A stretch of DNA of 64,000 nucleotides. It comes from Sphingobacteriaceae bacterium (GTDB lineage: Bacteria; Bacteroidota; Bacteroidia; UBA7662). The position numbers and the translations under genes are program-made. Shown in pieces: positions 1 to 64,000 of this stretch; within the stretch, counting starts at the first letter, position 1, and every line of letters starts with the position of its first letter. Below the pieces are notes generated by a model, which was not told the origin of the DNA, made no database searches, and was given only the letters and a program-made list of their open reading frames with translations. The DNA lies in assembly GCA_030682795.1 (NCBI GenBank), contig JAUXNJ010000044.1, positions 1-64,000 of the forward strand, in the 5' to 3' direction.

Positions 1-79
1 CGAAGGTCTTGCCTTCATACATCTCTTTGATAGCTTGTTTTTTGAAAGCTTCAAAGTCAAACTTCTCTGTTGTGTCCAT
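1..79 (-). CDS. IS256-family transposase, N-terminal fragment
   Basis: An ATG at 77-79 on the minus strand opens a frame that runs off the window start, giving 26 residues (MDTTEKFDFEAFKKQ, then AIKEMYEGKTF). The pattern of F-D-F-E-x-F-K, then A-I, then G-K is typical of the first residues of IS256-type (mutator, DDE) transposases in Bacteroidota, which continue into a catalytic domain not visible here. The family call rests on this short N-terminus and on the IS-like terminus just upstream, so it is moderate. Confidence 0.55.
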   Translation of the reverse strand, partial: MDTTEKFDFEAFKKQAIKEMYEGKTF

Positions 80-140
80 TTTTTAACTGATAATCAAGTT
101 TACGAAAATTTAAACTTGACACAGTTTAATTTACACCCTC
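1..140 (-). mobile_element. Right end of an IS256-like insertion sequence (partial)
   Basis: This is the end of an insertion sequence that continues beyond base 1. It holds the 5' end of a transposase gene and about 60 bases of AT-rich leader. The probable terminus is near base 140, where the outward minus-strand sequence starts GAGGGTGTAAATTAAACTG. That sequence interrupts the neighbouring fic gene and supplies its last four codons and stop. The boundary is inferred because the other end is outside the window, so neither the terminal inverted repeats nor a target duplication can be compared. Confidence 0.55.
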
Positions 141-1142
141 GCTTAGATTGTTTTGCTCGTAGAATATCAGCATTGCCTTTTTATAATCGGCAGTTTCGAC
201 GGTTCTGAATGAAATTGGGCAATAATGATGCGTAATCAAAATGCCATTTGCTACAATTCTGGCTACTCTTTTGTTTCCATCCATAAAGGCTTGAATATAG
301 CTTAGCAAGACCAGCACCAGCAATGCCTTCTCAAACACGTTTTTCTTACTGTTGATTACGCTGCAGGCATCCTGTAAGGAATCTCTTATTTGATGCTCAT
401 TATCTAATGGGATATAATCAGTTCCGCCGATGCGCACTAATTCCCTACGCAAATTTCGTTGTACATCAAGTTTCTCAACGAGCATGCTATGTATATCCTC
501 AATGTCTCGAATTTTTAGCGCTTCAAAAAAGCCGGGGTTTTGCAATAAAAAATCAATGGCTTTTTTATGGTTCAGGAGCATGATTGCTTCTTCTACCGTT
601 TTGCCATTTGCCGTTTGCTGTTCCTTCAAAAGCCTTTCCGTGTCTAGTAAACTATAGGTGTTGCCTTCAATTTGTGAAGATTTCCAAGTTAAATCGATAG
701 ATAATCGCTCCAGCTCCATTTGATATGCGGCCGGCGATAGTTTACTAATATTTTCCTCATATTGTTTTTGTAGACTTTGTAATGCTTCCATTTCCTCGTC
801 TGTAAATAATTGAACACCTGCTATGGATTCAATTAATTCAAAATTGAAACGGTTTTTGATTTTCCTGTTTTCAGAGCTAAAATATTCGTCCATATCAATT
901 GGATAGATAAACTGGTATTCAGGTGTTAAGGAGTATTTTAGCCCTTTTCCTTTACCAGCGCTCGTAACAAGGTTCATTTTTGCAAATTCACCACCAAGTC
1001 GTCTTTTCACCGTACTGAGCGACATGGAGAAATTCGGATCCAAGTTCACAAGTCCTTCATGTATGTCAGGCGCTGACGTTTTGGGATGGTCTTTCAGATA
1101 GCTCAGTATCATCTTTTCCGCTCTGTTCATCATGTTAGTCAT
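126..1142 (-). CDS. Winged-helix Fic-domain protein, C-terminus truncated by IS insertion
   Basis: The 338-residue protein has an N-terminal winged-helix-like segment (about residues 5-75) and a Fic domain (about 105-330). Fic enzymes usually transfer AMP to target proteins. The class II inhibitory motif (S/T)xxxE(G/N) is present (S155 to E159-G160). The active-site loop at 284-295 reads QAFMDGNKRVAR, so the usual catalytic His is Gln. The last four residues and the stop come from the IS end, and relatives of this type normally continue for roughly 25 more residues, so the C-terminus is probably lost. The first ATG (1140-1142) sits just downstream of a TTGACCGATA site, and M4 or M5 are alternative starts. 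The mix of DNA-binding domain and pseudo-active Fic fold suggests a regulator that may control itself. That role is inference. Confidence 0.8.
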   Translation of the reverse strand: MTNMMNRAEKMILSYLKDHPKTSAPDIHEGLVNLDPNFSMSLSTVKRRLGGEFAKMNLVTSAGKGKGLKYSLTPEYQFIYPIDMDEYFSSENRKIKNRFNFELIESIAGVQLFTDEEMEALQSLQKQYEENISKLSPAAYQMELERLSIDLTWKSSQIEGNTYSLLDTERLLKEQQTANGKTVEEAIMLLNHKKAIDFLLQNPGFFEALKIRDIEDIHSMLVEKLDVQRNLRRELVRIGGTDYIPLDNEHQIRDSLQDACSVINSKKNVFEKALLVLVLLSYIQAFMDGNKRVARIVANGILITHHYCPISFRTVETADYKKAMLIFYEQNNLSEGVN

Positions 1143-1557
1143 TTATCGGTCAAAGTAATGTGTTTTATCGTTCAAATATAGCCATTTAACGAGTATGAAA
1201 CCACAAAACTTGACCGATATTTTATTTATCGGTCATTTAGTTTTGTTTTTCAGGTCAAATTAAAATTAAATTGGGTGCTAAATTGCATTTGATTGAACGA
1301 AATAATTGACCGGCATTTTCATTCACAGCCCTTCGTTCCAATCATTTGCTTATCCACCATTCAATCACCAACTTATTCTCTCGCAGTAAATTAGAAATTT
1401 GCTGTATTCTTGCTAAACAGAAGGATGGCATAGGTTGTCCTTTTTTTTGCCCGTTTGGGCACAGCTGGACTTGGCCAGATGGTAATGTGCTCTTTAAACA
1501 GGACAAATGCTTTAAAGCCAAATTTCCTGACTAACTTACAGGGACTAAACCAAAAAA
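1143..1557. other. Intergenic region between fic and the DoxX pair
   Basis: Besides the half-site array in its left part, the region holds a short hairpin (TGCCC-GTTT-GGGCA, around 1448-1461) preceded by a T run. A 62-codon frame at 1346-1534 has no recognisable features, and I do not call it a gene. Confidence 0.5.
1144..1313. promoter_or_regulatory. Array of TTGACCGATA half-sites upstream of the fic gene
   Basis: Two direct copies in the orientation TATCGGTCAA (1144-1153) and TATCGTTCAA (1166-1175) start 22 bp apart. A perfect 9-7-9 inverted repeat, TGACCGATA (1211-1219) and TATCGGTCA (1227-1235), follows. Two further half-sites are TTGAACGA (1293-1300) and TTGACCGG (1306-1313). The first site abuts the fic start codon. 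The most natural reading is an operator bound by the winged helix of the Fic protein, which is inference. Confidence 0.5.
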
Positions 1558-1893
1558 ATGGAAAACCTGATCATAATTGTACAGCTAGCCGTTGCCTTAT
1601 CGGTAGCCTTTGTTTGGATTTTTAGATTTCACAACGTAGAAAAGGAGTTTAACCAATTTGGGTTACCTGTTACCGTGCGGAGCTTTGTGGGTGCCGCCAA
1701 AACCGCCTTGGCCACACTGCTTTTGGTGGGCATTTGGTATCCTGAGTTTGTGATGATTCCTGCGGCGCTCATGGGCTTTTTTATGGTGTCGGCCCAGTAT
1801 TTTCACTTCAAGGCCAAAAATCCTTTTCAACAACGTTTGCCTTCGCTCATCCTTTTGCTGTTGTGTTTGTTCTTAGTAGGAACAGCACTTTAG
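1558..1893 (+). CDS. DoxX-like family membrane protein (first of pair)
   Basis: The 111-residue protein has four predicted transmembrane segments (about residues 4-22, 42-60, 64-82 and 93-110). A short loop contains F-x-x-F-G-L-P, followed by a small-residue-rich second helix, which is the pattern of small DoxX-like proteins in Bacteroidota. The function of these proteins is not well established; some are linked to quinone or redox chemistry in the inner membrane. It is followed after 7 bases by a second gene of the same kind, so the two are probably co-transcribed and may act as a heteromer. Confidence 0.65.
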   Translation: MENLIIIVQLAVALSVAFVWIFRFHNVEKEFNQFGLPVTVRSFVGAAKTALATLLLVGIWYPEFVMIPAALMGFFMVSAQYFHFKAKNPFQQRLPSLILLLLCLFLVGTAL

Positions 1894-1900
1894 CAACTTA

Positions 1901-2239
1901 ATGATGACCATCCACACCTTTTTGGTGCTCCTCTCGAGTGGGGCATTTTTTATTTATGGTATTTCTTACTTCGTAACGCCGCACATGAAGGAGGAGTTTA
2001 AGCGTTTTGGCTTGGAAAAGCTGGGCCTCATGACCATTGTGTTGGAGTTTGCAGGCGCAGCTGGGCTCTTGGTAGGACTGCTTTTTAATCCCCTGCTTAT
2101 TTTTTCGTCCTTGGGCTTGGCCCTGTTGATGTTTGCAGCGGTGGTGGTGCGGGTGCAGCGCAGAGACAGCTTATGGATTTCGTTGCCAGCCCTGTTTTTT
2201 ATGTTTTTGAACGCCTATATCTGCTGGGCGGCAGTTTAA
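1901..2239 (+). CDS. DoxX-like family membrane protein (second of pair)
   Basis: The 112-residue protein has four hydrophobic segments and repeats the plan of the preceding gene: F-K-R-F-G-L in the first loop, then a Gly/Ala-rich helix with L-E-F-A-G-A-A-G. The two proteins look like diverged paralogues from a tandem duplication. The start is the first of two adjacent ATGs (1901, 1904). The stop lies about 30 bases from the convergent tsaC gene, with no clear terminator hairpin between them. Confidence 0.65.
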   Translation: MMTIHTFLVLLSSGAFFIYGISYFVTPHMKEEFKRFGLEKLGLMTIVLEFAGAAGLLVGLLFNPLLIFSSLGLALLMFAAVVVRVQRRDSLWISLPALFFMFLNAYICWAAV

Positions 2240-2267
2240 AAGGCAGTATTTGGGCTTTGACGGCCTG

Positions 2268-3233
2268 TTATGGGGTAACCGCTCGCTTCAGCCGGTCGTT
2301 GATAGCGCGGCCCAAGCCAATTTCAGGCGCTTTTTCTACCAAAATAAGGTCGAAGGTACTGTTGTCGAGCTCGCGCAACAGGGCAAACAGCCGATTGGCC
2401 GCTTGTTTGAAGTCGCCCGAGGGGCTGAGTATAAACTGCTGCTTCAAGGGAACATGCGCCAAAGGCTCGCTGAAGCGCAACCAGGCGGTTTTGGAGAAGT
2501 CAGCCAGTGGCTCGTTTGTAGCACTTGCCGGCTCCTGGGCCCAGCGCAAGCGTTTGTTTGGGGCGTAGTGCTTGAGCAACATGCCTGGCGCCTTCGGGTT
2601 GGAGCTGCTGGTTTGCAAGGCCAATTTTTGTCCTACTGCCGCCTCTAACTGCTCCAATGCCAATCCCCCCAAACGCAATACTTTAGGTGCCGCAATGCTG
2701 AGGTCGATGATGGTGCTTTCGAGGCCAATTTCGCAGGCTCCTCCATCCAAAATATAAGCAATTTTATCGCCGAGCTGGTCGGCTACGTGTTGGGCGGTGG
2801 TAGGACTCACATAGCCAAAAGGATTGGCACTCGGCGCTGCCAAAGGAAAATCGAGTTGCTGCAGCAATTGCAGCGTGAGCGGATGGTTGGGAATGCGGAT
2901 GCCCACGGTGGGTTGGCCCGAACTTACCAAATCGGGGATGCGGGTGTTTTTGGGGAGGATGAAAGTGATGGGGCCAGGACAAAAAGCCGCTGCTAGTTGG
3001 TAGGCCAGGTCTGGAATGTTTTGACAATAAGCCTGTGCTTGCTCAAAACTGGCCAAATGAACGATCAATGGATCAAAAGCGGGCCGGTTTTTGGCCTCAA
3101 AAATGCTGGCCACGGCCACCGGGTCGAGGGCATTGGCTGCCAAGCCGTATACTGTTTCGGTGGGAATGCCCACAAGCTTGCCCGCACGCAGCTGTGCGGC
3201 AGCAAAATGGAGGTCGGTTCCGAGCTTGTTCAT
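2268..3233 (-). CDS. tsaC: L-threonylcarbamoyladenylate synthase (Sua5 type)
   Basis: This enzyme makes threonylcarbamoyl-AMP from threonine, bicarbonate and ATP, the first step of the t6A37 modification of ANN-reading tRNAs in the cytoplasm. The 321 residues comprise an N-terminal YrdC domain (about 10-195), with GIPTETVYGLAANA near the start and SANPFGYVSPT around residue 135, and a C-terminal Sua5 domain (about 215-321). The two are joined by the linker APGMLLKHYAP. The two-domain length matches Sua5 rather than the short TsaC form. The gene stands alone between convergent and divergent neighbours. Confidence 0.93.
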   Translation of the reverse strand: MNKLGTDLHFAAAQLRAGKLVGIPTETVYGLAANALDPVAVASIFEAKNRPAFDPLIVHLASFEQAQAYCQNIPDLAYQLAAAFCPGPITFILPKNTRIPDLVSSGQPTVGIRIPNHPLTLQLLQQLDFPLAAPSANPFGYVSPTTAQHVADQLGDKIAYILDGGACEIGLESTIIDLSIAAPKVLRLGGLALEQLEAAVGQKLALQTSSSNPKAPGMLLKHYAPNKRLRWAQEPASATNEPLADFSKTAWLRFSEPLAHVPLKQQFILSPSGDFKQAANRLFALLRELDNSTFDLILVEKAPEIGLGRAINDRLKRAVTP

Positions 3234-3311
3234 CCCCTCAAAATTACAGGAAAGGCCTCTTTTTTTGCAGAAAAACTGATTTTCCGTATATTAGAAGGTT
3301 GAAACCGTTGT

Positions 3312-3815
3312 ATGAAGCAGAAATGGATGCTGTTTGGGTGTGTATGTTTAGTCGTTGTAACAACGACTGCTTGCGGAAAGAAGGCAACGGAATCGGGCCA
3401 ATTGCAGGCTGCTGTTTCCTCTGAAAATTATGTAAAAGTGATTGAAACCCCGCTGAACCAGCCTGTTTTTGAGGTAAAATCGGTTCGTGCTGATTGGGTG
3501 AATGGGTTCATTAACATTGCCATTACTTCCAAAAGCGGCAGCATGCTGCAAGTGAATGGCATCGCAGAAAAAGATTTTAAAACAGGTCGTTTGTTTGGAG
3601 ATGCTTTTCGCTTGGTGTATTTACCAGGAGGCTTTGTGGCGGCTTGCACTTCCTCTGAAAAGCATGTGAACTACCTACAATTGCTACAAAAGCCAGATCA
3701 AACTTGGTTGCTTTCGCTTCAAGGCAAAGTGTTTTGCGAAAGCAGTCACCTTGAATTTGATTTACAAGTGGGTTTCGACCAACCCGAACGCAGCTTTGTA
3801 GCGCCAAACCATTAA
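3312..3815 (+). CDS. Hypothetical lipoprotein
   Basis: The 167-residue protein begins with a lipoprotein signal peptide: MKQK, a hydrophobic core, then V-T-T-T-A-C-G with the lipobox Cys near residue 21. The mature part is predicted mostly beta and has two further cysteines (about residues 114 and 143) that could pair. I recognise no family. It lies 24 bases upstream of the S8 protease gene and could be co-expressed with it. Confidence 0.6.
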   Translation: MKQKWMLFGCVCLVVVTTTACGKKATESGQLQAAVSSENYVKVIETPLNQPVFEVKSVRADWVNGFINIAITSKSGSMLQVNGIAEKDFKTGRLFGDAFRLVYLPGGFVAACTSSEKHVNYLQLLQKPDQTWLLSLQGKVFCESSHLEFDLQVGFDQPERSFVAPNH

Positions 3816-3839
3816 TATCAGTTATACGTATTTATAAGC

Positions 3840-6800
3840 ATGAAGAATTTTACATTGAGTTGGGTGCTGTTGTTGGCATCGGTTACAGTTGTTTTTGGTC
3901 AGGTAGATTTGCCAGCTTTGAAGCAACTAAATCTTCAATTACAAAAACAAGAACAGCCGGCGCAAGCTGCTTTGGCTGCTTGGGCCAAAGAACGCGGCTT
4001 GAAGCTGCGTTGGACCGATAAAGAAGGCCGCATCATTCAGTTGATGGGCGTGGATGAGTCGGGCATGCCGATGTATTTTATCACCAACAATGTGGTAGCT
4101 GCCAACAGCACGGCTACTTCGCGGGTGTGGCCGGGGGCTGCTTTGGGTTACAATTTGGCAGGACAAGGCATGACTGTTGGCGAATGGGATGGGGGAGCCA
4201 CGCGCCTCACGCACCAGGAGTTTGGCGGTAGGGCCGTGCAGGTGGATGGAGCTACAACTTTGAGCGACCATGCCACACACGTGGCAGGCACCATGATTGC
4301 CGCCGGCGTGCAGCCAAGTGCAAGAGGAATGGCTTATATGGCGCAACTGGCCACGAACGACTGGAATAACGACAATGCAGAAATGACTTTGGCAGCACAA
4401 AACGGCTTGTTGGTATCGAACCACAGCTATGGCCAAATTGCGGGATGGCACAGTAGCGGAGGTATTTGGTATTGGTACGGCAATCCAGCCATTAGCGAAA
4501 CCCTCGATTGGAACTTCGGCTTTTATAACAGCAAGGCCCAGCAGTGGGATAATATTGCAGTGAACAATCCTTTTTATCTCATTGTAAAATCGGCGGGCAA
4601 CAACCGCAATCAAGGGCCAGCTGCAGGTACGTCACACCAGGTACGTGGAGCTAACGGGGCCTGGACTACCAGTACTACTGTTCGCCCGCCCAGTGGGCCG
4701 TATGATTGTCTGCCTACCTATTCCGTGGCCAAAAACATCCTCACCATTGGAGCGGTAAACGACCTCAATAACGGTTGGCAATCAGCCGCTGGGGTGAGTA
4801 TGTCGTCGTTTTCGAGCTGGGGACCAACTGACGATGGCCGCATTAAGCCCGACATAGTGGGCAATGGTGTGGGCTTGTATTCGAGCTACAGTGGTTCTAA
4901 TACGGCATATGCATCTATCAGTGGCACGAGTATGTCGGGACCAAACGTGGCTGGCAGTCTGATTCTCATTCAACAACACTATCAGGCCGTGCGCCAAACT
5001 TTTATGCGTTCGGCCACGCTCAAATCTTTGGCCATTCATACAGCTGACGAAGCTGGCCCTCATCCTGGTCCTGACTATATGTTTGGCTGGGGTTTATTGA
5101 ATACCGCTAAAGCGGTACAATTAATCGACAATGTAGATGGGGTGTCGTTACTCGAAGAACGGGTGTTGCAAAATCAGCAGCAAATGGATATCAATGCTTG
5201 GCATCCAACGGCAGGGCCGTTGAAAGTGAGTATTGCCTGGACCGATCCAGCGGGCACGGTACCAGCCGCCTCTTTAAATCCCACTACGCCGCAATTGGTA
5301 AACGATCTTGATATCCGCTTGATTCACGTGCCAACGGGCACTAATTATTTCCCTTGGTCGCTTGATCCTGCCAACCCGGCTGCTGCTGCACAGCCTGGCG
5401 ATAACATTCGTGATAATGTGGAACAGGTGTTTGTGGCCAATGCACCTCCGGGTGAGTACATAGTGCGCATAACGCACAAGGGTAATTTGCGATTGAACCA
5501 GCCGCAGCATTTCGGATTTGTGGCTACTGGTTTGGTGAAGGAAGTTACAGCGGCTTTTACTGCCAATAAAAAGTTTATTTGCAGTGGCGATAGTGTTCGT
5601 TTTACGAATGCAAGTTCGGGTGGTAATAATCTGTTGTGGTTGTTTCCTGGCGGTTCGCCGGCTACTGATACGGCCATGAACCCAGTGGTGAGCTATGCAG
5701 CCAATGGGGTATATGCTGTAACTTTAATTGTAACTGGTCCCCAAGGCAGTGATACCTTAGTAGAAAATGGCTTTGTACGTGTAGGAACGGGCTTTAACCT
5801 GCCATTTACAGAAGATTTTGAAACGGCTGAGCCATTGCAAAATGGCTGGAAAATTGAAAATCCTGACTCAGCTCGCAGCTGGGAGCTGTTTACAGTAGGG
5901 GGGACAACCCCTGGCAATAAAGCCATGCGTCTTGATTTTTTTGCCTACAACAATGCCATTGGGCAACGCGACAGGTTGATTAGCCCGCCACTTAATTTGA
6001 GTGGTTTAGCCAGTGCGAGTTTAAATTTTCAGCATGCCTATCGTGCTTACAGTGCCTCAAACAGCGATTCCTTGCGAATTAGGATCTCTACAGATTGTCA
6101 ACAAACATGGACAACTATTTTGAGCGTTGGTGGAAGCAGTCTAGCCACAATGGCCAATAGCACAACCGCCTTTGTGCCTAATGCAGCGGGTAACTGGTGT
6201 GGTGCAGCTACCAATTTGGCATGTTTTAATTTGAGTTTAAACGCCTTTACGGGTAACACCATGGTCTTTGTTCAATTTGAAACCGTTAATGGTTACGGTA
6301 ACAATTTATATATCGACAATATTGTAGTTACCGGAGTTCCGAATGTGGTACCTGCCGCGGTTTTTCAGCAAAACAATACGCGCTTTTGTGCTGGAGGCAG
6401 TGTGCAATTTAGTGATCAGTCGAGCGGTATTCCCAGCAGCCGTCAATGGTTGTTCCCTGGCGGAACCCCTGCAACCTCTACCGATTCGCAGCCGGTAGTT
6501 ACTTACACCAGTGCGGGCACCTATAATGTGACGCTCATTGTTTCAAATCAAGTAGGAAGCGATACATTGGTGATGGTGGGAGCGGTGCGCGTAGACAGCA
6601 TTCCGACGCCTACCTTAACAGCTTTTAGTGCTATGTGTACTACCGATGGGGTGCTTACCCTAACTGGTGGTTCACCAGCAGGAGGCTATTATTCGGGACC
6701 AGGTGTGATAAACAATAACCAATTTGATCCGGCGGTAGCAGGAGCAGGACTGCACAGTATTTTTTATACAGTGGAGCAAAACGGATGCACGGGTACTGCA

Positions 6801-7733
6801 CAGCAACTCCTGGAGGTAAATGCAACACCACAACCTATTTTAGGCATATTAATGCCACAATGTGTTCAAAACGCAGCTTTCACGCTTACGCAGGGACTTC
6901 CTGCTGGTGGGGTATATAGTGGTCCAGGTGTAAGTAATGGTCAATTCGACCCTGGGCTTGCTGGGGTTGGGACCCATAATCTTACTTATACCCTCAACAA
7001 TAATGGATGTGTGAATCAAGTTTCTGCGGCTATCGTAGTTACTGCTGCGCCGCAAGCGAGTATTCAGCCGTTGGAGGCTTTGTGTACCTCTACAGCTACG
7101 CGTCTTTTGGTGGGTCAGCCTAATGGGGGTACTTTCAGTGGTACGGGAGTAAATTTTGGCGTCTTTAATCCAGCGATAGCAGGGCCAGGCAACCATACGG
7201 TTACCTATCAGGTAAATATAAATGGTTGTCAGAGCACAGCCGATATTCAGGTGGTGGTAAGTCAAACTCCCCCACAGCCTGTAATTCAGGTGCAAGGTGG
7301 TGTTTTATTGTCGAGTGCTAGTGATAGCAATCAGTGGTATCTCAACGGGCAACCAATCGCAGGTGCTATGACTAGCAGCTATCAACCTATTCAAAATGGG
7401 CTGTATCAGGTAAGGGTGCTTAATGGTTTATGCAGCTCTATTTTGTCTGCTCCGTTTGAAGTCATTCATGTTGGTGTACAAGGGCTAGAAGCTGCAGGTA
7501 TTCGGCTATATCCTAATCCGAGTGACGGCCAGGTATTTCTTGATTTGAGTGCCTTTCCAGAAAATCAAATCCATTTAGCGATTTATAATGCCATAGGACA
7601 AGAGGTGAGGCAGGAAGTAGTGCTTAGTGGTGCCGTTCACACGCTCGATTTACAGGGTTTTGCGCAAGGATTGTATTTTGTTCGACTGCTTGTTGACGGT
7701 AAACAGTATGTGGGAAGTGTGCTGATGAAATAG
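3840..7733 (+). CDS. Secreted S8 (subtilisin-like) serine protease with PKD domains and T9SS sorting domain
   Basis: The 1297-residue exported protease has a signal peptide (1-20, ending VFG-Q) and a subtilase domain (about 95-430). The catalytic triad is D117 (GEWDGG), H147 (DHATHVAGT) and S364 (ISGTSMSGP). A jelly-roll P-like domain follows to about residue 575. Next come a PKD domain (about 578-650), a MAM/jelly-roll-like domain with E-D-F-E near its start (about 655-835), a second PKD domain (about 840-920), and three copies of a ~70-residue module centred on YSGPGV (about 930-1145). The T9SS type A sorting domain (about 1220-1297) begins IRLYPNPSDGQ and ends with basic VLMK. The product is probably secreted and anchored or released by T9SS. 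No T9SS machinery genes lie in the window. Confidence 0.9.
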   Translation: MKNFTLSWVLLLASVTVVFGQVDLPALKQLNLQLQKQEQPAQAALAAWAKERGLKLRWTDKEGRIIQLMGVDESGMPMYFITNNVVAANSTATSRVWPGAALGYNLAGQGMTVGEWDGGATRLTHQEFGGRAVQVDGATTLSDHATHVAGTMIAAGVQPSARGMAYMAQLATNDWNNDNAEMTLAAQNGLLVSNHSYGQIAGWHSSGGIWYWYGNPAISETLDWNFGFYNSKAQQWDNIAVNNPFYLIVKSAGNNRNQGPAAGTSHQVRGANGAWTTSTTVRPPSGPYDCLPTYSVAKNILTIGAVNDLNNGWQSAAGVSMSSFSSWGPTDDGRIKPDIVGNGVGLYSSYSGSNTAYASISGTSMSGPNVAGSLILIQQHYQAVRQTFMRSATLKSLAIHTADEAGPHPGPDYMFGWGLLNTAKAVQLIDNVDGVSLLEERVLQNQQQMDINAWHPTAGPLKVSIAWTDPAGTVPAASLNPTTPQLVNDLDIRLIHVPTGTNYFPWSLDPANPAAAAQPGDNIRDNVEQVFVANAPPGEYIVRITHKGNLRLNQPQHFGFVATGLVKEVTAAFTANKKFICSGDSVRFTNASSGGNNLLWLFPGGSPATDTAMNPVVSYAANGVYAVTLIVTGPQGSDTLVENGFVRVGTGFNLPFTEDFETAEPLQNGWKIENPDSARSWELFTVGGTTPGNKAMRLDFFAYNNAIGQRDRLISPPLNLSGLASASLNFQHAYRAYSASNSDSLRIRISTDCQQTWTTILSVGGSSLATMANSTTAFVPNAAGNWCGAATNLACFNLSLNAFTGNTMVFVQFETVNGYGNNLYIDNIVVTGVPNVVPAAVFQQNNTRFCAGGSVQFSDQSSGIPSSRQWLFPGGTPATSTDSQPVVTYTSAGTYNVTLIVSNQVGSDTLVMVGAVRVDSIPTPTLTAFSAMCTTDGVLTLTGGSPAGGYYSGPGVINNNQFDPAVAGAGLHSIFYTVEQNGCTGTAQQLLEVNATPQPILGILMPQCVQNAAFTLTQGLPAGGVYSGPGVSNGQFDPGLAGVGTHNLTYTLNNNGCVNQVSAAIVVTAAPQASIQPLEALCTSTATRLLVGQPNGGTFSGTGVNFGVFNPAIAGPGNHTVTYQVNINGCQSTADIQVVVSQTPPQPVIQVQGGVLLSSASDSNQWYLNGQPIAGAMTSSYQPIQNGLYQVRVLNGLCSSILSAPFEVIHVGVQGLEAAGIRLYPNPSDGQVFLDLSAFPENQIHLAIYNAIGQEVRQEVVLSGAVHTLDLQGFAQGLYFVRLLVDGKQYVGSVLMK

Positions 7734-8133
7734 TAGGCTTTTGATTTTTCAGACCTTAGTTGTACATTTTTGAGAGTTCTAAGTACATCGAATAACTTTA
7801 GACTTGGGTTGTAAAGCTTCGACGACTCCGATTAGCGTACGTAGGACGGCGGTTTTAATGAAATTTTAATCTAATACACAGCGCTAAGGTTTATTAGTGT
7901 TATTTTGTAACATCGTTGTTTAACTCAATAATTCACCCTAAAAAAGCCCATTTATTTCTTGTAAATGGGCTTTTTACTCGAATTTAAAAATCCATGTTAA
8001 GAAGGGCTTAACAACTTGAGGTAGTGTGCCCATAGGCTTGTGGACATGCTATTAGGATGAAAATTTTTATTGCGGATAATTTTTACGTTCTAGTCGTTAT
8101 ATTCGCTCTATTATATTTATTAACCGTGTTACT
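7734..8133. other. 400-base intergenic region between two large T9SS genes
   Basis: It contains a strong hairpin near 7939-7975 and a TATATTCG element at 8098-8105 that could be the -7 box for the next gene. The rest (7740-7930 and 7980-8090) shows nothing that I can interpret. Confidence 0.5.
7939..7975. terminator. Hairpin terminator after the S8 protease gene
   Basis: A perfect 9-bp stem, GCCCATTTA / TAAATGGGC, is flanked by A and T runs, so it could work on both strands. It lies about 205 bases after the protease stop. Confidence 0.75.
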
Positions 8134-11100
8134 ATGAAAAAACTTTTACTTGTTTTGTGTATGCTGTTTGTCGCGATAAGCGGGCATGCGCAATTAAATC
8201 TATTCACTTCGCCCCCTTTAACAGGTGGTAATGGAGCTGGCTCTGGAGGAATTACCTTTAATTTACGCGCCAATTCTGCAATTTTGGTGGATAGTATTTT
8301 CGTTGCCTTATCAGGTACCCTAAATGCTCCTACCGAATTAGAAGTTTGGTATTCAACTACTCCAATCAATGGCAATCCGGCTGTAGGTACAAATCCGGCC
8401 TTTGTACAGTTACTTCCTAATCAACCGACAACTGTTGGTCAAGCTGGTACAACTGCGGCAGGTGGTTTTGTATTTTCGCGCATCGCCATGCCAGGTGGAC
8501 CATTGCTCATCCCGGCTGGAAGTGTGTACGGTTTTTATGTAGGCGTACCCACTGGCTCTAACGGCTCACCTGTTTACCAGACTTTTACGGTTGGAAGCGT
8601 GGATACTTTTTTCAATTCATTTGCAACCATTTATACTGGAACGAACGTAGGGTACGGCGGTCCACGCCCAGGGCACGTAAATACACCGCGCCAGTTTGTT
8701 GGCGGGATTTCTTATATCCCTGCCAGTGGTAGAGACGCGCGTTTAGCTGGCTTGATTTCACCAGTCACACTTTCGATTGGTAGCAACACAGTTACCGCAC
8801 GTGTGCAAAATGCAGCTGCTGACCCCATTGCTCAAGTAGATTTTGGATATCAATTTAACAACAATCCGCCGGTGTTAAATCCGGGTGTTGCGGTTTTTCC
8901 AGCCTTGAGTCCTGGTCAAAACTTCGACCATACTTTTGTTGCGCCTATCAATATACCTGCCAATGGTACTTATCAAATTAGAGTATGGGCAACCAATGCC
9001 AATGGTTTAGGAGCTGATAACAATACGGCCAATGATACCTTAACGGTGAACTTGTGTACGGGTTTGTCGGGCGCCTACACCATAGGAGGACCTACGGCTG
9101 ATTACCCAACTGTTCAAGCCGCCGTTGCAGCTTTGAGTCAGTGTGGGGTCACCGGACAAGTAAACTTTTTAATTAATCCAGGTACTTATATTGGCAGTCA
9201 CACCATTCCCAATTTCCCGAATGCGGGAGGTTTTGGAGTTACTTTTGCCAGTGCAACAAGTTTGGCTTCAGATGTAATTTTAATTCACGACACGGCTGCT
9301 GCAACAGCTACCAATCGTACACATTTCACCGTCAATACGAGCACACGTATTTCCTTCCAAAACTTGACCCTCCGTCGTACCATCAACCCAGGTGCCGCAG
9401 GTCAAGGCATTATTGTGTTCTCAAATCCAAGCTCCAGCGGCGAAGTGATTGGTTGTAATGTGATTGAATTGCCACAAACCAACAACACCTTTAATAATGG
9501 TATTATTTACCGCGGCAGCAATGGTTTGTTTATAAACAACACTTTTAATGGCTTTTATTATGCGATTTGGTTGGATGGACCTGCTTCTAATACCTTCGCC
9601 AATACAAACAGTATAATTTCTAATACTTTTGTTAATAACGTGTATCGTTCAGTGTATGCGCTGAACCAAGCCAACGCGGTGGTTGCTAGCAACCAGTTTA
9701 CTAGTTTTGTAGGTACATCAACAGTCGGTGCTGCGGTTTGGACTGCCAATAATATCAATACCGAAATATCTTCAAACAATGTTTCTGGTGCTATGAGTGC
9801 TTACGCGTTCCTCATAGTAAATCCTAATGCTGATACCCTGGTACCTACCAACGCCAACCGCATTTACAACAATGTGATCAATGGCACACAAGCCCCTACT
9901 ATTACGGGTACTACAATGGTCGTGAATCCGATTCATATTACAGGTTCGTTTAGTGCTTCTGTACTTACTCCAATGAACCCACGTGATGCCATTGAGGTAA
10001 AGAACAACACGGTGAGGTATACGCTTACAACCACCAGTGCCTCTACCATTCAAGCAGGATTCTACCTCACAGGAGGTTCAGTAGCTACGCCCTTCTGGTC
10101 GCGTATTGTAGTACGGAACAATCATTTTGAGATAAATCCATTGACTGGTAACCTGCCAACTGCTTTTCGTTTGTTTAGATTGGTGGATCAATCGCAGCTT
10201 GACAGCTTGCAAAGCTCCAATAACAACTTTGTGCTTGGTGGTACAGTGCCTCCGAATATGTTCAGGGTAAATACGCCTGCTTTGGATTTTGCAACGCTCG
10301 CAGCTTGGCGCACAGCGACTGGAAAAGACACCATGAGTTTGAGCTTAACGCCCAATTTCTTGTCATCTAGTTTGCTCGTTCCAACGAATATCGCTTTAGA
10401 TAATAAGGGTATACCTGTCAGCTATATCACATCTGACGTTACTGGTGTAGCTAGAAATGCAACAACACCAGATATTGGTGCTTACGAGTTCACGGGCTCG
10501 CAGTTTGCGCAAATTTCTTTAACTGCCCTTGGTGATACTTTGCCAGTGGCCTCGCGTCCGTTGTTGGTGAATATCCAAGATACGGCTAGCAGCATTACAG
10601 CTGGCACGGCGCGTGTGTTTTATAAAAAGACTTCTCAATCGACCTGGTTAGTAGATAGCTTGCCAACGATAACGGGTAACAATTATGCCTTCACCATCAA
10701 CCATACGGCCTTGGGTGGAGTTGCAGTATTCGACACCATTCAGTATTACGTGGCTGTAAGCAGTGCTTCAGGTACCGTTACAACAGCCCCGTTGGGTGGA
10801 ATAGGTATTCATCTTTCCAATGCTGTTCCACCTCCAAGTTTGTTTAGCTACCTCATTTTAACAAACATATCAGGTACGTACCGCGTGGGTACGAGTGGTC
10901 CGGCTGATTTCGCTAATCTAACAACAGCCGTGAACTTCATCAACAGTGGTTTATTTACAGGTTCAGCTACTTTCTTGCTCATTGATACTTTGTACAGCGC
11001 TGGTGAAACCTTCCCAATGGTAATCAATAATCGTCCTGGTTTGAGCGCCGTAAATACATTAACAATTCGTCCCGACAGTACGCGTTCAAATGTTTTGATT

Positions 11101-14100
11101 CAGGGTACTTTCTCTGGTAGTAATGGATTGATTGTGTTGAATGGCGTTAATCATTTCCACCTCAATGGTGCTAACAGCGCTTCTGGAACCAGCCGCAACT
11201 TGACCATACGTAGCACAAGTGTAGCTGACAACTCCACAGTTATTTTGCTCCGTTCAAGAAACATTGCTCCTGTACGCCATGTAACCATCAGCAACGTAAA
11301 TATTACGGGTGGTTCAAATACGGTAACTTCTACCTTTGGTATTCATGCTACAAATGCAACCATCACGACTTTTGCCCTCGCCGATTCACTTCAGAATTTG
11401 ACCATCAGGAACGTAGCTGTGCGTCGTGCATATTATGGTATTTTCTTACGTGGGGCTACAACAGGCACCAATAATGGAACCTTGATTGAGAATTCTCAGA
11501 TTGGTTCTTCGGATACGTCTCAGTTTGTGATTTTCCGTGGTGTAGATGTTACAAATACCTTTAATCTGCGCATTCGCAATAACCAGGTGTTTAACTTAGT
11601 GTCTACAAGTGCTACCTCTCAGGCAGCCATTGAAGTGGGTACAAGTCCGGGTGCGGTTATCGAACGCAACCGTATTTGGGGCGTGAAAAACCTCAATACT
11701 GGTGGCTGGGGTGCATGGGGTGTAAACGTGCTTTCTGGAGACAGCGTTCGCGTGTTGAACAATGTAATTTATGATTTACGTACGCTCAACTACTCTAATA
11801 CATCAAACACCTTTAACGCCTTTGGTATTCGCATTACGGGTGGTACCAATCACAGGATTCATTACAATAGTGTGTATTTGTATGGTGCCTATACCAATGT
11901 ATCAACCGCTGGGGCAGCAGCAGCAGCATTTGGTATCACGAGTACTTTAGTGACTGGTGATGTACGCAATAACATTTTTGCGATAGACGCATCCTCAACC
12001 AGTACAGGCATTGCCACTTTCATGGCAGTTTGGTTGCCGGCTAGTTACAATTTTGCCAATTTGACCTTGAATAATAATGCTTATCATGTTCCGTCCAATG
12101 CACAAAGCTTTGTGGGTAAACTTGGTACCACGGCAGCATCAGGCAACTATGTTTCGGTGGCAGATTGGAAGGCTATTTCTTCGGTAGGTAATCCTAATAA
12201 TGATGCGGCCTCTGTGCCTCCTACCGGCAATGCTTTGCCTCCATTTACTTCGCTCACCGATTTGACCATTCCAACTGGAACCCTAACGCCTATCGAATCG
12301 GGTGGTGTAGTAATTGCAGCCTTGGGCACACCGAATACTGATTTTAATGGTACAAACCGTCCTGGCGGTACGGGTATTGCACCTGATATGGGAGCCTATG
12401 AATTCGACGGCATAGGTGGTACCGATTTGTTCCCACCGATCATTGATTCCTTTTTGGTAACGCCTCGAAGTAACCAGTGTGTACCTACTAACCGAACCAT
12501 TAGTGTATTTGCGCGCGATAATGCAGGTGGAAGAGGTATTGACACCGTTCGGGTAAATTATACCATTGCAGGTACTGCACAAACGCCTATTGTACTTACA
12601 CGTACGGCGGGTACGGCAATGGCGGGTACTTGGACAGGTACGTTGCCGGCGGCAACTTCAGCCAACGTATTGGTTGCGGCAACTGTAATTGCCCGTGACA
12701 GCAATGCCAACTTCACACAGGTTATTTCTATGGGATCGTTCCGTGATGATTACATTGTGCCAAATGCTGGAAACGATACAACCATTCTGGCTGGTGATAC
12801 AGCCACCTTGCGTGGTACTGGCTCTAGTTTCTTGGGTACTTTGGGTACGGGTACTTTGGTTAACACCACTACCACATATCCAGCAGGCTATGGTAACTGG
12901 TATTGGGGTGCTCGTCAGCAATTCCTCATTTTGGCTTCAGAATTAACTGCGTCGGGCATTGCTCCGGGTGCATTAACTTCCTTGGCTTTTGATGTTGTTA
13001 CACCTTCTGGAACTGCGCTTCAAAACTATACCATCAGCTTAGGTGCTACAACGCAAACTTCCTTAACTGCGTGGGTAACGCCGGTAACACAAGTGTTTAC
13101 AACGCCAAGTTTCTTAGATACGACAGGATGGAATACCCATACCTTCCAAACGCCGTTTAACTGGAATGGTGCAAGTAATATTGTAGTGGAGGTTTGCTTT
13201 AACAATAGCTCTTTTACCAACAATTCAATTACCCGCATGACAGCCACGCCTTTCACTGCGTCGTATTGGTACATTTCGGATGCGGCTGGTGTTTGTGCCA
13301 ATACTCTCAATACAAGTAATAGCGTAAACCGTCCGAACATGCGCATTGGTGGGGGCTATCCTGCTACTTGGACCAATTTGACAACTGGTACTGTAGTGGC
13401 CTCTAACCAAGCAGTAGTGCGAGTAACACCGGTAGTTACTACCAGCTATGCCTTGACTTTAACAGACAACATTTGTAGCAAATCTGATACAGTAACCGTA
13501 TTTGTTACGGCAAACAACATCAGCGACATTGGTATGGAAGCCATTCTTACCCCTGCTCCTACGGCTACGCCACAGCTGAACCAGGCCTATGTGGTGAAAG
13601 CAGTGATTCGCAATCATGGCAACGTACCTGCCACTGGTTTTGACGTGGCATTCCGGGTAAACAATGGTGCTGAATTAAATGCAAACGCTATTTCACGCAC
13701 CATTCAGCCGAATGATACCATTCACCACACCTTTACCCAGTCATGGACTCCAACGAGTGGTGGTGATTTGAGATTATGCGCTTATACCCGTTGGGCGAGT
13801 GATACCAATGCATCAAACGATACTTCATGTGTGCAGTTTACGGCTGTAGGTGTTGAATCGGTAAATCATTTGTTGAGCCGTGTGTATCCAAATCCTGCAG
13901 ATCAGTTCGTTCTGTTTGATTTTGGCACCAATGAAGGTCAAGGTACTTTAGAGTTACGTGACCAGTTGGGTCGTGTAGTTCGTTCGCAGCACATTGACTT
14001 GTCAACCAATGAACGTCATGAGATCCGGACCGATAATTTGGCGGTAGGGGTGTACAACTATCGTTTTATACTCAAAAACCAGGTACAAAACGGCCAAGTG

Positions 14101-14115
14101 ATCATCAGTCGCTAA
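8134..14115 (+). CDS. Giant secreted protein with two beta-helix regions and T9SS sorting domain
   Basis: The 1993-residue exported protein has a signal peptide (1-20, ending GHA-Q) and an N-terminal beta-sandwich region (about 20-300). A first right-handed beta-helix (about 310-780) opens with DYPTVQAAVAAL and closes with PDIGAYEF near residue 780. A second (about 910-1420) opens with ADFANLTTAVNFI and closes with PDMGAYEF. These closing motifs match the choice-of-anchor Q type. Fibronectin/CARDB-like domains follow (about 1425-1910), then a T9SS type A domain beginning RVYPNPADQF. No catalytic motif is visible, so it is probably a polysaccharide-binding or adhesive surface protein; a polysaccharide lyase cannot be excluded. 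Thr, Asn and Ser are very abundant. Confidence 0.8.
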   Translation: MKKLLLVLCMLFVAISGHAQLNLFTSPPLTGGNGAGSGGITFNLRANSAILVDSIFVALSGTLNAPTELEVWYSTTPINGNPAVGTNPAFVQLLPNQPTTVGQAGTTAAGGFVFSRIAMPGGPLLIPAGSVYGFYVGVPTGSNGSPVYQTFTVGSVDTFFNSFATIYTGTNVGYGGPRPGHVNTPRQFVGGISYIPASGRDARLAGLISPVTLSIGSNTVTARVQNAAADPIAQVDFGYQFNNNPPVLNPGVAVFPALSPGQNFDHTFVAPINIPANGTYQIRVWATNANGLGADNNTANDTLTVNLCTGLSGAYTIGGPTADYPTVQAAVAALSQCGVTGQVNFLINPGTYIGSHTIPNFPNAGGFGVTFASATSLASDVILIHDTAAATATNRTHFTVNTSTRISFQNLTLRRTINPGAAGQGIIVFSNPSSSGEVIGCNVIELPQTNNTFNNGIIYRGSNGLFINNTFNGFYYAIWLDGPASNTFANTNSIISNTFVNNVYRSVYALNQANAVVASNQFTSFVGTSTVGAAVWTANNINTEISSNNVSGAMSAYAFLIVNPNADTLVPTNANRIYNNVINGTQAPTITGTTMVVNPIHITGSFSASVLTPMNPRDAIEVKNNTVRYTLTTTSASTIQAGFYLTGGSVATPFWSRIVVRNNHFEINPLTGNLPTAFRLFRLVDQSQLDSLQSSNNNFVLGGTVPPNMFRVNTPALDFATLAAWRTATGKDTMSLSLTPNFLSSSLLVPTNIALDNKGIPVSYITSDVTGVARNATTPDIGAYEFTGSQFAQISLTALGDTLPVASRPLLVNIQDTASSITAGTARVFYKKTSQSTWLVDSLPTITGNNYAFTINHTALGGVAVFDTIQYYVAVSSASGTVTTAPLGGIGIHLSNAVPPPSLFSYLILTNISGTYRVGTSGPADFANLTTAVNFINSGLFTGSATFLLIDTLYSAGETFPMVINNRPGLSAVNTLTIRPDSTRSNVLIQGTFSGSNGLIVLNGVNHFHLNGANSASGTSRNLTIRSTSVADNSTVILLRSRNIAPVRHVTISNVNITGGSNTVTSTFGIHATNATITTFALADSLQNLTIRNVAVRRAYYGIFLRGATTGTNNGTLIENSQIGSSDTSQFVIFRGVDVTNTFNLRIRNNQVFNLVSTSATSQAAIEVGTSPGAVIERNRIWGVKNLNTGGWGAWGVNVLSGDSVRVLNNVIYDLRTLNYSNTSNTFNAFGIRITGGTNHRIHYNSVYLYGAYTNVSTAGAAAAAFGITSTLVTGDVRNNIFAIDASSTSTGIATFMAVWLPASYNFANLTLNNNAYHVPSNAQSFVGKLGTTAASGNYVSVADWKAISSVGNPNNDAASVPPTGNALPPFTSLTDLTIPTGTLTPIESGGVVIAALGTPNTDFNGTNRPGGTGIAPDMGAYEFDGIGGTDLFPPIIDSFLVTPRSNQCVPTNRTISVFARDNAGGRGIDTVRVNYTIAGTAQTPIVLTRTAGTAMAGTWTGTLPAATSANVLVAATVIARDSNANFTQVISMGSFRDDYIVPNAGNDTTILAGDTATLRGTGSSFLGTLGTGTLVNTTTTYPAGYGNWYWGARQQFLILASELTASGIAPGALTSLAFDVVTPSGTALQNYTISLGATTQTSLTAWVTPVTQVFTTPSFLDTTGWNTHTFQTPFNWNGASNIVVEVCFNNSSFTNNSITRMTATPFTASYWYISDAAGVCANTLNTSNSVNRPNMRIGGGYPATWTNLTTGTVVASNQAVVRVTPVVTTSYALTLTDNICSKSDTVTVFVTANNISDIGMEAILTPAPTATPQLNQAYVVKAVIRNHGNVPATGFDVAFRVNNGAELNANAISRTIQPNDTIHHTFTQSWTPTSGGDLRLCAYTRWASDTNASNDTSCVQFTAVGVESVNHLLSRVYPNPADQFVLFDFGTNEGQGTLELRDQLGRVVRSQHIDLSTNERHEIRTDNLAVGVYNYRFILKNQVQNGQVIISR

Positions 14116-14140
14116 TTCGTTTCGAGTTTTACTTAATTCA

Positions 14141-14178
14141 AATGGGGTTGGGCCGGTAAGGTGCCAGCCCCATTTTGT
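14141..14178 (+). terminator. Hairpin terminator after the beta-helix gene
   Basis: AATGGGG pairs with CCCCATT around an inner GGN/CCA-rich stem and is followed by TTTGTTT. It lies 26 bases after the stop codon. Confidence 0.65.
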
Positions 14179-14258
14179 TTAATCCCCATTTTGGTTTGCG
14201 GGCCTGTTTGTATGGGTTCATGCTAGAGTGTTAACCATGGAATTAGTTTTTTTCTTGC

Positions 14259-14292
14259 TTTGCAGTCTGCATTCGAATTAATCTTATCTTTC
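14259..14292 (+). promoter_or_regulatory. Candidate Bacteroidota promoter for the M43 protease gene
   Basis: TTTG (14259-14262) and TATCTTTC (14285-14292) resemble the -33 TTTG and -7 TAnnTTTG elements. They are 22 bases apart and about 60 bases upstream of the start codon. Confidence 0.35.
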
Positions 14293-14350
14293 CTTTTCAT
14301 TTTTTAGGGCTTGGCGCTTTCAGGCCGATAAGAAATATTAATCGATTTAA

Positions 14351-16975
14351 ATGAAGCAGTTTTTTAACATTCTGATTTTGGTAATTGGTATTTTACCAGC
14401 ACATGCACAACAGGTTGTTCGTTGTTACACAACTGAAATGCAGGAGCAATTGCGTCAGCAGGGACAATGGCCTGAATCCGATGTGCAATTTGAGCGCTGG
14501 ATAGCCGAACGCATTGCATTGATGCAGGTACAAGGGGGCGTGGAGTCGGAATATGTGCTACCAGTAGTGGTGCACATTATTTATCAAAATGAAAATAACC
14601 CTTGGAATATTAGTAATGCACAGGTACTTTCTCAAATGCAGGTTTTAAATGAGGATTTTTTACGAACCAATCCTGATACTGTAAATACCCCGCCGGCTTT
14701 TTTACCCGCGGCAGTAAATACCTCGATAAGTTTCTGTTTGGCGCAACGCGACCCGCAGGGAAATCCTACTACAGGCATCATTCGTCACGCTTTCCCGAAT
14801 ACGACGGCCTGGAGCACCAATGCTTTTAACAGTACTGTAAAACCAGCTACCATTTGGGACCCAACGAGGTACCTTAACGTATGGATTGCGAATTTAAGTG
14901 GTGGCGTATTGGGCTATGCGCAATTCCCTACAGGTTCGGGTTTGCCAGGATTGAGTGGCGGCACGAATGCCAATACAGATGGCATCGTTCTTTTGTATAC
15001 GTCGGTAGGTAGGCCACCCTTCAATCCGTTCCCAGGTGTATACAATCGCGGACGTACTGCGACGCATGAAGTTGGACATTATTTAGGACTACGACATATT
15101 TGGGGAGATGGGGGTTGTAGTGTAGATGATTTTTGTGCGGATACACCTCCATCGGATGCAGCCAATTTTGGTTGTCCGGTTACACATGTTTCTTGCGGGA
15201 ATGTAGACATGGTGCAGAATTATATGGATTATACGGACGATGCCTGTATGAATATTTTTACTGCCGACCAAAGAACCCGCATGATAGCGGTGATGCAAAA
15301 TAGTCCGAGACGCCTGACACTGCCAACATCCTTGAGTTGTTTGCCACCTGTGCAACGACCCATGGCAGGCTTTTTACAGACCGCTGACACCATATGCACA
15401 GGCGGCCTGGTAAGCTTCACCGACCTGAGTACAAATCAGCCAAGTGCGTGGTTATGGACTTTTGTAGGAGGCACGCCGGCAACAGCCACCACTGCAAATC
15501 CAAGCAATATAAGGTATGATAGTTCGGGTGTTTTTAAAGTAACGCTTATTACAACCAATACAGCCGGAAGCGATACTTTAGAAAGGCAATTTGCGGTGGT
15601 GGTGCAGCCTGCCCTAAACGCTGTATTGGATAGTTTAGCCCCAATATGTGTGAACCAAGCTCCGCGCATACTTACATCTGGTTTACCAAGGGGAGGTGTT
15701 TACAGCGGACCAGGAGTGGTTAGTGATAGCGTATTTAATCCTGCTGCAGCCGGTGTAGGTACCCATGCCATCATATATACTTTACCAGGTTGCGGCAGCA
15801 GTGATACGGCCAGTATAACCGTGTTTCAGGCGCCAGCGCCCGACTTACAGTTGGCAACGCAAAGCTTTTGTGTAAACGATAGCGCGGTGCTTTTACAAGC
15901 TACGCCTCCAGGAGGTGTTTTGAGCGGAGCTGGTGTATCGGGCAATACTTTTTCTCCGGCCCAGGCTGGTGCAGGCACGCACGCCTTGGTTTATAGTCTC
16001 AGCAATGCCGTAGGTTGCGTGAGTACCGACACAATTGTAGTGGTGGTGAATGCTTTGCCTCAAGTTAATTTGCCAATTTTGGTACCGGTTTGTGTGGCTA
16101 CACCCTTTGTGGTATTGCCCCCTGCTACACCAGCTGGTGGAAGCTGGGCAGGCCCCGGTGTTTCTAATGATACCTTGTATCCTGCTTTGGCAGGTAGTGG
16201 CCTCGTTTCTTTAACCTACACTACGCCAGCTGCGGCACAAACAGGTTGTGTAAACAGGGCCATAGCAACAATCAATATTAGTCCAGTACCTGTGTTAAGT
16301 TTTACACCGGTAGCCCCATTATGTGTGAGGGGCAATAATTTATTGCTCAACCAAGCCAATATTGGAGGGGGTAATTATAGTGGACCTGGTGTGACTTTTG
16401 GAATTTTTAGTCCTGCGCAAGCCGGTGTAGGCACCCATACCATTCAATTTACGGGGAACAGTGGGGGTTGTTCGGTGGCTGGAAGTTATACGGTACAAGT
16501 GTTTGCAGCGCCCGCGGCTGAAATTGAAAATGGAATGAATGATAGTTTACGGTCAAGAAATATGGCCGATAGTTATCGATGGTATTTAGATGGGCAATTG
16601 CTTGTTAATGAAACCAGTCGCAGTCTTCGGCCACAAACGAGTGGGGTGTACAGCCTTGAGCTGGAGGAAAATAGCTGTGCTTCGTTTCGCAGTAGTGATT
16701 TTGCTTACTTTATGACCTCGGTTCAAGAGGGAAGTACTACAACTTTCAGCGTATATCCGAATCCCTCAAGCGGGTTGTATGTATTTGAGACGCGTCAGGC
16801 AGTTGATAGGATGTATGATTTGCAGATCACCGATCTTCAGGGTCGTGTGTTGCAACAGGTCAGCAGCAGTGCAGCCCAGTTTGAAATAGACTTACGTGGC
16901 GTTTCTGCGGGTGTGTATTTACTGCGTTATAGCAGTGGCGCAAACGTAAGTTGGATGCGCTTGGTGAAGCACTAA
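14351..16975 (+). CDS. Secreted M43 (pappalysin-like) metalloprotease with T9SS sorting domain
   Basis: The 874-residue exported zinc protease has a signal peptide (1-20, ending AHA-Q). Its M43 catalytic domain (about 70-330) carries the zinc motif HEVGHYLGLRH (H239, E240, H243, H249) and the Met-turn region NYMDYTDDACM, both typical of M43B enzymes. A PKD domain follows (about 335-420), then four copies of a ~70-residue module built around YSGPGV and AGVGTH (about 425-720). The same module occurs in the S8 protease upstream. The T9SS type A domain starts VYPNPSSGL near residue 795. The stop is only 5 bases from the stop of a decayed, convergent dxs tail. Confidence 0.9.
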   Translation: MKQFFNILILVIGILPAHAQQVVRCYTTEMQEQLRQQGQWPESDVQFERWIAERIALMQVQGGVESEYVLPVVVHIIYQNENNPWNISNAQVLSQMQVLNEDFLRTNPDTVNTPPAFLPAAVNTSISFCLAQRDPQGNPTTGIIRHAFPNTTAWSTNAFNSTVKPATIWDPTRYLNVWIANLSGGVLGYAQFPTGSGLPGLSGGTNANTDGIVLLYTSVGRPPFNPFPGVYNRGRTATHEVGHYLGLRHIWGDGGCSVDDFCADTPPSDAANFGCPVTHVSCGNVDMVQNYMDYTDDACMNIFTADQRTRMIAVMQNSPRRLTLPTSLSCLPPVQRPMAGFLQTADTICTGGLVSFTDLSTNQPSAWLWTFVGGTPATATTANPSNIRYDSSGVFKVTLITTNTAGSDTLERQFAVVVQPALNAVLDSLAPICVNQAPRILTSGLPRGGVYSGPGVVSDSVFNPAAAGVGTHAIIYTLPGCGSSDTASITVFQAPAPDLQLATQSFCVNDSAVLLQATPPGGVLSGAGVSGNTFSPAQAGAGTHALVYSLSNAVGCVSTDTIVVVVNALPQVNLPILVPVCVATPFVVLPPATPAGGSWAGPGVSNDTLYPALAGSGLVSLTYTTPAAAQTGCVNRAIATINISPVPVLSFTPVAPLCVRGNNLLLNQANIGGGNYSGPGVTFGIFSPAQAGVGTHTIQFTGNSGGCSVAGSYTVQVFAAPAAEIENGMNDSLRSRNMADSYRWYLDGQLLVNETSRSLRPQTSGVYSLELEENSCASFRSSDFAYFMTSVQEGSTTTFSVYPNPSSGLYVFETRQAVDRMYDLQITDLQGRVLQQVSSSAAQFEIDLRGVSAGVYLLRYSSGANVSWMRLVKH

Positions 16976-16980
16976 AGCGG

Positions 16981-17095
16981 CTAGCTAAGTACTGCTTTCG
17001 TAATTCCCGCCACATCCAATCCGCAAAAGCGATACAGCTCTTCGGGGACGTTGGGGCTATGTAGGCATTGCTATGCCGCGAGCCCGAGGCTTGGT
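16981..17095 (-). pseudogene. Decayed 3' tail of a second dxs copy
   Basis: Read on the minus strand, the segment encodes PEELYRFCGLDVAG followed by ITKAVLS and a TAG stop (16981-16983). The intact dxs ends with the same PEELYRFCGLDVAG, then IKMALQG. Bases 17003-17047 match the intact dxs (23981-24025) perfectly over 45 bases. Upstream of that core (17048 to about 17095) similarity to dxs is weaker, with small indels, and an in-frame TAG appears at 17071-17073. It is therefore a fragment rather than a gene. It forms the left edge of the six-gene operon region. Confidence 0.75.
17003..17047 (-). repeat. 45-bp direct repeat, left copy (dxs 3' end)
   Basis: The sequence is identical over 45 bases and in the same orientation to 23981-24025 inside dxs. 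The two copies bracket the operon at 17247-23853, with a start-to-start distance of 6,978 bases. The arrangement resembles the core repeats left when a DNA segment integrates into a gene's 3' end. Confidence 0.9.
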
Positions 17096-17156
17096 CTGAA
17101 AAGCGTTTTGGATGCGTCAGGATTTTGCGATTTGATTTTTTAACTTTTTTTTACAA

Positions 17157-17191
17157 TTGGGCTTTTAAGCCCTTGCTTTCTTGTATATTCG
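17157..17191 (+). promoter_or_regulatory. Candidate promoter and palindrome upstream of the six-gene operon
   Basis: TTG (17157-17159) and TATATTCG (17184-17191) resemble -33 and -7 elements. Between them, GGGCTT-TT-AAGCCC (17159-17172) is a compact palindrome that could be an operator. The start codon of the first gene is 55 bases downstream. Confidence 0.35.
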
Positions 17192-17246
17192 TTCTCTTAA
17201 TGTATTTATTTCTCCTAAAGCACGGTTGGTTAATTTTTTTTTTCCC

Positions 17247-17492
17247 ATGAAAATCAAACAGAATTTGGCAATGAGCGATACCGGGTTTTTGTTCAACCCC
17301 GGTAATGGCGACTCCTTTTCAGTAAATCCTATTGGTCTTGAAATCATACAACTGATAAAAAGTGGTCAGGATGCAGCAGCCATCAAAGGCACTTTGCTCG
17401 AGGCCTATGCAATTGATAGCGATACGCTGGAAAAGGACATTTATGATTTTTTGAATACGCTGCGCCGTCATAAGTTAGTTCATGAAGCGTGA
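17247..17492 (+). CDS. PqqD-like small protein
   Basis: The 81-residue protein matches PqqD-type folds in pattern. An N-terminal strand pair contains F-L-F-N-P-G-N-G-D-S-F-S-V-N-P-I-G-L-E-I-I, followed by helices ending in an acidic, amphipathic C-terminal segment (D-I-Y-D-F-L-N-T-L). PqqD proteins hold a peptide substrate and present it to a modifying enzyme. No radical SAM gene is nearby, so the partner here is more likely the ATP-grasp enzyme encoded next, whose start overlaps by 11 bases. I chose the ATG at 17247 because upstream codons in this frame add only a poly-Phe-like stretch before the conserved part. It is the first gene of the six-gene operon. Confidence 0.7.
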   Translation: MKIKQNLAMSDTGFLFNPGNGDSFSVNPIGLEIIQLIKSGQDAAAIKGTLLEAYAIDSDTLEKDIYDFLNTLRRHKLVHEA

Positions 17493-18528
17493 GCTTACCA
17501 TCGCTGTCAGCGGCTTGAATGCCATTGACAGTCCCGGTCCGGGCATTGCCGTGATCCGAGCGCTCAAGGAAAGTACACGTTATGACATACGCATTGTGGG
17601 CTTGAGCTACGAGGCCTTAGAGCCTGGTTTATACATGCGTGATTTGGTAGCCATCAGCTATCAAATACCGCTGCCCGCTGCGGGTCAGCAAATACTTTTT
17701 GATCGCATTGCCTGGATTCATCAGCAGGAGCAAATCGACTTCATCATTCCTAATTTTGATGCTGAGTTGTTTAATTTCATCAAGCTAGAAAAGCGCTTGA
17801 AAACGGAGTTGGGCATCCATATGTGCTTACCAACAGAGCGTCAATTCGAAGCCCGCCAAAAGGCAAATTTGTACGATTACGGCGTAGAACATGGCATTAA
17901 GGTTCCAAAAGCAAAGTTGGTTTACAGTCCCAAGGACATTTACAATTTGCATGAGGATTTTACTTTTCCTTTAGCGGTTAAGGGCAAGTATTACGAGGCC
18001 ACCATTGCCTACAACGTAGAGCAAGCCCTAGCTGCTTTTTATAAATTGAGCGCCAAATGGGGTTTGCCAATCATTGCCCAAGAATTTGTGAAAGGCTCGG
18101 AGGTAAATGTAACCGCTCTTGGCGACGGGTTAGGAAATACCATTGGTGCGGTGCCTATGCGCAAGCTTTATATTACAGATAAAGGCAAGGCCTGGGCAGG
18201 CATTACGCTAGATGATGAGCAGTTGCTGGAAATGACCAAAAAGCTCATCTCTGCTACTCGCTGGCGGGGTGGTTTGGAGTTGGAGATCATACGCACAGAT
18301 GAAGACGAATATTACCTCTTAGAAATCAATCCACGCTTTCCTGCTTGGGTTTATTTGGCGAAGGGAGCCGGACAAAATCATCCTGAAGCGCTTGTGGCCA
18401 TTGGTTTAGGAGAGGAGGTTGCTCCTTTCAGTCAGTACGACATCGGAAAGCTGTTTGTTCGATACAGCTGGGACATGATTGTAACGCTTGAAGATTTCCA
18501 AAAAATTTCTACTACAGGGATATTATAA
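17482..18528 (+). CDS. ATP-grasp ligase, CarB-like
   Basis: The 348-residue protein has a pre-ATP-grasp domain (about 1-110) and an ATP-grasp domain (about 120-310). Visible motifs are a Lys in AVKGKYYEA, Gln-Glu in IIAQEFVKGSEVNV, and metal-binding E281 and N283 in LLEINPRFPAW. These match the CarB/biotin-carboxylase branch of ATP-grasp ligases. Such enzymes activate a carboxylate with ATP and join it to an amine, thiol or carboxylate. The acceptor cannot be read from sequence. Overlap with the PqqD-like gene suggests a peptide or protein-bound substrate, and the decarboxylase 9 bases downstream suggests that an amino acid is attached or processed. No signal peptide is present, so it is cytoplasmic. 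Confidence 0.75.
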   Translation: MKRELTIAVSGLNAIDSPGPGIAVIRALKESTRYDIRIVGLSYEALEPGLYMRDLVAISYQIPLPAAGQQILFDRIAWIHQQEQIDFIIPNFDAELFNFIKLEKRLKTELGIHMCLPTERQFEARQKANLYDYGVEHGIKVPKAKLVYSPKDIYNLHEDFTFPLAVKGKYYEATIAYNVEQALAAFYKLSAKWGLPIIAQEFVKGSEVNVTALGDGLGNTIGAVPMRKLYITDKGKAWAGITLDDEQLLEMTKKLISATRWRGGLELEIIRTDEDEYYLLEINPRFPAWVYLAKGAGQNHPEALVAIGLGEEVAPFSQYDIGKLFVRYSWDMIVTLEDFQKISTTGIL

Positions 18529-18537
18529 AATAGTAAG

Positions 18538-19893
18538 ATGAAAAAGACCTACGAAAGTCCCATGATTACCCCGTTGCACTCAGGCTTGATGAACAAGTTT
18601 GGTACGCGACGTAATTTTGAGCCTATGACCCACATTGATGGGGTGGCGGTAAAGGATTTGTTAGCAACCTTTGGGAGTCCGCTTTTTGCTTTTAGTGAAC
18701 GCAGCATTCGTGAAACTTACCGGGATGCGGTGCGTGCTTTTACAACACGCTATCCTAAAGTGCAATTTGCATGGAGCTATAAAACGAATTATCTGAATGC
18801 CATTTGTCAAGTTTTTCACAGCGAAGGAGCTTGGGGAGAGGTGGTATCTGGCATGGAATATCAAAAGGCCTTACAAAATGGGGTGCCGCCTTCTCGGATT
18901 ATCTTCAATGGCCCTGATAAAACCAACGACGAGCTCCGAATGGCTGTTGAAAATCAATCACCTATCCACATCGATCACCTCGATGAATTGTACAGATTGA
19001 TTGAGATTGCACGCGCCTTGGGTAAAAGACCCCAAGTGGCCATTCGAGTGAACATGGATACCGGGGTGTATCCCATTTGGGATCGTTTTGGCTTTAACTA
19101 TGAAAATGGTAGTGCCTGGGATGCGATCAATAAGATTATACTCACCGATACGCTTGATTTAATGGGATTGCATTGCCACATTGGAACGTTTATGTTGAGC
19201 ACCAATGCCTATGCCATTGCAACCGCAAAAATGTGTGAGTTGGCCAGAAGCTTGCAAGCCAAGCATGGCAAAAAAATAGCTTATATCGATATGGGTGGCG
19301 GATTTGCATCCAAAAACACCTTAAAAGGCAGCTATATGCCTGGTGCAGATACCAGTCCAAGCTTCGATGATTATGCTGAAGCCATTTGCACCGCCATGCT
19401 CAATGCAGGTTTTGAAGCCGACGCGCTACCCTTATTGGTGCTTGAAACCGGGCGGGCCTTGATTGACGAGGCAGGCTATTTATTGGGTTCGGTACTGGCC
19501 AACAAACGCTTGTCAGATGGCCGTAGGGCCACCATTTTGGATTTTGGCGTGAATGTGCTTTTTACAGCCTTTTGGTACGACCATGATGTGTATCCCGCGC
19601 AAGCTTTTGGGGCACATGCCGAAGAATCGGTGGTTTATGGGCCGCTATGTATGAACATAGATGTGATTCGAGATAACGTTTCACTTCCGCCCTTGCAAGC
19701 TGGTGAGCAGTTGGTAGTGTGTCGGGTGGGGGCTTACAACATCACCCAAAGCATGCAGTTTATCAGCATGCGACCAGCGGTGGTATTGATTGACGAACAG
19801 GGAAAGCCACATCTTATTAAAAAGCGAGAAACTTTACAAACCATTGAAATGGACGAGGCCATGCCTAGTTATCTCATGCCCAAGCCGAATTAA
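18538..19893 (+). CDS. Fold III PLP-dependent decarboxylase, diaminopimelate-decarboxylase-like
   Basis: The 451-residue enzyme resembles LysA-type decarboxylases. PLP Lys is K82 in WSYKTNYLNAI, the barrel histidines are H212 and H214 in GLHCHIGTF, the phosphate-binding loop is GGG at 253-255, and ETGRALIDEAG follows. C371 lies in YGPLCMNID, and GAYN begins a C-terminal motif before SMRP. It should remove a carboxylate from the D-centre or alpha-carbon of an amino acid or conjugate. The first ~35 residues extend beyond the usual LysA start. Its place in an operon with an ATP-grasp ligase and a PqqD-like protein argues against plain lysine synthesis. Carrier-linked amino-acid decarboxylases such as BtrK belong to the same fold and offer a precedent. 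Confidence 0.8.
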   Translation: MKKTYESPMITPLHSGLMNKFGTRRNFEPMTHIDGVAVKDLLATFGSPLFAFSERSIRETYRDAVRAFTTRYPKVQFAWSYKTNYLNAICQVFHSEGAWGEVVSGMEYQKALQNGVPPSRIIFNGPDKTNDELRMAVENQSPIHIDHLDELYRLIEIARALGKRPQVAIRVNMDTGVYPIWDRFGFNYENGSAWDAINKIILTDTLDLMGLHCHIGTFMLSTNAYAIATAKMCELARSLQAKHGKKIAYIDMGGGFASKNTLKGSYMPGADTSPSFDDYAEAICTAMLNAGFEADALPLLVLETGRALIDEAGYLLGSVLANKRLSDGRRATILDFGVNVLFTAFWYDHDVYPAQAFGAHAEESVVYGPLCMNIDVIRDNVSLPPLQAGEQLVVCRVGAYNITQSMQFISMRPAVVLIDEQGKPHLIKKRETLQTIEMDEAMPSYLMPKPN

Positions 19894-19907
19894 CTAGCGG
19901 AACTGCC

Positions 19908-22163
19908 ATGTTAAAAAAAGCAGATCTAGACGAGGTAGTGGATGGCGTATTAAATAGCTACGGTCAAATTTTGTTCGTAGACAAGCCCCGCTACAGCCGT
20001 TGGTTGCTATTGGTGACTATGTTTTTTCCGTTTTCTGGGATCAGCGGTCTGTATGCCGTATTGGTTAGCCACGGCTGCGCCCGCTTGTTGGGCTTTGATC
20101 GGCAATTGATTAGTTCGGGTTTTTTAGGATACAATGCACTCATGACGGGGATTGTTTTGGGTGGTTATTTCAATTTGAATGCAGCTTTAATCGTCATCCT
20201 TACCCTGGCCTCTTTGTTGACGCTGTTCATTACCCTTTGGTTTCGAAAAGTGCTTTATGACAAAAATTTGCCTTTTTTGAGTCTGCCCTTTTTAGCGGCT
20301 GTATGGACGATGCTTTTGAGTGTGCGTGGCTACAAATCGCTTGCCTTGAGCGATGCTGGGATTTATACTTATAACGAGCTGGCTTATTGGGGGGGATTAG
20401 GATTGGTACGTTGGTATGAATGGCTTCAACAATTACATATTCCAGGCTTTTGGGATGTTTTTTTCAGGTCGATGGGCGCCATATTTTTTCAGTACAATTT
20501 GCTGGCAGGAGTGATCATTACCCTGGTTTTGTTGTGGCATTCACGCATTGCCACGGTGTATGCGTTTTTAGGCTTTTTAACCGGCTACTACTTTTTTCGT
20601 TTCGTAGATGGAAATTTTAATGAGCTGCATTACAGTTATATAGGCTTTAATTTTATTCTCACTAGCATTGCCTTAGGTAGTTTTTTTCTGGTGCCTGGTT
20701 TTTGGGCCTTGTTGGTGAGTTTCTTGGCTGTTCCGATGACTGCCATACTCATCAGTGCATTTACAGGCTTGTTTTATTCGGCTCAATTGCCGCTTTATTC
20801 CTTGCCATTTAACCTGGTGGTACTCATGATGATTGTGGTGTTGCGCCAACGGTGGCAAGCAAGCGGACCGCAATTGGTAGTCGATCAACAAGGACAGCCA
20901 GAAAAAAACCTCTACAGTTTTCAAAGCCGTGCGGTTCGATTCAAGCATTTGTATTGGTTGCCGATTCAACTGCCTTTTTTCGGTCGTTGGCGGGTAAGTC
21001 AAGGGCATAGTGGCGACATCACGCATCAAGGTGCGTTTGCATGGGCTTTAGATTTTGATGTGGTTGATAAACATAGCAAAACTTATAAGGGAGAGGGCTT
21101 TGAGTGTAGCGACTATTATTGTTACGACAAGCCTGTATTGGCGCCTGCTGCTGGTTGGGTGGTGCAGCTCATTGATGAAATTCCAGACAATGATATTGGC
21201 CAGTCTAACCTCGAACACAACTGGGGAAATACTTTGGTAATCAAGCACCTCGAGGGTCTGTATAGTAAATTGAGTCACCTCAAAGCCGGTAGTTTTTCGG
21301 TGAAACTAGGCGATTTTGTACAAACGGGAGAAGTAGTAGCGCGGTGTGGAAGCAGTGGACGGTCGCCGGAACCACATTTGCATTTTCAAATGCAAGCAAC
21401 TGCTTTTATAGATGCGCCAACCCTATGGTATCCTATTGCGCAGTTTTTGAAAATAGCAGATCAAAAAACCGAACTGTTGCATTTTACCATTCCTCAAGAA
21501 CGTGAAGTTGTTAGTAGGATTGAAACAGTAGCGATAGCGCGAGATGCCTTTGGCTGGCAACCCGGGCAAACCATAACGGTAATGGCAGAAAATAAACTCG
21601 GAGAAATTGAGCAGTTTGTATGGAATGCCGGCATTGATATGGCCAATACGCGCTATTTGTACTGTGAGCAATCGCAAAGTACCCTTTGGTACATTGCCAG
21701 CGATACCAATATGATGTGTACTACTTTTAGGGGAGACACCACATCGGCTTTACATGCCTTTTTTATTGCTTGCCAGCATCTTTTATTGGCCGATTTGCCT
21801 GATCAGTGGCGAAACGATGAGCCAGAATTGCCTCAGTTGCATCCAGGTGCTTGGCTATGGCTACAGGATTTGCTAGCACCTTTTTTCCGATTTTTACATA
21901 CGGGTTACACCAGTAATAGTCGGGTGACTGAGGTTGGAGTTGCTGGTCCTCAGGCCATGGAAATACTATTTGAAGCCTGGATTCGACTAAGTTTAAAAAA
22001 ACAAGAAGCTAAACCATACAGCAGCTTGGAGGCATCCAAAGGCTTTCGTTTTTCGCAGATTAGCGGCAAAATCAATATTGTTTCGGCAGCAAATGGCCTG
22101 CCATTACTTCGAGAAATTAGCTTTGAAAAACATCCCAAATGGTGCGTATTGCAATTTATTTAG
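19908..22163 (+). CDS. Urea-transporter-like channel fused to an M23 peptidase domain
   Basis: The 751-residue protein combines two families. Residues about 25-310 form a urea transporter (UT) domain with the internal duplication intact: the pore signature LPxxSLPF occurs at about 122-129 and again at 294-301, and a G-Y-N / G-F-N motif precedes each. Residues about 345-500 form an M23 (LytM/lysostaphin-like) domain with H373, D382, H457 and the HLH motif at 490-492. This supports zinc binding and peptidoglycan or peptide cleavage. The last ~250 residues match nothing I recognise. UT channels carry small polar solutes across the inner membrane; how the peptidase relates to transport is unknown. 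The 3' end overlaps the next gene by 25 bases. Confidence 0.8.
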   Translation: MLKKADLDEVVDGVLNSYGQILFVDKPRYSRWLLLVTMFFPFSGISGLYAVLVSHGCARLLGFDRQLISSGFLGYNALMTGIVLGGYFNLNAALIVILTLASLLTLFITLWFRKVLYDKNLPFLSLPFLAAVWTMLLSVRGYKSLALSDAGIYTYNELAYWGGLGLVRWYEWLQQLHIPGFWDVFFRSMGAIFFQYNLLAGVIITLVLLWHSRIATVYAFLGFLTGYYFFRFVDGNFNELHYSYIGFNFILTSIALGSFFLVPGFWALLVSFLAVPMTAILISAFTGLFYSAQLPLYSLPFNLVVLMMIVVLRQRWQASGPQLVVDQQGQPEKNLYSFQSRAVRFKHLYWLPIQLPFFGRWRVSQGHSGDITHQGAFAWALDFDVVDKHSKTYKGEGFECSDYYCYDKPVLAPAAGWVVQLIDEIPDNDIGQSNLEHNWGNTLVIKHLEGLYSKLSHLKAGSFSVKLGDFVQTGEVVARCGSSGRSPEPHLHFQMQATAFIDAPTLWYPIAQFLKIADQKTELLHFTIPQEREVVSRIETVAIARDAFGWQPGQTITVMAENKLGEIEQFVWNAGIDMANTRYLYCEQSQSTLWYIASDTNMMCTTFRGDTTSALHAFFIACQHLLLADLPDQWRNDEPELPQLHPGAWLWLQDLLAPFFRFLHTGYTSNSRVTEVGVAGPQAMEILFEAWIRLSLKKQEAKPYSSLEASKGFRFSQISGKINIVSAANGLPLLREISFEKHPKWCVLQFI

Positions 22164-23251
22164 TCTTTGCGCTGTTAGCATGCCAGGAGGCGAAAGGGCA
22201 AACTTCTGCCGAGCGCGATAGCTTGGGGCGACTGCTTTTTGAGCGCCGGGACTGGCAGGCTGTTCGTCAAAACAGCAAAGACGCCATGACACAGGGATTT
22301 ACCACCTATGCCTTTGTATTTAGATTGGCGTTGGCAGAACTGGAACAAGGGAGGTGGGTGCATGCAGAAAAGCACCTTCGACAGGCAATAGCGCTCAATC
22401 CGATAGACAAGACCCCAGTAGCATTGTTAGCGGCATTGCTTCAAAAATTGGGCAGGACCGAAGAAGCGGCTTTGTATAAGCCCATGCCGTTTTATATGCA
22501 AGCAGGTATTGAGGGAGGTTTGAAACTTCCGAATACCGACTCCTTGGGGAATTTAGGTTATCAGGGTGCCTACTTAAAACATCCCATACATGCTTCAGCA
22601 AGTTTAACCCATGCCTTTACACGCTTAAACCAAAAGGTTTATTGGGGAGATTTTACACAACTACAGTACTATATAGCCTACCGACAAGCCTTCCGTGGGG
22701 GGTGGTTGCTTACGTTGGGTGCGCATTTCTTAAGATTTTCAGGAAATATTTTGTTCGATAGTTCGCAGTTTAATAATGGCGGTGATTTAGTGGCCTTAGA
22801 GCTCAGTAAGCAATTTGGCCCCATCGGTTTGGCTCCACAGTATTCCATTGCAACGCTTTATGGCCGAACGCAGCAACAGCTCGGACTTAAATTATCGGTA
22901 TTCCCAGCGCGCTTTGCAGCGGTGCGTTACGATTTAAATCCCATGTTCAATCGTGATAGCAGTACATCAGCAAGCGCCTTGAGTCAAGCGCTTCACTGGT
23001 TTCCTTCTGCTCGGATTCATTTCGCACTAACTCATTATGTGGGTAATGGCTATAATTTTCAGGAACAAGCGGGTTACCTCGTAAACAATGGTATTAATCT
23101 TACCCGAAGCAGGTGGGGGGGCTATATTGAGTATGGTTTCCACCAGCGATGGAGGATGTTTTTGCTGTACCAGTACGAATCAGGTACCGAGCGGTTTTTT
23201 AATTTTGATTACCATTACAACAGTGTTTTTTTAGGTCTTAAGTTTCAATGA
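22139..23251 (+). CDS. Outer-membrane beta-barrel protein with N-terminal TPR region
   Basis: The 370-residue exported protein has a hydrophobic signal segment ending near AKG-Q (residues 20-21); an LLAC sequence inside it could instead be a weak lipobox. Residues about 30-115 are TPR-like helices with the typical A-L-x-L-N-P ending. From about 120 to 370 the sequence alternates in the manner of beta-barrel strands and ends with L-G-L-K-F-Q. The plan resembles YaiO-type outer-membrane proteins. The start overlaps the UT-M23 gene by 25 bases, and the next gene overlaps by 4, so translation is probably coupled. It may be the outer-membrane part of the operon's transport or assembly route (inference). 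Confidence 0.7.
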   Translation: MVRIAIYLVFALLACQEAKGQTSAERDSLGRLLFERRDWQAVRQNSKDAMTQGFTTYAFVFRLALAELEQGRWVHAEKHLRQAIALNPIDKTPVALLAALLQKLGRTEEAALYKPMPFYMQAGIEGGLKLPNTDSLGNLGYQGAYLKHPIHASASLTHAFTRLNQKVYWGDFTQLQYYIAYRQAFRGGWLLTLGAHFLRFSGNILFDSSQFNNGGDLVALELSKQFGPIGLAPQYSIATLYGRTQQQLGLKLSVFPARFAAVRYDLNPMFNRDSSTSASALSQALHWFPSARIHFALTHYVGNGYNFQEQAGYLVNNGINLTRSRWGGYIEYGFHQRWRMFLLYQYESGTERFFNFDYHYNSVFLGLKFQ

Positions 23252-23853
23252 TGACATACAAAATTCTTTTATTCGCTTTTTTGAGTTTAATAGCCCAGCT
23301 GGCCAAGGGTCAAGAGCTGGGACAAGCATTTGCTCAGTCACACGCAGCGGAACAAAGGGGAGACCTCAAGTTAGCCATCGCTGCTTTGCAAGGCACCAAA
23401 GACAACAGTTATCTTGTGCTTTTACGCTTGGGTTATTTGCATTACAGCAGTGGCCTGGCAGCCGAAGCGATGCAGTACTATCAACAAGCCATTAAACTGC
23501 GGCCCTTTGCCATTGAGCCGCGACTCGGAATGGCCAATGCAGCAGCCCAAGCCAATAACTGGGCCCAAGTTCAATTGCAATACGAGGCCATTTTGAGGAT
23601 TGATCCCAATCAAACCTATGTGCACTATCAATTGGGCATGATTAAGTATAATAAGAAGGAGTATGCAAACGCCTTGCGGCACTTTGAGAAGGTAGCCAAC
23701 CTGTATCCAGCCGATTTTGATGGGATGATTATGTTGGCCTGGACACATTTTCGACTTGGAAAACTGAAAGAAGCCAAGGTTTTGTTTCAACAAGTTTTGT
23801 GGCTACGCCCTAACAATGCATCGGCTTTGGAAGGATTGTCTATGATTAAGTAG
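23248..23853 (+). CDS. Exported tetratricopeptide-repeat protein
   Basis: The 201-residue protein has a signal peptide (1-21, ending AKG-Q) followed by about five TPR units with the usual spacing and end motifs (AIKLRPFAIEPR, ILRIDPNQTYVH, VANLYPADF, VLWLRPNNAS). TPR scaffolds mediate protein contacts, here most likely in the periplasm. It is the last gene of the operon and overlaps the outer-membrane gene by ATGA. I see no hairpin terminator in the 105 bases before the convergent dxs. Confidence 0.8.
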   Translation: MMTYKILLFAFLSLIAQLAKGQELGQAFAQSHAAEQRGDLKLAIAALQGTKDNSYLVLLRLGYLHYSSGLAAEAMQYYQQAIKLRPFAIEPRLGMANAAAQANNWAQVQLQYEAILRIDPNQTYVHYQLGMIKYNKKEYANALRHFEKVANLYPADFDGMIMLAWTHFRLGKLKEAKVLFQQVLWLRPNNASALEGLSMIK

Positions 23854-23958
23854 CATTTACCTTTCAGGCACAAAGGCGTATTCAGGCCCGCTGCTTAATA
23901 TCGAAGGCAATACGGCTTATTTGCAGCTGAAGTTCTGCAGTATGGTGAAATAGCTTAT

Positions 23959-25707
23959 TTAGCCCTGTAAGGCCATTTTTATTCCCGCCACATCCAATCC
24001 GCAAAAGCGATACAGCTCTTCGGGGGAACCGTGGGGTATAAAGGCATCGGGCAGTCCGAGCGACTTAAACCGCCCTTGGTAGCCATGCTCTAACAGCCAT
24101 TCGGCGATGGCACTGCCGGCGCCTCCAGCCACACAGCCGTCTTCTACCGTTACAACAAAGTTGTATTGCAAGGCTTGGGCCAGCATTTCGGTGTCGAGCG
24201 GCTTTACAAAACGCAAATCTACATGCGCCACTTCTGGCAAATCGGCGAGGGCTTGTTGTACCTGTTCGGCCAGGGGGCCCACACTGATAACGAGTGTACG
24301 ACCGCCTGTGCGTAGCCATTCGGCTTTGCCTATTTCAACCGCTGTGAATGGCTGTTGCCAGGCTGCATTTTGGCCATTGCCGCGGGGGTAGCGGATGGCG
24401 ATGGGACCGGCCTCGTATTCCGCCGAGCTGTACAGCAGGTTGCGCAATTCCACTTCATTGCGAGGAGCGGCTACCACCATATTGGGGATACAACGCAGGT
24501 AAGCCAGATCGAAGGCACCGTGGTGGGTAGGACCATCGGCACCCACCAAGCCTGCCCGGTCGATGCAAAACACCACCGGCAGTTGCTGCAGGGCCACGTC
24601 ATGGATGAGCTGGTCGTAAGCGCGTTGCAAGAATGTGCTGTAAATGGCGCAAAAAGGTTTGAGTCCTTCAGCGGCCATGCCCGCCGCCAAGGTCACCGCA
24701 TGGGCCTCGGCGATGCCCACATCGAAGCAGCGCTGGGGCAGGGCATTTTGCAGGATGATCATCGACGAACCGCTCGGCATGGCCGGGGTAATGCCTACGA
24801 TGTTGGGAAATTGCTGGGCAAGTTCTAGCAAACTGTACCCAAAAACGTCCTGGTATTTGGGACCAAGTTGTGATTTTTCGGCCTGTTTGGTGCCGCTTAT
24901 TTTATCGAATAAACCCGTGGCATGCCAGTGTGTTTGTTCGGCTTCGGCAGGTGCAAAACCTTTGCCTTTGGTGGTGAGCACATGTAAAACCTGTACGCCG
25001 CCTTGTTTTTTGGCAGCTTCCAAGGCTTGTAAGAGGGCGGGGAGATAGTGTCCATCTACGGGACCAGCATACGGAATGCCTATTTTCTCAAAGATGGATG
25101 GCCGGGCCGAGGCATTTACCCGCAAGGCGTTGAGGTGCTCCTGGAGTCCGCCCACATTGGGGTCGATGCTCATGGCATTGTCGTTGAGCACAATGAGCAA
25201 GTTTACTTTTTCAGTAGCTGCTTGGTTGAGCGCTTCAAAAGCCATTCCCCCGGTTAAAGCGCCATCCCCAATAACAGCGATGTGCCAACGTTGCTGCAAA
25301 CCTTGCTGCCTGGCAGCAATGGCCATGCCCAAGGCGGCGCTGATGGAGGTACTGGCGTGACCTGTGCCAAAGGCGTCGTAAATGCTTTCGGAGCGTGATG
25401 GGAAGCCGCTGATGCCTTGCCAGCGGCGATTGGTTGTAAAAGCGGCACGGCGTCCAGTGAGCATTTTGTGAGCATACGCCTGGTGCCCTACATCCCATAT
25501 GAGCCGGTCGTTGGGGGTATCGAAGGCGTGGTGCAGGGCCACTGTGAGTTCCACTACGCCGAGTCCTGCCCCAAAATGCCCACCCTGTGCACTCACCACG
25601 TCAATCAAATGCTGCCGCAGCTCTGCCACCAGCTGGGGCAGCTGCTCAGGCAATAATTGCCGCAAATCGGCTGGCCATTCGATGTGCGAGAGGAGGGTGT
25701 TGGTCAT
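23959..25707 (-). CDS. dxs: 1-deoxy-D-xylulose-5-phosphate synthase
   Basis: This enzyme condenses pyruvate and glyceraldehyde 3-phosphate, the first step of the MEP isoprenoid pathway, using thiamine diphosphate. The 582 residues show DVGHQAYAHKMLTGRR near 75, the GDG...N diphosphate-binding motif (GDGALTGGM to NDNAMSI, about 150-185), the pyrimidine-domain DRAGLVGADGPTHHG (about 385-400), and a transketolase C domain. It is somewhat shorter than the usual 610-640 residues. The start abuts the stop of the upstream antiporter gene. The last 22 codons include the 45-bp repeat shared with the decayed tail at 16981-17095, so the extreme 3' end may have come with the neighbouring operon. Confidence 0.95.
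   Translation of the reverse strand: MTNTLLSHIEWPADLRQLLPEQLPQLVAELRQHLIDVVSAQGGHFGAGLGVVELTVALHHAFDTPNDRLIWDVGHQAYAHKMLTGRRAAFTTNRRWQGISGFPSRSESIYDAFGTGHASTSISAALGMAIAARQQGLQQRWHIAVIGDGALTGGMAFEALNQAATEKVNLLIVLNDNAMSIDPNVGGLQEHLNALRVNASARPSIFEKIGIPYAGPVDGHYLPALLQALEAAKKQGGVQVLHVLTTKGKGFAPAEAEQTHWHATGLFDKISGTKQAEKSQLGPKYQDVFGYSLLELAQQFPNIVGITPAMPSGSSMIILQNALPQRCFDVGIAEAHAVTLAAGMAAEGLKPFCAIYSTFLQRAYDQLIHDVALQQLPVVFCIDRAGLVGADGPTHHGAFDLAYLRCIPNMVVAAPRNEVELRNLLYSSAEYEAGPIAIRYPRGNGQNAAWQQPFTAVEIGKAEWLRTGGRTLVISVGPLAEQVQQALADLPEVAHVDLRFVKPLDTEMLAQALQYNFVVTVEDGCVAGGAGSAIAEWLLEHGYQGRFKSLGLPDAFIPHGSPEELYRFCGLDVAGIKMALQG
23981..24025 (-). repeat. 45-bp direct repeat, right copy (inside dxs)
   Basis: Identical to 17003-17047. 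It encodes PEELYRFCGLDVAG near the C-terminus of DXS. Sequences on both sides of the two copies differ: the C-terminal residues after the core are IKMALQG here and ITKAVLS at the left copy. Confidence 0.9.
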
Positions 25708-26670
25708 TTAACCACGTTGAACCAGGTACCAGGTATAAGCGATGTACAGCAATACGAAAAGCAAGCCTTTCCAGCGTCCCACATTGTGCTTTTTGCCGAA
25801 AAACATCACGGCGAATAACAGCAGTGAGCTGGCAATAACGGTGGCAATGTCGAAATTGGTAGCATTATTAAACCTGAGGGGCTTGATGCTCGCGCTCAAT
25901 CCTAAAATCCACAGAATGTTGAAGATATTGGAACCTACCACATTGCCAACGGCAATATCGGTTTCTTTTTTGTAAGCCGCTACGGCCGAGGTAGCGAGCT
26001 CGGGCAGGGAGGTGCCAATGGCTACTACCGTAAGTCCAATCAAAGCCTCACTCACCCCCCAGCTTTGGGCCAGGAGGATGGCGTTGTCTACAAAAAGACG
26101 GCCGCCCCAAGTAAGACCAGCAATACCAACTACGATCAACAGCATCGTCTTTTTCAAAGGCATAGGAACAAAGCCTTCTACCTCAATGGCCACTTCTTTG
26201 CCTGATTTTACGAGGCGGAAGATGTACCACATAAAACCGGCGAAGGCCAGCAATAAGATGATGCCGTCGCCGCGACCAATCATGGCCTGCTCAGCGGTGC
26301 TTTCAAAACCAAAATGAGCCAAAACGCCTAGTAAAACAGCAGCCATAAGGGAGATGGGGATTTCTACCCAAGTGGTGTTGCGCTTCACGCTTAGCGGGAA
26401 AATCATGGCAGAAATGCCTAAAATAAGCAGGATATTGGCGGTATTAGAGCCAAGTACATTGCCCAAGGCGATGTCTGAACTTCCTTTAAAGCTCGAGAGC
26501 AGGCTCACCAGTAATTCAGGCAGCGAGGTGCCAAACGATACGATGGTTAAACCAATTACGATATCAGGAACATTGTATTTTTTAGCCAGACCAGATGCTC
26601 CTTGCACCAACCAATCTGAACCTTTTACCAGCATCACCAGTCCAACTACCAGCAGTAAAATCTGTATCAT
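25708..26670 (-). CDS. Calcium/sodium antiporter (CaCA family, YrbG-like)
   Basis: The 320-residue inner-membrane protein has about ten transmembrane helices and two inverted repeats. Each repeat carries the CaCA signature: GTSLPELLVSLL with GNVLGSNTANIL (about residues 48-85), and GTSLPELATSAV with GNVVGSNIFNIL (about 218-255). The Glu in each GTSLPE and the Asn in GSN are the family's ion-binding residues. It exports calcium in exchange for sodium or potassium. The gene is upstream of and directly adjacent to dxs, so the two are probably co-transcribed. Confidence 0.92.
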   Translation of the reverse strand: MIQILLLVVGLVMLVKGSDWLVQGASGLAKKYNVPDIVIGLTIVSFGTSLPELLVSLLSSFKGSSDIALGNVLGSNTANILLILGISAMIFPLSVKRNTTWVEIPISLMAAVLLGVLAHFGFESTAEQAMIGRGDGIILLLAFAGFMWYIFRLVKSGKEVAIEVEGFVPMPLKKTMLLIVVGIAGLTWGGRLFVDNAILLAQSWGVSEALIGLTVVAIGTSLPELATSAVAAYKKETDIAVGNVVGSNIFNILWILGLSASIKPLRFNNATNFDIATVIASSLLLFAVMFFGKKHNVGRWKGLLFVLLYIAYTWYLVQRG

Positions 26671-26829
26671 CCTAAATATTAGGCTGCAAAAATAAACATT
26701 AATACACAGCGTTGTGGTTTTTGATGGCGAAATCCGTACTTACAAGATCTTGCGCAGGATTTGCATAAATTATTTCTGCCATCCGATAATAGCCCCCTGC
26801 TTCATCCGTTTAAGTAACAAATCGTTTCT

Positions 26830-27048
26830 ATGACCCCAAAATCTACTCACGACCTCCTTTTGCTGCACCTTTTTAACGAACTACCGCCGGTAGACCGCAA
26901 TCAGTTTGAGCATCTGCTCATCAGCGATGCCGATTTGCAGCAGGAATATGCCGACTATGCCGACATGCTGGGTATTTGCAACACACCCATGTTGGAGCCT
27001 TGTTCCACCCGCTTGCAGCAGTTGCTCGATTACGCAGCCAGCGTTTAA
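26830..27048 (+). CDS. Small anti-sigma-like hypothetical protein
   Basis: The 72-residue acidic protein with L-L-L-L-H-L-F-N-E-L-P near the start resembles small Bacteroidota proteins that share the N-terminal helical layout of anti-sigma factors (H-x-x-x-E-L, then a short helix with D-x-x-L-Q-x-E-Y). There is no zinc-binding HxxxCxxC and no membrane segment. No sigma factor gene is adjacent. It stands alone between the divergent antiporter gene and nth. I infer no function. Confidence 0.5.
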   Translation: MTPKSTHDLLLLHLFNELPPVDRNQFEHLLISDADLQQEYADYADMLGICNTPMLEPCSTRLQQLLDYAASV

Positions 27049-27256
27049 ATTTAAAGGCACCACAGCAGTTGGCGTGTTGTTTCACATAACTACCGCTTTT
27101 GGGCATTGCATTTCAGCGCATGGCGTGCGGTAGCAGGGCTTCCTGAGCAGCTCCTACTTTAATCGTTGCAGGTTCCCAAATTACACTTCCTTTTTGCCTT
27201 CAATAGTTTCTAAGGCAGTCAGCATTTCCCTGATTTCTGCGTAATTTCGGGCACTT

Positions 27257-27934
27257 ATGCGCCGCAAAGAACGCTATCAATTTGTGATCGACCATTTCCT
27301 CCGCACCGCACCAGAGGCCGAAACGGAATTGTTTTACAGCAATCCCTATGAGCTGCTCGTGGCGGTGGTGTTGAGCGCGCAATGCACCGACAAACGGGTA
27401 AACCTCACCACGCCGCGCTTTTTTGAGCGTTTTCCCGATGCCAAAACGCTGTCGGAGGCCACGGTCGACGAAGTATTCGGCTACATCCGCAGCATCTCCT
27501 ATCCCAACAACAAAGCCAAACATTTGGTGGGCTTGGGGCAGATGTTGCACCACGACTTCCACGACCAGGTACCCTCGGAGATCAACGAGCTGGTGAAACT
27601 GCCGGGCGTGGGGCGCAAAACCGCCAATGTAATTGCCTCGGTGATCTTCGACAAACCTGCTATGGCCGTGGATACCCATGTGTTTCGGGTATCGGCCCGA
27701 CTCGGACTCACCCTAAAAGCCCGCACCCCGCTTGAAACCGAGAAGCAGCTGGTGAAATACCTGCCCGAAATGCTCATATCCCGCGCCCACCACTGGCTCA
27801 TTTTGCATGGCCGCTATGTGTGCGTGGCCCGAACGCCCAAATGTACCGACTGCGGCTTGCAGGAGGCTTGTGCTTATTACGAAAAACAACAGCGTCGCTT
27901 GGCGCTCAAAGCTAAAAAAGATGCTACAACTTGA
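27257..27934 (+). CDS. nth: Endonuclease III
   Basis: This is a base-excision repair DNA glycosylase/AP lyase that removes oxidised pyrimidines. The 225 residues show the helix-hairpin-helix LPGVGRKTANVI with the catalytic Lys, the catalytic Asp in AVDTHVFRVSARLGL, and the Fe-S cluster motif C-x6-C-x2-C-x5-C (VCVARTPKCTDCGLQEAC). Length and layout are normal. The SDR gene starts 14 bases before its stop, which indicates coupled translation. Confidence 0.95.
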   Translation: MRRKERYQFVIDHFLRTAPEAETELFYSNPYELLVAVVLSAQCTDKRVNLTTPRFFERFPDAKTLSEATVDEVFGYIRSISYPNNKAKHLVGLGQMLHHDFHDQVPSEINELVKLPGVGRKTANVIASVIFDKPAMAVDTHVFRVSARLGLTLKARTPLETEKQLVKYLPEMLISRAHHWLILHGRYVCVARTPKCTDCGLQEACAYYEKQQRRLALKAKKDATT

Positions 27935-28712
27935 TTTAACAGGAAAAACCGCCCTCGTTTGTGGCAGTACCCAGGGCATTGGCAAAGCAGCCGCCGAATT
28001 ATTGGCCAGCATGGGCGCCACCGTGGTGTTGCTGGCCCGCAATCCCGACAAATTGATACAAGTAGCAGGCAGTCTGCCGCGACCCGCCAAGCAAGAACAC
28101 AGCTGGATTGCCGCCGATTTTAGCGACCTGCGCATGCTCGAGCTCGTGCTCCAAAGCTGGGTAGATGTGGGGAATGTGGCGCATATTTTGGTGAACAATA
28201 CGGGCGGACCTCCTGCTGGTCCGATCAACAGCGCCAAAACCCAAGAGTTCACCGCTGCTTTCAACAGTCACCTCCTGGCCAACCACATTCTGGTGCAAAA
28301 ACTGCTGCCCGGCATGCGCAAGGCGGGCTACGGGCGCATCATCAACGTTATTTCTACCTCTGTAAAGCAGCCGCTCAAAGGTTTGGGCGTGAGCAATACC
28401 ATACGCGCAGCGGTGGCCAACTGGGCCAAAACCCTCTCTTTAGAGGTGGCTGCCGACGGCATCACCGTGAACAATGTGCTGCCTGGTGCCACGCGCACGG
28501 TACGTTTAGAAAGCATCATCGAAAACAAAGCCGCCAAAACCGGCCACGAAGTATCGGATGTGGCCGCTGAAATGCTAGCCGAAATTCCCGCAGGCCGCTT
28601 CGGCGAAGCCCATGAAATTGGCTCCGCCATTGCCTTTTTGGCCAGTCCCGCCGCCGCCTACATCAACGGCATCAACTTGCCCGTAGACGGGGGGCGCACC
28701 GGAAACCTTTAA
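27921..28712 (+). CDS. SDR-family oxidoreductase, FabG-like, lacking the usual Tyr-Lys pair
   Basis: The 263-residue Rossmann protein has the nucleotide motif CGSTQGIGKA (about 14-23), the NNTGGP motif (about 91-96) and the C-terminal INLPVDGGRTGNL typical of FabG-like SDRs. At the active site Ser is present in NVISTSV, but the expected YxxxK position reads V-S-N-T-I, so both catalytic Tyr and Lys are replaced. This variant occurs in some FabG-like branches. I chose the ATG at 27921, overlapping nth by 14 bases; an upstream extension in the same frame lies inside nth. It precedes the aldehyde dehydrogenase by 10 bases, so the two may act on one substrate. Confidence 0.85.
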   Translation: MLQLDLTGKTALVCGSTQGIGKAAAELLASMGATVVLLARNPDKLIQVAGSLPRPAKQEHSWIAADFSDLRMLELVLQSWVDVGNVAHILVNNTGGPPAGPINSAKTQEFTAAFNSHLLANHILVQKLLPGMRKAGYGRIINVISTSVKQPLKGLGVSNTIRAAVANWAKTLSLEVAADGITVNNVLPGATRTVRLESIIENKAAKTGHEVSDVAAEMLAEIPAGRFGEAHEIGSAIAFLASPAAAYINGINLPVDGGRTGNL

Positions 28713-28722
28713 CCCACAGGCC

Positions 28723-30165
28723 ATGCTCGAGATACAAAACTACATCAACGGACAGCTGCAGCCGGCTTTGTTGGGGCAAAATCTCCCCAATTACGAGCCC
28801 GCCACTGGCAAAGTATACAGCACTTTGCCCGATTCCGGCTCTATCGACGTGGAAGTGGCCGTGGCTGCCGCCAAAGAAGCCTTTCCTATTTGGTCGGCCA
28901 TGCCTGTGGCCCAGCGCGCAGCCATTCTCAACAAGGTAGCCGAGCTCATGGAGCAGCGGCTGCCGGAGCTCGCCCAGGCCGAGAGTCGCGACCAAGGCAA
29001 GCCAGTAGCCCTGGCTACCCGCATGGACATTCCCAGGGCGGTAGACAATTTCCGCTTTTTTGCCTCAGCCATCCAGCATGCGGCTTCTGAGGCGCACAGC
29101 ACCGACGGCACGGCCATCAATTTTACCTTGCGCCAGCCTTTGGGAGTGGTGGCCTGCATCTCGCCTTGGAATTTGCCGCTCTATTTGTTTACCTGGAAGA
29201 TTGCACCGGCCCTGGCGGCGGGCAATACGGTAGTGGCCAAACCCTCCGAAATAACGCCCATGACGGCTTTTTTGCTGAGTGGACTCTGCATCGAGGCAGG
29301 CATGCCCCCCGGTGTGCTCAATATTTTACACGGTTTGGGCGCCAACATTGGCAATTCGCTCAATACCCATCCCGATGTGCAAGCCATTACCTTCACCGGC
29401 GGCACGCTTACCGGCGCCACCATTGCGCGGCAGGCAGCACCGCTGTTCAAGAAGCTGTCGCTGGAGCTCGGCGGCAAAAACCCCACCATCATCTTTGCCG
29501 ATGCTGACTACGAATTGGCCCTCAGCACTGCAGTGCGTTCGGCTTTCACCAATCAGGGTGAGATTTGCTTGTGTGGCTCCCGCATTTTGATCGAACGAAG
29601 CCTGTACGACCGCTTCCGCGACGATTTTGTGGCACGCGTAGCAGCGCTCAAGGTTGGTGATCCACAGCACGACGAGAACGATTTGGGCGCCATTGCCTCG
29701 GAGCAGCACTTCAACAAGGTGATGTCGTACATTGCCTTGGCGCAGGAAGAAGGCGGCCGCATCCTCACGGGAGGCACGGCTGTGCAGCCCGAAGGCCGTT
29801 GTGCGGAGGGCTGGTTCATTCGTCCTACCGTTATTGAAGGCCTTTCGAACAGCTGTCGCACCAACCAGGAAGAGATTTTTGGTCCGGTAGTTACCCTCAT
29901 TCCCTTCGACACCGAAGCCGAGGCCCTGCACCTGGCCAATGATACCGCTTACGGTTTGGCAGCGGGTTTATGGACCAGTCATGTAGGCCGTGCCCATCGC
30001 CTCAGTGCCAAGCTCAAATTTGGCATTGTGTGGGTAAACTGCTGGTTGCTGCGCGATTTGCGGACGCCTTTTGGCGGGGCAAAAGCTTCTGGTGTGGGCA
30101 GAGAAGGCGGTTGGGAGGCTTTGAAGTTTTTCACCGAGGCCACCAACGTTTGTATTAAATACTAG
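28723..30165 (+). CDS. Aldehyde dehydrogenase (2-aminomuconate/2-hydroxymuconate semialdehyde type)
   Basis: The 480-residue NAD(P)-dependent aldehyde dehydrogenase has SPWNLPLYLF before the cofactor loop, FTGGTLTGATI, the general base Glu in LELGGKNP, the catalytic Cys in NQGEICLCGSR, and EEIFGPVVTLIPF near residue 385. The overall pattern, including NYINGQLQPA at the start and FGGAKASGVGREGG near the end, fits enzymes that oxidise 2-aminomuconate or 2-hydroxymuconate semialdehyde in tryptophan (kynurenine) or aromatic breakdown. No other kynurenine genes are in the window, so the substrate is tentative. Confidence 0.85.
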   Translation: MLEIQNYINGQLQPALLGQNLPNYEPATGKVYSTLPDSGSIDVEVAVAAAKEAFPIWSAMPVAQRAAILNKVAELMEQRLPELAQAESRDQGKPVALATRMDIPRAVDNFRFFASAIQHAASEAHSTDGTAINFTLRQPLGVVACISPWNLPLYLFTWKIAPALAAGNTVVAKPSEITPMTAFLLSGLCIEAGMPPGVLNILHGLGANIGNSLNTHPDVQAITFTGGTLTGATIARQAAPLFKKLSLELGGKNPTIIFADADYELALSTAVRSAFTNQGEICLCGSRILIERSLYDRFRDDFVARVAALKVGDPQHDENDLGAIASEQHFNKVMSYIALAQEEGGRILTGGTAVQPEGRCAEGWFIRPTVIEGLSNSCRTNQEEIFGPVVTLIPFDTEAEALHLANDTAYGLAAGLWTSHVGRAHRLSAKLKFGIVWVNCWLLRDLRTPFGGAKASGVGREGGWEALKFFTEATNVCIKY

Positions 30166-30205
30166 CGTACATAGCTGCACTGGGCGCTCTGCCCGACTTT
30201 CAACC

Positions 30206-30243
30206 GAAAAAAAAATGCCCCGATCTTTCGACCGGGGCATTTC
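30206..30243 (-). terminator. Terminator between the aldehyde dehydrogenase and nrdA genes
   Basis: The stem ATGCCCCG / CGGGGCAT is followed on the minus strand by nine T. It ends the leftward nrdB-nrdA transcript and may also serve the rightward transcript. Confidence 0.8.
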
Positions 30244-30271
30244 AACACATGCTTGTATGTTGAAATTGAGT

Positions 30272-32668
30272 TTAGCTACCGCAAGCTTCGCAAGCATCCG
30301 GATTGTCGAGTGAACAGGCCATCTGCGACAAAGCTTCGTCTTTGCTGATTTCGGCTGCTGCCACCGTAGCCACTGCTACTTTAGGCTCGAGCGCCACATC
30401 CGCTTGCTTTTCAATGGTAAACTTCACCGCGCCTACCGCTGCTTTGGTGCGGAGGTAGTACATGCCCGTTTTGAGGCCAGCCTTCCAGGCGTAGAAGTGC
30501 ATGGAGGTAAGCTTCGCGAAATTTACATCGCTCATAAAGATGTTCATGCTCTGGCTTTGGCAGATGAAAGCACCGCGGTCGGCGGCCATGTCAATCACCG
30601 TTTTTTGCTTGATTTCCCAAGCAGTTTTGTAGATTTCCTTGAGGTCGGCTGGGATCTCAGGGATGTCTTGCACCGAACCGTTGGCCGCTACAATCTTGTT
30701 TTTGAGCTCCATGTTCCACATGCCGGCTTCCACCAAATCGCGGAGCAGGTGCTTGTTCACCACTACGAACTCACCACTCAATACGCGGCGACTGTAAATG
30801 TTGCTGGTGTAAGGCTCAAAGCACTCGTTGTTGCCCAAAATTTGGCTGGTAGAGGCGGTTGGCATCGGCGCCAGCAACAAGCTGTTGCGCACCCCATGTT
30901 TCTTCACCTCGGCTTTCAACGCGCTCCAGTCCCAACGGCTCGAAGGCGTTACGTTCCACATATCGTACTGGAAAATGCCCTTAGATACTGGAGAACCTTT
31001 GTAGCTCTCGTAAGCGCCGTGCTCCTTGGCCAAGTCCTTCGAAGCCGTCATGGCCGCGAAATAAATGGTCTCAAAAATCTCAGCATTCAACTGGCGTGCC
31101 TCGTCTGAATCGAAGGCGTAGCGCAGCATGATGAAGGCATCGGCCAAACCTTGCACCCCAATGCCAATCGGACGGTGGCGCATGTTGGAGTTGCGCGCTT
31201 CAGGCACGGGATAGTAATTGATGTCGATTACCTTGTTGAGGTTTTTGGTAACGATGTAGGTGATGTCGAACAACCGTTGGTGATCGAAGGTTTTGTCGGC
31301 GGTCACAAAGCGAGGCAGAGCAATCGAAGCGAGGTTACAAACCGCCACTTCGTCTTTGCTGGTGTACTCCATGATTTCGGTGCACAGGTTGCTCGAGCGG
31401 ATGGTACCTAGGTTCTGCTGGTTGCTCTTGCGGTTGGCGGCGTCTTTGTACAGGATGTAAGGCGTACCGGTTTCGATTTGCGACTCAAGAATGGCGAACC
31501 ACAAATCTTGCGCTTTGATGGTCTTGCGGGCGCGGTCCTCCTGCTCATAGCGGTGGTAAAGCTGCTCAAACTCCTCTCCCCAGCAGTCGTACAGGCCAGG
31601 GGCTTCGTTCGGACAAAATAAACTCCAGTCGCCATTGGCTTCCACGCGTTTCATAAACAAATCGGGAATCCACATGGCGTAAAAGAGGTCACGTGCCCGC
31701 GATTCTTCTTTACCATGGTTTTTCTTGAGGTCAAGGAAATCGAACACATCGGCATGCCATGGCTCGAGGTAGATGGCGAAAGAGCCTTTGCGCTTGCCAC
31801 CACCCTGGTCAACGTAACGCGCGGTATCGTTAAACACGCGCAACATCGGCACAATGCCGTTGGAGGTGCCGTTGGTGCCCTTGATGTACGAACCAGTGGC
31901 CCGTACGTTGTGGATGCTCAAACCGATACCACCCGCGCTTTGTGAGATTTTGGCAGTTTGCTTGAGGGTATTGTAAATGCCGTCGATGCTGTCGTCTTGC
32001 ATGCTGAGCAAAAAGCAGCTCGACAACTGTGGCTTTGGCGTACCAGCGTTGAAGAGGGTAGGCGTGGCATGGGTAAACCAGCGCTCGCTCATCAATTCGT
32101 AGGTTTGAATGGCCGAAGCAATGTCTTCTTTGTGAATGCCCACCGATACCCGCATGATCATGTGCTGTGGACGCTCCACCACCTTGCCATTAATTTTGAG
32201 CAGGTACGAGCGCTCTAGGGTTTTGAAACCGAAGTAGTCGTACTCAAAATCGCGGCTGTAAATAATGGCGGAGTCAAGCTGCTCGGCATGCCTCTGCACA
32301 ATTTCCATCACATCATCGGCAATCAAAGAGGCATTTTGCCCGGTCACCGGATCAATGTACTCGTACAAATCACGGATGGTTTCGCTGAATAGCTTCTTGG
32401 TTTCTTTGTGCAAGTTCGAAGTAGCAATACGCGCCGCCAAAATGGCATAATCGGGGTGCATGGCCGTCATCGAAGCCGCCGTTTCAGCAGCCAAATCGTC
32501 GAGCTTGGTAGTGGTTACGCCATCGTATAATCCGTTAATCACCTTTTTTGCCACTTCAATGGGGTGTACATACTCAGCATTCAAGCCATAGCATAGCTTC
32601 TCAATGCGAGAGGTGATTTTATCGAATTTAACTGGCTCTCTGCGGCCATCTCTTTTGATTACGTACAT
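30272..32668 (-). CDS. nrdA: Ribonucleoside-diphosphate reductase, alpha subunit (class Ia)
   Basis: This is the catalytic subunit that reduces ribonucleoside diphosphates to deoxy forms. The 798 residues include an N-terminal ATP-cone ([18 protein letters not shown], about 1-90) for allosteric control, the active-site segment [11 protein letters not shown] with the catalytic Asn-Cys-Glu set (about 430), and the C-terminal redox pair in DACEACGS. Length matches the eukaryote-like class Ia group. It lies 57 bases downstream of nrdB on the same strand. An operon of this order is common in Bacteroidota. Confidence 0.97.
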
Positions 32669-32725
32669 ATTGTGCTTAGTTTAGGTGATGGAATTCGGGT
32701 GATGGATGAGGGGTGTGTTTTTAGA

Positions 32726-33697
32726 CTAGAAATCTTCGTCGGTGCTAAACATCTGCTTGTCGCGGTTGGCGCCTACGCCAGCCTTCTTATATTCGCCTAC
32801 GCGCTTTTCGAAGAAGTTGGTTTTGCCTTCCATTGAAATAAGCTCCATGAAGTCGAAAGGATTGGTAGCGTTGTACACCTTCTGTAAATTGAGGGTGCCC
32901 AAGAGGTGGTCGGCCACATACTCAATGTACTGACACATCAATTCGGAGTTCATACCAATCAAACGTACTGGCAAAGAATCGGTTACAAACTCCTTTTCAA
33001 TCTCTACCGCTTCTTTAATAATGGCATAGATGATCTCTGGATCGAGTTTGTGCTCTATGTATTTGGTGTAAAGCAAGCAAGCGAAATCGCGGTGCAGGCC
33101 TTCGTCGCGACTGATCAGCTCATTTGAGAAGGTCAAGCCTGGCATCAAGCCCCGCTTCTTCAACCAGAAAATGCTGCAGAAGCTGCCGCTGAAGAAGATG
33201 CCTTCTACCGCTGCAAAGGCAATCAAACGCTCTAGGAAGTTGCCATTGTCGATCCAACGCAAAGCCCACTCAGCCTTTTTGCTTACGCTAGGCAAATTTT
33301 CCATGGCGTTGAAAAGGAAATCCTTTTCCACTGGGTCTTTGATATAGGTGTCGATGAGCAACGAATAGGTCTCCGAGTGGATGTTCTCCATCATGATCTG
33401 GAAACCATAAAAACAACGTGCTTCCGGATATTGCACCTCGTTGAGGAAGTGTACCGCCAGGTTTTCATTCACAATGCCATCACTGGCTGCAAAAAAGGCT
33501 AAAACATGCTTGATGAAGTGTTTTTCGTCTTTCGTAAGCTTGTTTTCCCAATCACTGATGTCTGCCGATAAATCAATTTCTTCGGCAGTCCAAAAGCTCG
33601 CTTCAGCCTTTTTGTAGAAGTCCCAAATGTCGTTGTGTTTGATCGGAAAAAGGACAAAACGGTCCTTGTTCTCCTGGAGGAGTTGTTCAGTCATCAT
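32726..33697 (-). CDS. nrdB: Ribonucleoside-diphosphate reductase, beta subunit (class Ia)
   Basis: The 323-residue protein supplies the tyrosyl radical to NrdA. The radical Tyr is Y97 in ARCFYGFQ, and iron ligands are visible in the helices around it ([13 protein letters not shown] before it, [12 protein letters not shown] after it, and EGIFFSG and RDEGLHRDF further on). The C-terminal tail ends DEDF, the peptide that docks into the alpha subunit. It is closer to the eukaryotic than to the E. coli type. The promoter should lie in the 367-base region to its right. I saw no convincing paired NrdR boxes there. Confidence 0.97.
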
Positions 33698-34064
33698 TAT
33701 ATATCTTAAGTTTTTTAGGCGATTGCCGGTGGCCAGTTACCCCGATTTGACTTTGAATCATTGAGCATCAAACGAATAACTCAAATCGTCAGCTGTGTGT
33801 TCGGAGCGGTGTCAGGGGTGACTAGCAACTTTACAAATTTTGCAAACTATCGGTCGCGGTTGTCCACAAAATGTCTCATGTTTTACACACCTTGTTAGTA
33901 TGTTGAAAATGAGCCGATTAAGCCAGAAACGCCGCCACAGTAACCTCAGGCCGCTTTTTATAAACGGCAGGTTTGGCTATATCATCAAAAAGGCCTATTT
34001 TTCGAAATATTCAGTGTGCACTTTTTAGTACAGTGCCCCCGTTTAACGTTTAAATTTTTCCAAA
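33698..34064. other. Divergent intergenic region between nrdB and the CpeT-like gene
   Basis: The 367 bases must carry promoters for both directions. A minus-strand TATATA-rich stretch lies right before nrdB. A 62-codon frame at 33840-34028 has no recognisable features and poor composition, and I do not call it. Confidence 0.4.
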
Positions 34065-34730
34065 ATGAAGAAGCTAGCGCTATTGCTTATTGTGTTTTTT
34101 ACAACCACCCTTGTATTTGCTGGACCGCCTCGTTTTTCCAAAGACCTGCGTACCCTCACTGCCTGGATGCAAGGGGAATATGACAATGGCGCACAGCAAC
34201 GCCGTGATACTTCGGTGGCCTATGCAGAAGCCTATGTAGTTCGCATCTGGGAAAATTTGTATACCGATGCTATTTGGATGTATGAAGAGATTGTTGACAG
34301 AAATAAATTAACCGTGAGTCAGCGTATTTACCGTTTTAGCGACGGTCAAAATGGTATTTTTGAAGCCATGATTTATCAATTAAACGACATGGCTCGCTAT
34401 ACTGGGGAGTATAAAAACAGCAGACCGTTTGATCAACTTGACCCAGAAACCGATCTTACAGGCTTACTCGAATGCACCATCTATTTCCGTAAAAAAGGAG
34501 ATAAAAAATACGCTGGCGCTACCATCGGTAAGGAGTGTGGTTATGGCAAAAAAAATGCACGTTACGTGGTTTCGATTATAGATGTATACCAAGATAAGCT
34601 CGTGCGGGCCGACCGTGGAATGGGTTGGGACGATGAGATTGTATGGGGACCTACCAAAGAGAGCAAAGGGTATGAATTTAAGCGCCAAGTAGCTGAAATA
34701 GCAAAACCAGCACCCAAAAAGAAAAAGTAA
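34065..34730 (+). CDS. CpcT/CpeT-like exported protein
   Basis: The 221-residue protein has a signal peptide (1-20, ending VFA-G). Its body matches the CpcT/CpeT family: LTAWMQGEYDN near the start, Q-R-R-D, R-I-Y-R-F, and a C-terminal W-D-D-E-I-V-W-G-P. In cyanobacteria these proteins attach phycobilin chromophores. Bacteroidota have no phycobiliproteins, so the homologues probably bind or handle some other small molecule. The C-terminus is a run of lysines. It lies 17 bases upstream of the PAP2 gene and is probably co-transcribed. Confidence 0.75.
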   Translation: MKKLALLLIVFFTTTLVFAGPPRFSKDLRTLTAWMQGEYDNGAQQRRDTSVAYAEAYVVRIWENLYTDAIWMYEEIVDRNKLTVSQRIYRFSDGQNGIFEAMIYQLNDMARYTGEYKNSRPFDQLDPETDLTGLLECTIYFRKKGDKKYAGATIGKECGYGKKNARYVVSIIDVYQDKLVRADRGMGWDDEIVWGPTKESKGYEFKRQVAEIAKPAPKKKK

Positions 34731-34747
34731 ATCTCAATTTTGTGTCA

Positions 34748-35413
34748 ATGCAATTGCAAATCAGGCAGTTATTGCGAGAAAACAAAAGTTTTTATACTGC
34801 CTATTTGTTTTTTTTACTCTCCGGCATTACGGCGCTGCTCGTAATGGGTAAGGAATCGTTGTTCTTACAAATGAATCTCTATCACCACCCTTGGGCGGAT
34901 GTAGTGGCACCATGGCTCACCCATTTAGGAGATGGTCTTTTTGCACTGTTTTTTTTGGTTGTTTTCATGCTTTTTAATTACCGGCTTGCCGTTACTGCAT
35001 TGATTTGTTTTGTATCTGTATTGTTCATTACACAGTTTGGAAAATTGGTATTGTTTGAAGATGCCTTACGTCCTTTTGCCTATTTCGAAGCCCAAGGCAT
35101 GACCATTCGTACCATAGAAGGGGTTAAAATACATTCTAACAACAGCTTTCCCTCTGGTCATTCAGCCTCCGTATTTGCCTTATTGAGCTTTTTGGCATTG
35201 AGGTTAACAAAAAAGCAATGGGGACTCCCCTTACTATTGGCCGCAGTATGTATCTCCTACACACGCGTTTATATTGCTCAGCATTTTTATGGAGATGTGT
35301 TGGCTGGTTCGTTCATTGGCATTATTACGGTATTGAGTATCACCGCTGCCTTAGATAACTATTACAGCAAACATCCAGCTGTTTGGCATCAGAAAGGACT
35401 GCTGAATCCATAA
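34748..35413 (+). CDS. PAP2-family membrane phosphatase
   Basis: The ~221-residue inner-membrane protein has five or six transmembrane helices. The PAP2 signature is split as usual: K-x6-R-P (KLVLFEDALRP), PSGHSA with the catalytic His, and S-x-x-R-V-x3-H-F-x-G-D (SYTRVYIAQHFYGD). It probably removes phosphate from lipid phosphates such as undecaprenyl diphosphate or phosphatidate. I chose the ATG at 34748; an in-frame GTG at 34742 is possible. Confidence 0.9.
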   Translation: MQLQIRQLLRENKSFYTAYLFFLLSGITALLVMGKESLFLQMNLYHHPWADVVAPWLTHLGDGLFALFFLVVFMLFNYRLAVTALICFVSVLFITQFGKLVLFEDALRPFAYFEAQGMTIRTIEGVKIHSNNSFPSGHSASVFALLSFLALRLTKKQWGLPLLLAAVCISYTRVYIAQHFYGDVLAGSFIGIITVLSITAALDNYYSKHPAVWHQKGLLNP

Positions 35414-35436
35414 AAAAACCGGCACTGTGCCGGTTT
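35414..35436. terminator. Bidirectional terminator after the PAP2 gene
   Basis: AAACCGGCA-CTG-TGCCGGTTT is a 9-bp stem with a 3-base loop. On the minus strand it is followed by a run of T, so it also ends the transcript of the small T9SS gene. Confidence 0.85.
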
Positions 35437-35458
35437 CCACGAGAGGTTTTGGATGGGT

Positions 35459-35836
35459 TTATTTGAGGATGAGTTTTTTAGAATTTTTACCGTCAGGACT
35501 GTCCACCTCTACAAAATAAATACCCGCTTTTTGTCCACTTAAACTGAAATCGATGCGGTGGCTACCCACGGTATAGCTCTCTTTTTGTTCGCTGATGGAG
35601 CGGCCAATCATGTCGATGACCGTGATTTTTACTGTACCAGCTTTTTGTAAATTTAAGGTCAAGCTCACATCTCCTTGGGTTGGATTGGGGTAAATGTTGA
35701 ACTGAATGCGGGTTTTTTCGGCAATGGGCTGACTTTGTTGTGGTTTTTGGTCGTGTGCCTGAGCGCTGATGAGCATGCCTAATTGCAGGCTGATGATCAG
35801 CAGTAGTAAAATCCGAACGAGTAAAGTTGCTTTCAT
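35459..35836 (-). CDS. Small T9SS type A sorting-domain protein
   Basis: The 125-residue protein has a signal peptide (about 1-26) and a short linker rich in Gln and Lys. Most of the mature length is a complete T9SS type A domain, starting FNIYPNPTQGDVSL near residue 48 and ending with basic KKLILK. There is almost no cargo domain. It may be a truncated relic or a minimal carrier of the sorting signal. Confidence 0.85.
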   Translation of the reverse strand: MKATLLVRILLLLIISLQLGMLISAQAHDQKPQQSQPIAEKTRIQFNIYPNPTQGDVSLTLNLQKAGTVKITVIDMIGRSISEQKESYTVGSHRIDFSLSGQKAGIYFVEVDSPDGKNSKKLILK

Positions 35837-35986
35837 GGTGTTGGGGTTTGCTCCTGAATTGTCAATTTTTGTGCCAACTCACCTCCATCTACGAAAAAAA
35901 GTAAAGCTTGGTTTGAATGTGCCAACCAAAGCTTAAGTATTTCAGCCGAATGGCGTATCTTGCAGCCGTTTTAAATAGCAATACGT

Positions 35987-37375
35987 ATGAATTATGATGT
36001 GATCGTGATCGGTGGAGGTCCTGGTGGTTATGTTGCCGCCATTCGTGCCTCGCAACTCGGTCTTAAAACAGCAGTTGTGGAACGTGAGTCCATGGGCGGA
36101 ATTTGTTTGAACTGGGGTTGTATCCCGACTAAAGCCCTGCTGAAGAGCGCACAAGTTTTTGAATATATCAAGCATGCCGCCGATTACGGTATCAATGTGA
36201 GCGGTGCCGAGCACGACTTTGGTGCGGTGATCAAGCGCAGTCGCGGCATTGCCGATGGCATGAGCAAAGGCGTTGGTTTTTTGATGAAGAAAAACAAGGT
36301 CGACATTATCATGGGCAGCGGCAAGGTGATGCCTGGCAAAAAGGTGCAGGTAACAGCGGCCGACGGCAAGGTATCGGAAGTAACGGGGCAGCACATCATC
36401 ATCGCTACTGGCGGTCGTGCGCGCGAGCTGCCTAACGTTAAAATTGATGGCGAAAAGGTAATCGAATACCGCAAGGCCATGAGCTTAGAGAAGCAGCCAA
36501 AGAGCATGCTCATCATCGGCTCGGGCGCTATTGGAGTAGAGTTCGCTTATGTATACAATGCCATGGGTACCAAAGTAACCATTGTAGAGTTTATGCCGAA
36601 CATTGTGCCGGTGGAAGACGAAGACGTATCGAAGGCATTAGAGAAGATTTATAAGAAGTCGGGCATCGACATCCACACCAATTCAAGCGTGGAAAGCGTA
36701 GATACCAGTGGTGCGGTAAGCAAAATCAAGGTAAAAACCCCAACGGGCGAAATTACCTTAGAAGCTGAAATCGTTTTATCTGCGGCAGGTATGGTAGCCA
36801 ACATCGAAAAACTTGGTTTGGAAGACACGGGCATTGCCACCGATAAGGGCAAAATTTTGGTAAACGATTTTTATCAAACCAATATGCCGGGCTATTATGC
36901 CATTGGCGATGTGGTGAAAGGTCCTGCCTTGGCCCACGTAGCTTCTGCCGAAGGCATTATTTGTGTAGAAAAAATTGCCGGTCACCATCCCGAGCCGCTC
37001 GACTACGGTAACATTCCGGGTTGTACCTACTGCTCTCCGGAGATTGCTTCAGTGGGCATGACCGAAAAGGCAGCCAAAGAAGCCGGTTACGAGCTCAAAA
37101 TCGGTAAGTTTCCTTTCTCTGCTTCTGGCAAAGCCAGTGCGGCGGGTCACAAAGACGGCTTTGTAAAAGTGATTTTTGATGCCAAATACGGTGAGTTCCT
37201 CGGTGCCCACATGATTGGCGCCAACGTAACTGAAATGATTGCCGAAGTGGTGGTAGCGCGCAAGCTCGAAACCACTGGTCACGAAATGATCAAGGCAGTA
37301 CACCCGCATCCAACCATGAGCGAAGCCATCATGGAGGCAGCTGCCGCAGCCTACGGTGAGGTGATTCACTTGTAA
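35987..37375 (+). CDS. lpdA: Dihydrolipoyl dehydrogenase
   Basis: This is the E3 flavoprotein of 2-oxoacid dehydrogenase complexes and glycine cleavage; it reoxidises dihydrolipoamide with NAD. The 462 residues show the FAD motif GGGPGGY (9-15), the redox-active disulfide C40-C45 (GGICLNWGCIP), the NAD motif GSGAIGVEF (about 178-186), and the catalytic His-Glu in HPHPTMSEA near residue 445. Length is normal. The gene is monocistronic, with a strong terminator 21 bases after the stop. Confidence 0.97.
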   Translation: MNYDVIVIGGGPGGYVAAIRASQLGLKTAVVERESMGGICLNWGCIPTKALLKSAQVFEYIKHAADYGINVSGAEHDFGAVIKRSRGIADGMSKGVGFLMKKNKVDIIMGSGKVMPGKKVQVTAADGKVSEVTGQHIIIATGGRARELPNVKIDGEKVIEYRKAMSLEKQPKSMLIIGSGAIGVEFAYVYNAMGTKVTIVEFMPNIVPVEDEDVSKALEKIYKKSGIDIHTNSSVESVDTSGAVSKIKVKTPTGEITLEAEIVLSAAGMVANIEKLGLEDTGIATDKGKILVNDFYQTNMPGYYAIGDVVKGPALAHVASAEGIICVEKIAGHHPEPLDYGNIPGCTYCSPEIASVGMTEKAAKEAGYELKIGKFPFSASGKASAAGHKDGFVKVIFDAKYGEFLGAHMIGANVTEMIAEVVVARKLETTGHEMIKAVHPHPTMSEAIMEAAAAAYGEVIHL

Positions 37376-37396
37376 AAACACAATATTTAAAGAAGC

Positions 37397-37426
37397 GCCG
37401 CAGTTGAATAAACTGCGGCTTTTTTG
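37397..37426 (+). terminator. Terminator after lpdA
   Basis: GCCGCAGTT and AACTGCGGC form a perfect 9-bp stem followed by seven T. Confidence 0.9.
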
Positions 37427-37593
37427 TTTTGGTTTTTAAGGCCAGCTTTCTCTCGCTTGGCGAAGTGGGTGTCGATAGCTACAAGGAAAAGAGCACCACA
37501 ATGATTGCCAGAACTATGAATTAAAGTACGAAAAGGTTTCCGTTTAGCTCTCGCTTCCATTCGAGCCAAACGCGCGTTAGCGGATGTACCGTC

Positions 37594-37749
37594 TTAATTC
37601 GCCTTTTCTTTCTTTTTTGTTTTCGGCTTAAGTATTACTTTACCTTTTGCCTTTTGATCAGCAAGGTATTTTGAAATGGCACTTTCCTCTTCCTTGCTTA
37701 ATTGGCCTTGACCGCCAATTATGTCTGGTTCTATGATTTGCTTTTCCAT
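37594..37749 (-). CDS. Small Lys-rich protein downstream of the GNAT-like gene
   Basis: The 51-residue frame starts MEKQIIEPDIIGGQG, contains an acidic helix (S-K-E-E-E-S), and ends in a strongly basic Lys-rich tail (K-P-K-T-K-K-K-E-K-A-N). Its ATG overlaps the stop codon of the upstream GNAT-like gene by one base (TAATG), so the two are translationally coupled. I recognise no family. The pairing suggests a two-gene unit, possibly a substrate or antitoxin of the upstream protein, which is inference. Confidence 0.55.
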   Translation of the reverse strand: MEKQIIEPDIIGGQGQLSKEEESAISKYLADQKAKGKVILKPKTKKKEKAN

Positions 37750-38282
37750 TATTTCGAATTTTTAAAATACTTATCTATCAATTTCAATGCTGCCCTTGTT
37801 TCTATAATCATTATTCTTCCGCCAAAGTGGAATGCTCCGAGCGTTCGTTCGTAATGTTCTATTAATTGAGACTTTGATAGAAAGGAAACATTCCCTTCGT
37901 GGCCCCTTTGAAATGATAGTCTGCAAGCAAACGCAACTAGATTTCCTGGAACACCAGCATAAACTTTGGCCTTTCCTTTATTGAAAGGCGCATTTTCGAC
38001 TAGGTGTAAATAAACATGGTCTGTTTTGATTTCAATACTCATTAAGCCTTGAATAATCGAGGTATTACCAGCTATTGTCAATTTATAAATCTCTCTTTCG
38101 GGTTGTTTAAATTCACGCTTCCAGTCGAATACCCAATCGTTATTCTTGCTTATTGTTTTTAAATCTGATGAAGTGAGCAAAGAAATTACTGTTTGAAAAC
38201 TATCACCGGTAGTTACGTTTTCAATGGAGTTTGTAAGCTTATCAATAAGGAAGTCAAGTTCCTGGTTTTGTTCCTTTTTCAC
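37749..38282 (-). CDS. GNAT-like hypothetical protein
   Basis: The C-terminal half of this 177-residue protein resembles an acetyltransferase-like fold: a strand with HVYLHLVENAPFN, then YAGVPGNLVAFACRLSF, RGHEGNVSF, and a final LIEHYERTLGAFHFGGRIMIIE followed by a helix. The R/Q-x-x-G-x-G/A acetyl-CoA loop is not clearly intact (YAGVPGN), so activity is uncertain. The N-terminal ~70 residues show nothing recognised. It forms a two-gene unit with the overlapping 51-residue gene. AT content is higher than in the flanking genes, consistent with acquisition. Confidence 0.55.
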   Translation of the reverse strand: MKKEQNQELDFLIDKLTNSIENVTTGDSFQTVISLLTSSDLKTISKNNDWVFDWKREFKQPEREIYKLTIAGNTSIIQGLMSIEIKTDHVYLHLVENAPFNKGKAKVYAGVPGNLVAFACRLSFQRGHEGNVSFLSKSQLIEHYERTLGAFHFGGRIMIIETRAALKLIDKYFKNSK

Positions 38283-38522
38283 AATTGAAATTTACTGAAT
38301 TTTCTTCATGTAGGCAAGGCAGCTTCTTTTTGAACTGGAGTCATTTTGGCATATAGGCTAATGTGCGGGTAAAGCTACTGACGACTCTGTGCAAAAGGCT
38401 ATCTATCCTTAAAAGCACCCGCTTTTTAATAGAACAACAGTTACGGTTGCTTTATTTACCTTTTTTTAGCAACACCACAACTAAATCCGTCTTATTTTTA
38501 GGCCTCTTAATAAAAACCTAAT

Positions 38523-40688
38523 ATGAAGAAGTTTTTACTCTCCTTACTCGCCCTCAGCTTGAGCTTTGGCTCGGTGATGGCCGACGAAGGCATGTGGTTG
38601 CCCATCCAGGTGGCCAAAATTCACGGGAAGATGACAGATGCCGGCTTGAAACTCTCGGCCGCCGACATCTACAACATCAACCAAGCGAGCTTAAAGGACG
38701 CGATTGTGCGTTTAGGTGGTGGTTTTTGTACCGCAGAAATCATCTCGAAGGAAGGTTTGCTCATGACCAACCACCACTGTGCGTACGATTTGATTCAAAA
38801 CCACAGCTCGGTCGACAAAGACTACCTCACCAACGGCTTTTGGGCCATGACACGGAGCGAGGAATTGACCAATCCTGGCTTAACCGCCTCTATTTTGGTG
38901 CGCATGGAAGACGTTACCGCTCAGGTAATGAAGGCCATTGAAGGCGTGGAAGAAGGCAAAAAGGCAGGTGCCATTGCCAAAATCACCAAAGAAATTGCGG
39001 ATGCAGCTGGCAAAGAAGGCGACGGCTACACAGGCGATGTGCGTCCGATTTTTTACGGCAACCAGTACATTTTGTCGGTGTACATCACCTACAAAGATGT
39101 ACGTTTGGTGGGTGCACCGCCGAGCAGCATTGGCAAATTTGGTGGCGATACCGACAACTGGATGTGGCCTCGTCACACCGGTGACTTTTCAATGCTCCGC
39201 ATTTATACCGGTGCTGACGGCAAGCCAGCCGATTATGCTGCCGACAATGTGCCCTTGAAGCCCAAGCACTCACTTCCAGTGAGCATGAAAGGCTTGCAAG
39301 AGAACGATTATGCCATGGTTATGGGCTATCCCGGTACCACCAACCGCTATTTAACCAGCGCCAACCTGGCCAGCAACCTCAACAACTACAACCAGGCCAT
39401 CATCGATATGTTCGGTGCACGCATGCAGGAATACAAAAAGAGCATGGATGCAGATGCAGCTACACGCATTGCCTTGGCATCGACCTATGCTTCAGGTATG
39501 AATACCTACAAGTACTTCATCGGACAAAGTCTAGGCCTCCGCAATGGTGGTTTGGTAGAGAAAAAAGCCGCTTACGAGGCCGATCTCCAGAAGTGGATTG
39601 ATGCTGATGGCGCACGCAAGCAGCAGTGGGGCAATGTATTGGCTGAGATGAACAAAGACATGGCCAATTACGGTCCTGTTAACCGCGAGTACCTGTATTT
39701 CCTCTTTGCTTTTGTAAACCAGCCTTTTACACGCTTCAACAATCAGTTAGGAGCGTTGAAGGGCCTTTTAGCAGAGAAAAAGCCGGATGCTGCCAAGGTG
39801 AAAGAAACTGCTGACAAGCTCAAAGAGAAGCTCGACGATATTTATGGCGAGTATTTCCCAGCTACCGAGCAAGCTGCTTTTGCCGCCATGCTGCTTGTAT
39901 ACCACCGCGAAACGCCTGCCGACAAGCAGCCGGCCTTCTTCAAGGAGCTTTTGGCCAAAACCAAGGGAGCAGACGTACAGGCCAAAATCAATACCATTGC
40001 AGCCGATGTGTACAGCAAGTCGTTGTTAACCTCCAAAGAGCGCATGGAAGCCTTCTTGAACAAGCCGAGCAAAAAGGCTATGGACAAAGATGCTGGTGTA
40101 AGCTTGGCTACTGCCGCCATGAAGCACTTCAGCGAAGTGGTAGCGCCTGCTAACCAGGCAGCTTCAGGCAATTTGAATGCCAACCGCAAGCTGTTGATGG
40201 CCGCTATGATGGCTTTTGAAAGCAGCCGCGACTTTGCACCCGATGCCAACAGCACCTTGCGCGTTACTTACGGCAATGTGAAGCCTTACAATCCTAAAGA
40301 TGGGGTGAAGTACAAGTATTACACCACCCACGAGGGTATTTTGCAGAAAGAAGATCCGAGCAACGAAGAGTTCATTGTACCAGCGAAGTTAAAGGAGCTG
40401 TTGGTGAAGAAAGATTTTGGCAAGTACGGCAGCGCCGATATGCTCAACACTTGTTTCTTGTCGACCAACGACATCACGGGTGGTAACTCTGGCAGTCCAG
40501 TGATCAACGCCAAAGGCGAGCTCGTAGGCGTGGCTTTTGATGGCAACTGGGAAAGCATGACCGGTGATTTGATGTTCAATCCTGCCGTGCAGCGCACCAT
40601 CAGCGTCGACATCCGCTACGTACTGTTCATCATCGACAAATTTGCCGGTGCTGGTCACTTGGTAAATGAAATGAACCTGGTGTACTAA
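38523..40688 (+). CDS. S46-family dipeptidyl-peptidase (DPP7-like)
   Basis: This exported serine exopeptidase releases dipeptides from peptide N-termini and feeds amino-acid catabolism. The 721 residues begin with a signal peptide (1-20, ending VMA-D). The catalytic triad is H85 (TNHHCAYD), D221 (RHTGDFS) and S656 (GGNSGSP). The position 18 residues after the Ser, G674, corresponds to the specificity residue that is Arg in DPP11 and Gly in DPP7, so a preference for hydrophobic rather than acidic P1 residues is predicted. The helical lid domain fills residues about 280-570. The gene is monocistronic, with a terminator 22 bases after the stop. Confidence 0.93.
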   Translation: MKKFLLSLLALSLSFGSVMADEGMWLPIQVAKIHGKMTDAGLKLSAADIYNINQASLKDAIVRLGGGFCTAEIISKEGLLMTNHHCAYDLIQNHSSVDKDYLTNGFWAMTRSEELTNPGLTASILVRMEDVTAQVMKAIEGVEEGKKAGAIAKITKEIADAAGKEGDGYTGDVRPIFYGNQYILSVYITYKDVRLVGAPPSSIGKFGGDTDNWMWPRHTGDFSMLRIYTGADGKPADYAADNVPLKPKHSLPVSMKGLQENDYAMVMGYPGTTNRYLTSANLASNLNNYNQAIIDMFGARMQEYKKSMDADAATRIALASTYASGMNTYKYFIGQSLGLRNGGLVEKKAAYEADLQKWIDADGARKQQWGNVLAEMNKDMANYGPVNREYLYFLFAFVNQPFTRFNNQLGALKGLLAEKKPDAAKVKETADKLKEKLDDIYGEYFPATEQAAFAAMLLVYHRETPADKQPAFFKELLAKTKGADVQAKINTIAADVYSKSLLTSKERMEAFLNKPSKKAMDKDAGVSLATAAMKHFSEVVAPANQAASGNLNANRKLLMAAMMAFESSRDFAPDANSTLRVTYGNVKPYNPKDGVKYKYYTTHEGILQKEDPSNEEFIVPAKLKELLVKKDFGKYGSADMLNTCFLSTNDITGGNSGSPVINAKGELVGVAFDGNWESMTGDLMFNPAVQRTISVDIRYVLFIIDKFAGAGHLVNEMNLVY

Positions 40689-40710
40689 ACGCCTCGGTTT
40701 ATTCGATTTA

Positions 40711-40748
40711 AAAAGCGGTTGTGCTCCTGTAGTGCAGCCGCTTTTTTT
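40711..40748 (+). terminator. Terminator after the S46 peptidase gene
   Basis: AAAGCGG pairs with CCGCTTT around an imperfect inner stem and is followed by a T run. Confidence 0.8.
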
Positions 40749-40812
40749 ATATATTTGAGAAGCTGGTATTGCGGCACAAAGTTTGCGTAGCATGCAGCAA
40801 AATCCTTTCCTT

Positions 40813-41349
40813 ATGAAAAATCAAATTGTAGTGCTGATGTTGCTGGTGGGTCTGGCCGTTGGTTGTAAGAGCAACAAAATTGGCGAAAAAGTCAAGGAGC
40901 CTTTCTCCTCCTCCAAATACATGAGCAACAACCGTTACTGGCGCAGTACGGGCAGCGGCACCAGTGCCGACTTAAGCATTGCCAAGCAAAAGGCCCAGTT
41001 AGAGGCCCGCAAGAACCTCGCTTCAGAGGTGCAAACCAACATCAAATCGGTAGGCGACCAATACATTAAAAACCAGGAAATTGGCGAGCGCGAAACCATG
41101 GAACGAAGCTTTGAGCAGTTGTACCGCGAGGTGCTTAATACCCAGTTGAACAATGCAGTGGTGCACGATCAGGCCACTTACAAGAAGGAAAACGGTCAGT
41201 TTATTCATTATGTAGCCATGGAGGCGCATAAAAAGGACTTGTATCGCCACATGAAGCGCATGAATGAAGCCAGTACTTCGATGAGCAAAAAGCAAAAGGA
41301 CTTGATTGCCAAAATTGTGGATGAGCAAATAGCGGCACTCGAAGATTAA
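40813..41349 (+). CDS. LPP20-like lipoprotein
   Basis: The 178-residue protein begins MKNQ, then a hydrophobic core and the lipobox LAVGC (Cys near residue 18). The mature part contains YWRSTGSGTSADLSIAKQKAQLEARKNLA, the pattern of LPP20-type lipoproteins, then a helical region rich in E, Q and K with YKKENGQFIHYVAME. The role of these proteins is not settled; some are surface lipoproteins. I chose the ATG at 40813 because the longer frame from 40783 would put ten polar residues before the signal peptide. Confidence 0.7.
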   Translation: MKNQIVVLMLLVGLAVGCKSNKIGEKVKEPFSSSKYMSNNRYWRSTGSGTSADLSIAKQKAQLEARKNLASEVQTNIKSVGDQYIKNQEIGERETMERSFEQLYREVLNTQLNNAVVHDQATYKKENGQFIHYVAMEAHKKDLYRHMKRMNEASTSMSKKQKDLIAKIVDEQIAALED

Positions 41350-41367
41350 GTTTAAAAATAGTTATAG

Positions 41368-41399
41368 AGGGCATTTTCGCGAGAAGATGCCCTTTTTTT
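41368..41399 (+). terminator. Terminator between the lipoprotein and smpB genes
   Basis: AGGGCAT and ATGCCCT form the stem around TTTC-GCGA-GAAG, followed by seven T. Confidence 0.85.
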
Positions 41400-41420
41400 A
41401 CGCTATTTTTGCAACCCCAT

Positions 41421-41867
41421 ATGGCAGGTCCCCCCATCAATATCAACAACCGCAAGGCAGGCTTCGAGTACGAATTGCTTCAAAAATTTGAGGCAGGCAT
41501 GATCCTCATGGGCTCCGAAATCAAGAGCATCCGCCAGGGGAAGGTCAATTTGGGTGATGCTTACTGCACTTTTACAGGCGGAAAGTTGGTGGTGCGCAAT
41601 CTGCACATCAGCGTGTACAAAGAAGCCAGCTGGCTCAATCATGAGCCCATGCGTGAGCGAGTGTTGCTGCTGAGCAAGCAAGAGCTCAAAAAGTTGGAGC
41701 ACCGCACCAAAGAAAAGGGCCTCACCATTGTGGTGACGCGTTTGTACATCAACGATCGAGGGTTTGCCAAGTTGGAAATTTCGTTGGCGCGGGGTAAGAA
41801 GCTGCACGACAAGCGCGAGGCGACCAAGGACAAAGATTTGCGACGCGAATCGCAGCGCGAAGAGTAG
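41421..41867 (+). CDS. smpB: SsrA-binding protein
   Basis: SmpB binds tmRNA and delivers it to stalled ribosomes for trans-translation. The 148 residues show NRKAGFEYELLQKFEAGM, LMGSEIKSIRQGKVNLGDAYC and GLTIVVTRLYINDRGFAKLEI, followed by the basic tail G-K-K-L-H-D-K-R-E-A that becomes helical on the ribosome. The ATG at 41421 gives the usual length; the in-frame TTG at 41409 would add four residues. Confidence 0.97.
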   Translation: MAGPPININNRKAGFEYELLQKFEAGMILMGSEIKSIRQGKVNLGDAYCTFTGGKLVVRNLHISVYKEASWLNHEPMRERVLLLSKQELKKLEHRTKEKGLTIVVTRLYINDRGFAKLEISLARGKKLHDKREATKDKDLRRESQREE

Positions 41868-42207
41868 TTAGATCGTTCGCCTGCGGCTCACTAACAGACC
41901 GCTCGTCTTCGACTCGCTAACAGACCGTTCGCTGGTGCTCACTTACAGACCGCTCACCTGCGGTTCGCTGAAAGATTGGGCGGTCCCTGGCGCACCACTT
42001 TCTGCGTTTACTTGATCTTTCATTTGGAATCTGGCTGTAATACAGCCATCTGTGTTGCTTCGCGAACAGCCAGATAACAGGAAAGGTAACATCTCTGTAG
42101 TCGGCCGCGACCTGTACCAACGAATGCTAGAAACGAACAGCTGGTTTGTTTTTTATAGGGTTCCTGAAGAACCCCAAAAGGCCTCTGTGTTAAAAAAAAA
42201 GCCTCCT
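41868..42207. repeat. Intergenic region with ACAGACCG repeat units
   Basis: Downstream of smpB, three near-copies of a ~25-base unit (consensus YWACAGACCGYTCRC plus a GC-rich half) begin near 41892, 41918 and 41943. The same unit recurs at 45381-45530 and 50005-50345. The rest of the region (42000-42200) shows no gene. Confidence 0.75.
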
Positions 42208-42852
42208 CTATCTCATATCAATCACCTCAACCCCTGGGTACTTCGCCTTGTTGAACACAAAATCGGCATCTGTAAGCGCTTTGTTGGGGATGAAATTTTT
42301 GATTGCATAGGTGTACTTTGCCCCGCTTTTGTCGAACACCACGGCCTGCATAATCTGCAATTTGGCCTGGTCAACCACCAAACGGATCTTAAAAAAGGGC
42401 TTGCTTTTGTCGGTAGGCGTGAGGTCGATGGTATGCACCGCCACGCCTTCGAGGCTACTGGCATTGATGTAGTAGGATTCAAATCCCTTCTCGTAAATGG
42501 TAAAAACGGTGGTAGGCGATAACTCATCTGGATCGGGTTCGTAATTACTTACCGTTACCTCTTTCATATCTTTTAAATAACCCCACAGTGTTTTGCCGTC
42601 GGTCATCAGCAACTGATCGCCAAAGTCGATGCGGAATTTATCGCCTTTGATGAGCATTTTGCCCTGCTGCACTTCCTTGATCTTCTCCTTTTGGTTGTCG
42701 ATGGTGAAAGTAATGTCGGCACTCATGCTGGTATAGCTGCGGTAATTGGCGCTCATTTTGCCGAGAATGCCTTTGGATTTGGCGTCGGACTGGGCCCAAG
42801 CAGGCGCGAAAGCTAGGAGCAGGAGGGTAACGGCGAGGAGGTTTTTTTTCAT
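42208..42852 (-). CDS. lolA: Outer-membrane lipoprotein carrier protein
   Basis: LolA is a periplasmic chaperone that ferries lipoproteins from the LolCDE complex to the outer membrane. The ~214-residue product has a signal peptide (MKKNLLAVTLLLLAFAPAWA-Q). The mature part fits LolA: FTIDNQKEKIKEVQQGKMLIKGDKFRID, a beta-rich core with DGKTLWGYLKD, and DADFVFNKAKYPGVEVID near the end. I chose the ATG at 42852; an ATG at 42867 overlapping the ftsK stop is also possible. The order ftsK-lolA is conserved in Bacteroidota. Confidence 0.88.
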   Translation of the reverse strand: MKKNLLAVTLLLLAFAPAWAQSDAKSKGILGKMSANYRSYTSMSADITFTIDNQKEKIKEVQQGKMLIKGDKFRIDFGDQLLMTDGKTLWGYLKDMKEVTVSNYEPDPDELSPTTVFTIYEKGFESYYINASSLEGVAVHTIDLTPTDKSKPFFKIRLVVDQAKLQIMQAVVFDKSGAKYTYAIKNFIPNKALTDADFVFNKAKYPGVEVIDMR

Positions 42853-42856
42853 CTGA

Positions 42857-45346
42857 TTACTTTTCATTCATTCTGTTCAATAACTGTTCCAAAGCGTACT
42901 CGTCGGGAATTAAAACTTCGCGGGCCTTGCTGCCTTCGAAGGGACCGACCACGCCAGCGGCCTCGAGCTGGTCGATCAAACGGCCGGCGCGGTTGTAGCC
43001 GAGTTTCATACGGCGCTGCAGCAAGGAGGTACTGCCTTGCTGGTTTTGGACGATGACCCGGGCGGCATCTTCAAAGAGCGCATCGCGGTCGTTGGGGTCC
43101 ATGTCGCGCAAGCCACCGCCTTCGTCGCCACCGCTGCTGTACTCCGGCAGCAGGAAGGCATCGGGATAGCCACGCTGACCGCCGATGTATTCGCAAATGG
43201 CCTCCACCTCGGGGGTGTCTACAAAAGCGCACTGCAGGCGGATGAGGCTGGAGCCGAGCGACAACAGCATATCACCCCGACCAATCAACTGCTCGGCACC
43301 GCCGGCATCGAGGATGGTGCGACTGTCGATTTTAGAGCTCACCTTAAAGCCAATCCGCGCGGGGAAGTTGGCCTTGATGGTACCCGTGATGATGTTCACC
43401 GACGGCCGTTGGGTGGCCACAATGAGGTGAATGCCCACGGCCCGGGCGAGCTGCGCCAAACGGGCAATGGGTGTTTCGATTTCCTTGCCGGCGGTCATGA
43501 TGAGGTCGGCAAATTCGTCGATCACCACCACAATGTAAGGCAAAAAGCGGTGGCCGTTGTTCGGATTGAGCTTGCGCTTGCGGAACTTGGCGTTGTACTC
43601 CATGAGGTTCCGCACCTGCGCATCTTTCAGTAAGTCGTAGCGCTTGTCCATCTCAATACACAGCGAATTCATGGTGTCTACCACCTTCATGGTGTCGGTA
43701 ATGATGGCGTCGTCGGTGCCCGGCAACTTGGCCAAAAAGTGGCGTTCGATGTGTTTAAAGAGGGAAAGCTCCACCTTCTTGGGATCCACCAACACAAATT
43801 TGAGCTCCGACGGGTGGCGTTTGTAGAGTAACGATACGAGGATGGCGTTGAGGCCGACCGATTTACCTTGACCCGTAGCACCGGCCATGAGCAAGTGCGG
43901 CATCTTGGCCAAATCGGTGATGAAAATTTCGTTGGAGATGGTTTTGCCGAGGGCCACCGGCAGCTCCATATCGCTGTTTACGAATTTTTCGGAGGCCAAC
44001 AGCGAGCGCATGCTCACAATTTCTTTGTGTTGGTTGGGCACTTCAATGCCAATGGTGCCCTTGCCCGGCATGGGGGCGATGATGCGGATGCCGAGTGCGG
44101 CCAGCGAAAGGGCGATGTCGTCTTCGAGGTTTTTAATTTTGCTGATGCGCACCCCGGCGGCAGGTACTATTTCGTAGAGGGTGACGGTAGGACCAACCGT
44201 TGCCCTGATTTTGTCGATTTCGATGTTGTAATGCCCGAGGGTTTCGATGATCTGGTTTTTGTTTTTCTCCAGTTCCTCGGCATTGATTTGCACTTTGCTG
44301 CTGCCGTGCTCCACCAGCAGGTCGATGGGTGGGTATTTGTAGCTCGACAGGTCGAGTTTGGGGTCGTACAGCTCGCTTTCGTTAAGCACCACGCCGCCTT
44401 CCGCCAGGATGTCTTCTTCAATCACCTCCTCTATTTCGAGGGCAGGACCCGTGGGTGCGGCTTCTTCAATAGGTGGTGTGATTTCGAGGGTTTGGGGAGA
44501 TGGCGCCGGTGCGGGAGGCGGCGTTGTTACCAAATGCGGCTCCATTTCGTCGCTCCAAGGGGCTTCGTCTTCGTCGAGCTCGTCGGTGTCGAGCGGCTCG
44601 TTAAGGTCGATCGTGGGACTGATTTCCTCGGCTTGCGGGCGCACCGTACGTTGAATGTTCACCGAGGCTTGCGGTACTTCGTCGGCCTCTAGTTCAGCTA
44701 CCTGTTTATTTGGGAGGATGTCGGCCAGTTTTAGGCTGAGATTGAGTCGTACCGTCACATAAATCGCCCAAAACACCAGCACCAGCAGTCCAGTACCCAA
44801 GCTTCCCACAAAACCACTGAGCCAGCGGCTGAGGTATAGGCCAAATTCGCCCCCCCAGGGAAAGGCCAGTCCGATGAGGTGATTGAATAAATACCCAAAG
44901 CTGATCGAGATGCTGAGCAGCAATAAAATGTTGTGGTAATATTGGCGGAGGAGGTTGACTTTAAAATCTGCAAAAATCAAACGCAGCGTGCTGATGGCCA
45001 GTAAAAAAACGATAAAAAACGAAGCCAAGCCGAAGCCGCGGTACACAAAAGTATGTGCAAGCCAAGCGCCGAGGCGACCTAGCCAGTTGTCTACCTCTGT
45101 TTCGCTGCTAAACAAAAAGCTCCAAGCCGAGCCGGTGACCTGACTTTGGTCGTGTTTCCAAGTGAAGAGGTACGAAATCATCGAGACCGCCAACAGCGTG
45201 GTGAAAAGCAATAAGCTGAAGCCGATAATGTTTCGCAAGCTGTTGCCGCTGAGCATTTCGCTGAAATTGGGCATTTCGAAACGCTTGGCAGTAGATTTGG
45301 CAGCTTCTTTTTTCGGTTGATTGGCTTTTTTGGGCTCGTTACGCAT
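42857..45346 (-). CDS. ftsK: DNA translocase FtsK
   Basis: FtsK is a septum-located DNA pump that clears and resolves chromosomes at division. The 829 residues comprise four N-terminal transmembrane helices (about 25-200), an acidic Pro-rich linker (about 215-335), and the motor domain (about 345-760) with Walker A GATGQGKSVGLN and Walker B YIVVVIDEFADLI. A C-terminal winged-helix gamma domain (about 765-829) begins STSLLQRRMKLGYNRA and recognises KOPS-like sites. The linker is short compared with E. coli. lolA starts at or just past its stop. Confidence 0.96.
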   Translation of the reverse strand: MRNEPKKANQPKKEAAKSTAKRFEMPNFSEMLSGNSLRNIIGFSLLLFTTLLAVSMISYLFTWKHDQSQVTGSAWSFLFSSETEVDNWLGRLGAWLAHTFVYRGFGLASFFIVFLLAISTLRLIFADFKVNLLRQYYHNILLLLSISISFGYLFNHLIGLAFPWGGEFGLYLSRWLSGFVGSLGTGLLVLVFWAIYVTVRLNLSLKLADILPNKQVAELEADEVPQASVNIQRTVRPQAEEISPTIDLNEPLDTDELDEDEAPWSDEMEPHLVTTPPPAPAPSPQTLEITPPIEEAAPTGPALEIEEVIEEDILAEGGVVLNESELYDPKLDLSSYKYPPIDLLVEHGSSKVQINAEELEKNKNQIIETLGHYNIEIDKIRATVGPTVTLYEIVPAAGVRISKIKNLEDDIALSLAALGIRIIAPMPGKGTIGIEVPNQHKEIVSMRSLLASEKFVNSDMELPVALGKTISNEIFITDLAKMPHLLMAGATGQGKSVGLNAILVSLLYKRHPSELKFVLVDPKKVELSLFKHIERHFLAKLPGTDDAIITDTMKVVDTMNSLCIEMDKRYDLLKDAQVRNLMEYNAKFRKRKLNPNNGHRFLPYIVVVIDEFADLIMTAGKEIETPIARLAQLARAVGIHLIVATQRPSVNIITGTIKANFPARIGFKVSSKIDSRTILDAGGAEQLIGRGDMLLSLGSSLIRLQCAFVDTPEVEAICEYIGGQRGYPDAFLLPEYSSGGDEGGGLRDMDPNDRDALFEDAARVIVQNQQGSTSLLQRRMKLGYNRAGRLIDQLEAAGVVGPFEGSKAREVLIPDEYALEQLLNRMNEK

Positions 45347-45753
45347 TTAGGGGCTATGGTTGCTCAAAAATAGCAATTATTTACAGACCGCGCGTTGCAG
45401 ACCGCTCACTTCGTTCGCTTTACAGACCGGTCACTTTGTTCCCTAACAGACCGTTCGCCTTTGGCTCTCTTACAGACCACTCGCTGCGCTCGTTCAGAGA
45501 CAGCGCCGTCTCTGGCGTTCAACAGTCTGCCTAGTTCAATCTTTTTTTGCAGGAGTATGGTTGTGGTTATCGGCCAAATCATAAATCGATATCGGAATTC
45601 CATAGGCCCTTCGAGAGCCTCAGGGATCGGTAAAGTGGACAAATCGGAAATCGCCAATCGAAATCGCAAATCTTTCGCGGTCTTTTTAATGTTAAATTAA
45701 TTTGGTTCTGTGAAAAACAACAATTATATTTAACAACCTAGAATCCTGTTCGT
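45347..45753. repeat. Intergenic repeat region upstream of the T9SS gene pair
   Basis: Five ACAGACCN-type units occur between 45381 and 45480. An 89-base segment (45493-45581) follows that recurs with five mismatches at 50076-50164. It contains the perfect hairpin CAGAGAC-AGCGCC-GTCTCTG. A shared tail with CCTTCGAGAGCCTCAG then extends to about 45645. No gene is visible. Confidence 0.8.
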
Positions 45754-45799
45754 ATGAAAAATTCTACATCGCTGTTTAAAAACAGCCTAAACACAAGTT

Positions 45800-45809
45800 G
45801 GGGGGGGGG
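45800..45809 (+). repeat. Poly-G tract (10 G) in a signal-peptide coding region
   Basis: An ATG at 45754 opens a signal peptide that is out of frame with the downstream gene because of ten G. With nine G the frame joins perfectly and yields a signal peptide ending FPAMA-Q. This is either a phase-variable tract or a homopolymer sequencing error. Confidence 0.85.
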
Positions 45810-45856
45810 TATTTGCCCGCTCCTTAGCAGTTTTATCACTTTTTAGCTTTCCTGCC

Positions 45857-47575
45857 ATGGCTCAGTTCATCGACCCGGTTACACCTGACATAGCTGCAAG
45901 TTGCCTGTCGGCAAGTGTGCGTAATACAGGTACTTCCGCTTTTGGTGACTTACAAGCGGTGGTGGTAGACGGAAGTGATCCAAGCATCATTTTTATTGAT
46001 TACAGTACAGTGCCGCCTACAGAATTTTGTTTTCCAATTCAAGCTTTTGCACAAGGAGCAAGTGTAACTGACCCTGATGTGGTTTGGGATTACAGTGGTT
46101 CGGGCTTGTTGCTGGTTGTTTATGAATCTAATTTAGGTCCAAGCGGCATTTGGTCTGAGATGTGGGACTGGAATGGTGGCTCTCCTACACCAGTAGGTGG
46201 TTATGGTGCTGGTGGTTTCTTCAACTTTAGTACGGGAGCAACTTACCCCAATGTGGATGCCGATGTTGTGGGTAATGCGGTAGTAGTGTGGGAACGCGCT
46301 GGCGACATCGAAGCGATGACGGTTGATTTTCCTACTTTAACGCCATCAGGGAATACTTGTTTGGTTAATGTAGGTGGTTGTGGCATGAATCGGTCGATAG
46401 AGCCTGATGTGGCTATTCGCCATCTCAATGGGAATAGTTTTGTGGACTTTGTATTGGTAGACCAAGGAACACCGTCGGGTGATATTAAAACTGTGTTTGA
46501 AAAGTTTACAAACGTGCAAGGAGGAATAGTAAACTGCATCATTCATACAGTACAGCATGCGGGAGGACTTGTGCCCACGAGGGTTGCCAAACCTAGGATT
46601 GATATGCCCACCTATTGGAACTCACTGGGTATTAATTATAGGAATGAGTTTGCTTGCAGCGTGTTGTATGAATTATATGATGGTACCAACAGCCATATAG
46701 CGAGCAGTCAGTTACAGGATGTTGCGGGACCTTCTTTTCCTGTTGCTTTTCCGCCACCTTCTAACGTAGTATTCGAACAAACATACAGTCCACCTACTAA
46801 TACCAACTATGAGTGGATTTCCGAAATACTGAATACCATTATAAATCCGATTATCACACCGGCTCCATTTCCATTCAATCAACAACTGGTGCCTCCTGGA
46901 GCTAATCTTGAATTATACCCTAATTCAGGGCCAGTAACTACCTTTGCAGGTGATAGAATTACTTATTTGGCATGGAATTGGGACAATACAGGTTTACCAA
47001 GCAGGCCAAGTAATTCGCCAGAAGTTATTTCTAGAAGGTTGATGTATGATTTCGATGGAAACACTACAACTCTTTTTCCACCTCCATTTGATACCGAATT
47101 TCGACACGTTATTCCTGTGCCAACCACCAGCCGTTATCTGGCTATTGGTGAAGGTTATTTGAATTCAGAGCCACAAACATTGATTAGTGTAGATGGGGAT
47201 TTTGACTGGGTTAGTTATGCATTTACGGCGCCACAAAGTGGTAGGATTTATTACAAACGGTCTTTTCAAAACAGTACTGCTCCTGTTAGAATAGCGCGGC
47301 CTGAAGTACATGTCGAAGCCGTTATTAATGGAAATGTTGCTTTTAATGTTTATCCAAACCCTACGAGTGGCCCTGTACAAATACAAGCAGAAATTCCTAT
47401 AAAACAAGTTGTAATACTTAGCCTTGATGGTAAAGTGCTAAAAACCTTTTTTTTAGAAGGAAACAAGACAACGATAGACTTAGATTTAAGTTTTTTGAAT
47501 GCTGGTGTGTATCCAATATCGGTAACTTCAGTAAATGGAAATACTGATTTTGTAAAAATTGTCATAACGAAATAA
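45857..47575 (+). CDS. T9SS type A sorting-domain protein (signal peptide frame-shifted)
   Basis: As read, the frame begins at the ATG at 45857 (MAQFIDPVTPDI; 572 residues). The true start is probably the ATG at 45754, separated by a 10-G tract one base too long. The combined product would start MKNSTSLFKNSLNTSW and have a hydrophobic core. The body is beta-rich with D-V-V-W-D-Y and V-V-V-W-E-R-A repeats suggesting a beta-propeller-like fold of unknown role. The C-terminus (about 495-572) is a T9SS type A domain starting FNVYPNPTSGPVQI. The stop overlaps the next start (TAATG). I recognise no catalytic motif. Confidence 0.75.
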   Translation: MAQFIDPVTPDIAASCLSASVRNTGTSAFGDLQAVVVDGSDPSIIFIDYSTVPPTEFCFPIQAFAQGASVTDPDVVWDYSGSGLLLVVYESNLGPSGIWSEMWDWNGGSPTPVGGYGAGGFFNFSTGATYPNVDADVVGNAVVVWERAGDIEAMTVDFPTLTPSGNTCLVNVGGCGMNRSIEPDVAIRHLNGNSFVDFVLVDQGTPSGDIKTVFEKFTNVQGGIVNCIIHTVQHAGGLVPTRVAKPRIDMPTYWNSLGINYRNEFACSVLYELYDGTNSHIASSQLQDVAGPSFPVAFPPPSNVVFEQTYSPPTNTNYEWISEILNTIINPIITPAPFPFNQQLVPPGANLELYPNSGPVTTFAGDRITYLAWNWDNTGLPSRPSNSPEVISRRLMYDFDGNTTTLFPPPFDTEFRHVIPVPTTSRYLAIGEGYLNSEPQTLISVDGDFDWVSYAFTAPQSGRIYYKRSFQNSTAPVRIARPEVHVEAVINGNVAFNVYPNPTSGPVQIQAEIPIKQVVILSLDGKVLKTFFLEGNKTTIDLDLSFLNAGVYPISVTSVNGNTDFVKIVITK

Positions 47576-49908
47576 TGAAAAGGCTAATTGGTCTTTACAT
47601 TTTGTTATTGTCTTTGTTTTTGATTAGGCCTGTTTTTGCTCAGTTAGAGGCGAAAAATTGGGTGAGTGTGGCTGGTACATTTGAGTTTCTAGGGCCAGCC
47701 AATTTTAACTTTAACCCATTGCTACGTAATAGAATGGTTGGCTGGGGTAATTTTCAGCAACAACCTTTTCCAGTAGCTAACTCTTGTGACGGCAAATTAC
47801 TATTTTTTGAAGTTGATTCTAATGTTTTTTGGAGACATTTGTCAGATTCGTTAGGTAATAAATTAGCAAATAGTGATAGTTTCGTTTATCTCGGGTCAGG
47901 GCCAGGTTTGATCTCCAAAATCTCTTTAAATGAAGATTTGTATCTTTTTTTTTCAAGATATGATCAATTACATTTTAGTAGAATTGAAAAAAATCAAATT
48001 AGTGGGAATTATAGTGTAACGCAAAAAAACATTCCTATTGACACTACCTCTGGTGGTTTTGTAGTTGTCAAGCATGCTAATGGATTCGATAAGTGGCTGA
48101 TCATAGTCCAACGAAGAATGAGTAGGTATAAAGTTTATCATATAAATACGAGCGGTACTCTTACTTATCACTCTACACTTAGTCATCCTCGATTTTATGA
48201 TAACAACTTTACATCTTCTGAACGATTAACTGTTAGCGCTGACGGGACTAAGGTGGTAGGCCAAAATTTGAGTAATAATTTGCACTTCGAGTTGCTGAAT
48301 TTTGATCCCGGCACCGGTCAATTATTTAGTCCTATTTTTATACCTCCAATTAGAAACGTGGTTTTGAATCCCATTTGGGCTTATATTCGTGTATTTTCAC
48401 CTGATGGGAGCAAGTTGTACACGCTTGATCCTACCGGTATTAGCGTTGTTCAGTTTGATTTAACAGTTCTTGATTCTGCTACCATTGATCAATCACGACA
48501 ACGGATTTCTAGCAGTATTTCACTTTTTAGCGATATCACAATTGCTCCTGATGGTTCTCTTTATTTAATTGGCCGAATGGGTTTATCCCAATCACTTTGG
48601 ACACCTCCACATGTTTTAAACTTTTCACGCATTCGATATCCTGATTTGCCCTATCCAGCTTGCCTTTTTGAGGATACAGTTTTTTTTACTCCTCCCGTGA
48701 ATATTCCAAATTCTGGTTTGCAGATTCAAATGCCCCGTTTCCCAATGTATTACTTCTACCCAGGCCGCTTTTCAGTAGTAGCCAACGATGTATGCTTGGG
48801 CGATACGGCGCGCATGCGGCTCTATGATTACGACAATTTAAACAGTGTGCGCTGGGATTTTGGCGATCCCACATCTCCCAACAATACCGATACAGTATTT
48901 GCTCCTGTGCATTTTTATAATCAACCGGGCACCTACACCATTACTGCCATTGCCGATTACTGCAATAAATTAGATACCCTTACTAAAACCATCCGTGTTT
49001 GGGGCTTTCCTGAATCACCCAATCTACCCGATACGGTTTTGTGCACGGGCAGCAGCTTGCCCGTTGCTTTGATGTCCGATTCGGTGCTCAGCATCCGCTG
49101 GAGCAACGGCGACAGTCTCTGGAGCACCAGTTTTAACACCGGTGGCTGGCAGTGGGCTGAGCTCAGTAATGCCTGCTTCAGCACCCGCGACAGCTTTTAC
49201 ATCAGCCTGCACGAGCCGCCGCAAAGTGGCCTACTCAGCGATACCAATGTGTGTGCGGGCAGCAGCCTCACTCTCACACCTCAACCCGGCGATTACACCT
49301 GGCAGTGGCAAGATGGCAGCACCCAACCGCTCACGGTTACCGCAGCTGGCACCTACGCCTTGCTCATGACCAACGCCTGCGGCACCTTTGTGCATGAGGT
49401 GCGGGTCGATTATCAGCAAGCGCCCGAGCTTAGCCTCAACGATACGAGTCGCTGCGAAGGGCAGTTTTACCGCATCGAGCTACCCGAAGTGTGGCAGGGC
49501 AGCTACCAATGGACAGATGGCAGCAGCGAGCGCATCCGCATCCTCACCGACAGCGGTTGGTACAGCGCCGAAATCAACAACCCTTGTGGCACGGCCACCG
49601 ACCAATTTTACCTGAGTTTGGTCGATTGTGAATGCCATATGTATTTACCCACGGCCTTCTCGCCCAATGGAGATGGTTTAAACGATGAGCTGATCGTCAA
49701 AACCCGCTGCGAACTCAGCAGCTACCAAATGGAAGTCTACGACCGCTGGGGTCGACAGATTTTTACCAGCACTAACCTCAACCGCGGCTGGGATGGCACT
49801 TTTCAAGGTCAGGATGTGCCGAACGGCAGTTATCCCTTCATCATCCGCTATACGCCAGAGGGACGCAACCCGAGGGTGGAGAAGGGTGTGGTTACCTTGC
49901 TGCGGTAA
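47575..49908 (+). CDS. PKD-domain protein with gliding-motility-type (T9SS type B) C-terminus
   Basis: The 777-residue exported protein has a signal peptide (about 1-22, ending VFA-Q) and an N-terminal region (about 25-390) with propeller-like strands and F-S-P-D-G-S-K-L-Y. A PKD-like domain (about 395-470) carries VCLGDTARMRLYDYDN and VRWDFGDP, and Ig-like repeats follow (about 475-680). The T9SS type B (CHU_C) domain starts YLPTAFSPNGDGLNDELIV near residue 688. Up to about base 48,730 the gene is AT-rich like its upstream partner; beyond that it is GC-rich. The two parts may have different origins. It is probably co-expressed with the preceding gene. Confidence 0.85.
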   Translation: MKRLIGLYILLLSLFLIRPVFAQLEAKNWVSVAGTFEFLGPANFNFNPLLRNRMVGWGNFQQQPFPVANSCDGKLLFFEVDSNVFWRHLSDSLGNKLANSDSFVYLGSGPGLISKISLNEDLYLFFSRYDQLHFSRIEKNQISGNYSVTQKNIPIDTTSGGFVVVKHANGFDKWLIIVQRRMSRYKVYHINTSGTLTYHSTLSHPRFYDNNFTSSERLTVSADGTKVVGQNLSNNLHFELLNFDPGTGQLFSPIFIPPIRNVVLNPIWAYIRVFSPDGSKLYTLDPTGISVVQFDLTVLDSATIDQSRQRISSSISLFSDITIAPDGSLYLIGRMGLSQSLWTPPHVLNFSRIRYPDLPYPACLFEDTVFFTPPVNIPNSGLQIQMPRFPMYYFYPGRFSVVANDVCLGDTARMRLYDYDNLNSVRWDFGDPTSPNNTDTVFAPVHFYNQPGTYTITAIADYCNKLDTLTKTIRVWGFPESPNLPDTVLCTGSSLPVALMSDSVLSIRWSNGDSLWSTSFNTGGWQWAELSNACFSTRDSFYISLHEPPQSGLLSDTNVCAGSSLTLTPQPGDYTWQWQDGSTQPLTVTAAGTYALLMTNACGTFVHEVRVDYQQAPELSLNDTSRCEGQFYRIELPEVWQGSYQWTDGSSERIRILTDSGWYSAEINNPCGTATDQFYLSLVDCECHMYLPTAFSPNGDGLNDELIVKTRCELSSYQMEVYDRWGRQIFTSTNLNRGWDGTFQGQDVPNGSYPFIIRYTPEGRNPRVEKGVVTLLR

Positions 49909-50391
49909 ACCGCAGCAAGGTAGTTCAAAGTTCAAAGTTGAAGGTTGAGCGAAGCGAAATCCCGCAAGGCGGGGTTCAAAAGGGGCCGCTTGCATTCGGC
50001 GTGCTTACAGACCGGTCGCGTTGCTCCCTAACAGACCACCCTTCGGCGGAGCTCAGGGAACATTCGCTTCGCTCATTCAGAGACAGCGCCGTCTCTGGCG
50101 TTCAACCGTCTGCCTAGTTCAATCTTTTTTTGCAGGAGCATGGTTGTGCTAGTCGGCCAAATCACCCTTCGAGAGCCTCAGAGGCCGGTGAACTGGACAA
50201 ATGAGAAATCTGAGGTCATAAGTCGGAAATCATAAATCGCAAGAGCCTACTCAATCTGAAAAGGGAGCGTAGCGACCGGTCTGATGTCTGAAAAGAGAGC
50301 GCAGCGAACGGTCTGTAAGGGAGCCTTTGGCGACCGATCTTCAAATCATAAATCCGACGTCATAAATCGGAAATCAGCAATCGCCAGCGAT
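49909..50391. repeat. Intergenic repeat region downstream of the T9SS gene pair
   Basis: The 483 bases hold ACAGACCN units near 50005 and 50029, the second copy of the 89-base repeat (50076-50164), the shared CCTTCGAGAGCCTCAG tail, and inverted units (GGTCTG...) at 50272-50345. The repeats thus bracket the two T9SS genes on both sides. Confidence 0.8.
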
Positions 50392-51363
50392 CTATTCCTG
50401 GTACACCACCCACAGCGTACTCTGCCCCACCGCCTGCAAAGTAGCGCGATCAATTACCTCCATGGTGTCATCGTGGGTATGCCAGTATTTCCCGAAGCCC
50501 GTGGGCGTGGTGGGGTCGTGCTCAATGATGTCGATCATGGGGATGCGCGCGATTTTGTTTACGTAGTAGTGGTCGTCGGTAATGGGACTGCTTTGCTGGA
50601 AGGTGAAGAAGCTGCCAAAACCGAGGTCGTGGGCGGCATTCCATACCTTGCGCATCACGTGCGGTGCATAGTACATCGAATAACCTTCCATGTAAAAACG
50701 GGCGTCTTTGCCGCCGACCATGTCGTATAAAATGCCGTATTCGGCGCGGTAGCCAGCTTTGTGGGGATTAGCAGCCCAGTATTGTGAGCCGAGACAATAG
50801 CTATCCGAAACTTCCGAAACGCCATAATCTTCGAGGTCGAACAGCACAATGTCGACCCCCACACCAGGCGCTTGAATGGCAAAGTTGCGGGCCATCTCTA
50901 ACAAAACCGCCACGCCCGATGCCCCGTCGTTGGCGCCATCGATGGCTTGGTTGGTGCGCTCGGTGTCTTGGTCGGCACGGGGACGCGTATCCCAATGCGC
51001 GGCCAAAACCACCCGCTTTTTTTGGTCGGGATTAAAGCTCGCGATGATGTTTTTGAGTTGGAAAGTCTTGCCGTCGTGGGCCTTAATTGGCGCGCTTTGC
51101 ACCTGTACCTCGGGGGTAAAACGCTGCAAGGTCTTCACCAAATAATCGGCACAAGCGGCGTGGGCTGCGCTGCCGGGGGTGCGTGGACCAAAATTCACCT
51201 GGGCTTGAACCCAGGCATAGGCGCTGTCGGCGTTAAAAGGCGGGTGGGTAACCGCGGCTTTGGCAGGCTGTTCGGGCGCTTTTTCTTGGGTTTCGCTCGA
51301 TTCGTTTTTGCAGGCCCCCACTGCCAAAAGCAGCAGCAAACCAAAGAGGATGCGTTTTTTCAT
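50392..51363 (-). CDS. M28-family zinc peptidase / glutaminyl-cyclase-like lipoprotein
   Basis: The 323-residue protein has a lipoprotein signal (LLLLLAVGAC, Cys near residue 18) and a Glu/Pro-rich spacer. The M28 fold shows VVLAAHWDTRPRAD (zinc His and Asp), GANDGASGVAVL (bridging Asp), VLFDLEDYG (catalytic Glu), and EHDPTTPTGFGKYWHTHDD (zinc His). This subgroup includes animal-type glutaminyl cyclases, so it may cyclise N-terminal Gln of exported proteins (T9SS cargo often begins with Gln after cleavage) rather than act as an aminopeptidase. The function is not decided by sequence. It is 11 bases downstream of cysS. Confidence 0.85.
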   Translation of the reverse strand: MKKRILFGLLLLLAVGACKNESSETQEKAPEQPAKAAVTHPPFNADSAYAWVQAQVNFGPRTPGSAAHAACADYLVKTLQRFTPEVQVQSAPIKAHDGKTFQLKNIIASFNPDQKKRVVLAAHWDTRPRADQDTERTNQAIDGANDGASGVAVLLEMARNFAIQAPGVGVDIVLFDLEDYGVSEVSDSYCLGSQYWAANPHKAGYRAEYGILYDMVGGKDARFYMEGYSMYYAPHVMRKVWNAAHDLGFGSFFTFQQSSPITDDHYYVNKIARIPMIDIIEHDPTTPTGFGKYWHTHDDTMEVIDRATLQAVGQSTLWVVYQE

Positions 51364-51374
51364 GGTCGTATCGC

Positions 51375-52850
51375 TTAGCTGAAACTCCAGCTGCTGCCTT
51401 CTTTACTGTCTTTTACTTGAATGCCCAAGGCCGCCAATTGGTCACGGATGCGGTCGCTGGTCGCCCAGTCTTTGTTGTTTTTGGCCTCCACCCGCATCTC
51501 CAACAGCATTTGCACCAGTCCGTCTACCTTATCGGTGGCTGCTTCCGCCTCGGTTTTCATCCCCAAAACCTCAAAAACCATGGTTTTAACAGTTTCTTGC
51601 AGCTTTTGAAGGTCTGCAGCGGTTAAGCTGGCCTTGCCGCTGGCCATTAAATTGCCTTGGTAAATGGTTTCGTAGAGCTGCGCAATGAGGATGGGGGTGT
51701 TGAGGTCGTCGCACAAAGCCTCGTGGTAGCTGGCAATGAGGGGGTCGACGGCGAAGCTGCTTTCTTTGCTGGGCTGCAGACTCAACAAGGTTTTTACGCC
51801 TTCCATAAAGCGCTTCAGGCCTTTTTCTACGGCTTGCAGGGCTTCGTTGCTGAAGTCGAGCGTGCTGCGGTAGTGGGCCTGGAGGATGAAAAAGCGGATG
51901 GTCATGGGACTGTAGGCCTGCGTTAACTTGGCGTGGGTGCCGTTAAACAGCTCGCTGAGGGTGATGAAGTTGCCCAGCGACTTGCCCATTTTTTGTCCGT
52001 TGATGGTGATCATGTTGTTGTGCATCCAGTATTTCACGGGATGGTGGCCGCAACTGCCTTGCGACTGTGCGATTTCGCTTTCGTGGTGCGGAAAAAGCAG
52101 GTCCATGCCGCCGCCGTGGATGTCGAAATAATCGCCCAAATACTTGGCGCTCATGGCTGAACATTCGATGTGCCAGCCAGGGAAGCCATCGCTCCAAGGA
52201 CTCGGCCAGCGCATGATGTGCTCGGGTTGGGCTTTTTTCCAGAGGGCGAAGTCGGCTGGGTTCCGCTTTTCGTCTTGTCCCTCCAACGTACGCCGCTCAT
52301 TGCCAGCCCCGGCGAGCAGTTCTTCCACCACCCGGCCCGAGAGCGTGCCATAATCGTATTGTTTCGAATAACTGCTGATGTCGAAGTACACCGAACCCTG
52401 CGATTCGTAGGCAAAACCCTGCTCGATGAGCTTGCCGATCATGGCCTGCTGTTCAAGGATGTGGCCTGAGGCCCGCGGCTCGATGCTTGGCGGCAAATTG
52501 TTGAGCTCGCGCATGCTGGTATGGAAGCTGCCGGTGTACAGCTCCACCACTTCCATGGGCTCGAGCTGCTCTAAACGGGCTTTTTTGGCAATTTTATCTT
52601 CACCAGCATCGGCATCGTTCTCTAAATGCCCCACATCGGTGATGTTGCGTACGTAGCGCACTTTGTAGCCCAAATGGGTAAGGTAGCGCCGCAGCACGTC
52701 AAAGGTAATGTAAGGCCGTGCATGCCCAAGGTGCGCCTCTCCGTACACCGTTGGACCGCACACATACAAGCCCACATGCGGGGGCGTGATGGGTTCAAAG
52801 ACTTCTTTGGTGCGACTGAGGGTGTTGTAAAGCTGGAGGACGGGCTGCAT
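51375..52850 (-). CDS. cysS: Cysteinyl-tRNA synthetase
   Basis: This class I synthetase charges tRNA-Cys in the cytoplasm. The 491 residues show the HIGH-type motif [11 protein letters not shown] with zinc Cys in YVCGPTVYG, further zinc ligands at WHIECSAM and HHESEIAQ, and the KMSKS motif as KMGKSLGNF. The DALR and anticodon-binding regions end in [15 protein letters not shown]. Length is normal. It sits in a leftward run between the EEP-family gene and the M28 gene. Confidence 0.97.
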
Positions 52851-52864
52851 GGGGCAAATATAAA

Positions 52865-53962
52865 TTATGGTTGGGGGATTTCGAGGGTAACCACCACCGG
52901 AAAGTGGTCGGAGTGCCGTTGTTTAATTACACGGTGTGTTTTGACTTTGAAACGAGGGTCTACAAACACCTGATCGATGCGAAAGGATGGAAAAACGCCG
53001 GCGTAAGTATTGCCAGTGCCGTTGCCTTTTTTTACAAAACTATCTTGCAAATGCCTCTTAACCTGGTGATAGGCATAAGAAGCGGGTAAATCGTTAAAAT
53101 CGCCACACAGCAGGATGGGATAAGGCGTGCTGTCGATGAGCGCAGCCACAGTTTCGGCCTGACTGGCCCGAGCCAGGGCTGCGGCTTTGATTTTGGCCAT
53201 CACCTTTAAGATTCCCCGACCGCTTTCAGCATCGGGATTAACCTGGATGCCGCGCACATATTCGAGTTCCTCACGCTGCAAACGGTTGGTTTGCAGGTGG
53301 ATGTTGATGACCCGAACCGTGTCGATTCCAACCAATACATCCACATAAATGCAACCATTTACGGTATGTTCGTTTTGAAAGGGCAGATAATTTTTGGAAA
53401 GGATGGGATATTTGCTAAAAATGGCCAATCCTGAAAATCCCCAATCAGCATTGCCAATCACTTTTTCAAAATAGCCTTGTTGGTAGTCGAGCTCATCAAA
53501 AAGGATATCTGAAAAATCGCCAGTTTTTCGATTGCGGCTTTGGTACTCTTGAAAGCAAATCAGATCAGGCTGCGTAGAATTGATGATTTGCCGGATATTT
53601 TCGTGGGTGGCTTTTTTCTCACCTCCCTCCCTAAAGTTACCAACGTTGTAGCTCATGATGGTCAGGCTATTTTCGCTACTTTTTGTACCTGGACTCCATT
53701 GCACGGTGGCATTATTTACCGGCCATCCCAGTACCACGGTAATGAGCGAAAGCAGTACCTTTTTAGACCTCCCCAGCGACCACCAAATGATGAAGCCAAG
53801 GTGGATGAGGAGCATGGGGAAAGAGAGGTAGGGCAAAAAAACCGTTTGCCAAAAGGTTTCCGGATGCACATAGGGGGCAATGTACACAAGTATGGAAAGC
53901 AGCGCGGCCAGTATGTTAAAACTGAATACCAGATTGCGGAATAATCGTAGTATGCGCTGCAT
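52865..53962 (-). CDS. Membrane-anchored endonuclease/exonuclease/phosphatase-family protein
   Basis: The 365-residue protein has three N-terminal transmembrane helices (about 10-85) and a C-terminal EEP domain (about 100-360). Active-site motifs are [39 protein letters not shown] and RHSDHFPVV, a complete set of metal and phosphate residues. EEP proteins cut phosphodiester bonds of nucleic acids or lipids. The domain would face the periplasm if the N-terminus is inside. It follows the two rhomboid genes with a 3-base gap, an order common in Bacteroidota. Confidence 0.85.
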
Positions 53963-53965
53963 GAC

Positions 53966-54904
53966 TTATTGTTTGCTGGCCCTGAACAGCTGCTCTTTTT
54001 CTTCTTTGCTCAGGCCGTCGTAGCCGTTTTGTGCAATTTTATCGAGGATGCGGTCGATAACCTCCTGCGGCACTTTGTTGCTGGCGGTTGCAGCTGCGGG
54101 ACTGTTGGCAGCAGTTTTTACGCTGGCGGTTTTGGGACTCCCAGGATTTTTATAACTGACCTTGAGTCTACTTTTTTTGCCGGGCTTGAAGGTGGTGACC
54201 AGCCAATCTACCGCCCGGTTGAAGCCCGCGCCCAAATCTCTACCTGCTTGCAGCTGCTTGATGTATACAAAACCGAAAACCGCACCACCCAAATGGGCAA
54301 AATGGCCGCCGGCATTGCTGCCCGAGGCGCTTAACAAGTCGATGATGACCATGGCCAGCGCCAAATATTTAAGCGGCACATTGCCAAAGAGGAACAAACG
54401 GATGGTGAAATTCGGCAGTAGGGTAGCCGCCCCAACCACTACGGCCAGCACCGAGGCAGAGGCCCCTACGGCAAAAGAGGTGTCGATGATGCTGCGAAAC
54501 AGCGGGAAGATGTTGAAGGCCAGAATGTACATGGCGGCACCTGCAAATCCCCCTAAAAAATACACGGCCACAAGCTTTTTGCTGCCAAGGTATTCCTGAA
54601 AAATTTGACCAATCCAGTATAACCACAGCATGTTAAACAAAATGTGGAAGAAGCCGGCATGCACAAACATATACGTAAGCAGCGACCAAGGCCGGTACAG
54701 CAAATTACCGAGTGAGGCAGGTACAGCCAAGTAGCGACTGATGCGCATGTACCAACCCGCCTCGAGCTGGAAGAGGGCTACAATCACCGCCAAGATGCTG
54801 AGCACCACAAAAACCAACACATTCACCAGAATAAGCTGGTTCAGGCTGTTGTTGTCGCGAGTGAAAGTGCTACGCAGGTCGTTGAGAATCGAATTGCTTC
54901 TCAT
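53966..54904 (-). CDS. Rhomboid-family intramembrane serine protease (second of pair)
   Basis: The 312-residue protein has six or more transmembrane helices. The rhomboid features are HILFNMLWLYWIG in helix 2, the nucleophile Ser in AVGASASVLAVV in helix 4, and His in GGHFAHLGGAVFGF in helix 6. A cytoplasmic tail of ~85 residues ends in a short helical domain, EVIDRILDKI...GLSKEEKEQLF, found at the end of many Bacteroidota rhomboids. The start overlaps the stop of the upstream rhomboid gene by one base. Confidence 0.9.
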   Translation of the reverse strand: MRSNSILNDLRSTFTRDNNSLNQLILVNVLVFVVLSILAVIVALFQLEAGWYMRISRYLAVPASLGNLLYRPWSLLTYMFVHAGFFHILFNMLWLYWIGQIFQEYLGSKKLVAVYFLGGFAGAAMYILAFNIFPLFRSIIDTSFAVGASASVLAVVVGAATLLPNFTIRLFLFGNVPLKYLALAMVIIDLLSASGSNAGGHFAHLGGAVFGFVYIKQLQAGRDLGAGFNRAVDWLVTTFKPGKKSRLKVSYKNPGSPKTASVKTAANSPAAATASNKVPQEVIDRILDKIAQNGYDGLSKEEKEQLFRASKQ

Positions 54905-55638
54905 TAGTAGAAATTCAGTCTATCGTTGTTGTACCAAAATTTCACAATCAAAAAGCCAAACAGCATGCCGCCGAGGTGGGCAAAGTGCGCCACATTGTCT
55001 TTGGGGTCGAATTGTAACGCCTGGTACAGTTCTACTAAAACGTAAACAGCGGCCAGGTATTTGGCCTTTACTGGGAAGGCGAAAAATAAATAGAGGGTGC
55101 TGTTGGGAAAGAGGTAGGCAAAAGCGATCCAAATACCGGCTACCGCGCCGCTGGCACCGATGATGTTGGGCATGTTGAGGATTTGTTCGCGGTAGCTTTC
55201 TAGATATGTAAGCTGACCAGCGCTTGCTGCTGCAATTTCAAGGTCAATATTGTTGAGCAAAGGCAGCAGCTGCACAAAATACACGATGAGGTAGTGCAAA
55301 AAGGCCGCACCGAAGCCGGTGATGATGTAAAAATTGAGGAAGCGTTTGGCCCCCCAAACGTTTTCGAGCATGCTGCCAAACATCCAAAATGAAAACATAT
55401 TGAAGAGGATGTGGTTGAGGCTACCATGCATAAACAGGTGGGTGATGGGCTGCCAGAGGTGGAACTCTGAGGCGGCTGGGAAGCGCAAACCAAATATTTT
55501 GATGAGGTCGGTGCCAAAGTTACTGCCCAGCACATAGGTGCCTAAAAAGAAAAGCCCGTTGATGATGATGATGTTTTTCACCACTACGGGGAGGACATCG
55601 AAGCGGCCGGGACTGATTTGTGAACTCATAGGATGCAA
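54904..55638 (-). CDS. Rhomboid-family intramembrane serine protease (first of pair)
   Basis: The 244-residue integral membrane protease shows HGSLNHILFNMFSFWMFG (helix 2), IIGASGAVAGIWIAFAYLFP with the nucleophilic Ser in GASG, and NVAHFAHLGGMLFGF with the catalytic His. It lacks the C-terminal extension of its neighbour. Rhomboids cut within or next to transmembrane helices of other membrane proteins; the targets here are unknown. It lies 146 bases downstream of mutL. Confidence 0.92.
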   Translation of the reverse strand: MHPMSSQISPGRFDVLPVVVKNIIIINGLFFLGTYVLGSNFGTDLIKIFGLRFPAASEFHLWQPITHLFMHGSLNHILFNMFSFWMFGSMLENVWGAKRFLNFYIITGFGAAFLHYLIVYFVQLLPLLNNIDLEIAAASAGQLTYLESYREQILNMPNIIGASGAVAGIWIAFAYLFPNSTLYLFFAFPVKAKYLAAVYVLVELYQALQFDPKDNVAHFAHLGGMLFGFLIVKFWYNNDRLNFY

Positions 55639-55784
55639 ATATATCCGTTTTTTACGGCTTTAAGATGGATGAATAGACTGGATTTGTGCTTAAAAAGGGA
55701 GTAACAGCAGAAAGCGATGTTTCGTTTCAGAAAAGCAGTTTTGCTGTATCTGACAGCGTGCTTTGGCGCACTTCTTAACCAAAT

Positions 55785-57638
55785 TTAGCTTTTAAGCCGC
55801 TGCAGCACTTCTTCTAAAGTGAGGGTAAGCAGGGTTTGTTTGCCATCGGGGGTGTAGTAGGGGTTTTCGCAGGCAAAAAGCTCGTCGATGAGCTGCTGCA
55901 TTTCGGCTTTTTGGAGGATTTTGCCGCTTTTTACACCGCCGTTGTGGGCCAAGGTGCGGGCCATTTGCTCGTGTAGGGCCTTGGGGTCGTGGGTTTGGTT
56001 TTGGCGATATTGGTCAAGTAGCTGCCGCAACAAAGCACCCGCATCTTGGGCTACTAATTCGGTGGGGACACCTTTTATTTGGTAGATGAGGTCGCTTTGG
56101 CGCTCGAGCACAAAGCCGGAGCGCGCGAGCTCGTCCCACAGCTCCTGCAGCATGCCAGCCTCCATTTTGCTGAGCTCCAGCTGCTCGGGGAAAAGGAGTT
56201 GTTGACTCGCGCTTTTGCCGCTCAGCAGCTGCTGCAGGTATTTTTCGTACAAAATGCGTTCGTGGGCAGCCTGCTGGTCTACGAGCAGCAAACCACTTTT
56301 GATTTGCGATACAATGTAGCTGCGGTGCAGCTGAAAAAGAGGCTTTTCGGCCGTATGATGGGCGTCTTCGCTGCTCAAAAGCGGCATTTGTTGTCCGGCT
56401 GATGCGCTTTTGCCAATCTCGTAGAGGTCGTGCCAGCCCTCGGTAGCCGTGCGTTTGGGGGCACTGCTGGGGTTGCTGCCCGAACCGCCGCCATTGGAGG
56501 ATGCGGGTGCTTGTCCACCGGGATTGCTAAACGGATTGTAGTGCGGATTGAAGCTGATTTGCGGTTGGCGGATTTGGTCGCTGGGTTTCGGGCTGAGGTC
56601 GAGGCCGTCTAAACCCGTTTCGCGCTCGAAATCGAGGCTGGGGGCTACGTTGTACTGACTCAAGGCCCGCTTGATGGCCGACTGCAATATGGCATAAAGT
56701 GCCTGTTCTTCTTCAAATTTGACCTCGGTTTTGGTGGGATGCACGTTTACATCTACCTTTTTGGGGTCTAATTCTAAAAAAAGGAAATAGGTGGGATGCG
56801 CACCATCGGGCAATAAACCTGCATAGGCGCCCATTACGGCATGGTGCAAATAAGGGTCGCGAATGAAGCGGTTATTGACGAAAAAGTACTGGTTGCCCTT
56901 GCTTTTACGGGCGGTATTGGGTTTACCGATGAAGCCGTTGACTTTGAGCATGGGGGTGCTTTCGTCGACCGGCACCAAGCTGGTGTTGAATTGATCGCCC
57001 ATGATCCCCACAATGCGCTGGCGGAGGTTGCCGGGGCGCAGGCGGTATACATCGTTGTTGTTGTGCACCAAGCTGAGTTGCAGGCCGGGCTGGGAGAGGG
57101 CGAGGCGCAGAAATTCGTCGCAGATGTTGCGGAATTCGGTCTCGTCCTTCTTTAAAAAATTACGCCGGGCTGGTACGTTGTAAAACAGATTTTTAACCAA
57201 AATGCTGGTGCCGGCCGGGAGTTGGGCGGGTTCTTGTCCGAGGTAGCTGCTGCCTTCAATACGCAAGTGGGTGCCGAGTTCATCCTCTGTGCGCCGCGTT
57301 TTTAGCTCCACCTGCGCTACGGCGGCAATTGAAGCCATGGCTTCGCCGCGGAAGCCGAAGGTCCGAATGCGAAACAGGTCGTTGATGTCTCGAATTTTGG
57401 AGGTGGCATGGCGCTCGAAACACATCCGGGCATCGGTCACCGACATCCCGCAACCATTATCCACTACCTGGATGAGCGTTTTGCCGGCATCCTTCACCAC
57501 GAGCTGAATGTCGTTAGCACCGGCGTCTACGGCGTTTTCGAGCAGTTCTTTCACCGCCGAAGCTGGTCGTTGCACCACCTCGCCCGCCGCAATTTGGTTG
57601 GCGAGGGCGTCCGACAATAACTGAATGATGTCGGCCAC
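55785..57638 (-). CDS. mutL: DNA mismatch repair protein MutL
   Basis: MutL is an ATPase that links MutS mismatch recognition to strand incision. The 617 residues show the GHKL motifs (KELLENAVDAGA, VDNGCGM, RTFGFRGEAMASIAAV), an N-terminal domain up to about 335, a variable Gly/Ser/Asn-rich linker (about 370-410), and the C-terminal dimerisation domain with HAAHERILYE-like QQAAHERILYEKYL. I did not see the DQHA(x)2E(x)4E endonuclease motif in its canonical form. The stop of the upstream small membrane protein overlaps its start by one base. Confidence 0.96.
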   Translation of the reverse strand: MADIIQLLSDALANQIAAGEVVQRPASAVKELLENAVDAGANDIQLVVKDAGKTLIQVVDNGCGMSVTDARMCFERHATSKIRDINDLFRIRTFGFRGEAMASIAAVAQVELKTRRTEDELGTHLRIEGSSYLGQEPAQLPAGTSILVKNLFYNVPARRNFLKKDETEFRNICDEFLRLALSQPGLQLSLVHNNNDVYRLRPGNLRQRIVGIMGDQFNTSLVPVDESTPMLKVNGFIGKPNTARKSKGNQYFFVNNRFIRDPYLHHAVMGAYAGLLPDGAHPTYFLFLELDPKKVDVNVHPTKTEVKFEEEQALYAILQSAIKRALSQYNVAPSLDFERETGLDGLDLSPKPSDQIRQPQISFNPHYNPFSNPGGQAPASSNGGGSGSNPSSAPKRTATEGWHDLYEIGKSASAGQQMPLLSSEDAHHTAEKPLFQLHRSYIVSQIKSGLLLVDQQAAHERILYEKYLQQLLSGKSASQQLLFPEQLELSKMEAGMLQELWDELARSGFVLERQSDLIYQIKGVPTELVAQDAGALLRQLLDQYRQNQTHDPKALHEQMARTLAHNGGVKSGKILQKAEMQQLIDELFACENPYYTPDGKQTLLTLTLEEVLQRLKS

Positions 57639-58003
57639 TACTTACCCCTCCGCTTGGGTATCAACAATTGGAAAAAGCGTGCCAACATACCCGTGCGCCA
57701 CACAATGAGCAATGCAATGAGCAGCACCGCCGTAGGTAAACTGATGACCGCGTTGAAAATCAGGAAAAACAATCCTGCGATGAAAAATATCAGGAAAATA
57801 ACGTTGAGGTTCGATTTTTTTACCGCCGCTTGGTAGCCCATTTGTCGCTTAAACTGAATCCGCTTCACGCTGGTTTCGCCGGTTAAGGCCTCGCCACGTG
57901 CTTTGCGAATGCGCTCTTGCCGCTCTTCTTCCTCCGGGTTGTAATACCGTGGGGTGTAGTTGAAGCGCTGGTGCTTGGGTGTTTTGAAAAACGAAACAAT
58001 CAT
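57638..58003 (-). CDS. Small membrane protein upstream of mutL
   Basis: The 121-residue protein has a charged N-terminal half (about 1-60) with YYNPEEEERQERIRKA, two transmembrane helices (about 67-85 and 88-108), and a basic C-terminus. I recognise it only as a protein often found next to mutL in Bacteroidota; its function is unknown. The one-base overlap with mutL indicates co-translation. Confidence 0.75.
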   Translation of the reverse strand: MIVSFFKTPKHQRFNYTPRYYNPEEEERQERIRKARGEALTGETSVKRIQFKRQMGYQAAVKKSNLNVIFLIFFIAGLFFLIFNAVISLPTAVLLIALLIVWRTGMLARFFQLLIPKRRGK

Positions 58004-58018
58004 TCTTGCAAATTTACG

Positions 58019-60082
58019 CTATTCCAGCCACTTCGCAATCCATGCATGCATCTCGTTCACAAAAAACTCGTGGTTACGGCCGTCCTGCACCCAGTGGTTT
58101 TCGTTCGGAAACACAATCAAGCGCGAAGGAATTTGCTGCCTTTGCAGAATGGCCCAGGCTTCTAAGGTGTTGTTGATAGGTACCCGGTAGTCTTTTTCGC
58201 CGATGGTGAGCAGCATCGGGGTTTTGTAGTCGGGCAAAAACATGATGGGATTTTGCTCGATCCACACCCTGCTATCTCCCCAAGGCACCCCGCCAGCGCT
58301 GATTTCGCGGTGGAATATGCCGTCGCTGGTGGCCCATTGCGAGTAGCTGTTGATGAGGCCGGCATGACTGATCAGGCACTTAAAATGGGTGGTGGTGCCC
58401 AACATCCAACCCGCTAAATGCCCGCCGTAACTGGCACCGCCAGCCACTTGTTTGTTGCCATCTATGAATTTATAGCGTTTGATGGCTTCTTTGGCGGCTT
58501 CGAGGATGTCGTTGGCGGGACCTTTGAACGGATCGAGGTGGATGGCCTGGGCGAAACTTTGTCCGTAACCCGTCGACCCCCTGTAATTGGTGAGCAGCAA
58601 CACATAACCTGGCTTGGCCAACAAATGATAGTTCCAGCGGGTGTGCCAGCTGTCTTGCCAGGCACTGTGCGGACCGCCGTGCATCACCACCCACAAAGGG
58701 TATTTTTTGCTGCTGTCGAAATTAGGAGGCAGCACCACATAGCTGTGAATGCTTTGCTCGAAGCCTGGGGTTTGGCTTTCGAATTCTAGCAAACGGGGCA
58801 AATCGAGCTTTTCGAGGGCTTTTTGGTTAAAGCTGGTGAGGGCTTTAAAGGTGTTTTTAGCAGGGTCGAGGAGGTAAATTTCGTTCGGACCATTGCTGCT
58901 TTGCCAAGCGGCCACCGCCACGGTTTTTCCTTGTTGATTGAGTTGGAGGCCTGAAAAAACGCCTGTATGCCCTGGTGCAAAAGGCAGCAGTTTGTTATTG
59001 CGCAGCTGGTAACGGTACAAGCCTTGGCGCCCACGGAATTCGGCCTGAAACCACAGCTCTTTGCCGTCGGCCGAAAACTGCAGGTTCTCGGGGTCGAGGT
59101 CCATGCTCATGCTTAAATATACCGGTGCCGCCGGCCGTGGCCAGTCGAAACGCGCCACCCGACTGTAGCGGTAGCTGATGCGGATGCTGTCGAGGGTGGG
59201 GCTGAGCAGGAGGTAGAGGGCGCCATCGGGACCAAAAACAGGACTACTGGCCGTCATCTTATCAGGCATGGCCATGCGGCGCTTTTGACCGCCGCGGCTG
59301 GCAATGCGGTAGAGTTCGCGTTTGTTGTCGGCAAAGGCCGCCTCGGTATAATTGGTGGTGGCTATAAATAGCACTTCGGTGCCGTCGGGACTAAAACAAG
59401 GACTCCCACTTAGTTGGAAGGCCCTGGTTTGAAAGTCTGCATCGCCCGCCAGTAACTGCACCGCAGCCGAATCGGGATGCAGGGCCTGTACAAAAAGAGC
59501 TGTTTTGAGCTCGTCAATCCAGTGATCGAAGGAGCGGGAAGGGAAATTGTCGTACACAAAAGCCTGTACTTTGGCCTCTTTTTTGGCTTTCCCCCGTGCT
59601 TTTTGAATGCTATCGGTGCTGGCATCGGGGTAAATTTGACTGGTGAAAAGCAGGCTGCGCCCATTGGGGTGCCATTGAGGACTGCTGGCGCCGCTGCTGA
59701 GGGAGGTAATGCGTTGCGCTTCGCCGCCCTCGCGCAGGTTAAGCACATATACCTGCGCTTTTTCGTCGCCCTCGCGCTTGGCGGTAAACAGCAATTTGCT
59801 GCCGTCGGGCGACCAAACGGGACTGCTTTCGCCGGCTTTGCCTGCGGTAATGGGACGGGGCTCGGCGCTGCCATCGGTGGGTACTATCCACAGGTCGCTA
59901 TGCCGTTTATCTGCGTCGTAGTCGGGCAGGGTAAGGGAAAAAACCACCCATTTGCCATCGGGACTCAGACTCGGGCTTCCCACCCCTTTCAGCTGCCACA
60001 AATCGGCATGGGTGATGGTTTTTTTGCCTTGGGAAAAGCCCAAAACAGGTAAAATCAGCAGGAGAAAAACTAGTTTGCGCAT
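58019..60082 (-). CDS. S9-family prolyl-oligopeptidase-like peptidase
   Basis: The ~687-residue exported serine peptidase has a signal peptide (MRKLVFLLLILPVLGFS-Q). A seven-bladed beta-propeller domain (about 20-410) has repeated S-P-D-G-(K/S) motifs. The alpha/beta-hydrolase domain (about 430-687) carries the nucleophile Ser in GGASYGGH, the Asp in IGEKDYRVP and the His in NENHWVQDG. It should cleave short peptides in the periplasm or at the surface. I chose the ATG at 60082 because a signal peptide follows directly; the longer frame adds five residues before it. Confidence 0.92.
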   Translation of the reverse strand: MRKLVFLLLILPVLGFSQGKKTITHADLWQLKGVGSPSLSPDGKWVVFSLTLPDYDADKRHSDLWIVPTDGSAEPRPITAGKAGESSPVWSPDGSKLLFTAKREGDEKAQVYVLNLREGGEAQRITSLSSGASSPQWHPNGRSLLFTSQIYPDASTDSIQKARGKAKKEAKVQAFVYDNFPSRSFDHWIDELKTALFVQALHPDSAAVQLLAGDADFQTRAFQLSGSPCFSPDGTEVLFIATTNYTEAAFADNKRELYRIASRGGQKRRMAMPDKMTASSPVFGPDGALYLLLSPTLDSIRISYRYSRVARFDWPRPAAPVYLSMSMDLDPENLQFSADGKELWFQAEFRGRQGLYRYQLRNNKLLPFAPGHTGVFSGLQLNQQGKTVAVAAWQSSNGPNEIYLLDPAKNTFKALTSFNQKALEKLDLPRLLEFESQTPGFEQSIHSYVVLPPNFDSSKKYPLWVVMHGGPHSAWQDSWHTRWNYHLLAKPGYVLLLTNYRGSTGYGQSFAQAIHLDPFKGPANDILEAAKEAIKRYKFIDGNKQVAGGASYGGHLAGWMLGTTTHFKCLISHAGLINSYSQWATSDGIFHREISAGGVPWGDSRVWIEQNPIMFLPDYKTPMLLTIGEKDYRVPINNTLEAWAILQRQQIPSRLIVFPNENHWVQDGRNHEFFVNEMHAWIAKWLE

Positions 60083-60202
60083 CTCCAAATATAGCAAACG
60101 AACCGATTAGGTGGTACCATGCTACAAGCTGGGCAGGCGCTGGTTGTGACCACAAAAAAAATAATTTGTAGTTAATACTGGATTGAGTAATTTGCAACAA
60201 CA

Positions 60203-60721
60203 ATGCAAAAGCTCAAATATATCTTGTTATTGTTCGCGGGGGCCTTGTTGTTGCAGGCTTGTCCTGCACGTCCGCTTCCTCCCGAAACCATTTATTCAGC
60301 AGTGCTGATGAACCGTTCCACGCTGGAAGCTTCGGTGCGTTGGGAAGCGCCACGTCAGGTGGGTATTCCTGGTAAAATTTATTACATAGCGCCATATCTG
60401 CTTATTTCGGAGCAATACCGAGGTGTACATGTGCTTAACAATGCAGACCCTTCGAATCCGACACCGGTTGGTTTTATACGTGTACCAGGATGTATGGACA
60501 TGGCGGTAAATAACGGTTTATTGTCGGTTGACAATGCAGTAGATTTGGTGGTGATAGACATCTTAACTACGCCAGGCCAAGCCATCGTTAAAAGCCGAAC
60601 TCGTAGCGTATTTCCCGAACTCGTACCGCCCGATCAAAATCGTGTACCAGATCGTTACAAAAAGGAGAACCGTCCTGAAGGCACCATCATTGTGGCTTGG
60701 GAGAAAATGGAGGGGAAATGA
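60203..60721 (+). CDS. LVIVD-repeat lipoprotein, N-terminal half of a split protein
   Basis: The 172-residue protein begins with a lipoprotein signal (LLLQAC, Cys near residue 20). The mature part has LVIVD-type strands, YLLISEQYRGVHVLNNADPSNP then GCMDMAVNNGLLSVDNAVDL, and ends RPEGTIIVAWEKMEGK. In many Bacteroidota this sequence is the first half of a single ~430-residue LVIVD protein, and the missing half appears to be the next gene. The stop overlaps the next start (ATGA). Confidence 0.65.
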   Translation: MQKLKYILLLFAGALLLQACPARPLPPETIYSAVLMNRSTLEASVRWEAPRQVGIPGKIYYIAPYLLISEQYRGVHVLNNADPSNPTPVGFIRVPGCMDMAVNNGLLSVDNAVDLVVIDILTTPGQAIVKSRTRSVFPELVPPDQNRVPDRYKKENRPEGTIIVAWEKMEGK

Positions 60722-61461
60722 TGAAGCGTTTTATTGGAGCTATATTTTTAGCCGTGCTCATGTCTGCTTGTGGGGGGGATGAGGTGGCAAAACCGGCCAG
60801 TCCCAACGGCACCGCAGGTTCTACTGCGCGTTTTTGCGCCTTTAATGATGTATTGTACGTGGTTACCAATCGGGAGTTGAAAGTATACGCCATCGAAGCC
60901 GATGGCAGTGCTCGTTTCGAAAACACCATGTTCTTAGGCAATGGCTTAGAAACCATTTTCCGACACGACAGCATTTTATACATTGGCGCCATCGACGGCA
61001 TGTATTTGTACGACATTCGGAATCCCTTTCAGCCAAAACCTTATGCTAAATTTTTACACTTTGTTGCCCGGGATCCAGTGGTATCGGATGGTAGACTGGC
61101 ATTTGTTACTTTGAGAAACCCAAGTAATTGGAATGGTTCTGCCCAAGGTGGCGCTTTGCAAGTAGTTGATGTATCGGATCCAACACTGCCTTTTTTATTA
61201 ACCGCCAAACAAATGAATGCGCCCAAGGGCTTAGCCTTGCACGATAGTTTACTCTTGGTGTGTGACGAAGGCATTAAGATGTACAAAGTGGATGCTTCAT
61301 TGAGCCTGCCATTGTTGAAGCATATTCAGATGGAAGCTGAGGATGTAGTGGTGGTAGATGGGGTGGCCATGGTCATTGGGAAAGATGGATTGTACCAATA
61401 CGAGCTCAGGAGTGATTTAAGTATGCGCTTGTTAAGCAAGATTTCAACCAAAATACCATGA
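60718..61461 (+). CDS. LVIVD-like lipoprotein, C-terminal half of a split protein
   Basis: The 247-residue protein has its own lipoprotein signal (MMKRFIGAIFLAVLMSACGG). It continues the beta-propeller pattern of the preceding protein: STARFCAFNDVLYVVTN, NGLETIFRHDSILYIGAIDG, LQVVDVSDPTLPF and GLALHDSLLLVCDEG. The two gene products together match the layout of a single LVIVD protein, but each is separately lipidated. The start is the first of two ATGs (60718, 60721). It overlaps the following gene by 4 bases. Confidence 0.65.
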   Translation: MMKRFIGAIFLAVLMSACGGDEVAKPASPNGTAGSTARFCAFNDVLYVVTNRELKVYAIEADGSARFENTMFLGNGLETIFRHDSILYIGAIDGMYLYDIRNPFQPKPYAKFLHFVARDPVVSDGRLAFVTLRNPSNWNGSAQGGALQVVDVSDPTLPFLLTAKQMNAPKGLALHDSLLLVCDEGIKMYKVDASLSLPLLKHIQMEAEDVVVVDGVAMVIGKDGLYQYELRSDLSMRLLSKISTKIP

Positions 61462-62099
61462 GAACCAAGTTGTTTTTACTCATGGCCCTGATGGGCGCAT
61501 CCTTGGTGGGAGTAGCCCAAACAGAAACCAAAGCTCGGTTTCCAAGATATGCGATTATTGGAGTGAATTTGGGGCCCTTGATGCTCAATCAATTCCAGTT
61601 GGATGCGGAGTTTGGACAAGAAAACAAGTACGTATCACTGATGGTGAGCGCATTTTACGGTCAAAATGGGGCTTATTCTAATTACAATGGCGAGGTTTTT
61701 TCAAGTTCCTACAACCAGGGGCTTGGTATTGGTTTGCGTATTTATGAAACTGCTTTTGGGAATACGCGCTTTTTTTTCCAACCGAGTCTTTATTACAAGC
61801 AACTAGCTGTTTCTTATAAGACAATGCGGTTTATTCCAACAACTTACGACGGCCTTCCTGCGATGCGTTGGGGAGAGGCGGTGCAAACGGATGAATATCG
61901 AGGTTTTGTGGGCGAAGCTTTGGCTGGATCTCAAACCTCTTTGGGGCCCATAATTGTAGAAGGTGGATTTGGATTTGTTTACCGAAATTTAAATGCCATG
62001 CAGCCCGAGCCCAAAAGAATAAGTTCGGGGGCTGCCTGGACGGTTGGACTGAATGAATTTAGTCCGCTCCTCAATTTGAAACTAGGCTATAAGTTCTAA
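61458..62099 (+). CDS. Hypothetical outer-membrane beta-barrel-like protein
   Basis: The 213-residue protein has a signal peptide (1-20, ending GVA-Q) and a body of alternating amphipathic strands ending L-K-L-G-Y-K-F, as in small outer-membrane barrels. I recognise no named family. It is the third gene of an overlapping set with the two LVIVD lipoprotein genes and is probably their membrane partner. Confidence 0.65.
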   Translation: MRTKLFLLMALMGASLVGVAQTETKARFPRYAIIGVNLGPLMLNQFQLDAEFGQENKYVSLMVSAFYGQNGAYSNYNGEVFSSSYNQGLGIGLRIYETAFGNTRFFFQPSLYYKQLAVSYKTMRFIPTTYDGLPAMRWGEAVQTDEYRGFVGEALAGSQTSLGPIIVEGGFGFVYRNLNAMQPEPKRISSGAAWTVGLNEFSPLLNLKLGYKF

Positions 62100-62560
62100 T
62101 GCTCTTTAATGGTCGCAGGAGGACTTAAATAAACATCTATTGACCAACGACCACCACCTCTGACCAGTAAAAACAAACTACCGAGCAACATTGCCCAATC
62201 GGTTCTACTTCCATGCATCATTGGCCAAAAACCTTCATTTGCCAACACTTCTCCCTTGGTGGTGTAGATAGCTACCAGCATGATGATGAGCAAGGGCATG
62301 CTGGCTAAACGGGTAGCCAATCCCAGCAAAACCGAAATGCCGCAAAGCACTTCAAAGCTTCCCACAAAGGAACCCAAGAACTCTGGGCCAGGTAAACCGA
62401 TGCGCTCAAACCGGCCAGCTCCTCGCAAGGCAGGGAATAAGAACTTTTGGACGCCCTCTGATAAAAATACGGCACCTACCGAAAGTCGGATAAGCAGGGT
62501 GCTGCTGGCCCGATCGGTTTGGAAGAGAGGATACCAGCGGTTGTTGGGTTTTATCTCCAT
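62096..62560 (-). CDS. DoxX-family membrane protein
   Basis: The 154-residue protein has four transmembrane segments. The DoxX pattern is R-L-S-V-G-A-V-F-L-S-E-G-V-Q-K-F (about 25-40), R-F-E-R-I-G-L-P, and a Gly-rich second helix with F-E-V-L-C-G-I-S-V-L-L-G. It differs from the two DoxX-like proteins at the left end of the window in carrying the longer classical form. It overlaps the start region of the FkbM gene (stop of fkbM at 62551) and is convergent with the barrel gene by 4 bases. Confidence 0.85.
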   Translation of the reverse strand: MEIKPNNRWYPLFQTDRASSTLLIRLSVGAVFLSEGVQKFLFPALRGAGRFERIGLPGPEFLGSFVGSFEVLCGISVLLGLATRLASMPLLIIMLVAIYTTKGEVLANEGFWPMMHGSRTDWAMLLGSLFLLVRGGGRWSIDVYLSPPATIKEH

Positions 62561-63327
62561 TGATGGGTGGGTTTATAAGCCCATATCAAGTCTTTGCCTT
62601 GTCTCTTGATCAGGTAGCCTAATTTTTCGAGGTAATGCATCATGCTTTGGGTGTTTTCGTTGGGAGCGCTTCCTGGATGAGTTTCCATGGCAATGCAATT
62701 GATGGCGTCGAAGAGTGCGGCAGGACTGTTGTAGATGATGCCGTACTCCGCACCTTCACAGTCCATCTTCAACAAATCTACCTTTCTTAACTGATGCTGC
62801 TCGAAAATAGCAGCTAAGGTGGTTGAGGCTACCACCTCTTCGGTGCCTCCTGTGCTATTGGCCAACAAACTGGCCGAGGTAGTAATGTCTTGTTCATTAA
62901 ATCGCAATACAATTTCTCCAACTACATCACTTACGGCTGCATGCTGCGCTAGAAGGTTGTTTGCGGGAATGCCCGCCGTGTTTTTCTGTAACAGCTTAAA
63001 ATTGCGTGCAATGGGTTCAAAGGCCAGTATTTTGGCCGCAGGGAGTTTATACCAGGCTAACAGACTAAAAAAGCCAACATTAGCACCAATATCAAGCACT
63101 ACTGGTGCTGGATCAGTAAACAGTTTTTTGGGGAGGTGCTTAAAGTAAACTTCTTCAAAAAAGCTCTCTTTGAATTCGGGAATGATTTGATTAGGTACGC
63201 TAACATTGAATTGGTTACGTAAACGAAAGGTGAAACCCGCACCCTTTTTGCCGCTACTTTTGTACCACAAATAGGCCATCCAATTATCAATATTGCTGAT
63301 CATGTTCAGCACGCGGTATGCTTTCAT
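62551..63327 (-). CDS. FkbM-family methyltransferase
   Basis: The 258-residue SAM-dependent methyltransferase shows VVLDIGANVGFFSLLAW (motif I, about 73-89), ILAFEPIARNFKLLQKN (motif II, about 93-110), and VDLLKMDCEGAEYGII (about 188-203) with the DCEGAE characteristic of FkbM enzymes. It probably methylates a hydroxyl on a sugar or small molecule. The N-terminal 60 residues are basic and are not part of the core fold. Confidence 0.88.
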   Translation of the reverse strand: MKAYRVLNMISNIDNWMAYLWYKSSGKKGAGFTFRLRNQFNVSVPNQIIPEFKESFFEEVYFKHLPKKLFTDPAPVVLDIGANVGFFSLLAWYKLPAAKILAFEPIARNFKLLQKNTAGIPANNLLAQHAAVSDVVGEIVLRFNEQDITTSASLLANSTGGTEEVVASTTLAAIFEQHQLRKVDLLKMDCEGAEYGIIYNSPAALFDAINCIAMETHPGSAPNENTQSMMHYLEKLGYLIKRQGKDLIWAYKPTHQWR

Positions 63328-63440
63328 CTACGATAAGATTTAGTCTTGCTGCCAGCAAATATATCATTTTACTGCAACTGAAACTTAGGCTATGCTGCCG
63401 CCGTTGTAAAAGCTATCTTTGAACGGTCTGAAGAAAAAGC

Positions 63441-64000
63441 ATGGTAACATACGAAAAACATATACTGCCCAACGGATTACGCGTGATTGCGCATCAAAAT
63501 CACACGACCCAATTGGGTGCCTTTAATTTGATGTACGACGTGGGGGCCCGCGATGAGCAGGCCGACAAAACGGGTTTTGCCCATTTGTTTGAGCACCTCA
63601 TGTTTGGTGGCTCGGCCAACATCCCTGAATACGATGCCGTGGCGCAACGTATTGGGGCCGAAAACAACGCATTTACCAATAACGACATCACCAATTATTA
63701 CCTCACCTTTCCTGCTAATCAGCTCGAAACAGCTTTTTGGCTCGAAAGTGACCGCATGCTGCAGCTCGATTTCAGCGAAAGGAGTCTGGAAGTGCAGCGG
63801 GCTGTAGTGATTGAAGAGTTTAAGCAACGCTATTTGAACCAACCTTATGGCGATGTGTGGCTGAAGCTGCGCCCCTTAGCTTATAAAAAGCACCCTTACC
63901 GCTGGGCAACCATTGGCAAGGAGCTGAGTCACATCGAAAATGCCACCTTGGAGGATGTAAAGGCCTTTTTTTATGCGCATTACCGTCCCGACAATGCCGT
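63441..64000 (+). CDS. M16-family zinc peptidase, N-terminal part
   Basis: The gene runs past the window end; 186 residues are visible. The inverted zinc motif HxxEH is HLFEHLMF near residue 49 in the context G-F-A-H-L-F-E-H. The following N-A-F-T-N-N-D-I-T-N-Y-Y-L-T and the second-shell Glu in VVIEEFKQRY are also as expected for pitrilysin-type M16 peptidases of the processing-peptidase/PqqL group. No signal peptide is apparent. The ATG at 63441 gives the standard start, NGLRVI preceded by about 12 residues. Confidence 0.92.
   Translation, partial: MVTYEKHILPNGLRVIAHQNHTTQLGAFNLMYDVGARDEQADKTGFAHLFEHLMFGGSANIPEYDAVAQRIGAENNAFTNNDITNYYLTFPANQLETAFWLESDRMLQLDFSERSLEVQRAVVIEEFKQRYLNQPYGDVWLKLRPLAYKKHPYRWATIGKELSHIENATLEDVKAFFYAHYRPDNA

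Follow-up and report, generated by a model that had tools for sequence, protein, structure and literature searches.

Why an operon should open with a PqqD-like protein, of the kind that binds peptides in RiPP clusters, when no precursor gene accompanies it is the question raised by this locus, which lies in the window, that is, the whole 64,000-nucleotide stretch of Sphingobacteriaceae DNA analyzed here. The original prediction described six genes on one strand with spacings between −25 and +14 bases, and re-reading of the coordinates in the open reading frames of the window returned the same layout, with successive spacings of −11, +9, +14, −25, and −4 (Table 1). The key residues it named, E281 and N283 of the ATP-grasp enzyme and K82 of the PLP decarboxylase, proved invariant in the family alignments. 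Domain families were assigned with Pfam and NCBIfam profiles; for gene 1, the list of open reading frames gives a TTG start at 17181, and the family alignment favors the ATG at 17247.

Table 1. Genes of the operon and parts of their products, in window positions
Feature	Position	Strand	Support
PqqD-like RRE, 81 aa (gene 1)	17247..17492	+	PF05402 8.8e-13
CPS-like ATP-grasp ligase, 348 aa	17482..18528	+	ATPgrasp_Ter 9.5e-9; PRK12767 1e-27
Fold III PLP decarboxylase, 451 aa, K82/C371/M372	18538..19893	+	Orn/DAP/Arg decarboxylase 7e-33
Leader-like N-terminal tail of the decarboxylase: Y5, P8, I10, then K20-F21-G22	18538..18618	+	alignment, model
UT-M23 fusion, 751 aa	19908..22163	+	UT 5e-53; Peptidase_M23 6e-15
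UT channel domain, residues 1–343, 10 TM, altered pore residues	19908..20936	+	structure match
M23 metallopeptidase domain, residues 349–527, predicted cytoplasmic	20952..21488	+	H373, D382, H457, H490, H492 invariant
UT-M23 C-terminal region, mostly beta	21489..22160	+	no Pfam match
Signal peptide, one TPR, and outer-membrane-like beta barrel, 370 aa	22139..23251	+	TPR match
Exported TPR protein, 201 aa	23248..23853	+	TPR match

The genes behave as a co-inherited system, as had been proposed, and scattered homologs are not the pattern. Among 180 Bacteroidota loci (40 neighborhoods, 80 from named genome records, and 60 more), the PqqD-like, ATP-grasp, decarboxylase, and UT-M23 genes follow one another in this order on one strand in 170, and the other 10 are mostly contigs that end within the operon. 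Individual departures include a locus with genes 1–3 and no adjacent UT-M23 gene (L088), one with no recognized UT-M23 (L135), and one in which the gene order is intact around a two-gene insert (L141); a second operon copy in one genome (L074 in G178) represents overlapping contig ends and was omitted from the counts. The barrel and TPR genes usually lie downstream of this four-gene core, and the flanking genes on both sides vary between lineages. At least 565 matching stretches occur among GTDB species genomes; the operon is present in 76 of 395 Bacteroidia genomes, about a fifth, and also in two other Bacteroidota classes. Among relatives, the ATP-grasp gene is all or nothing, with either 55–64% identity or no comparable match, and pairwise distances correlate across the operon genes (r = 0.88 for ATP-grasp and decarboxylase, 0.81 for ATP-grasp and UT, and 0.75 for UT and TPR). 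A Bacteroidia locus, L056, clusters within a clade otherwise mostly from another class, a placement that fits horizontal transfer of the operon. A mobile plasmid system was rejected as a description of the set, since a tblastn search of plasmids with the ATP-grasp sequence returned a single distant Streptomyces record, the enzyme fusion described below.

The PqqD-like product, the sole PF05402 protein in its genome, is best matched among solved structures by the lasso RREs TbiB1 (3.5e-13) and TfuB1 (1.3e-8), with PqqD itself at 0.007. Discrete lasso RREs recognize the leader motif [Y/W]xxPx[LVIFA], and in LppB, Asp70 bonds the Tyr of the motif, Asn33 fixes the kink at the Pro, and Phe74, Met78, and Leu83 form the pocket (PMC13381572). 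In our own alignment, in which residues were matched to LppB and the lasso RREs by spacing, the pocket residues of gene 1 are N27, Y54, D64, F68, L72, and L77. N27 (codon 17325–17327) takes the position of LppB Asn33 and is present in 178 of 179 gene 1 proteins, whereas D64 (codon 17436–17438), at the position of the Tyr-binding Asp, is kept in 161 of the 179 and lost only alongside Phe in the decarboxylase tail (one being unreadable); position 54 is Tyr or Phe, and position 68 is mostly Phe. The likeness to the discrete RREs of lasso peptides and LPP (TbiB1, TfuB1, PbaB1, and LppB) covers the sequence, the pocket residues, and a ligand motif with a Tyr–Asp contact. It ends with the location of that motif, which here is on a 451-aa enzyme, and with the operon, which has no protease, cyclase, or precursor gene. 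A carrier role for the PqqD-like protein, with attachment at a conserved C-terminal site in the style of amino-group carriers, was discarded because its C-terminus is not conserved.

At the N-terminus of the decarboxylase, the sequence YERPxI...NKFG fits the lasso leader motif, and alignment on the larger locus set gave conservation of 100% for Y/F5, P8, and I/L/V10, and 99% for K20 and G22. The AlphaFold model of the enzyme has a mean pLDDT of 88.8, with residues 7–26 below 50; as modeled, the conserved stretch stays outside the fold of the enzyme that carries it. Its first residue of the motif covaries with the RRE. Tail Tyr is accompanied by RRE Asp64 at 158 of 158 loci and tail Phe by Tyr, Ser, or His at that site at 16 of 16, with no exception where both residues are readable. 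The Asp site was taken from the published structures, and the swap was spotted by eye in the first 40 loci before being tested on the full 180. Perfect partition with the Tyr/Phe state of the tail is seen for one of 80 RRE columns, site 64, for none of the 348 ATP-grasp columns, and, among the 452 decarboxylase columns, for the tail Tyr itself only. On the tree of the ATP-grasp and decarboxylase proteins, there are two switches in the tail state, each matched by a change at the RRE site on the same branch; L209 and L210 lie inside the Phe clade, yet both have Tyr in the tail and Asp in the RRE. Judged by branch length, two such coincidences would arise by chance with a probability of about 2e-5, a rough figure that would shift with another tree or reconstruction, and no more than two to three evolutionary events underlie the coupling. 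Direct binding would produce such a pattern, since the hydroxyl that the Asp bonds in Tyr is missing from Phe. Given the motif match and the exclusive Tyr/Asp partition, sequence evidence makes it very probable that the RRE of gene 1 docks the decarboxylase tail. The original prediction pointed to PqqD folds as presenters of peptides to modifying enzymes and had the set attach an amino acid to a carrier or peptide; for the PqqD-like protein, presenting a precursor or carrying the amino acid most likely gives way to tail binding, and the absence of a precursor peptide would be explained by the leader-like motif sitting on the enzyme.

The enzyme that bears this tail is not the LysA of its host, as anticipated. 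A separate LysA is encoded in the same genome, lacks the tail, and reads GNICETD at the catalytic Cys. Against the LysA model TIGR01048, the decarboxylase of the window scores 227.5 with a cut-off of 297.9; in 25 operon genomes, all operon copies fall below the cut-off (211–248), and a separate LysA lies above it in 22. A second LysA was accordingly excluded, the operon copies being tailed and below the cut-off in genomes with a LysA of their own. Neither of the two outcomes that the original prediction named as refuting it, unlinked homologs or an ordinary LysA, was observed. By profile, the closest solved structure is the N-citrylornithine decarboxylase 7KH2 (FigC, 299 bits), compared with 230 for DAPDC and about 145 for BtrK. 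FigC has Met355 in place of the acidic residue to which the side-chain amine binds, Thr (T327/T330) in place of Arg343 of DAPDC, and a His357 that is modeled on the citryl group (PMC7857480). The hallmarks of LysA/DAPDC, an acidic residue after the catalytic Cys and the Arg343 equivalent, are absent from the operon decarboxylases, which have instead M372 (171/171) and T343 (166/171), corresponding to these FigC changes. The citryl contact His357 is replaced by I374 in all 171, and the NCBIfam model for N-citrylornithine decarboxylase (NF041039) gives 211 against a cut-off of 500 bits. Because the pocket changes are of the FigC type, the predicted substrate is probably an amino acid with a blocked side chain, acylated or otherwise, although not with citrate; the argument is stronger against free DAP than in favor of any particular substrate. 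Rhizoferrin FigA/FigC (FslA/FslC) is alike in the Met after the catalytic Cys, in the Thr for DAPDC Arg343, and, as predicted for the operon, in an acylated amino acid substrate, and unlike in that its NIS synthetase is replaced here by an ATP-grasp enzyme, FigC His357 by Ile374, and that the operon has no MFS exporter.

In butirosin biosynthesis, the loading role belongs to BtrJ. This protein has been grouped with the CPS-like ATP-grasps (PMC4431377), and BtrK acts on a linked amino acid as an AR-fold decarboxylase (PMC7857480). That the ligase and the decarboxylase of the operon form a pair in the BtrJ/BtrK style is supported by the profile matches and by a 758-aa plasmid protein of Streptomyces zaomyceticus, in which an ATP-grasp homolog (142 bits to the profile, residues 2–296) is fused with a distant decarboxylase half (29.7 bits) of the AR fold in which the Cys–Met pair is retained; no further fusion of this kind was found among the plasmids searched. 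From this fusion we infer that both enzymes likely work in the same pathway, in which the substrate is likely a blocked amino acid. The RRE may be the Bacteroidota substitute for the covalent link. BtrI/BtrJ/BtrK and the operon share an ATP-grasp ligase paired with an AR-fold decarboxylase, which works on a linked amino acid in BtrK and would do so in the operon. They differ in that the operon has no acyl carrier protein and instead has an RRE, apparently docking the decarboxylase, that it adds channel, M23, and envelope genes, and that its decarboxylase is nearer by profile to FigC than to BtrK.

For the UT-M23 fusion, the structure model is confident, with a mean pLDDT of 87.6. Residues 1–343 match UT-B and dvUT over the full length (Z ~37, rmsd ~2.5, ~310 residues aligned), residues 349–527 match M23/LytM domains (Z ~13, rmsd ~2.5, ~125 aligned), and all five M23 catalytic positions (H, D, H, and HxH) are invariant. 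The UT genes found on scanning 395 Bacteroidota genomes are of two sorts, standalone urea transporters and UT-M23 fusions, and every fusion looked at sits behind the same operon genes. The standalone proteins, outside the operon, keep the Glu and Thr that we take, from dvUT (Glu187 and Thr), to line the pore, whereas the fusions have lost the Glu at the Glu187 site and mostly have Ser for Thr; the curated urea transporter equivalog YUT gives 120.6 against 274.6 bits. The fusion therefore has the full 10-TM fold in common with UT-B and dvUT, and departs from them in its pore residues and its C-terminal M23 domain; its solute may not be urea. M23 domains of known role act outside the cytoplasm. 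UT termini are intracellular, as stated for UT-A (PMC12649947); in the fusion, both of these ends have more basic than acidic residues and the central loop is acidic. On this homology and charge pattern, the M23 domain is predicted, with fair confidence, to face the cytoplasm, which would be unusual. The original prediction spread the last three proteins over the inner membrane, the outer membrane, and the periplasm; for the M23 domain, the predicted side is the cytoplasm instead of the periplasm. The barrel and TPR proteins carry signal peptides recognized by eye; the barrel part, like the C-terminal region of the fusion, matches no Pfam family, and barrel-like proteins of ~280 aa take its role in some lineages.

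These features are best accommodated by a pathway in which an RRE assembles a ligase and a decarboxylase whose product feeds a channel, a reading to which we give a probability of roughly 0.6, together with the view of the operon as a conserved, horizontally mobile, and undescribed Bacteroidota system for a small nitrogenous metabolite. The lasso-type RRE would partner the YxxPxI tail of the decarboxylase rather than a free peptide, a step that is strongly supported, and docking would assemble the decarboxylase and the ATP-grasp ligase into one complex. The ligase would then join a carboxylate and an amine with ATP, and the decarboxylase would act on a side-chain-blocked amino acid to give an N-acyl amine or amide, by the same logic as the butirosin pair BtrJ/BtrK and the rhizoferrin pair FigA/FigC. 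With its altered pore, the UT domain would serve as the channel, at the mouth of which the cytoplasmic M23 domain would trim the product or its precursor. More speculatively, the product would cross the inner membrane through UT and the outer membrane through the barrel, with the TPR protein aiding in the periplasm; export by this route is a tentative proposal.

Other arrangements have to be weighed against this one. The tail could double as the leader for the RRE and as a carrier arm of the enzyme itself. The RRE would present it to the ATP-grasp enzyme for loading of an amino acid onto Lys20, the decarboxylase would act on the load of its own tail, and cytoplasmic M23 would free the product at the mouth of the channel; the near invariance of Lys20 in a disordered stretch is in keeping with this version, which we nonetheless consider unlikely. 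An undescribed RiPP pathway, in which the RRE binds a precursor encoded elsewhere that the ATP-grasp enzyme and the decarboxylase modify, would have precedents: known RiPP clusters use PqqD-like proteins as RREs, graspetides are products of ATP-grasp enzymes (PMC8939145), and the AR-fold MccE decarboxylates a modified peptide. A precursor encoded locally was rejected: as originally noted, there is no obvious precursor gene, and the 842 short open reading frames at 173 loci contain no conserved family, their small clusters looking like out-of-frame readings of neighboring genes. The same result weighs against a remote precursor, as do the single RRE in the genome and the lasso motif on the decarboxylase, covarying with that RRE, and we regard such a pathway as distinctly improbable.

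A cell-wall function would have M23 cut stem peptides, the decarboxylase act on the free D-center of muropeptide-linked DAP, and the ATP-grasp enzyme re-ligate, with the products recycled or exported as signals. The invariant M23 catalytic set and the grouping of the decarboxylase with DAPDC-like enzymes are compatible with it, and the lost residues for the distal amine and carboxylate fit DAP with an acylated, amidated L-center as well as N-acyl ornithine. This scheme is improbable, however, given the predicted cytoplasmic M23, an operon confined to about a fifth of the Bacteroidia genomes, and the lack of any special role for the UT channel. Each family is common alone, so that a second LysA, ordinary urea uptake, and a cell-wall peptidase might be mere neighbors with no shared function; a gene order that persists across 170 loci despite varying flanks, the LysA encoded elsewhere, and scoring above the cut-off, in 22 of the 25 genomes with the operon, and the pore Glu and Thr kept by the UTs outside the operon leave this hardly credible.

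The RRE-assembled pathway would bear on how RREs are interpreted, as they are read as markers of RiPP pathways and a lasso-type RRE here appears to serve an enzyme with a leader-like sequence. RRE-Finder treated discrete lasso-type RREs without lasso machinery as false positives or possible unknown RiPP classes (PMC7470986). If the docking is real, leader recognition extends to enzyme assembly outside RiPPs, which would explain some orphan RREs. Each part of the operon belongs to a known fold family, and the combination, as well as an RRE serving an enzyme tail, has no match in the papers searched. As the original prediction expected of an undescribed system, no description of this gene set was found in a literature search that left subscription journals largely out of scope and is weak evidence of absence; within that literature, the channel–peptidase fusion was also not found described, and a widespread metabolic system is thereby exposed. 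At many loci, the genes directly upstream of the operon encode AraC-type regulators, LytTR regulators, or hybrid sensor kinases, and for this reason the operon is probably signal-induced in those lineages.

Regulatory genes precede the operon in many loci. A hybrid histidine kinase of 731-744 aa lies directly 5' of the PqqD-like gene in L095, L096, L103, L104, and L110, either overlapping the operon or separated from it by a gap of at most 37 bases, and the L095 protein carries CHASE3, HisKA, HATPase, receiver, and Hpt domains. In other loci, the operon is preceded by an AraC-type regulator (19 loci) or a LytTR regulator (10 loci).

The conserved exported protein found upstream (Table) occurs in one lineage (L070, L071, L093, and L094) and ends in a C-terminal sorting-like tail; it is possibly a type IX secretion cargo tied to the operon system. 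The M43 metalloprotease of the window is not conserved alongside the operon. Within the operon, insertion of an IF-2B family gene is seen in three loci, and the neighbours of the Streptomyces zaomyceticus plasmid fusion gene are an unknown 195-aa protein and a fatty acid desaturase.

Features in and around the operon
Feature	Position	Coordinates
Exported protein, ~280 aa, conserved	5' of operon	L070:5218-6054
same	5' of operon	L071:4611-5447
same	5' of operon	L093:12274-13125
same	5' of operon	L094:10231-11070
Secreted M43 metalloprotease, PKD and Por_Secre_tail domains	just 5' of operon	window 14351-16975
IF-2B family (PF01008) gene	decarboxylase/UT-M23 junction	L143:11426-12340
same	same junction	L149:11464-12369
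same	same junction	L168:11511-12455
Histidine kinase and class I/II aminotransferase	same junction	L141:11534-14496
ATP-grasp/decarboxylase fusion gene	Streptomyces plasmid	L235:7998-10271
PqqD-like, ATP-grasp, and decarboxylase genes	no adjoining UT-M23	L088:7091-10007

In one genome (G178), the same operon occurs at both ends of contig C1, at 1-9000 (L074) and 3724000-3742000 (L057), most likely because the assembly of a circular replicon was left unclosed and its ends overlap; a true second copy is less likely. The operon is also present in records titled Candidatus Competibacteraceae and Melainabacteria (L161 and L163); the title of L161 is probably a misnomer, because a contig of identical length is found for L221, whose genome is placed in class Bacteroidia.

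Follow-up and report, generated by a model that had tools for sequence, protein, structure and literature searches.

A urea transporter-M23 peptidase fusion and its conserved operon partners in Bacteroidota

The window analyzed here is a stretch of 64,000 nt from a Sphingobacteriaceae bacterium (GCA_030682795.1, contig JAUXNJ010000044.1, positions 1 to 64,000, forward strand). It contains a packed operon in which a PqqD-like gene is followed by the genes of an ATP-grasp ligase, a PLP decarboxylase, a protein joining a urea transporter (UT) domain to an M23 peptidase domain as the fourth member, a TPR/barrel protein, and a TPR protein (Table 1). The ATP-grasp gene overlaps the PqqD-like gene by 11 nt, the start codon of UT-M23 lies 14 nt past the decarboxylase stop, the TPR/barrel gene overlaps the UT-M23 gene by 25 nt, and the TPR gene overlaps its predecessor by 4 nt. 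The listed open reading frame of the PqqD-like protein opens with a TTG at 17181, and its relatives start at the methionine at 17247. Scans for sigma-70-type promoters and terminators gave results no better than shuffled sequences. Directly upstream of the operon, 14351-16975 (+) encodes a protein of 874 aa that carries the metalloprotease motif HEVGHYLGLRH and ends in a sorting-like tail; among the loci compared, it stands upstream of the operon in the window only. A secreted, repeat-containing protein of 1993 aa, also with a sorting-like tail at its C-terminus, is encoded at 8134-14115 (+). In one genome group (L058, L054, L059, L060, and others), a secreted sorting-type protein of ~280 aa is often found just upstream of the PqqD-like gene. 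One upstream cluster (cluster 6) was rejected as a shared gene because its members were joined by a short C-terminal sorting-type domain and not by orthology.

Table 1. Operon genes and domains of the UT-M23 protein in the window
Feature	Coordinates	Strand	Basis
PqqD-like protein, ~81 aa	17247..17492	+	Pfam PqqD, 47.8 bits (cut-off 23.4); 31-row alignment
ATP-grasp ligase, 348 aa, PRK12767-like	17482..18528	+	Pfam ATPgrasp_Ter and ATP-grasp_3 above cut-off
Alanine-racemase-fold PLP decarboxylase, 451 aa, FigC-like	18538..19893	+	Best solved relative 7kh2; conserved residues
UT-M23 fusion protein, 751 aa	19908..22163	+	Translation, Pfam, structure model
UT channel domain, aa 12-311	19941..20840	+	Pfam UT, pore-residue alignment
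M23 metallopeptidase domain, ~aa 349-540 (H373, D382, H457, H490, H492)	20952..21527	+	Pfam, alignments, structure comparison
C-terminal beta-rich domain, ~aa 541-751, outside assigned families	21528..22160	+	Fold comparison
Exported TPR and probable outer-membrane beta-barrel protein, 370 aa	22139..23251	+	TPR in family; hydrophobic N-termini; barrel by sequence pattern
Exported TPR protein, 201 aa	23248..23853	+	TPR_2, 66.5 bits (cut-off 27)

Translation confirmed what a sequence-only reading of this gene had described: one frame of 751 residues whose sole stop is terminal, both UT signatures (LPFLSLPF at residues 121-128 and LPLYSLPF at 294-301), and the zinc motif H490-L-H492. The Pfam UT profile matches residues 12-311 with 180.6 bits (cut-off 25), and Peptidase_M23 matches residues 407-497 with 55.6 bits (cut-off 28.7); the latter profile matched all 11 fusion members checked. 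In a profile search of the genome, the fusion is the only UT match, and M23 matches occur in seven places including the fusion (eight rows, two of them in one frame). An AlphaFold2 model built from 11 sequences (pLDDT 78.5, pTM 0.71) aligned with solved urea channels over ~310 residues with Z-scores of ~35-36. The comparison with 9j22_A (Z 36.1, rmsd 2.4, 310 residues aligned) indicates a UT fold with two inverted halves. The model aligned with M23 domains over ~120-140 residues (Z ~13), and the predicted structure thus supports both domains proposed from the letters.

The C-terminal region, first estimated at ~250 residues, does form a further domain, and this domain covers ~210 residues past the M23 domain rather than 250. 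It had no Pfam match and no PDB sequence match. Modeled alone as residues 505-751 (pLDDT 64.9), it gave no Foldseek match below 0.001. With the same model of pLDDT ~65, VIA-align returned weak rows with a best Z of 7.1, which are mostly half-barrels of the LolA, LolB, RseB, MucB, and YmcC type (Lol-type rows, Z 4.8-6.4) together with vitellogenin-type proteins. The fold comparison proposed for this region has yielded at most a weak half-barrel-type likeness and no assigned family. In one genome (G255, locus L068), the UT-M23 frame has 532 aa and ends after the M23 domain, indicating that the C-terminal domain is dispensable in evolution.

The fusion of a UT with a zinc peptidase is a real and widespread bacterial protein. 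It was present in 27 of the 296 Bacteroidota genomes of our first set (G005 and G255 among them), and a contig scan using peptide patterns taken from the window protein found 10 further relatives, all Bacteroidota by their titles. A second set of 60 nearer relatives, of which 53 were new and seven overlapped with the first set, had the fusion in 14 more genomes. The whole tally is 41 of 349 distinct Bacteroidota genomes, in a sample weighted towards the relatives of the window, with a partial fusion in a 42nd genome (G301) and the 10 further contigs. The two congeners of the window in the second set lack the fusion, so its spread is patchy. Other phyla were covered by one contig scan and a plasmid search rather than systematically, and in the plasmid search the query coverage stayed below 80% for every record. 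A tree built from 35 fused UT domains, eight stand-alone Bacteroidota UTs, and the urea channel dvUT of Desulfovibrio vulgaris separates the fused domains from the others by a branch with 100/100 support. The 35-row UT-M23 alignment excludes L067 (split frame) and L068 (short frame) by its length limit. L066, the duplicate locus of G124, was left out of all alignments. That genome has one copy of the operon at either end of a single 3.74 Mb contig (L065 and L066), which probably reflects the overlapping termini of a circular chromosome.

The neighbors of the fusion are conserved as well. In the 37 first-set loci (L032-L068, in fusion or split form), the decarboxylase gene is upstream in every case and the ATP-grasp gene in 36, the exception being L032, which is cut by a contig end. 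The PqqD-like gene is upstream in 31 loci and was not found in the other six, one of which is again L032. The exported TPR gene accompanies the fusion in 32 loci. The barrel-type gene belongs to one family in 19 loci, and another 13 have a gene of a different family, mostly directly behind the TPR gene. In the 14 held-out loci, the ATP-grasp and decarboxylase genes are both upstream in 12; of the remaining two, G298 has a cut contig and G337 is split. In the latter, one contig carries the PqqD-ATP-grasp-decarboxylase genes and a second carries UT-M23 and a 515-aa protein with a TPR match (L139, L151). At a search threshold of E ≤ 1e-40, the ATP-grasp protein occurred in exactly the 27 of 296 first-set genomes bearing UT-M23. 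It occurred in 16 of the 60 second-set genomes, namely 15 with UT-M23 (window included) and G301, whose contig ends inside the UT-M23 match. Therefore, the two proteins occur together in all 42 genomes having either one, among 349 distinct genomes (G301 by its fragment), and the co-occurrence holds even where the two halves of the operon lie apart (G337).

We inspected the partner enzymes for hints of their chemistry. The ATP-grasp protein keeps its metal-site Glu, Asn, and Arg, with E281, N283, and R285 among the columns shared by at least 95% of 36 sequences. The best solved relative of the decarboxylase is the N-citrylornithine decarboxylase 7kh2 (E 2.7e-56), and at least 95% of 37 sequences share its K82, H212, C371, and M372. 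It scores 227.5 bits against the LysA model TIGR01048 (cut-off 297.9) and 211 bits against the FigC/FslC model NF041039 (cut-off 500), below the cut-off in both. Another frame exceeds the lysA cut-off in 24 of the 27 fusion genomes, so the operon decarboxylase is not the lysine enzyme of the cell. In FigC, the position next to the catalytic cysteine has a methionine instead of the acidic residue that binds a free side-chain amine, since this amine is acylated (PMC7857480). The operon decarboxylase resembles FigC/FslC in having Cys-Met (C371-M372) where ODC, ADC, and DAPDC have an acidic residue and in keeping the equivalents of FigC T327 and Y331. It is unlike them in that I374 and Q404 of the window enzyme take the places of H357 and R387, which contact citrate, and its operon partner is an ATP-grasp enzyme instead of an NIS synthetase. 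Because Cys-Met is kept and the citrate contacts are replaced, the substrate is likely a conjugated, non-citrate amino acid.

A similar logic of a small protein, a ligase, and a PLP decarboxylase of a bound amino acid is found in the BtrI-BtrJ-BtrK set of butirosin, in which BtrJ is an ATP-grasp ligase. BtrK decarboxylates an amino acid bound to BtrI (PMC7857480). The small protein of our operon differs in being PqqD-like and not an acyl carrier, and the butirosin set is without a transport part of this kind. We rejected the PqqD-like protein as an acyl carrier on the ground that its G-D/E-S/T-F motif varies at the serine. No conserved RiPP-like precursor peptide was found in the 2.5 kb before the ATP-grasp gene at 36 loci, where groups of frames appeared only in sister or close loci. 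As for the last two genes, TPR repeats are present in 11 of 15 members of the TPR/barrel family, whose N-termini are hydrophobic, and the sequence pattern makes this protein a probable outer-membrane beta-barrel. One gene replacing it has a porin match below the cut-off. A kinship of the barrel protein with YaiO was not supported (hhalign against E. coli YaiO, probability 0.6% over 20 columns).

The pore residues of the UT domain were compared with those of urea channels. In dvUT, the outer site So is formed by E187 and F190 and the middle site Sm by T130 and T294 (PMC4357013). The window UT has Q20 at the inner site, A191 at the dvUT E187 position, and S125 and S298 at the positions of the filter threonines. 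The E187 position is Glu or Gln in all eight stand-alone Bacteroidota UTs and in none of the 49 fusions. The 35 fusions of the first alignment have Ala (20), Leu (9), or Ser (2) there, then Val, Ile, Phe, and Tyr, and the 14 held-out fusions have Ala (9), Ser (4), or Gly (1). The inner-site Gln is mostly kept, in 28 of 35 fusions and in 11 of 13 readable held-out rows, one of the 14 rows being gapped at positions 20 and 125. Both middle-site threonines are kept in the eight stand-alone UTs. In the 35 fusions, one of these positions is Ser in 32 and the other is Ser in 17 and Val in 12, with Thr remaining in one and three fusions, respectively. The held-out rows retain Thr in 6 of 13 and 7 of 14, so the middle-site change is not general, and we rejected Thr-to-Ser as a family-wide mark. 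In these alignments, the loss of the outer-site Glu/Gln is the sole pore change that holds in the held-out set.

We propose, with a probability of about 0.4, that UT-M23 is an inner-membrane channel-peptidase in a dedicated biosynthesis-and-export operon that makes a small amide. Judging from the protein families, the ATP-grasp enzyme would first form an amide bond to an amino acid in the cytoplasm, with help from the PqqD-like binder. The FigC-like PLP decarboxylase would then act on the conjugated amino acid, which its pocket suggests by having no acidic residue to bind a free side-chain amine. The UT domain with its altered outer site would be the inner-membrane pore for the small product. 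The M23 domain, tethered at the pore mouth and probably on the cytoplasmic side, would free or trim the product entering the pore, and the exported TPR and TPR/barrel proteins would convey it across the periplasm and the outer membrane. This proposal starts from the gene set, the co-occurrence, the intact catalytic residues, the altered pore, and the charge pattern observed for the operon, and from these we infer the chemistry, the direction of flow, and the substrate of the M23 domain. The sequence-only reading, which noted that a UT-M23 link has no textbook explanation and that the channel may pass a small product, overlooked the operon; the second of these remarks fits a biosynthetic operon. 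Several observations count against the biosynthesis-and-export reading: the PqqD-like gene was not found at six of the 37 loci (one of them cut by a contig end), no conserved precursor peptide was seen beside it, and UT pores, ~2-3 Å wide (PMC10541013), are narrow for an amide conjugate. More specifically, a cytoplasmic-face M23 domain may release a new small amide directly into a repurposed urea pore as the exit of a pathway common to many Bacteroidota. We hold this idea only tentatively and consider it somewhat unlikely. Such an enzyme-coupled pathway was not described in the papers searched in the open-access literature.

The role of the M23 domain depends on its activity and its membrane side. 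H373, D382, H457, H490, and H492 are each shared by at least 95% of the 35 fusions and by all 14 held-out ones. H457 and H490 align with H216 and H247 of Pgp3, which were mutated in 6jn7 and 6jmz, and H373 and D382 are putative zinc ligands by conservation and fold range only. The M23 domain is thus likely an active enzyme. It shares the LytM fold and the HxH zinc motif with known M23 peptidases (Campylobacter Pgp3-like 6jmx, lysostaphin, LytM, DipM), and both catalytic histidines align with those of Pgp3. Unlike these, it has a first zinc motif spaced H-x8-D, is tethered to a channel with a predicted cytoplasmic location, and has haloarchaeal and Thermus M23 proteins among its nearest plasmid-borne relatives. 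UT proteins have both ends inside and cross the membrane ten times. The outside and inside residues of HsUT-B are consistent with this topology (PMC10541013). Lys and Arg are more frequent in the inside loops than in the outside loops in all 35 fusions (mean 9.6 vs 2.5), the eight stand-alone UTs, and dvUT. The excess on the C-terminus side is also seen in the 14 held-out fusions (one a partial row), giving 49 of 49. No eleventh membrane helix was found before the M23 domain in the 35 fusions by a hydropathy scan past residue 320, where no stretch unambiguously reached the value of a typical membrane helix (highest 1.72). The charge pattern predicts a cytoplasmic M23 domain, and we consider this location probable, rather than a periplasmic one. 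Of two stand-alone Bacteroidota relatives of the M23 domain, L029 carries a signal peptide and L031 a lipobox, which counts against a cytoplasmic M23 domain at the pore mouth and suggests that it may be periplasmic. The Thermus and Thermomicrobium relatives have membrane segments.

A periplasmic location would suit an envelope-spanning machine, in which the M23 domain opens peptidoglycan for a TPR/barrel conduit and the UT domain is an anchor or a channel. Two partners are exported, one of them probably an outer-membrane barrel, the M23 catalytic residues are intact, stand-alone Bacteroidota proteins related to this M23 subgroup are exported, and the C-terminal domain weakly resembles periplasmic LolA/RseB-type folds. 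Nevertheless, we judge this machine unlikely, since the charges put the C-terminus inside in all 49 fusions, as in stand-alone UTs, and no extra membrane helix was seen in the 35 fusions scanned. Likewise, the separate M23 frame of G005 has no signal peptide, although this frame is possibly a frameshift product. The plasmid-borne relatives of the fusion M23 include proteins of haloarchaea, Thermus, and Thermomicrobium (L110, L111, L072, L112). Haloarchaea are not known to have murein, so this M23 subgroup may cut something else. The earlier idea that the peptidase opens the wall is therefore weakened by the charge pattern and the missing helix and is kept alive by the secreted stand-alone relatives.

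The flow could also run inward, with a small amide or murein peptide entering via the barrel and the UT domain, the M23 domain cutting it, and the ATP-grasp enzyme and decarboxylase processing the pieces. UT pores are passive and two-way, and a cytoplasmic M23 domain would encounter imported peptides. However, import seems improbable to us because a ligase with a PqqD-like binder fits synthesis better than breakdown, and UT pores are too narrow for a murein peptide (PMC10541013).

That the protein simply takes up urea and carries its peptidase domain incidentally is very improbable. The protein does share with dvUT and the SLC14 channels UT-A and UT-B a clear family match, the fold of two inverted halves, the LPxxxxPF signatures, the membrane orientation by charge, and, in most fusions, the inner-site Gln. 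It differs from them in the outer-site Glu/Gln, replaced in 49 of 49, in filter threonines that are often Ser, Val, or Ala, in its junction to an M23 domain, in lacking a urease partner, and in its separate clade. Against the equivalog model urea_trans_yut (TIGR03441), the UT domain scores 120.6 bits, below the cut-off of 274.6. Urease alpha exceeds its cut-off in one of the 27 fusion genomes, on a different contig from the fusion, and in five of the eight genomes with a stand-alone UT, four of which have it within ~5 kb of the UT gene. The Fisher p of 0.0009 for this contrast is only a guide, because related genomes are not independent. Together with the fixed tie to biosynthetic genes, the urease and pore-residue results led us to reject urea uptake as the main role, and the fusion is probably not a channel for urea nutrition. 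The earlier suggestion of a possible new substrate for the UT part agrees with the loss of the outer-site residue and the near absence of urease.

Finally, two genes joined by a hidden frameshift or an assembly error, the danger named for the single frame, can be ruled out, as the same fusion is one open frame in many other genomes and the fused UTs form a single clade, the exception being G005, in which separate UT and M23 frames overlap at a T7 run. At that site (L067, ~8960-9060), sequencing error, a slippage site, and decay are indistinguishable.

We found no published account joining a urea transporter with an M23 peptidase, ATP-grasp, or PqqD, or joining ATP-grasp, PqqD, and diaminopimelate decarboxylase, in the open-access literature (subscription papers were mostly outside these searches); one general review came up for PqqD and ATP-grasp together with decarboxylases at large. 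The UT-M23 architecture may well be listed already in domain databases. The urea-channel fold is familiar from free-standing pores for urea and its close analogues, and M23 peptidases are known as wall enzymes. If the biosynthesis-and-export reading is true, a biosynthetic pathway would have adopted a urea-channel fold, and an M23 peptidase could serve as the partner of a channel. Because the six genes form a fixed set, the question can be tested by gene deletion and metabolomics. The operon would probably represent a new natural-product family, present in about one in eight of the sampled Bacteroidota genomes (42 of 349, weighted towards the relatives of the window).
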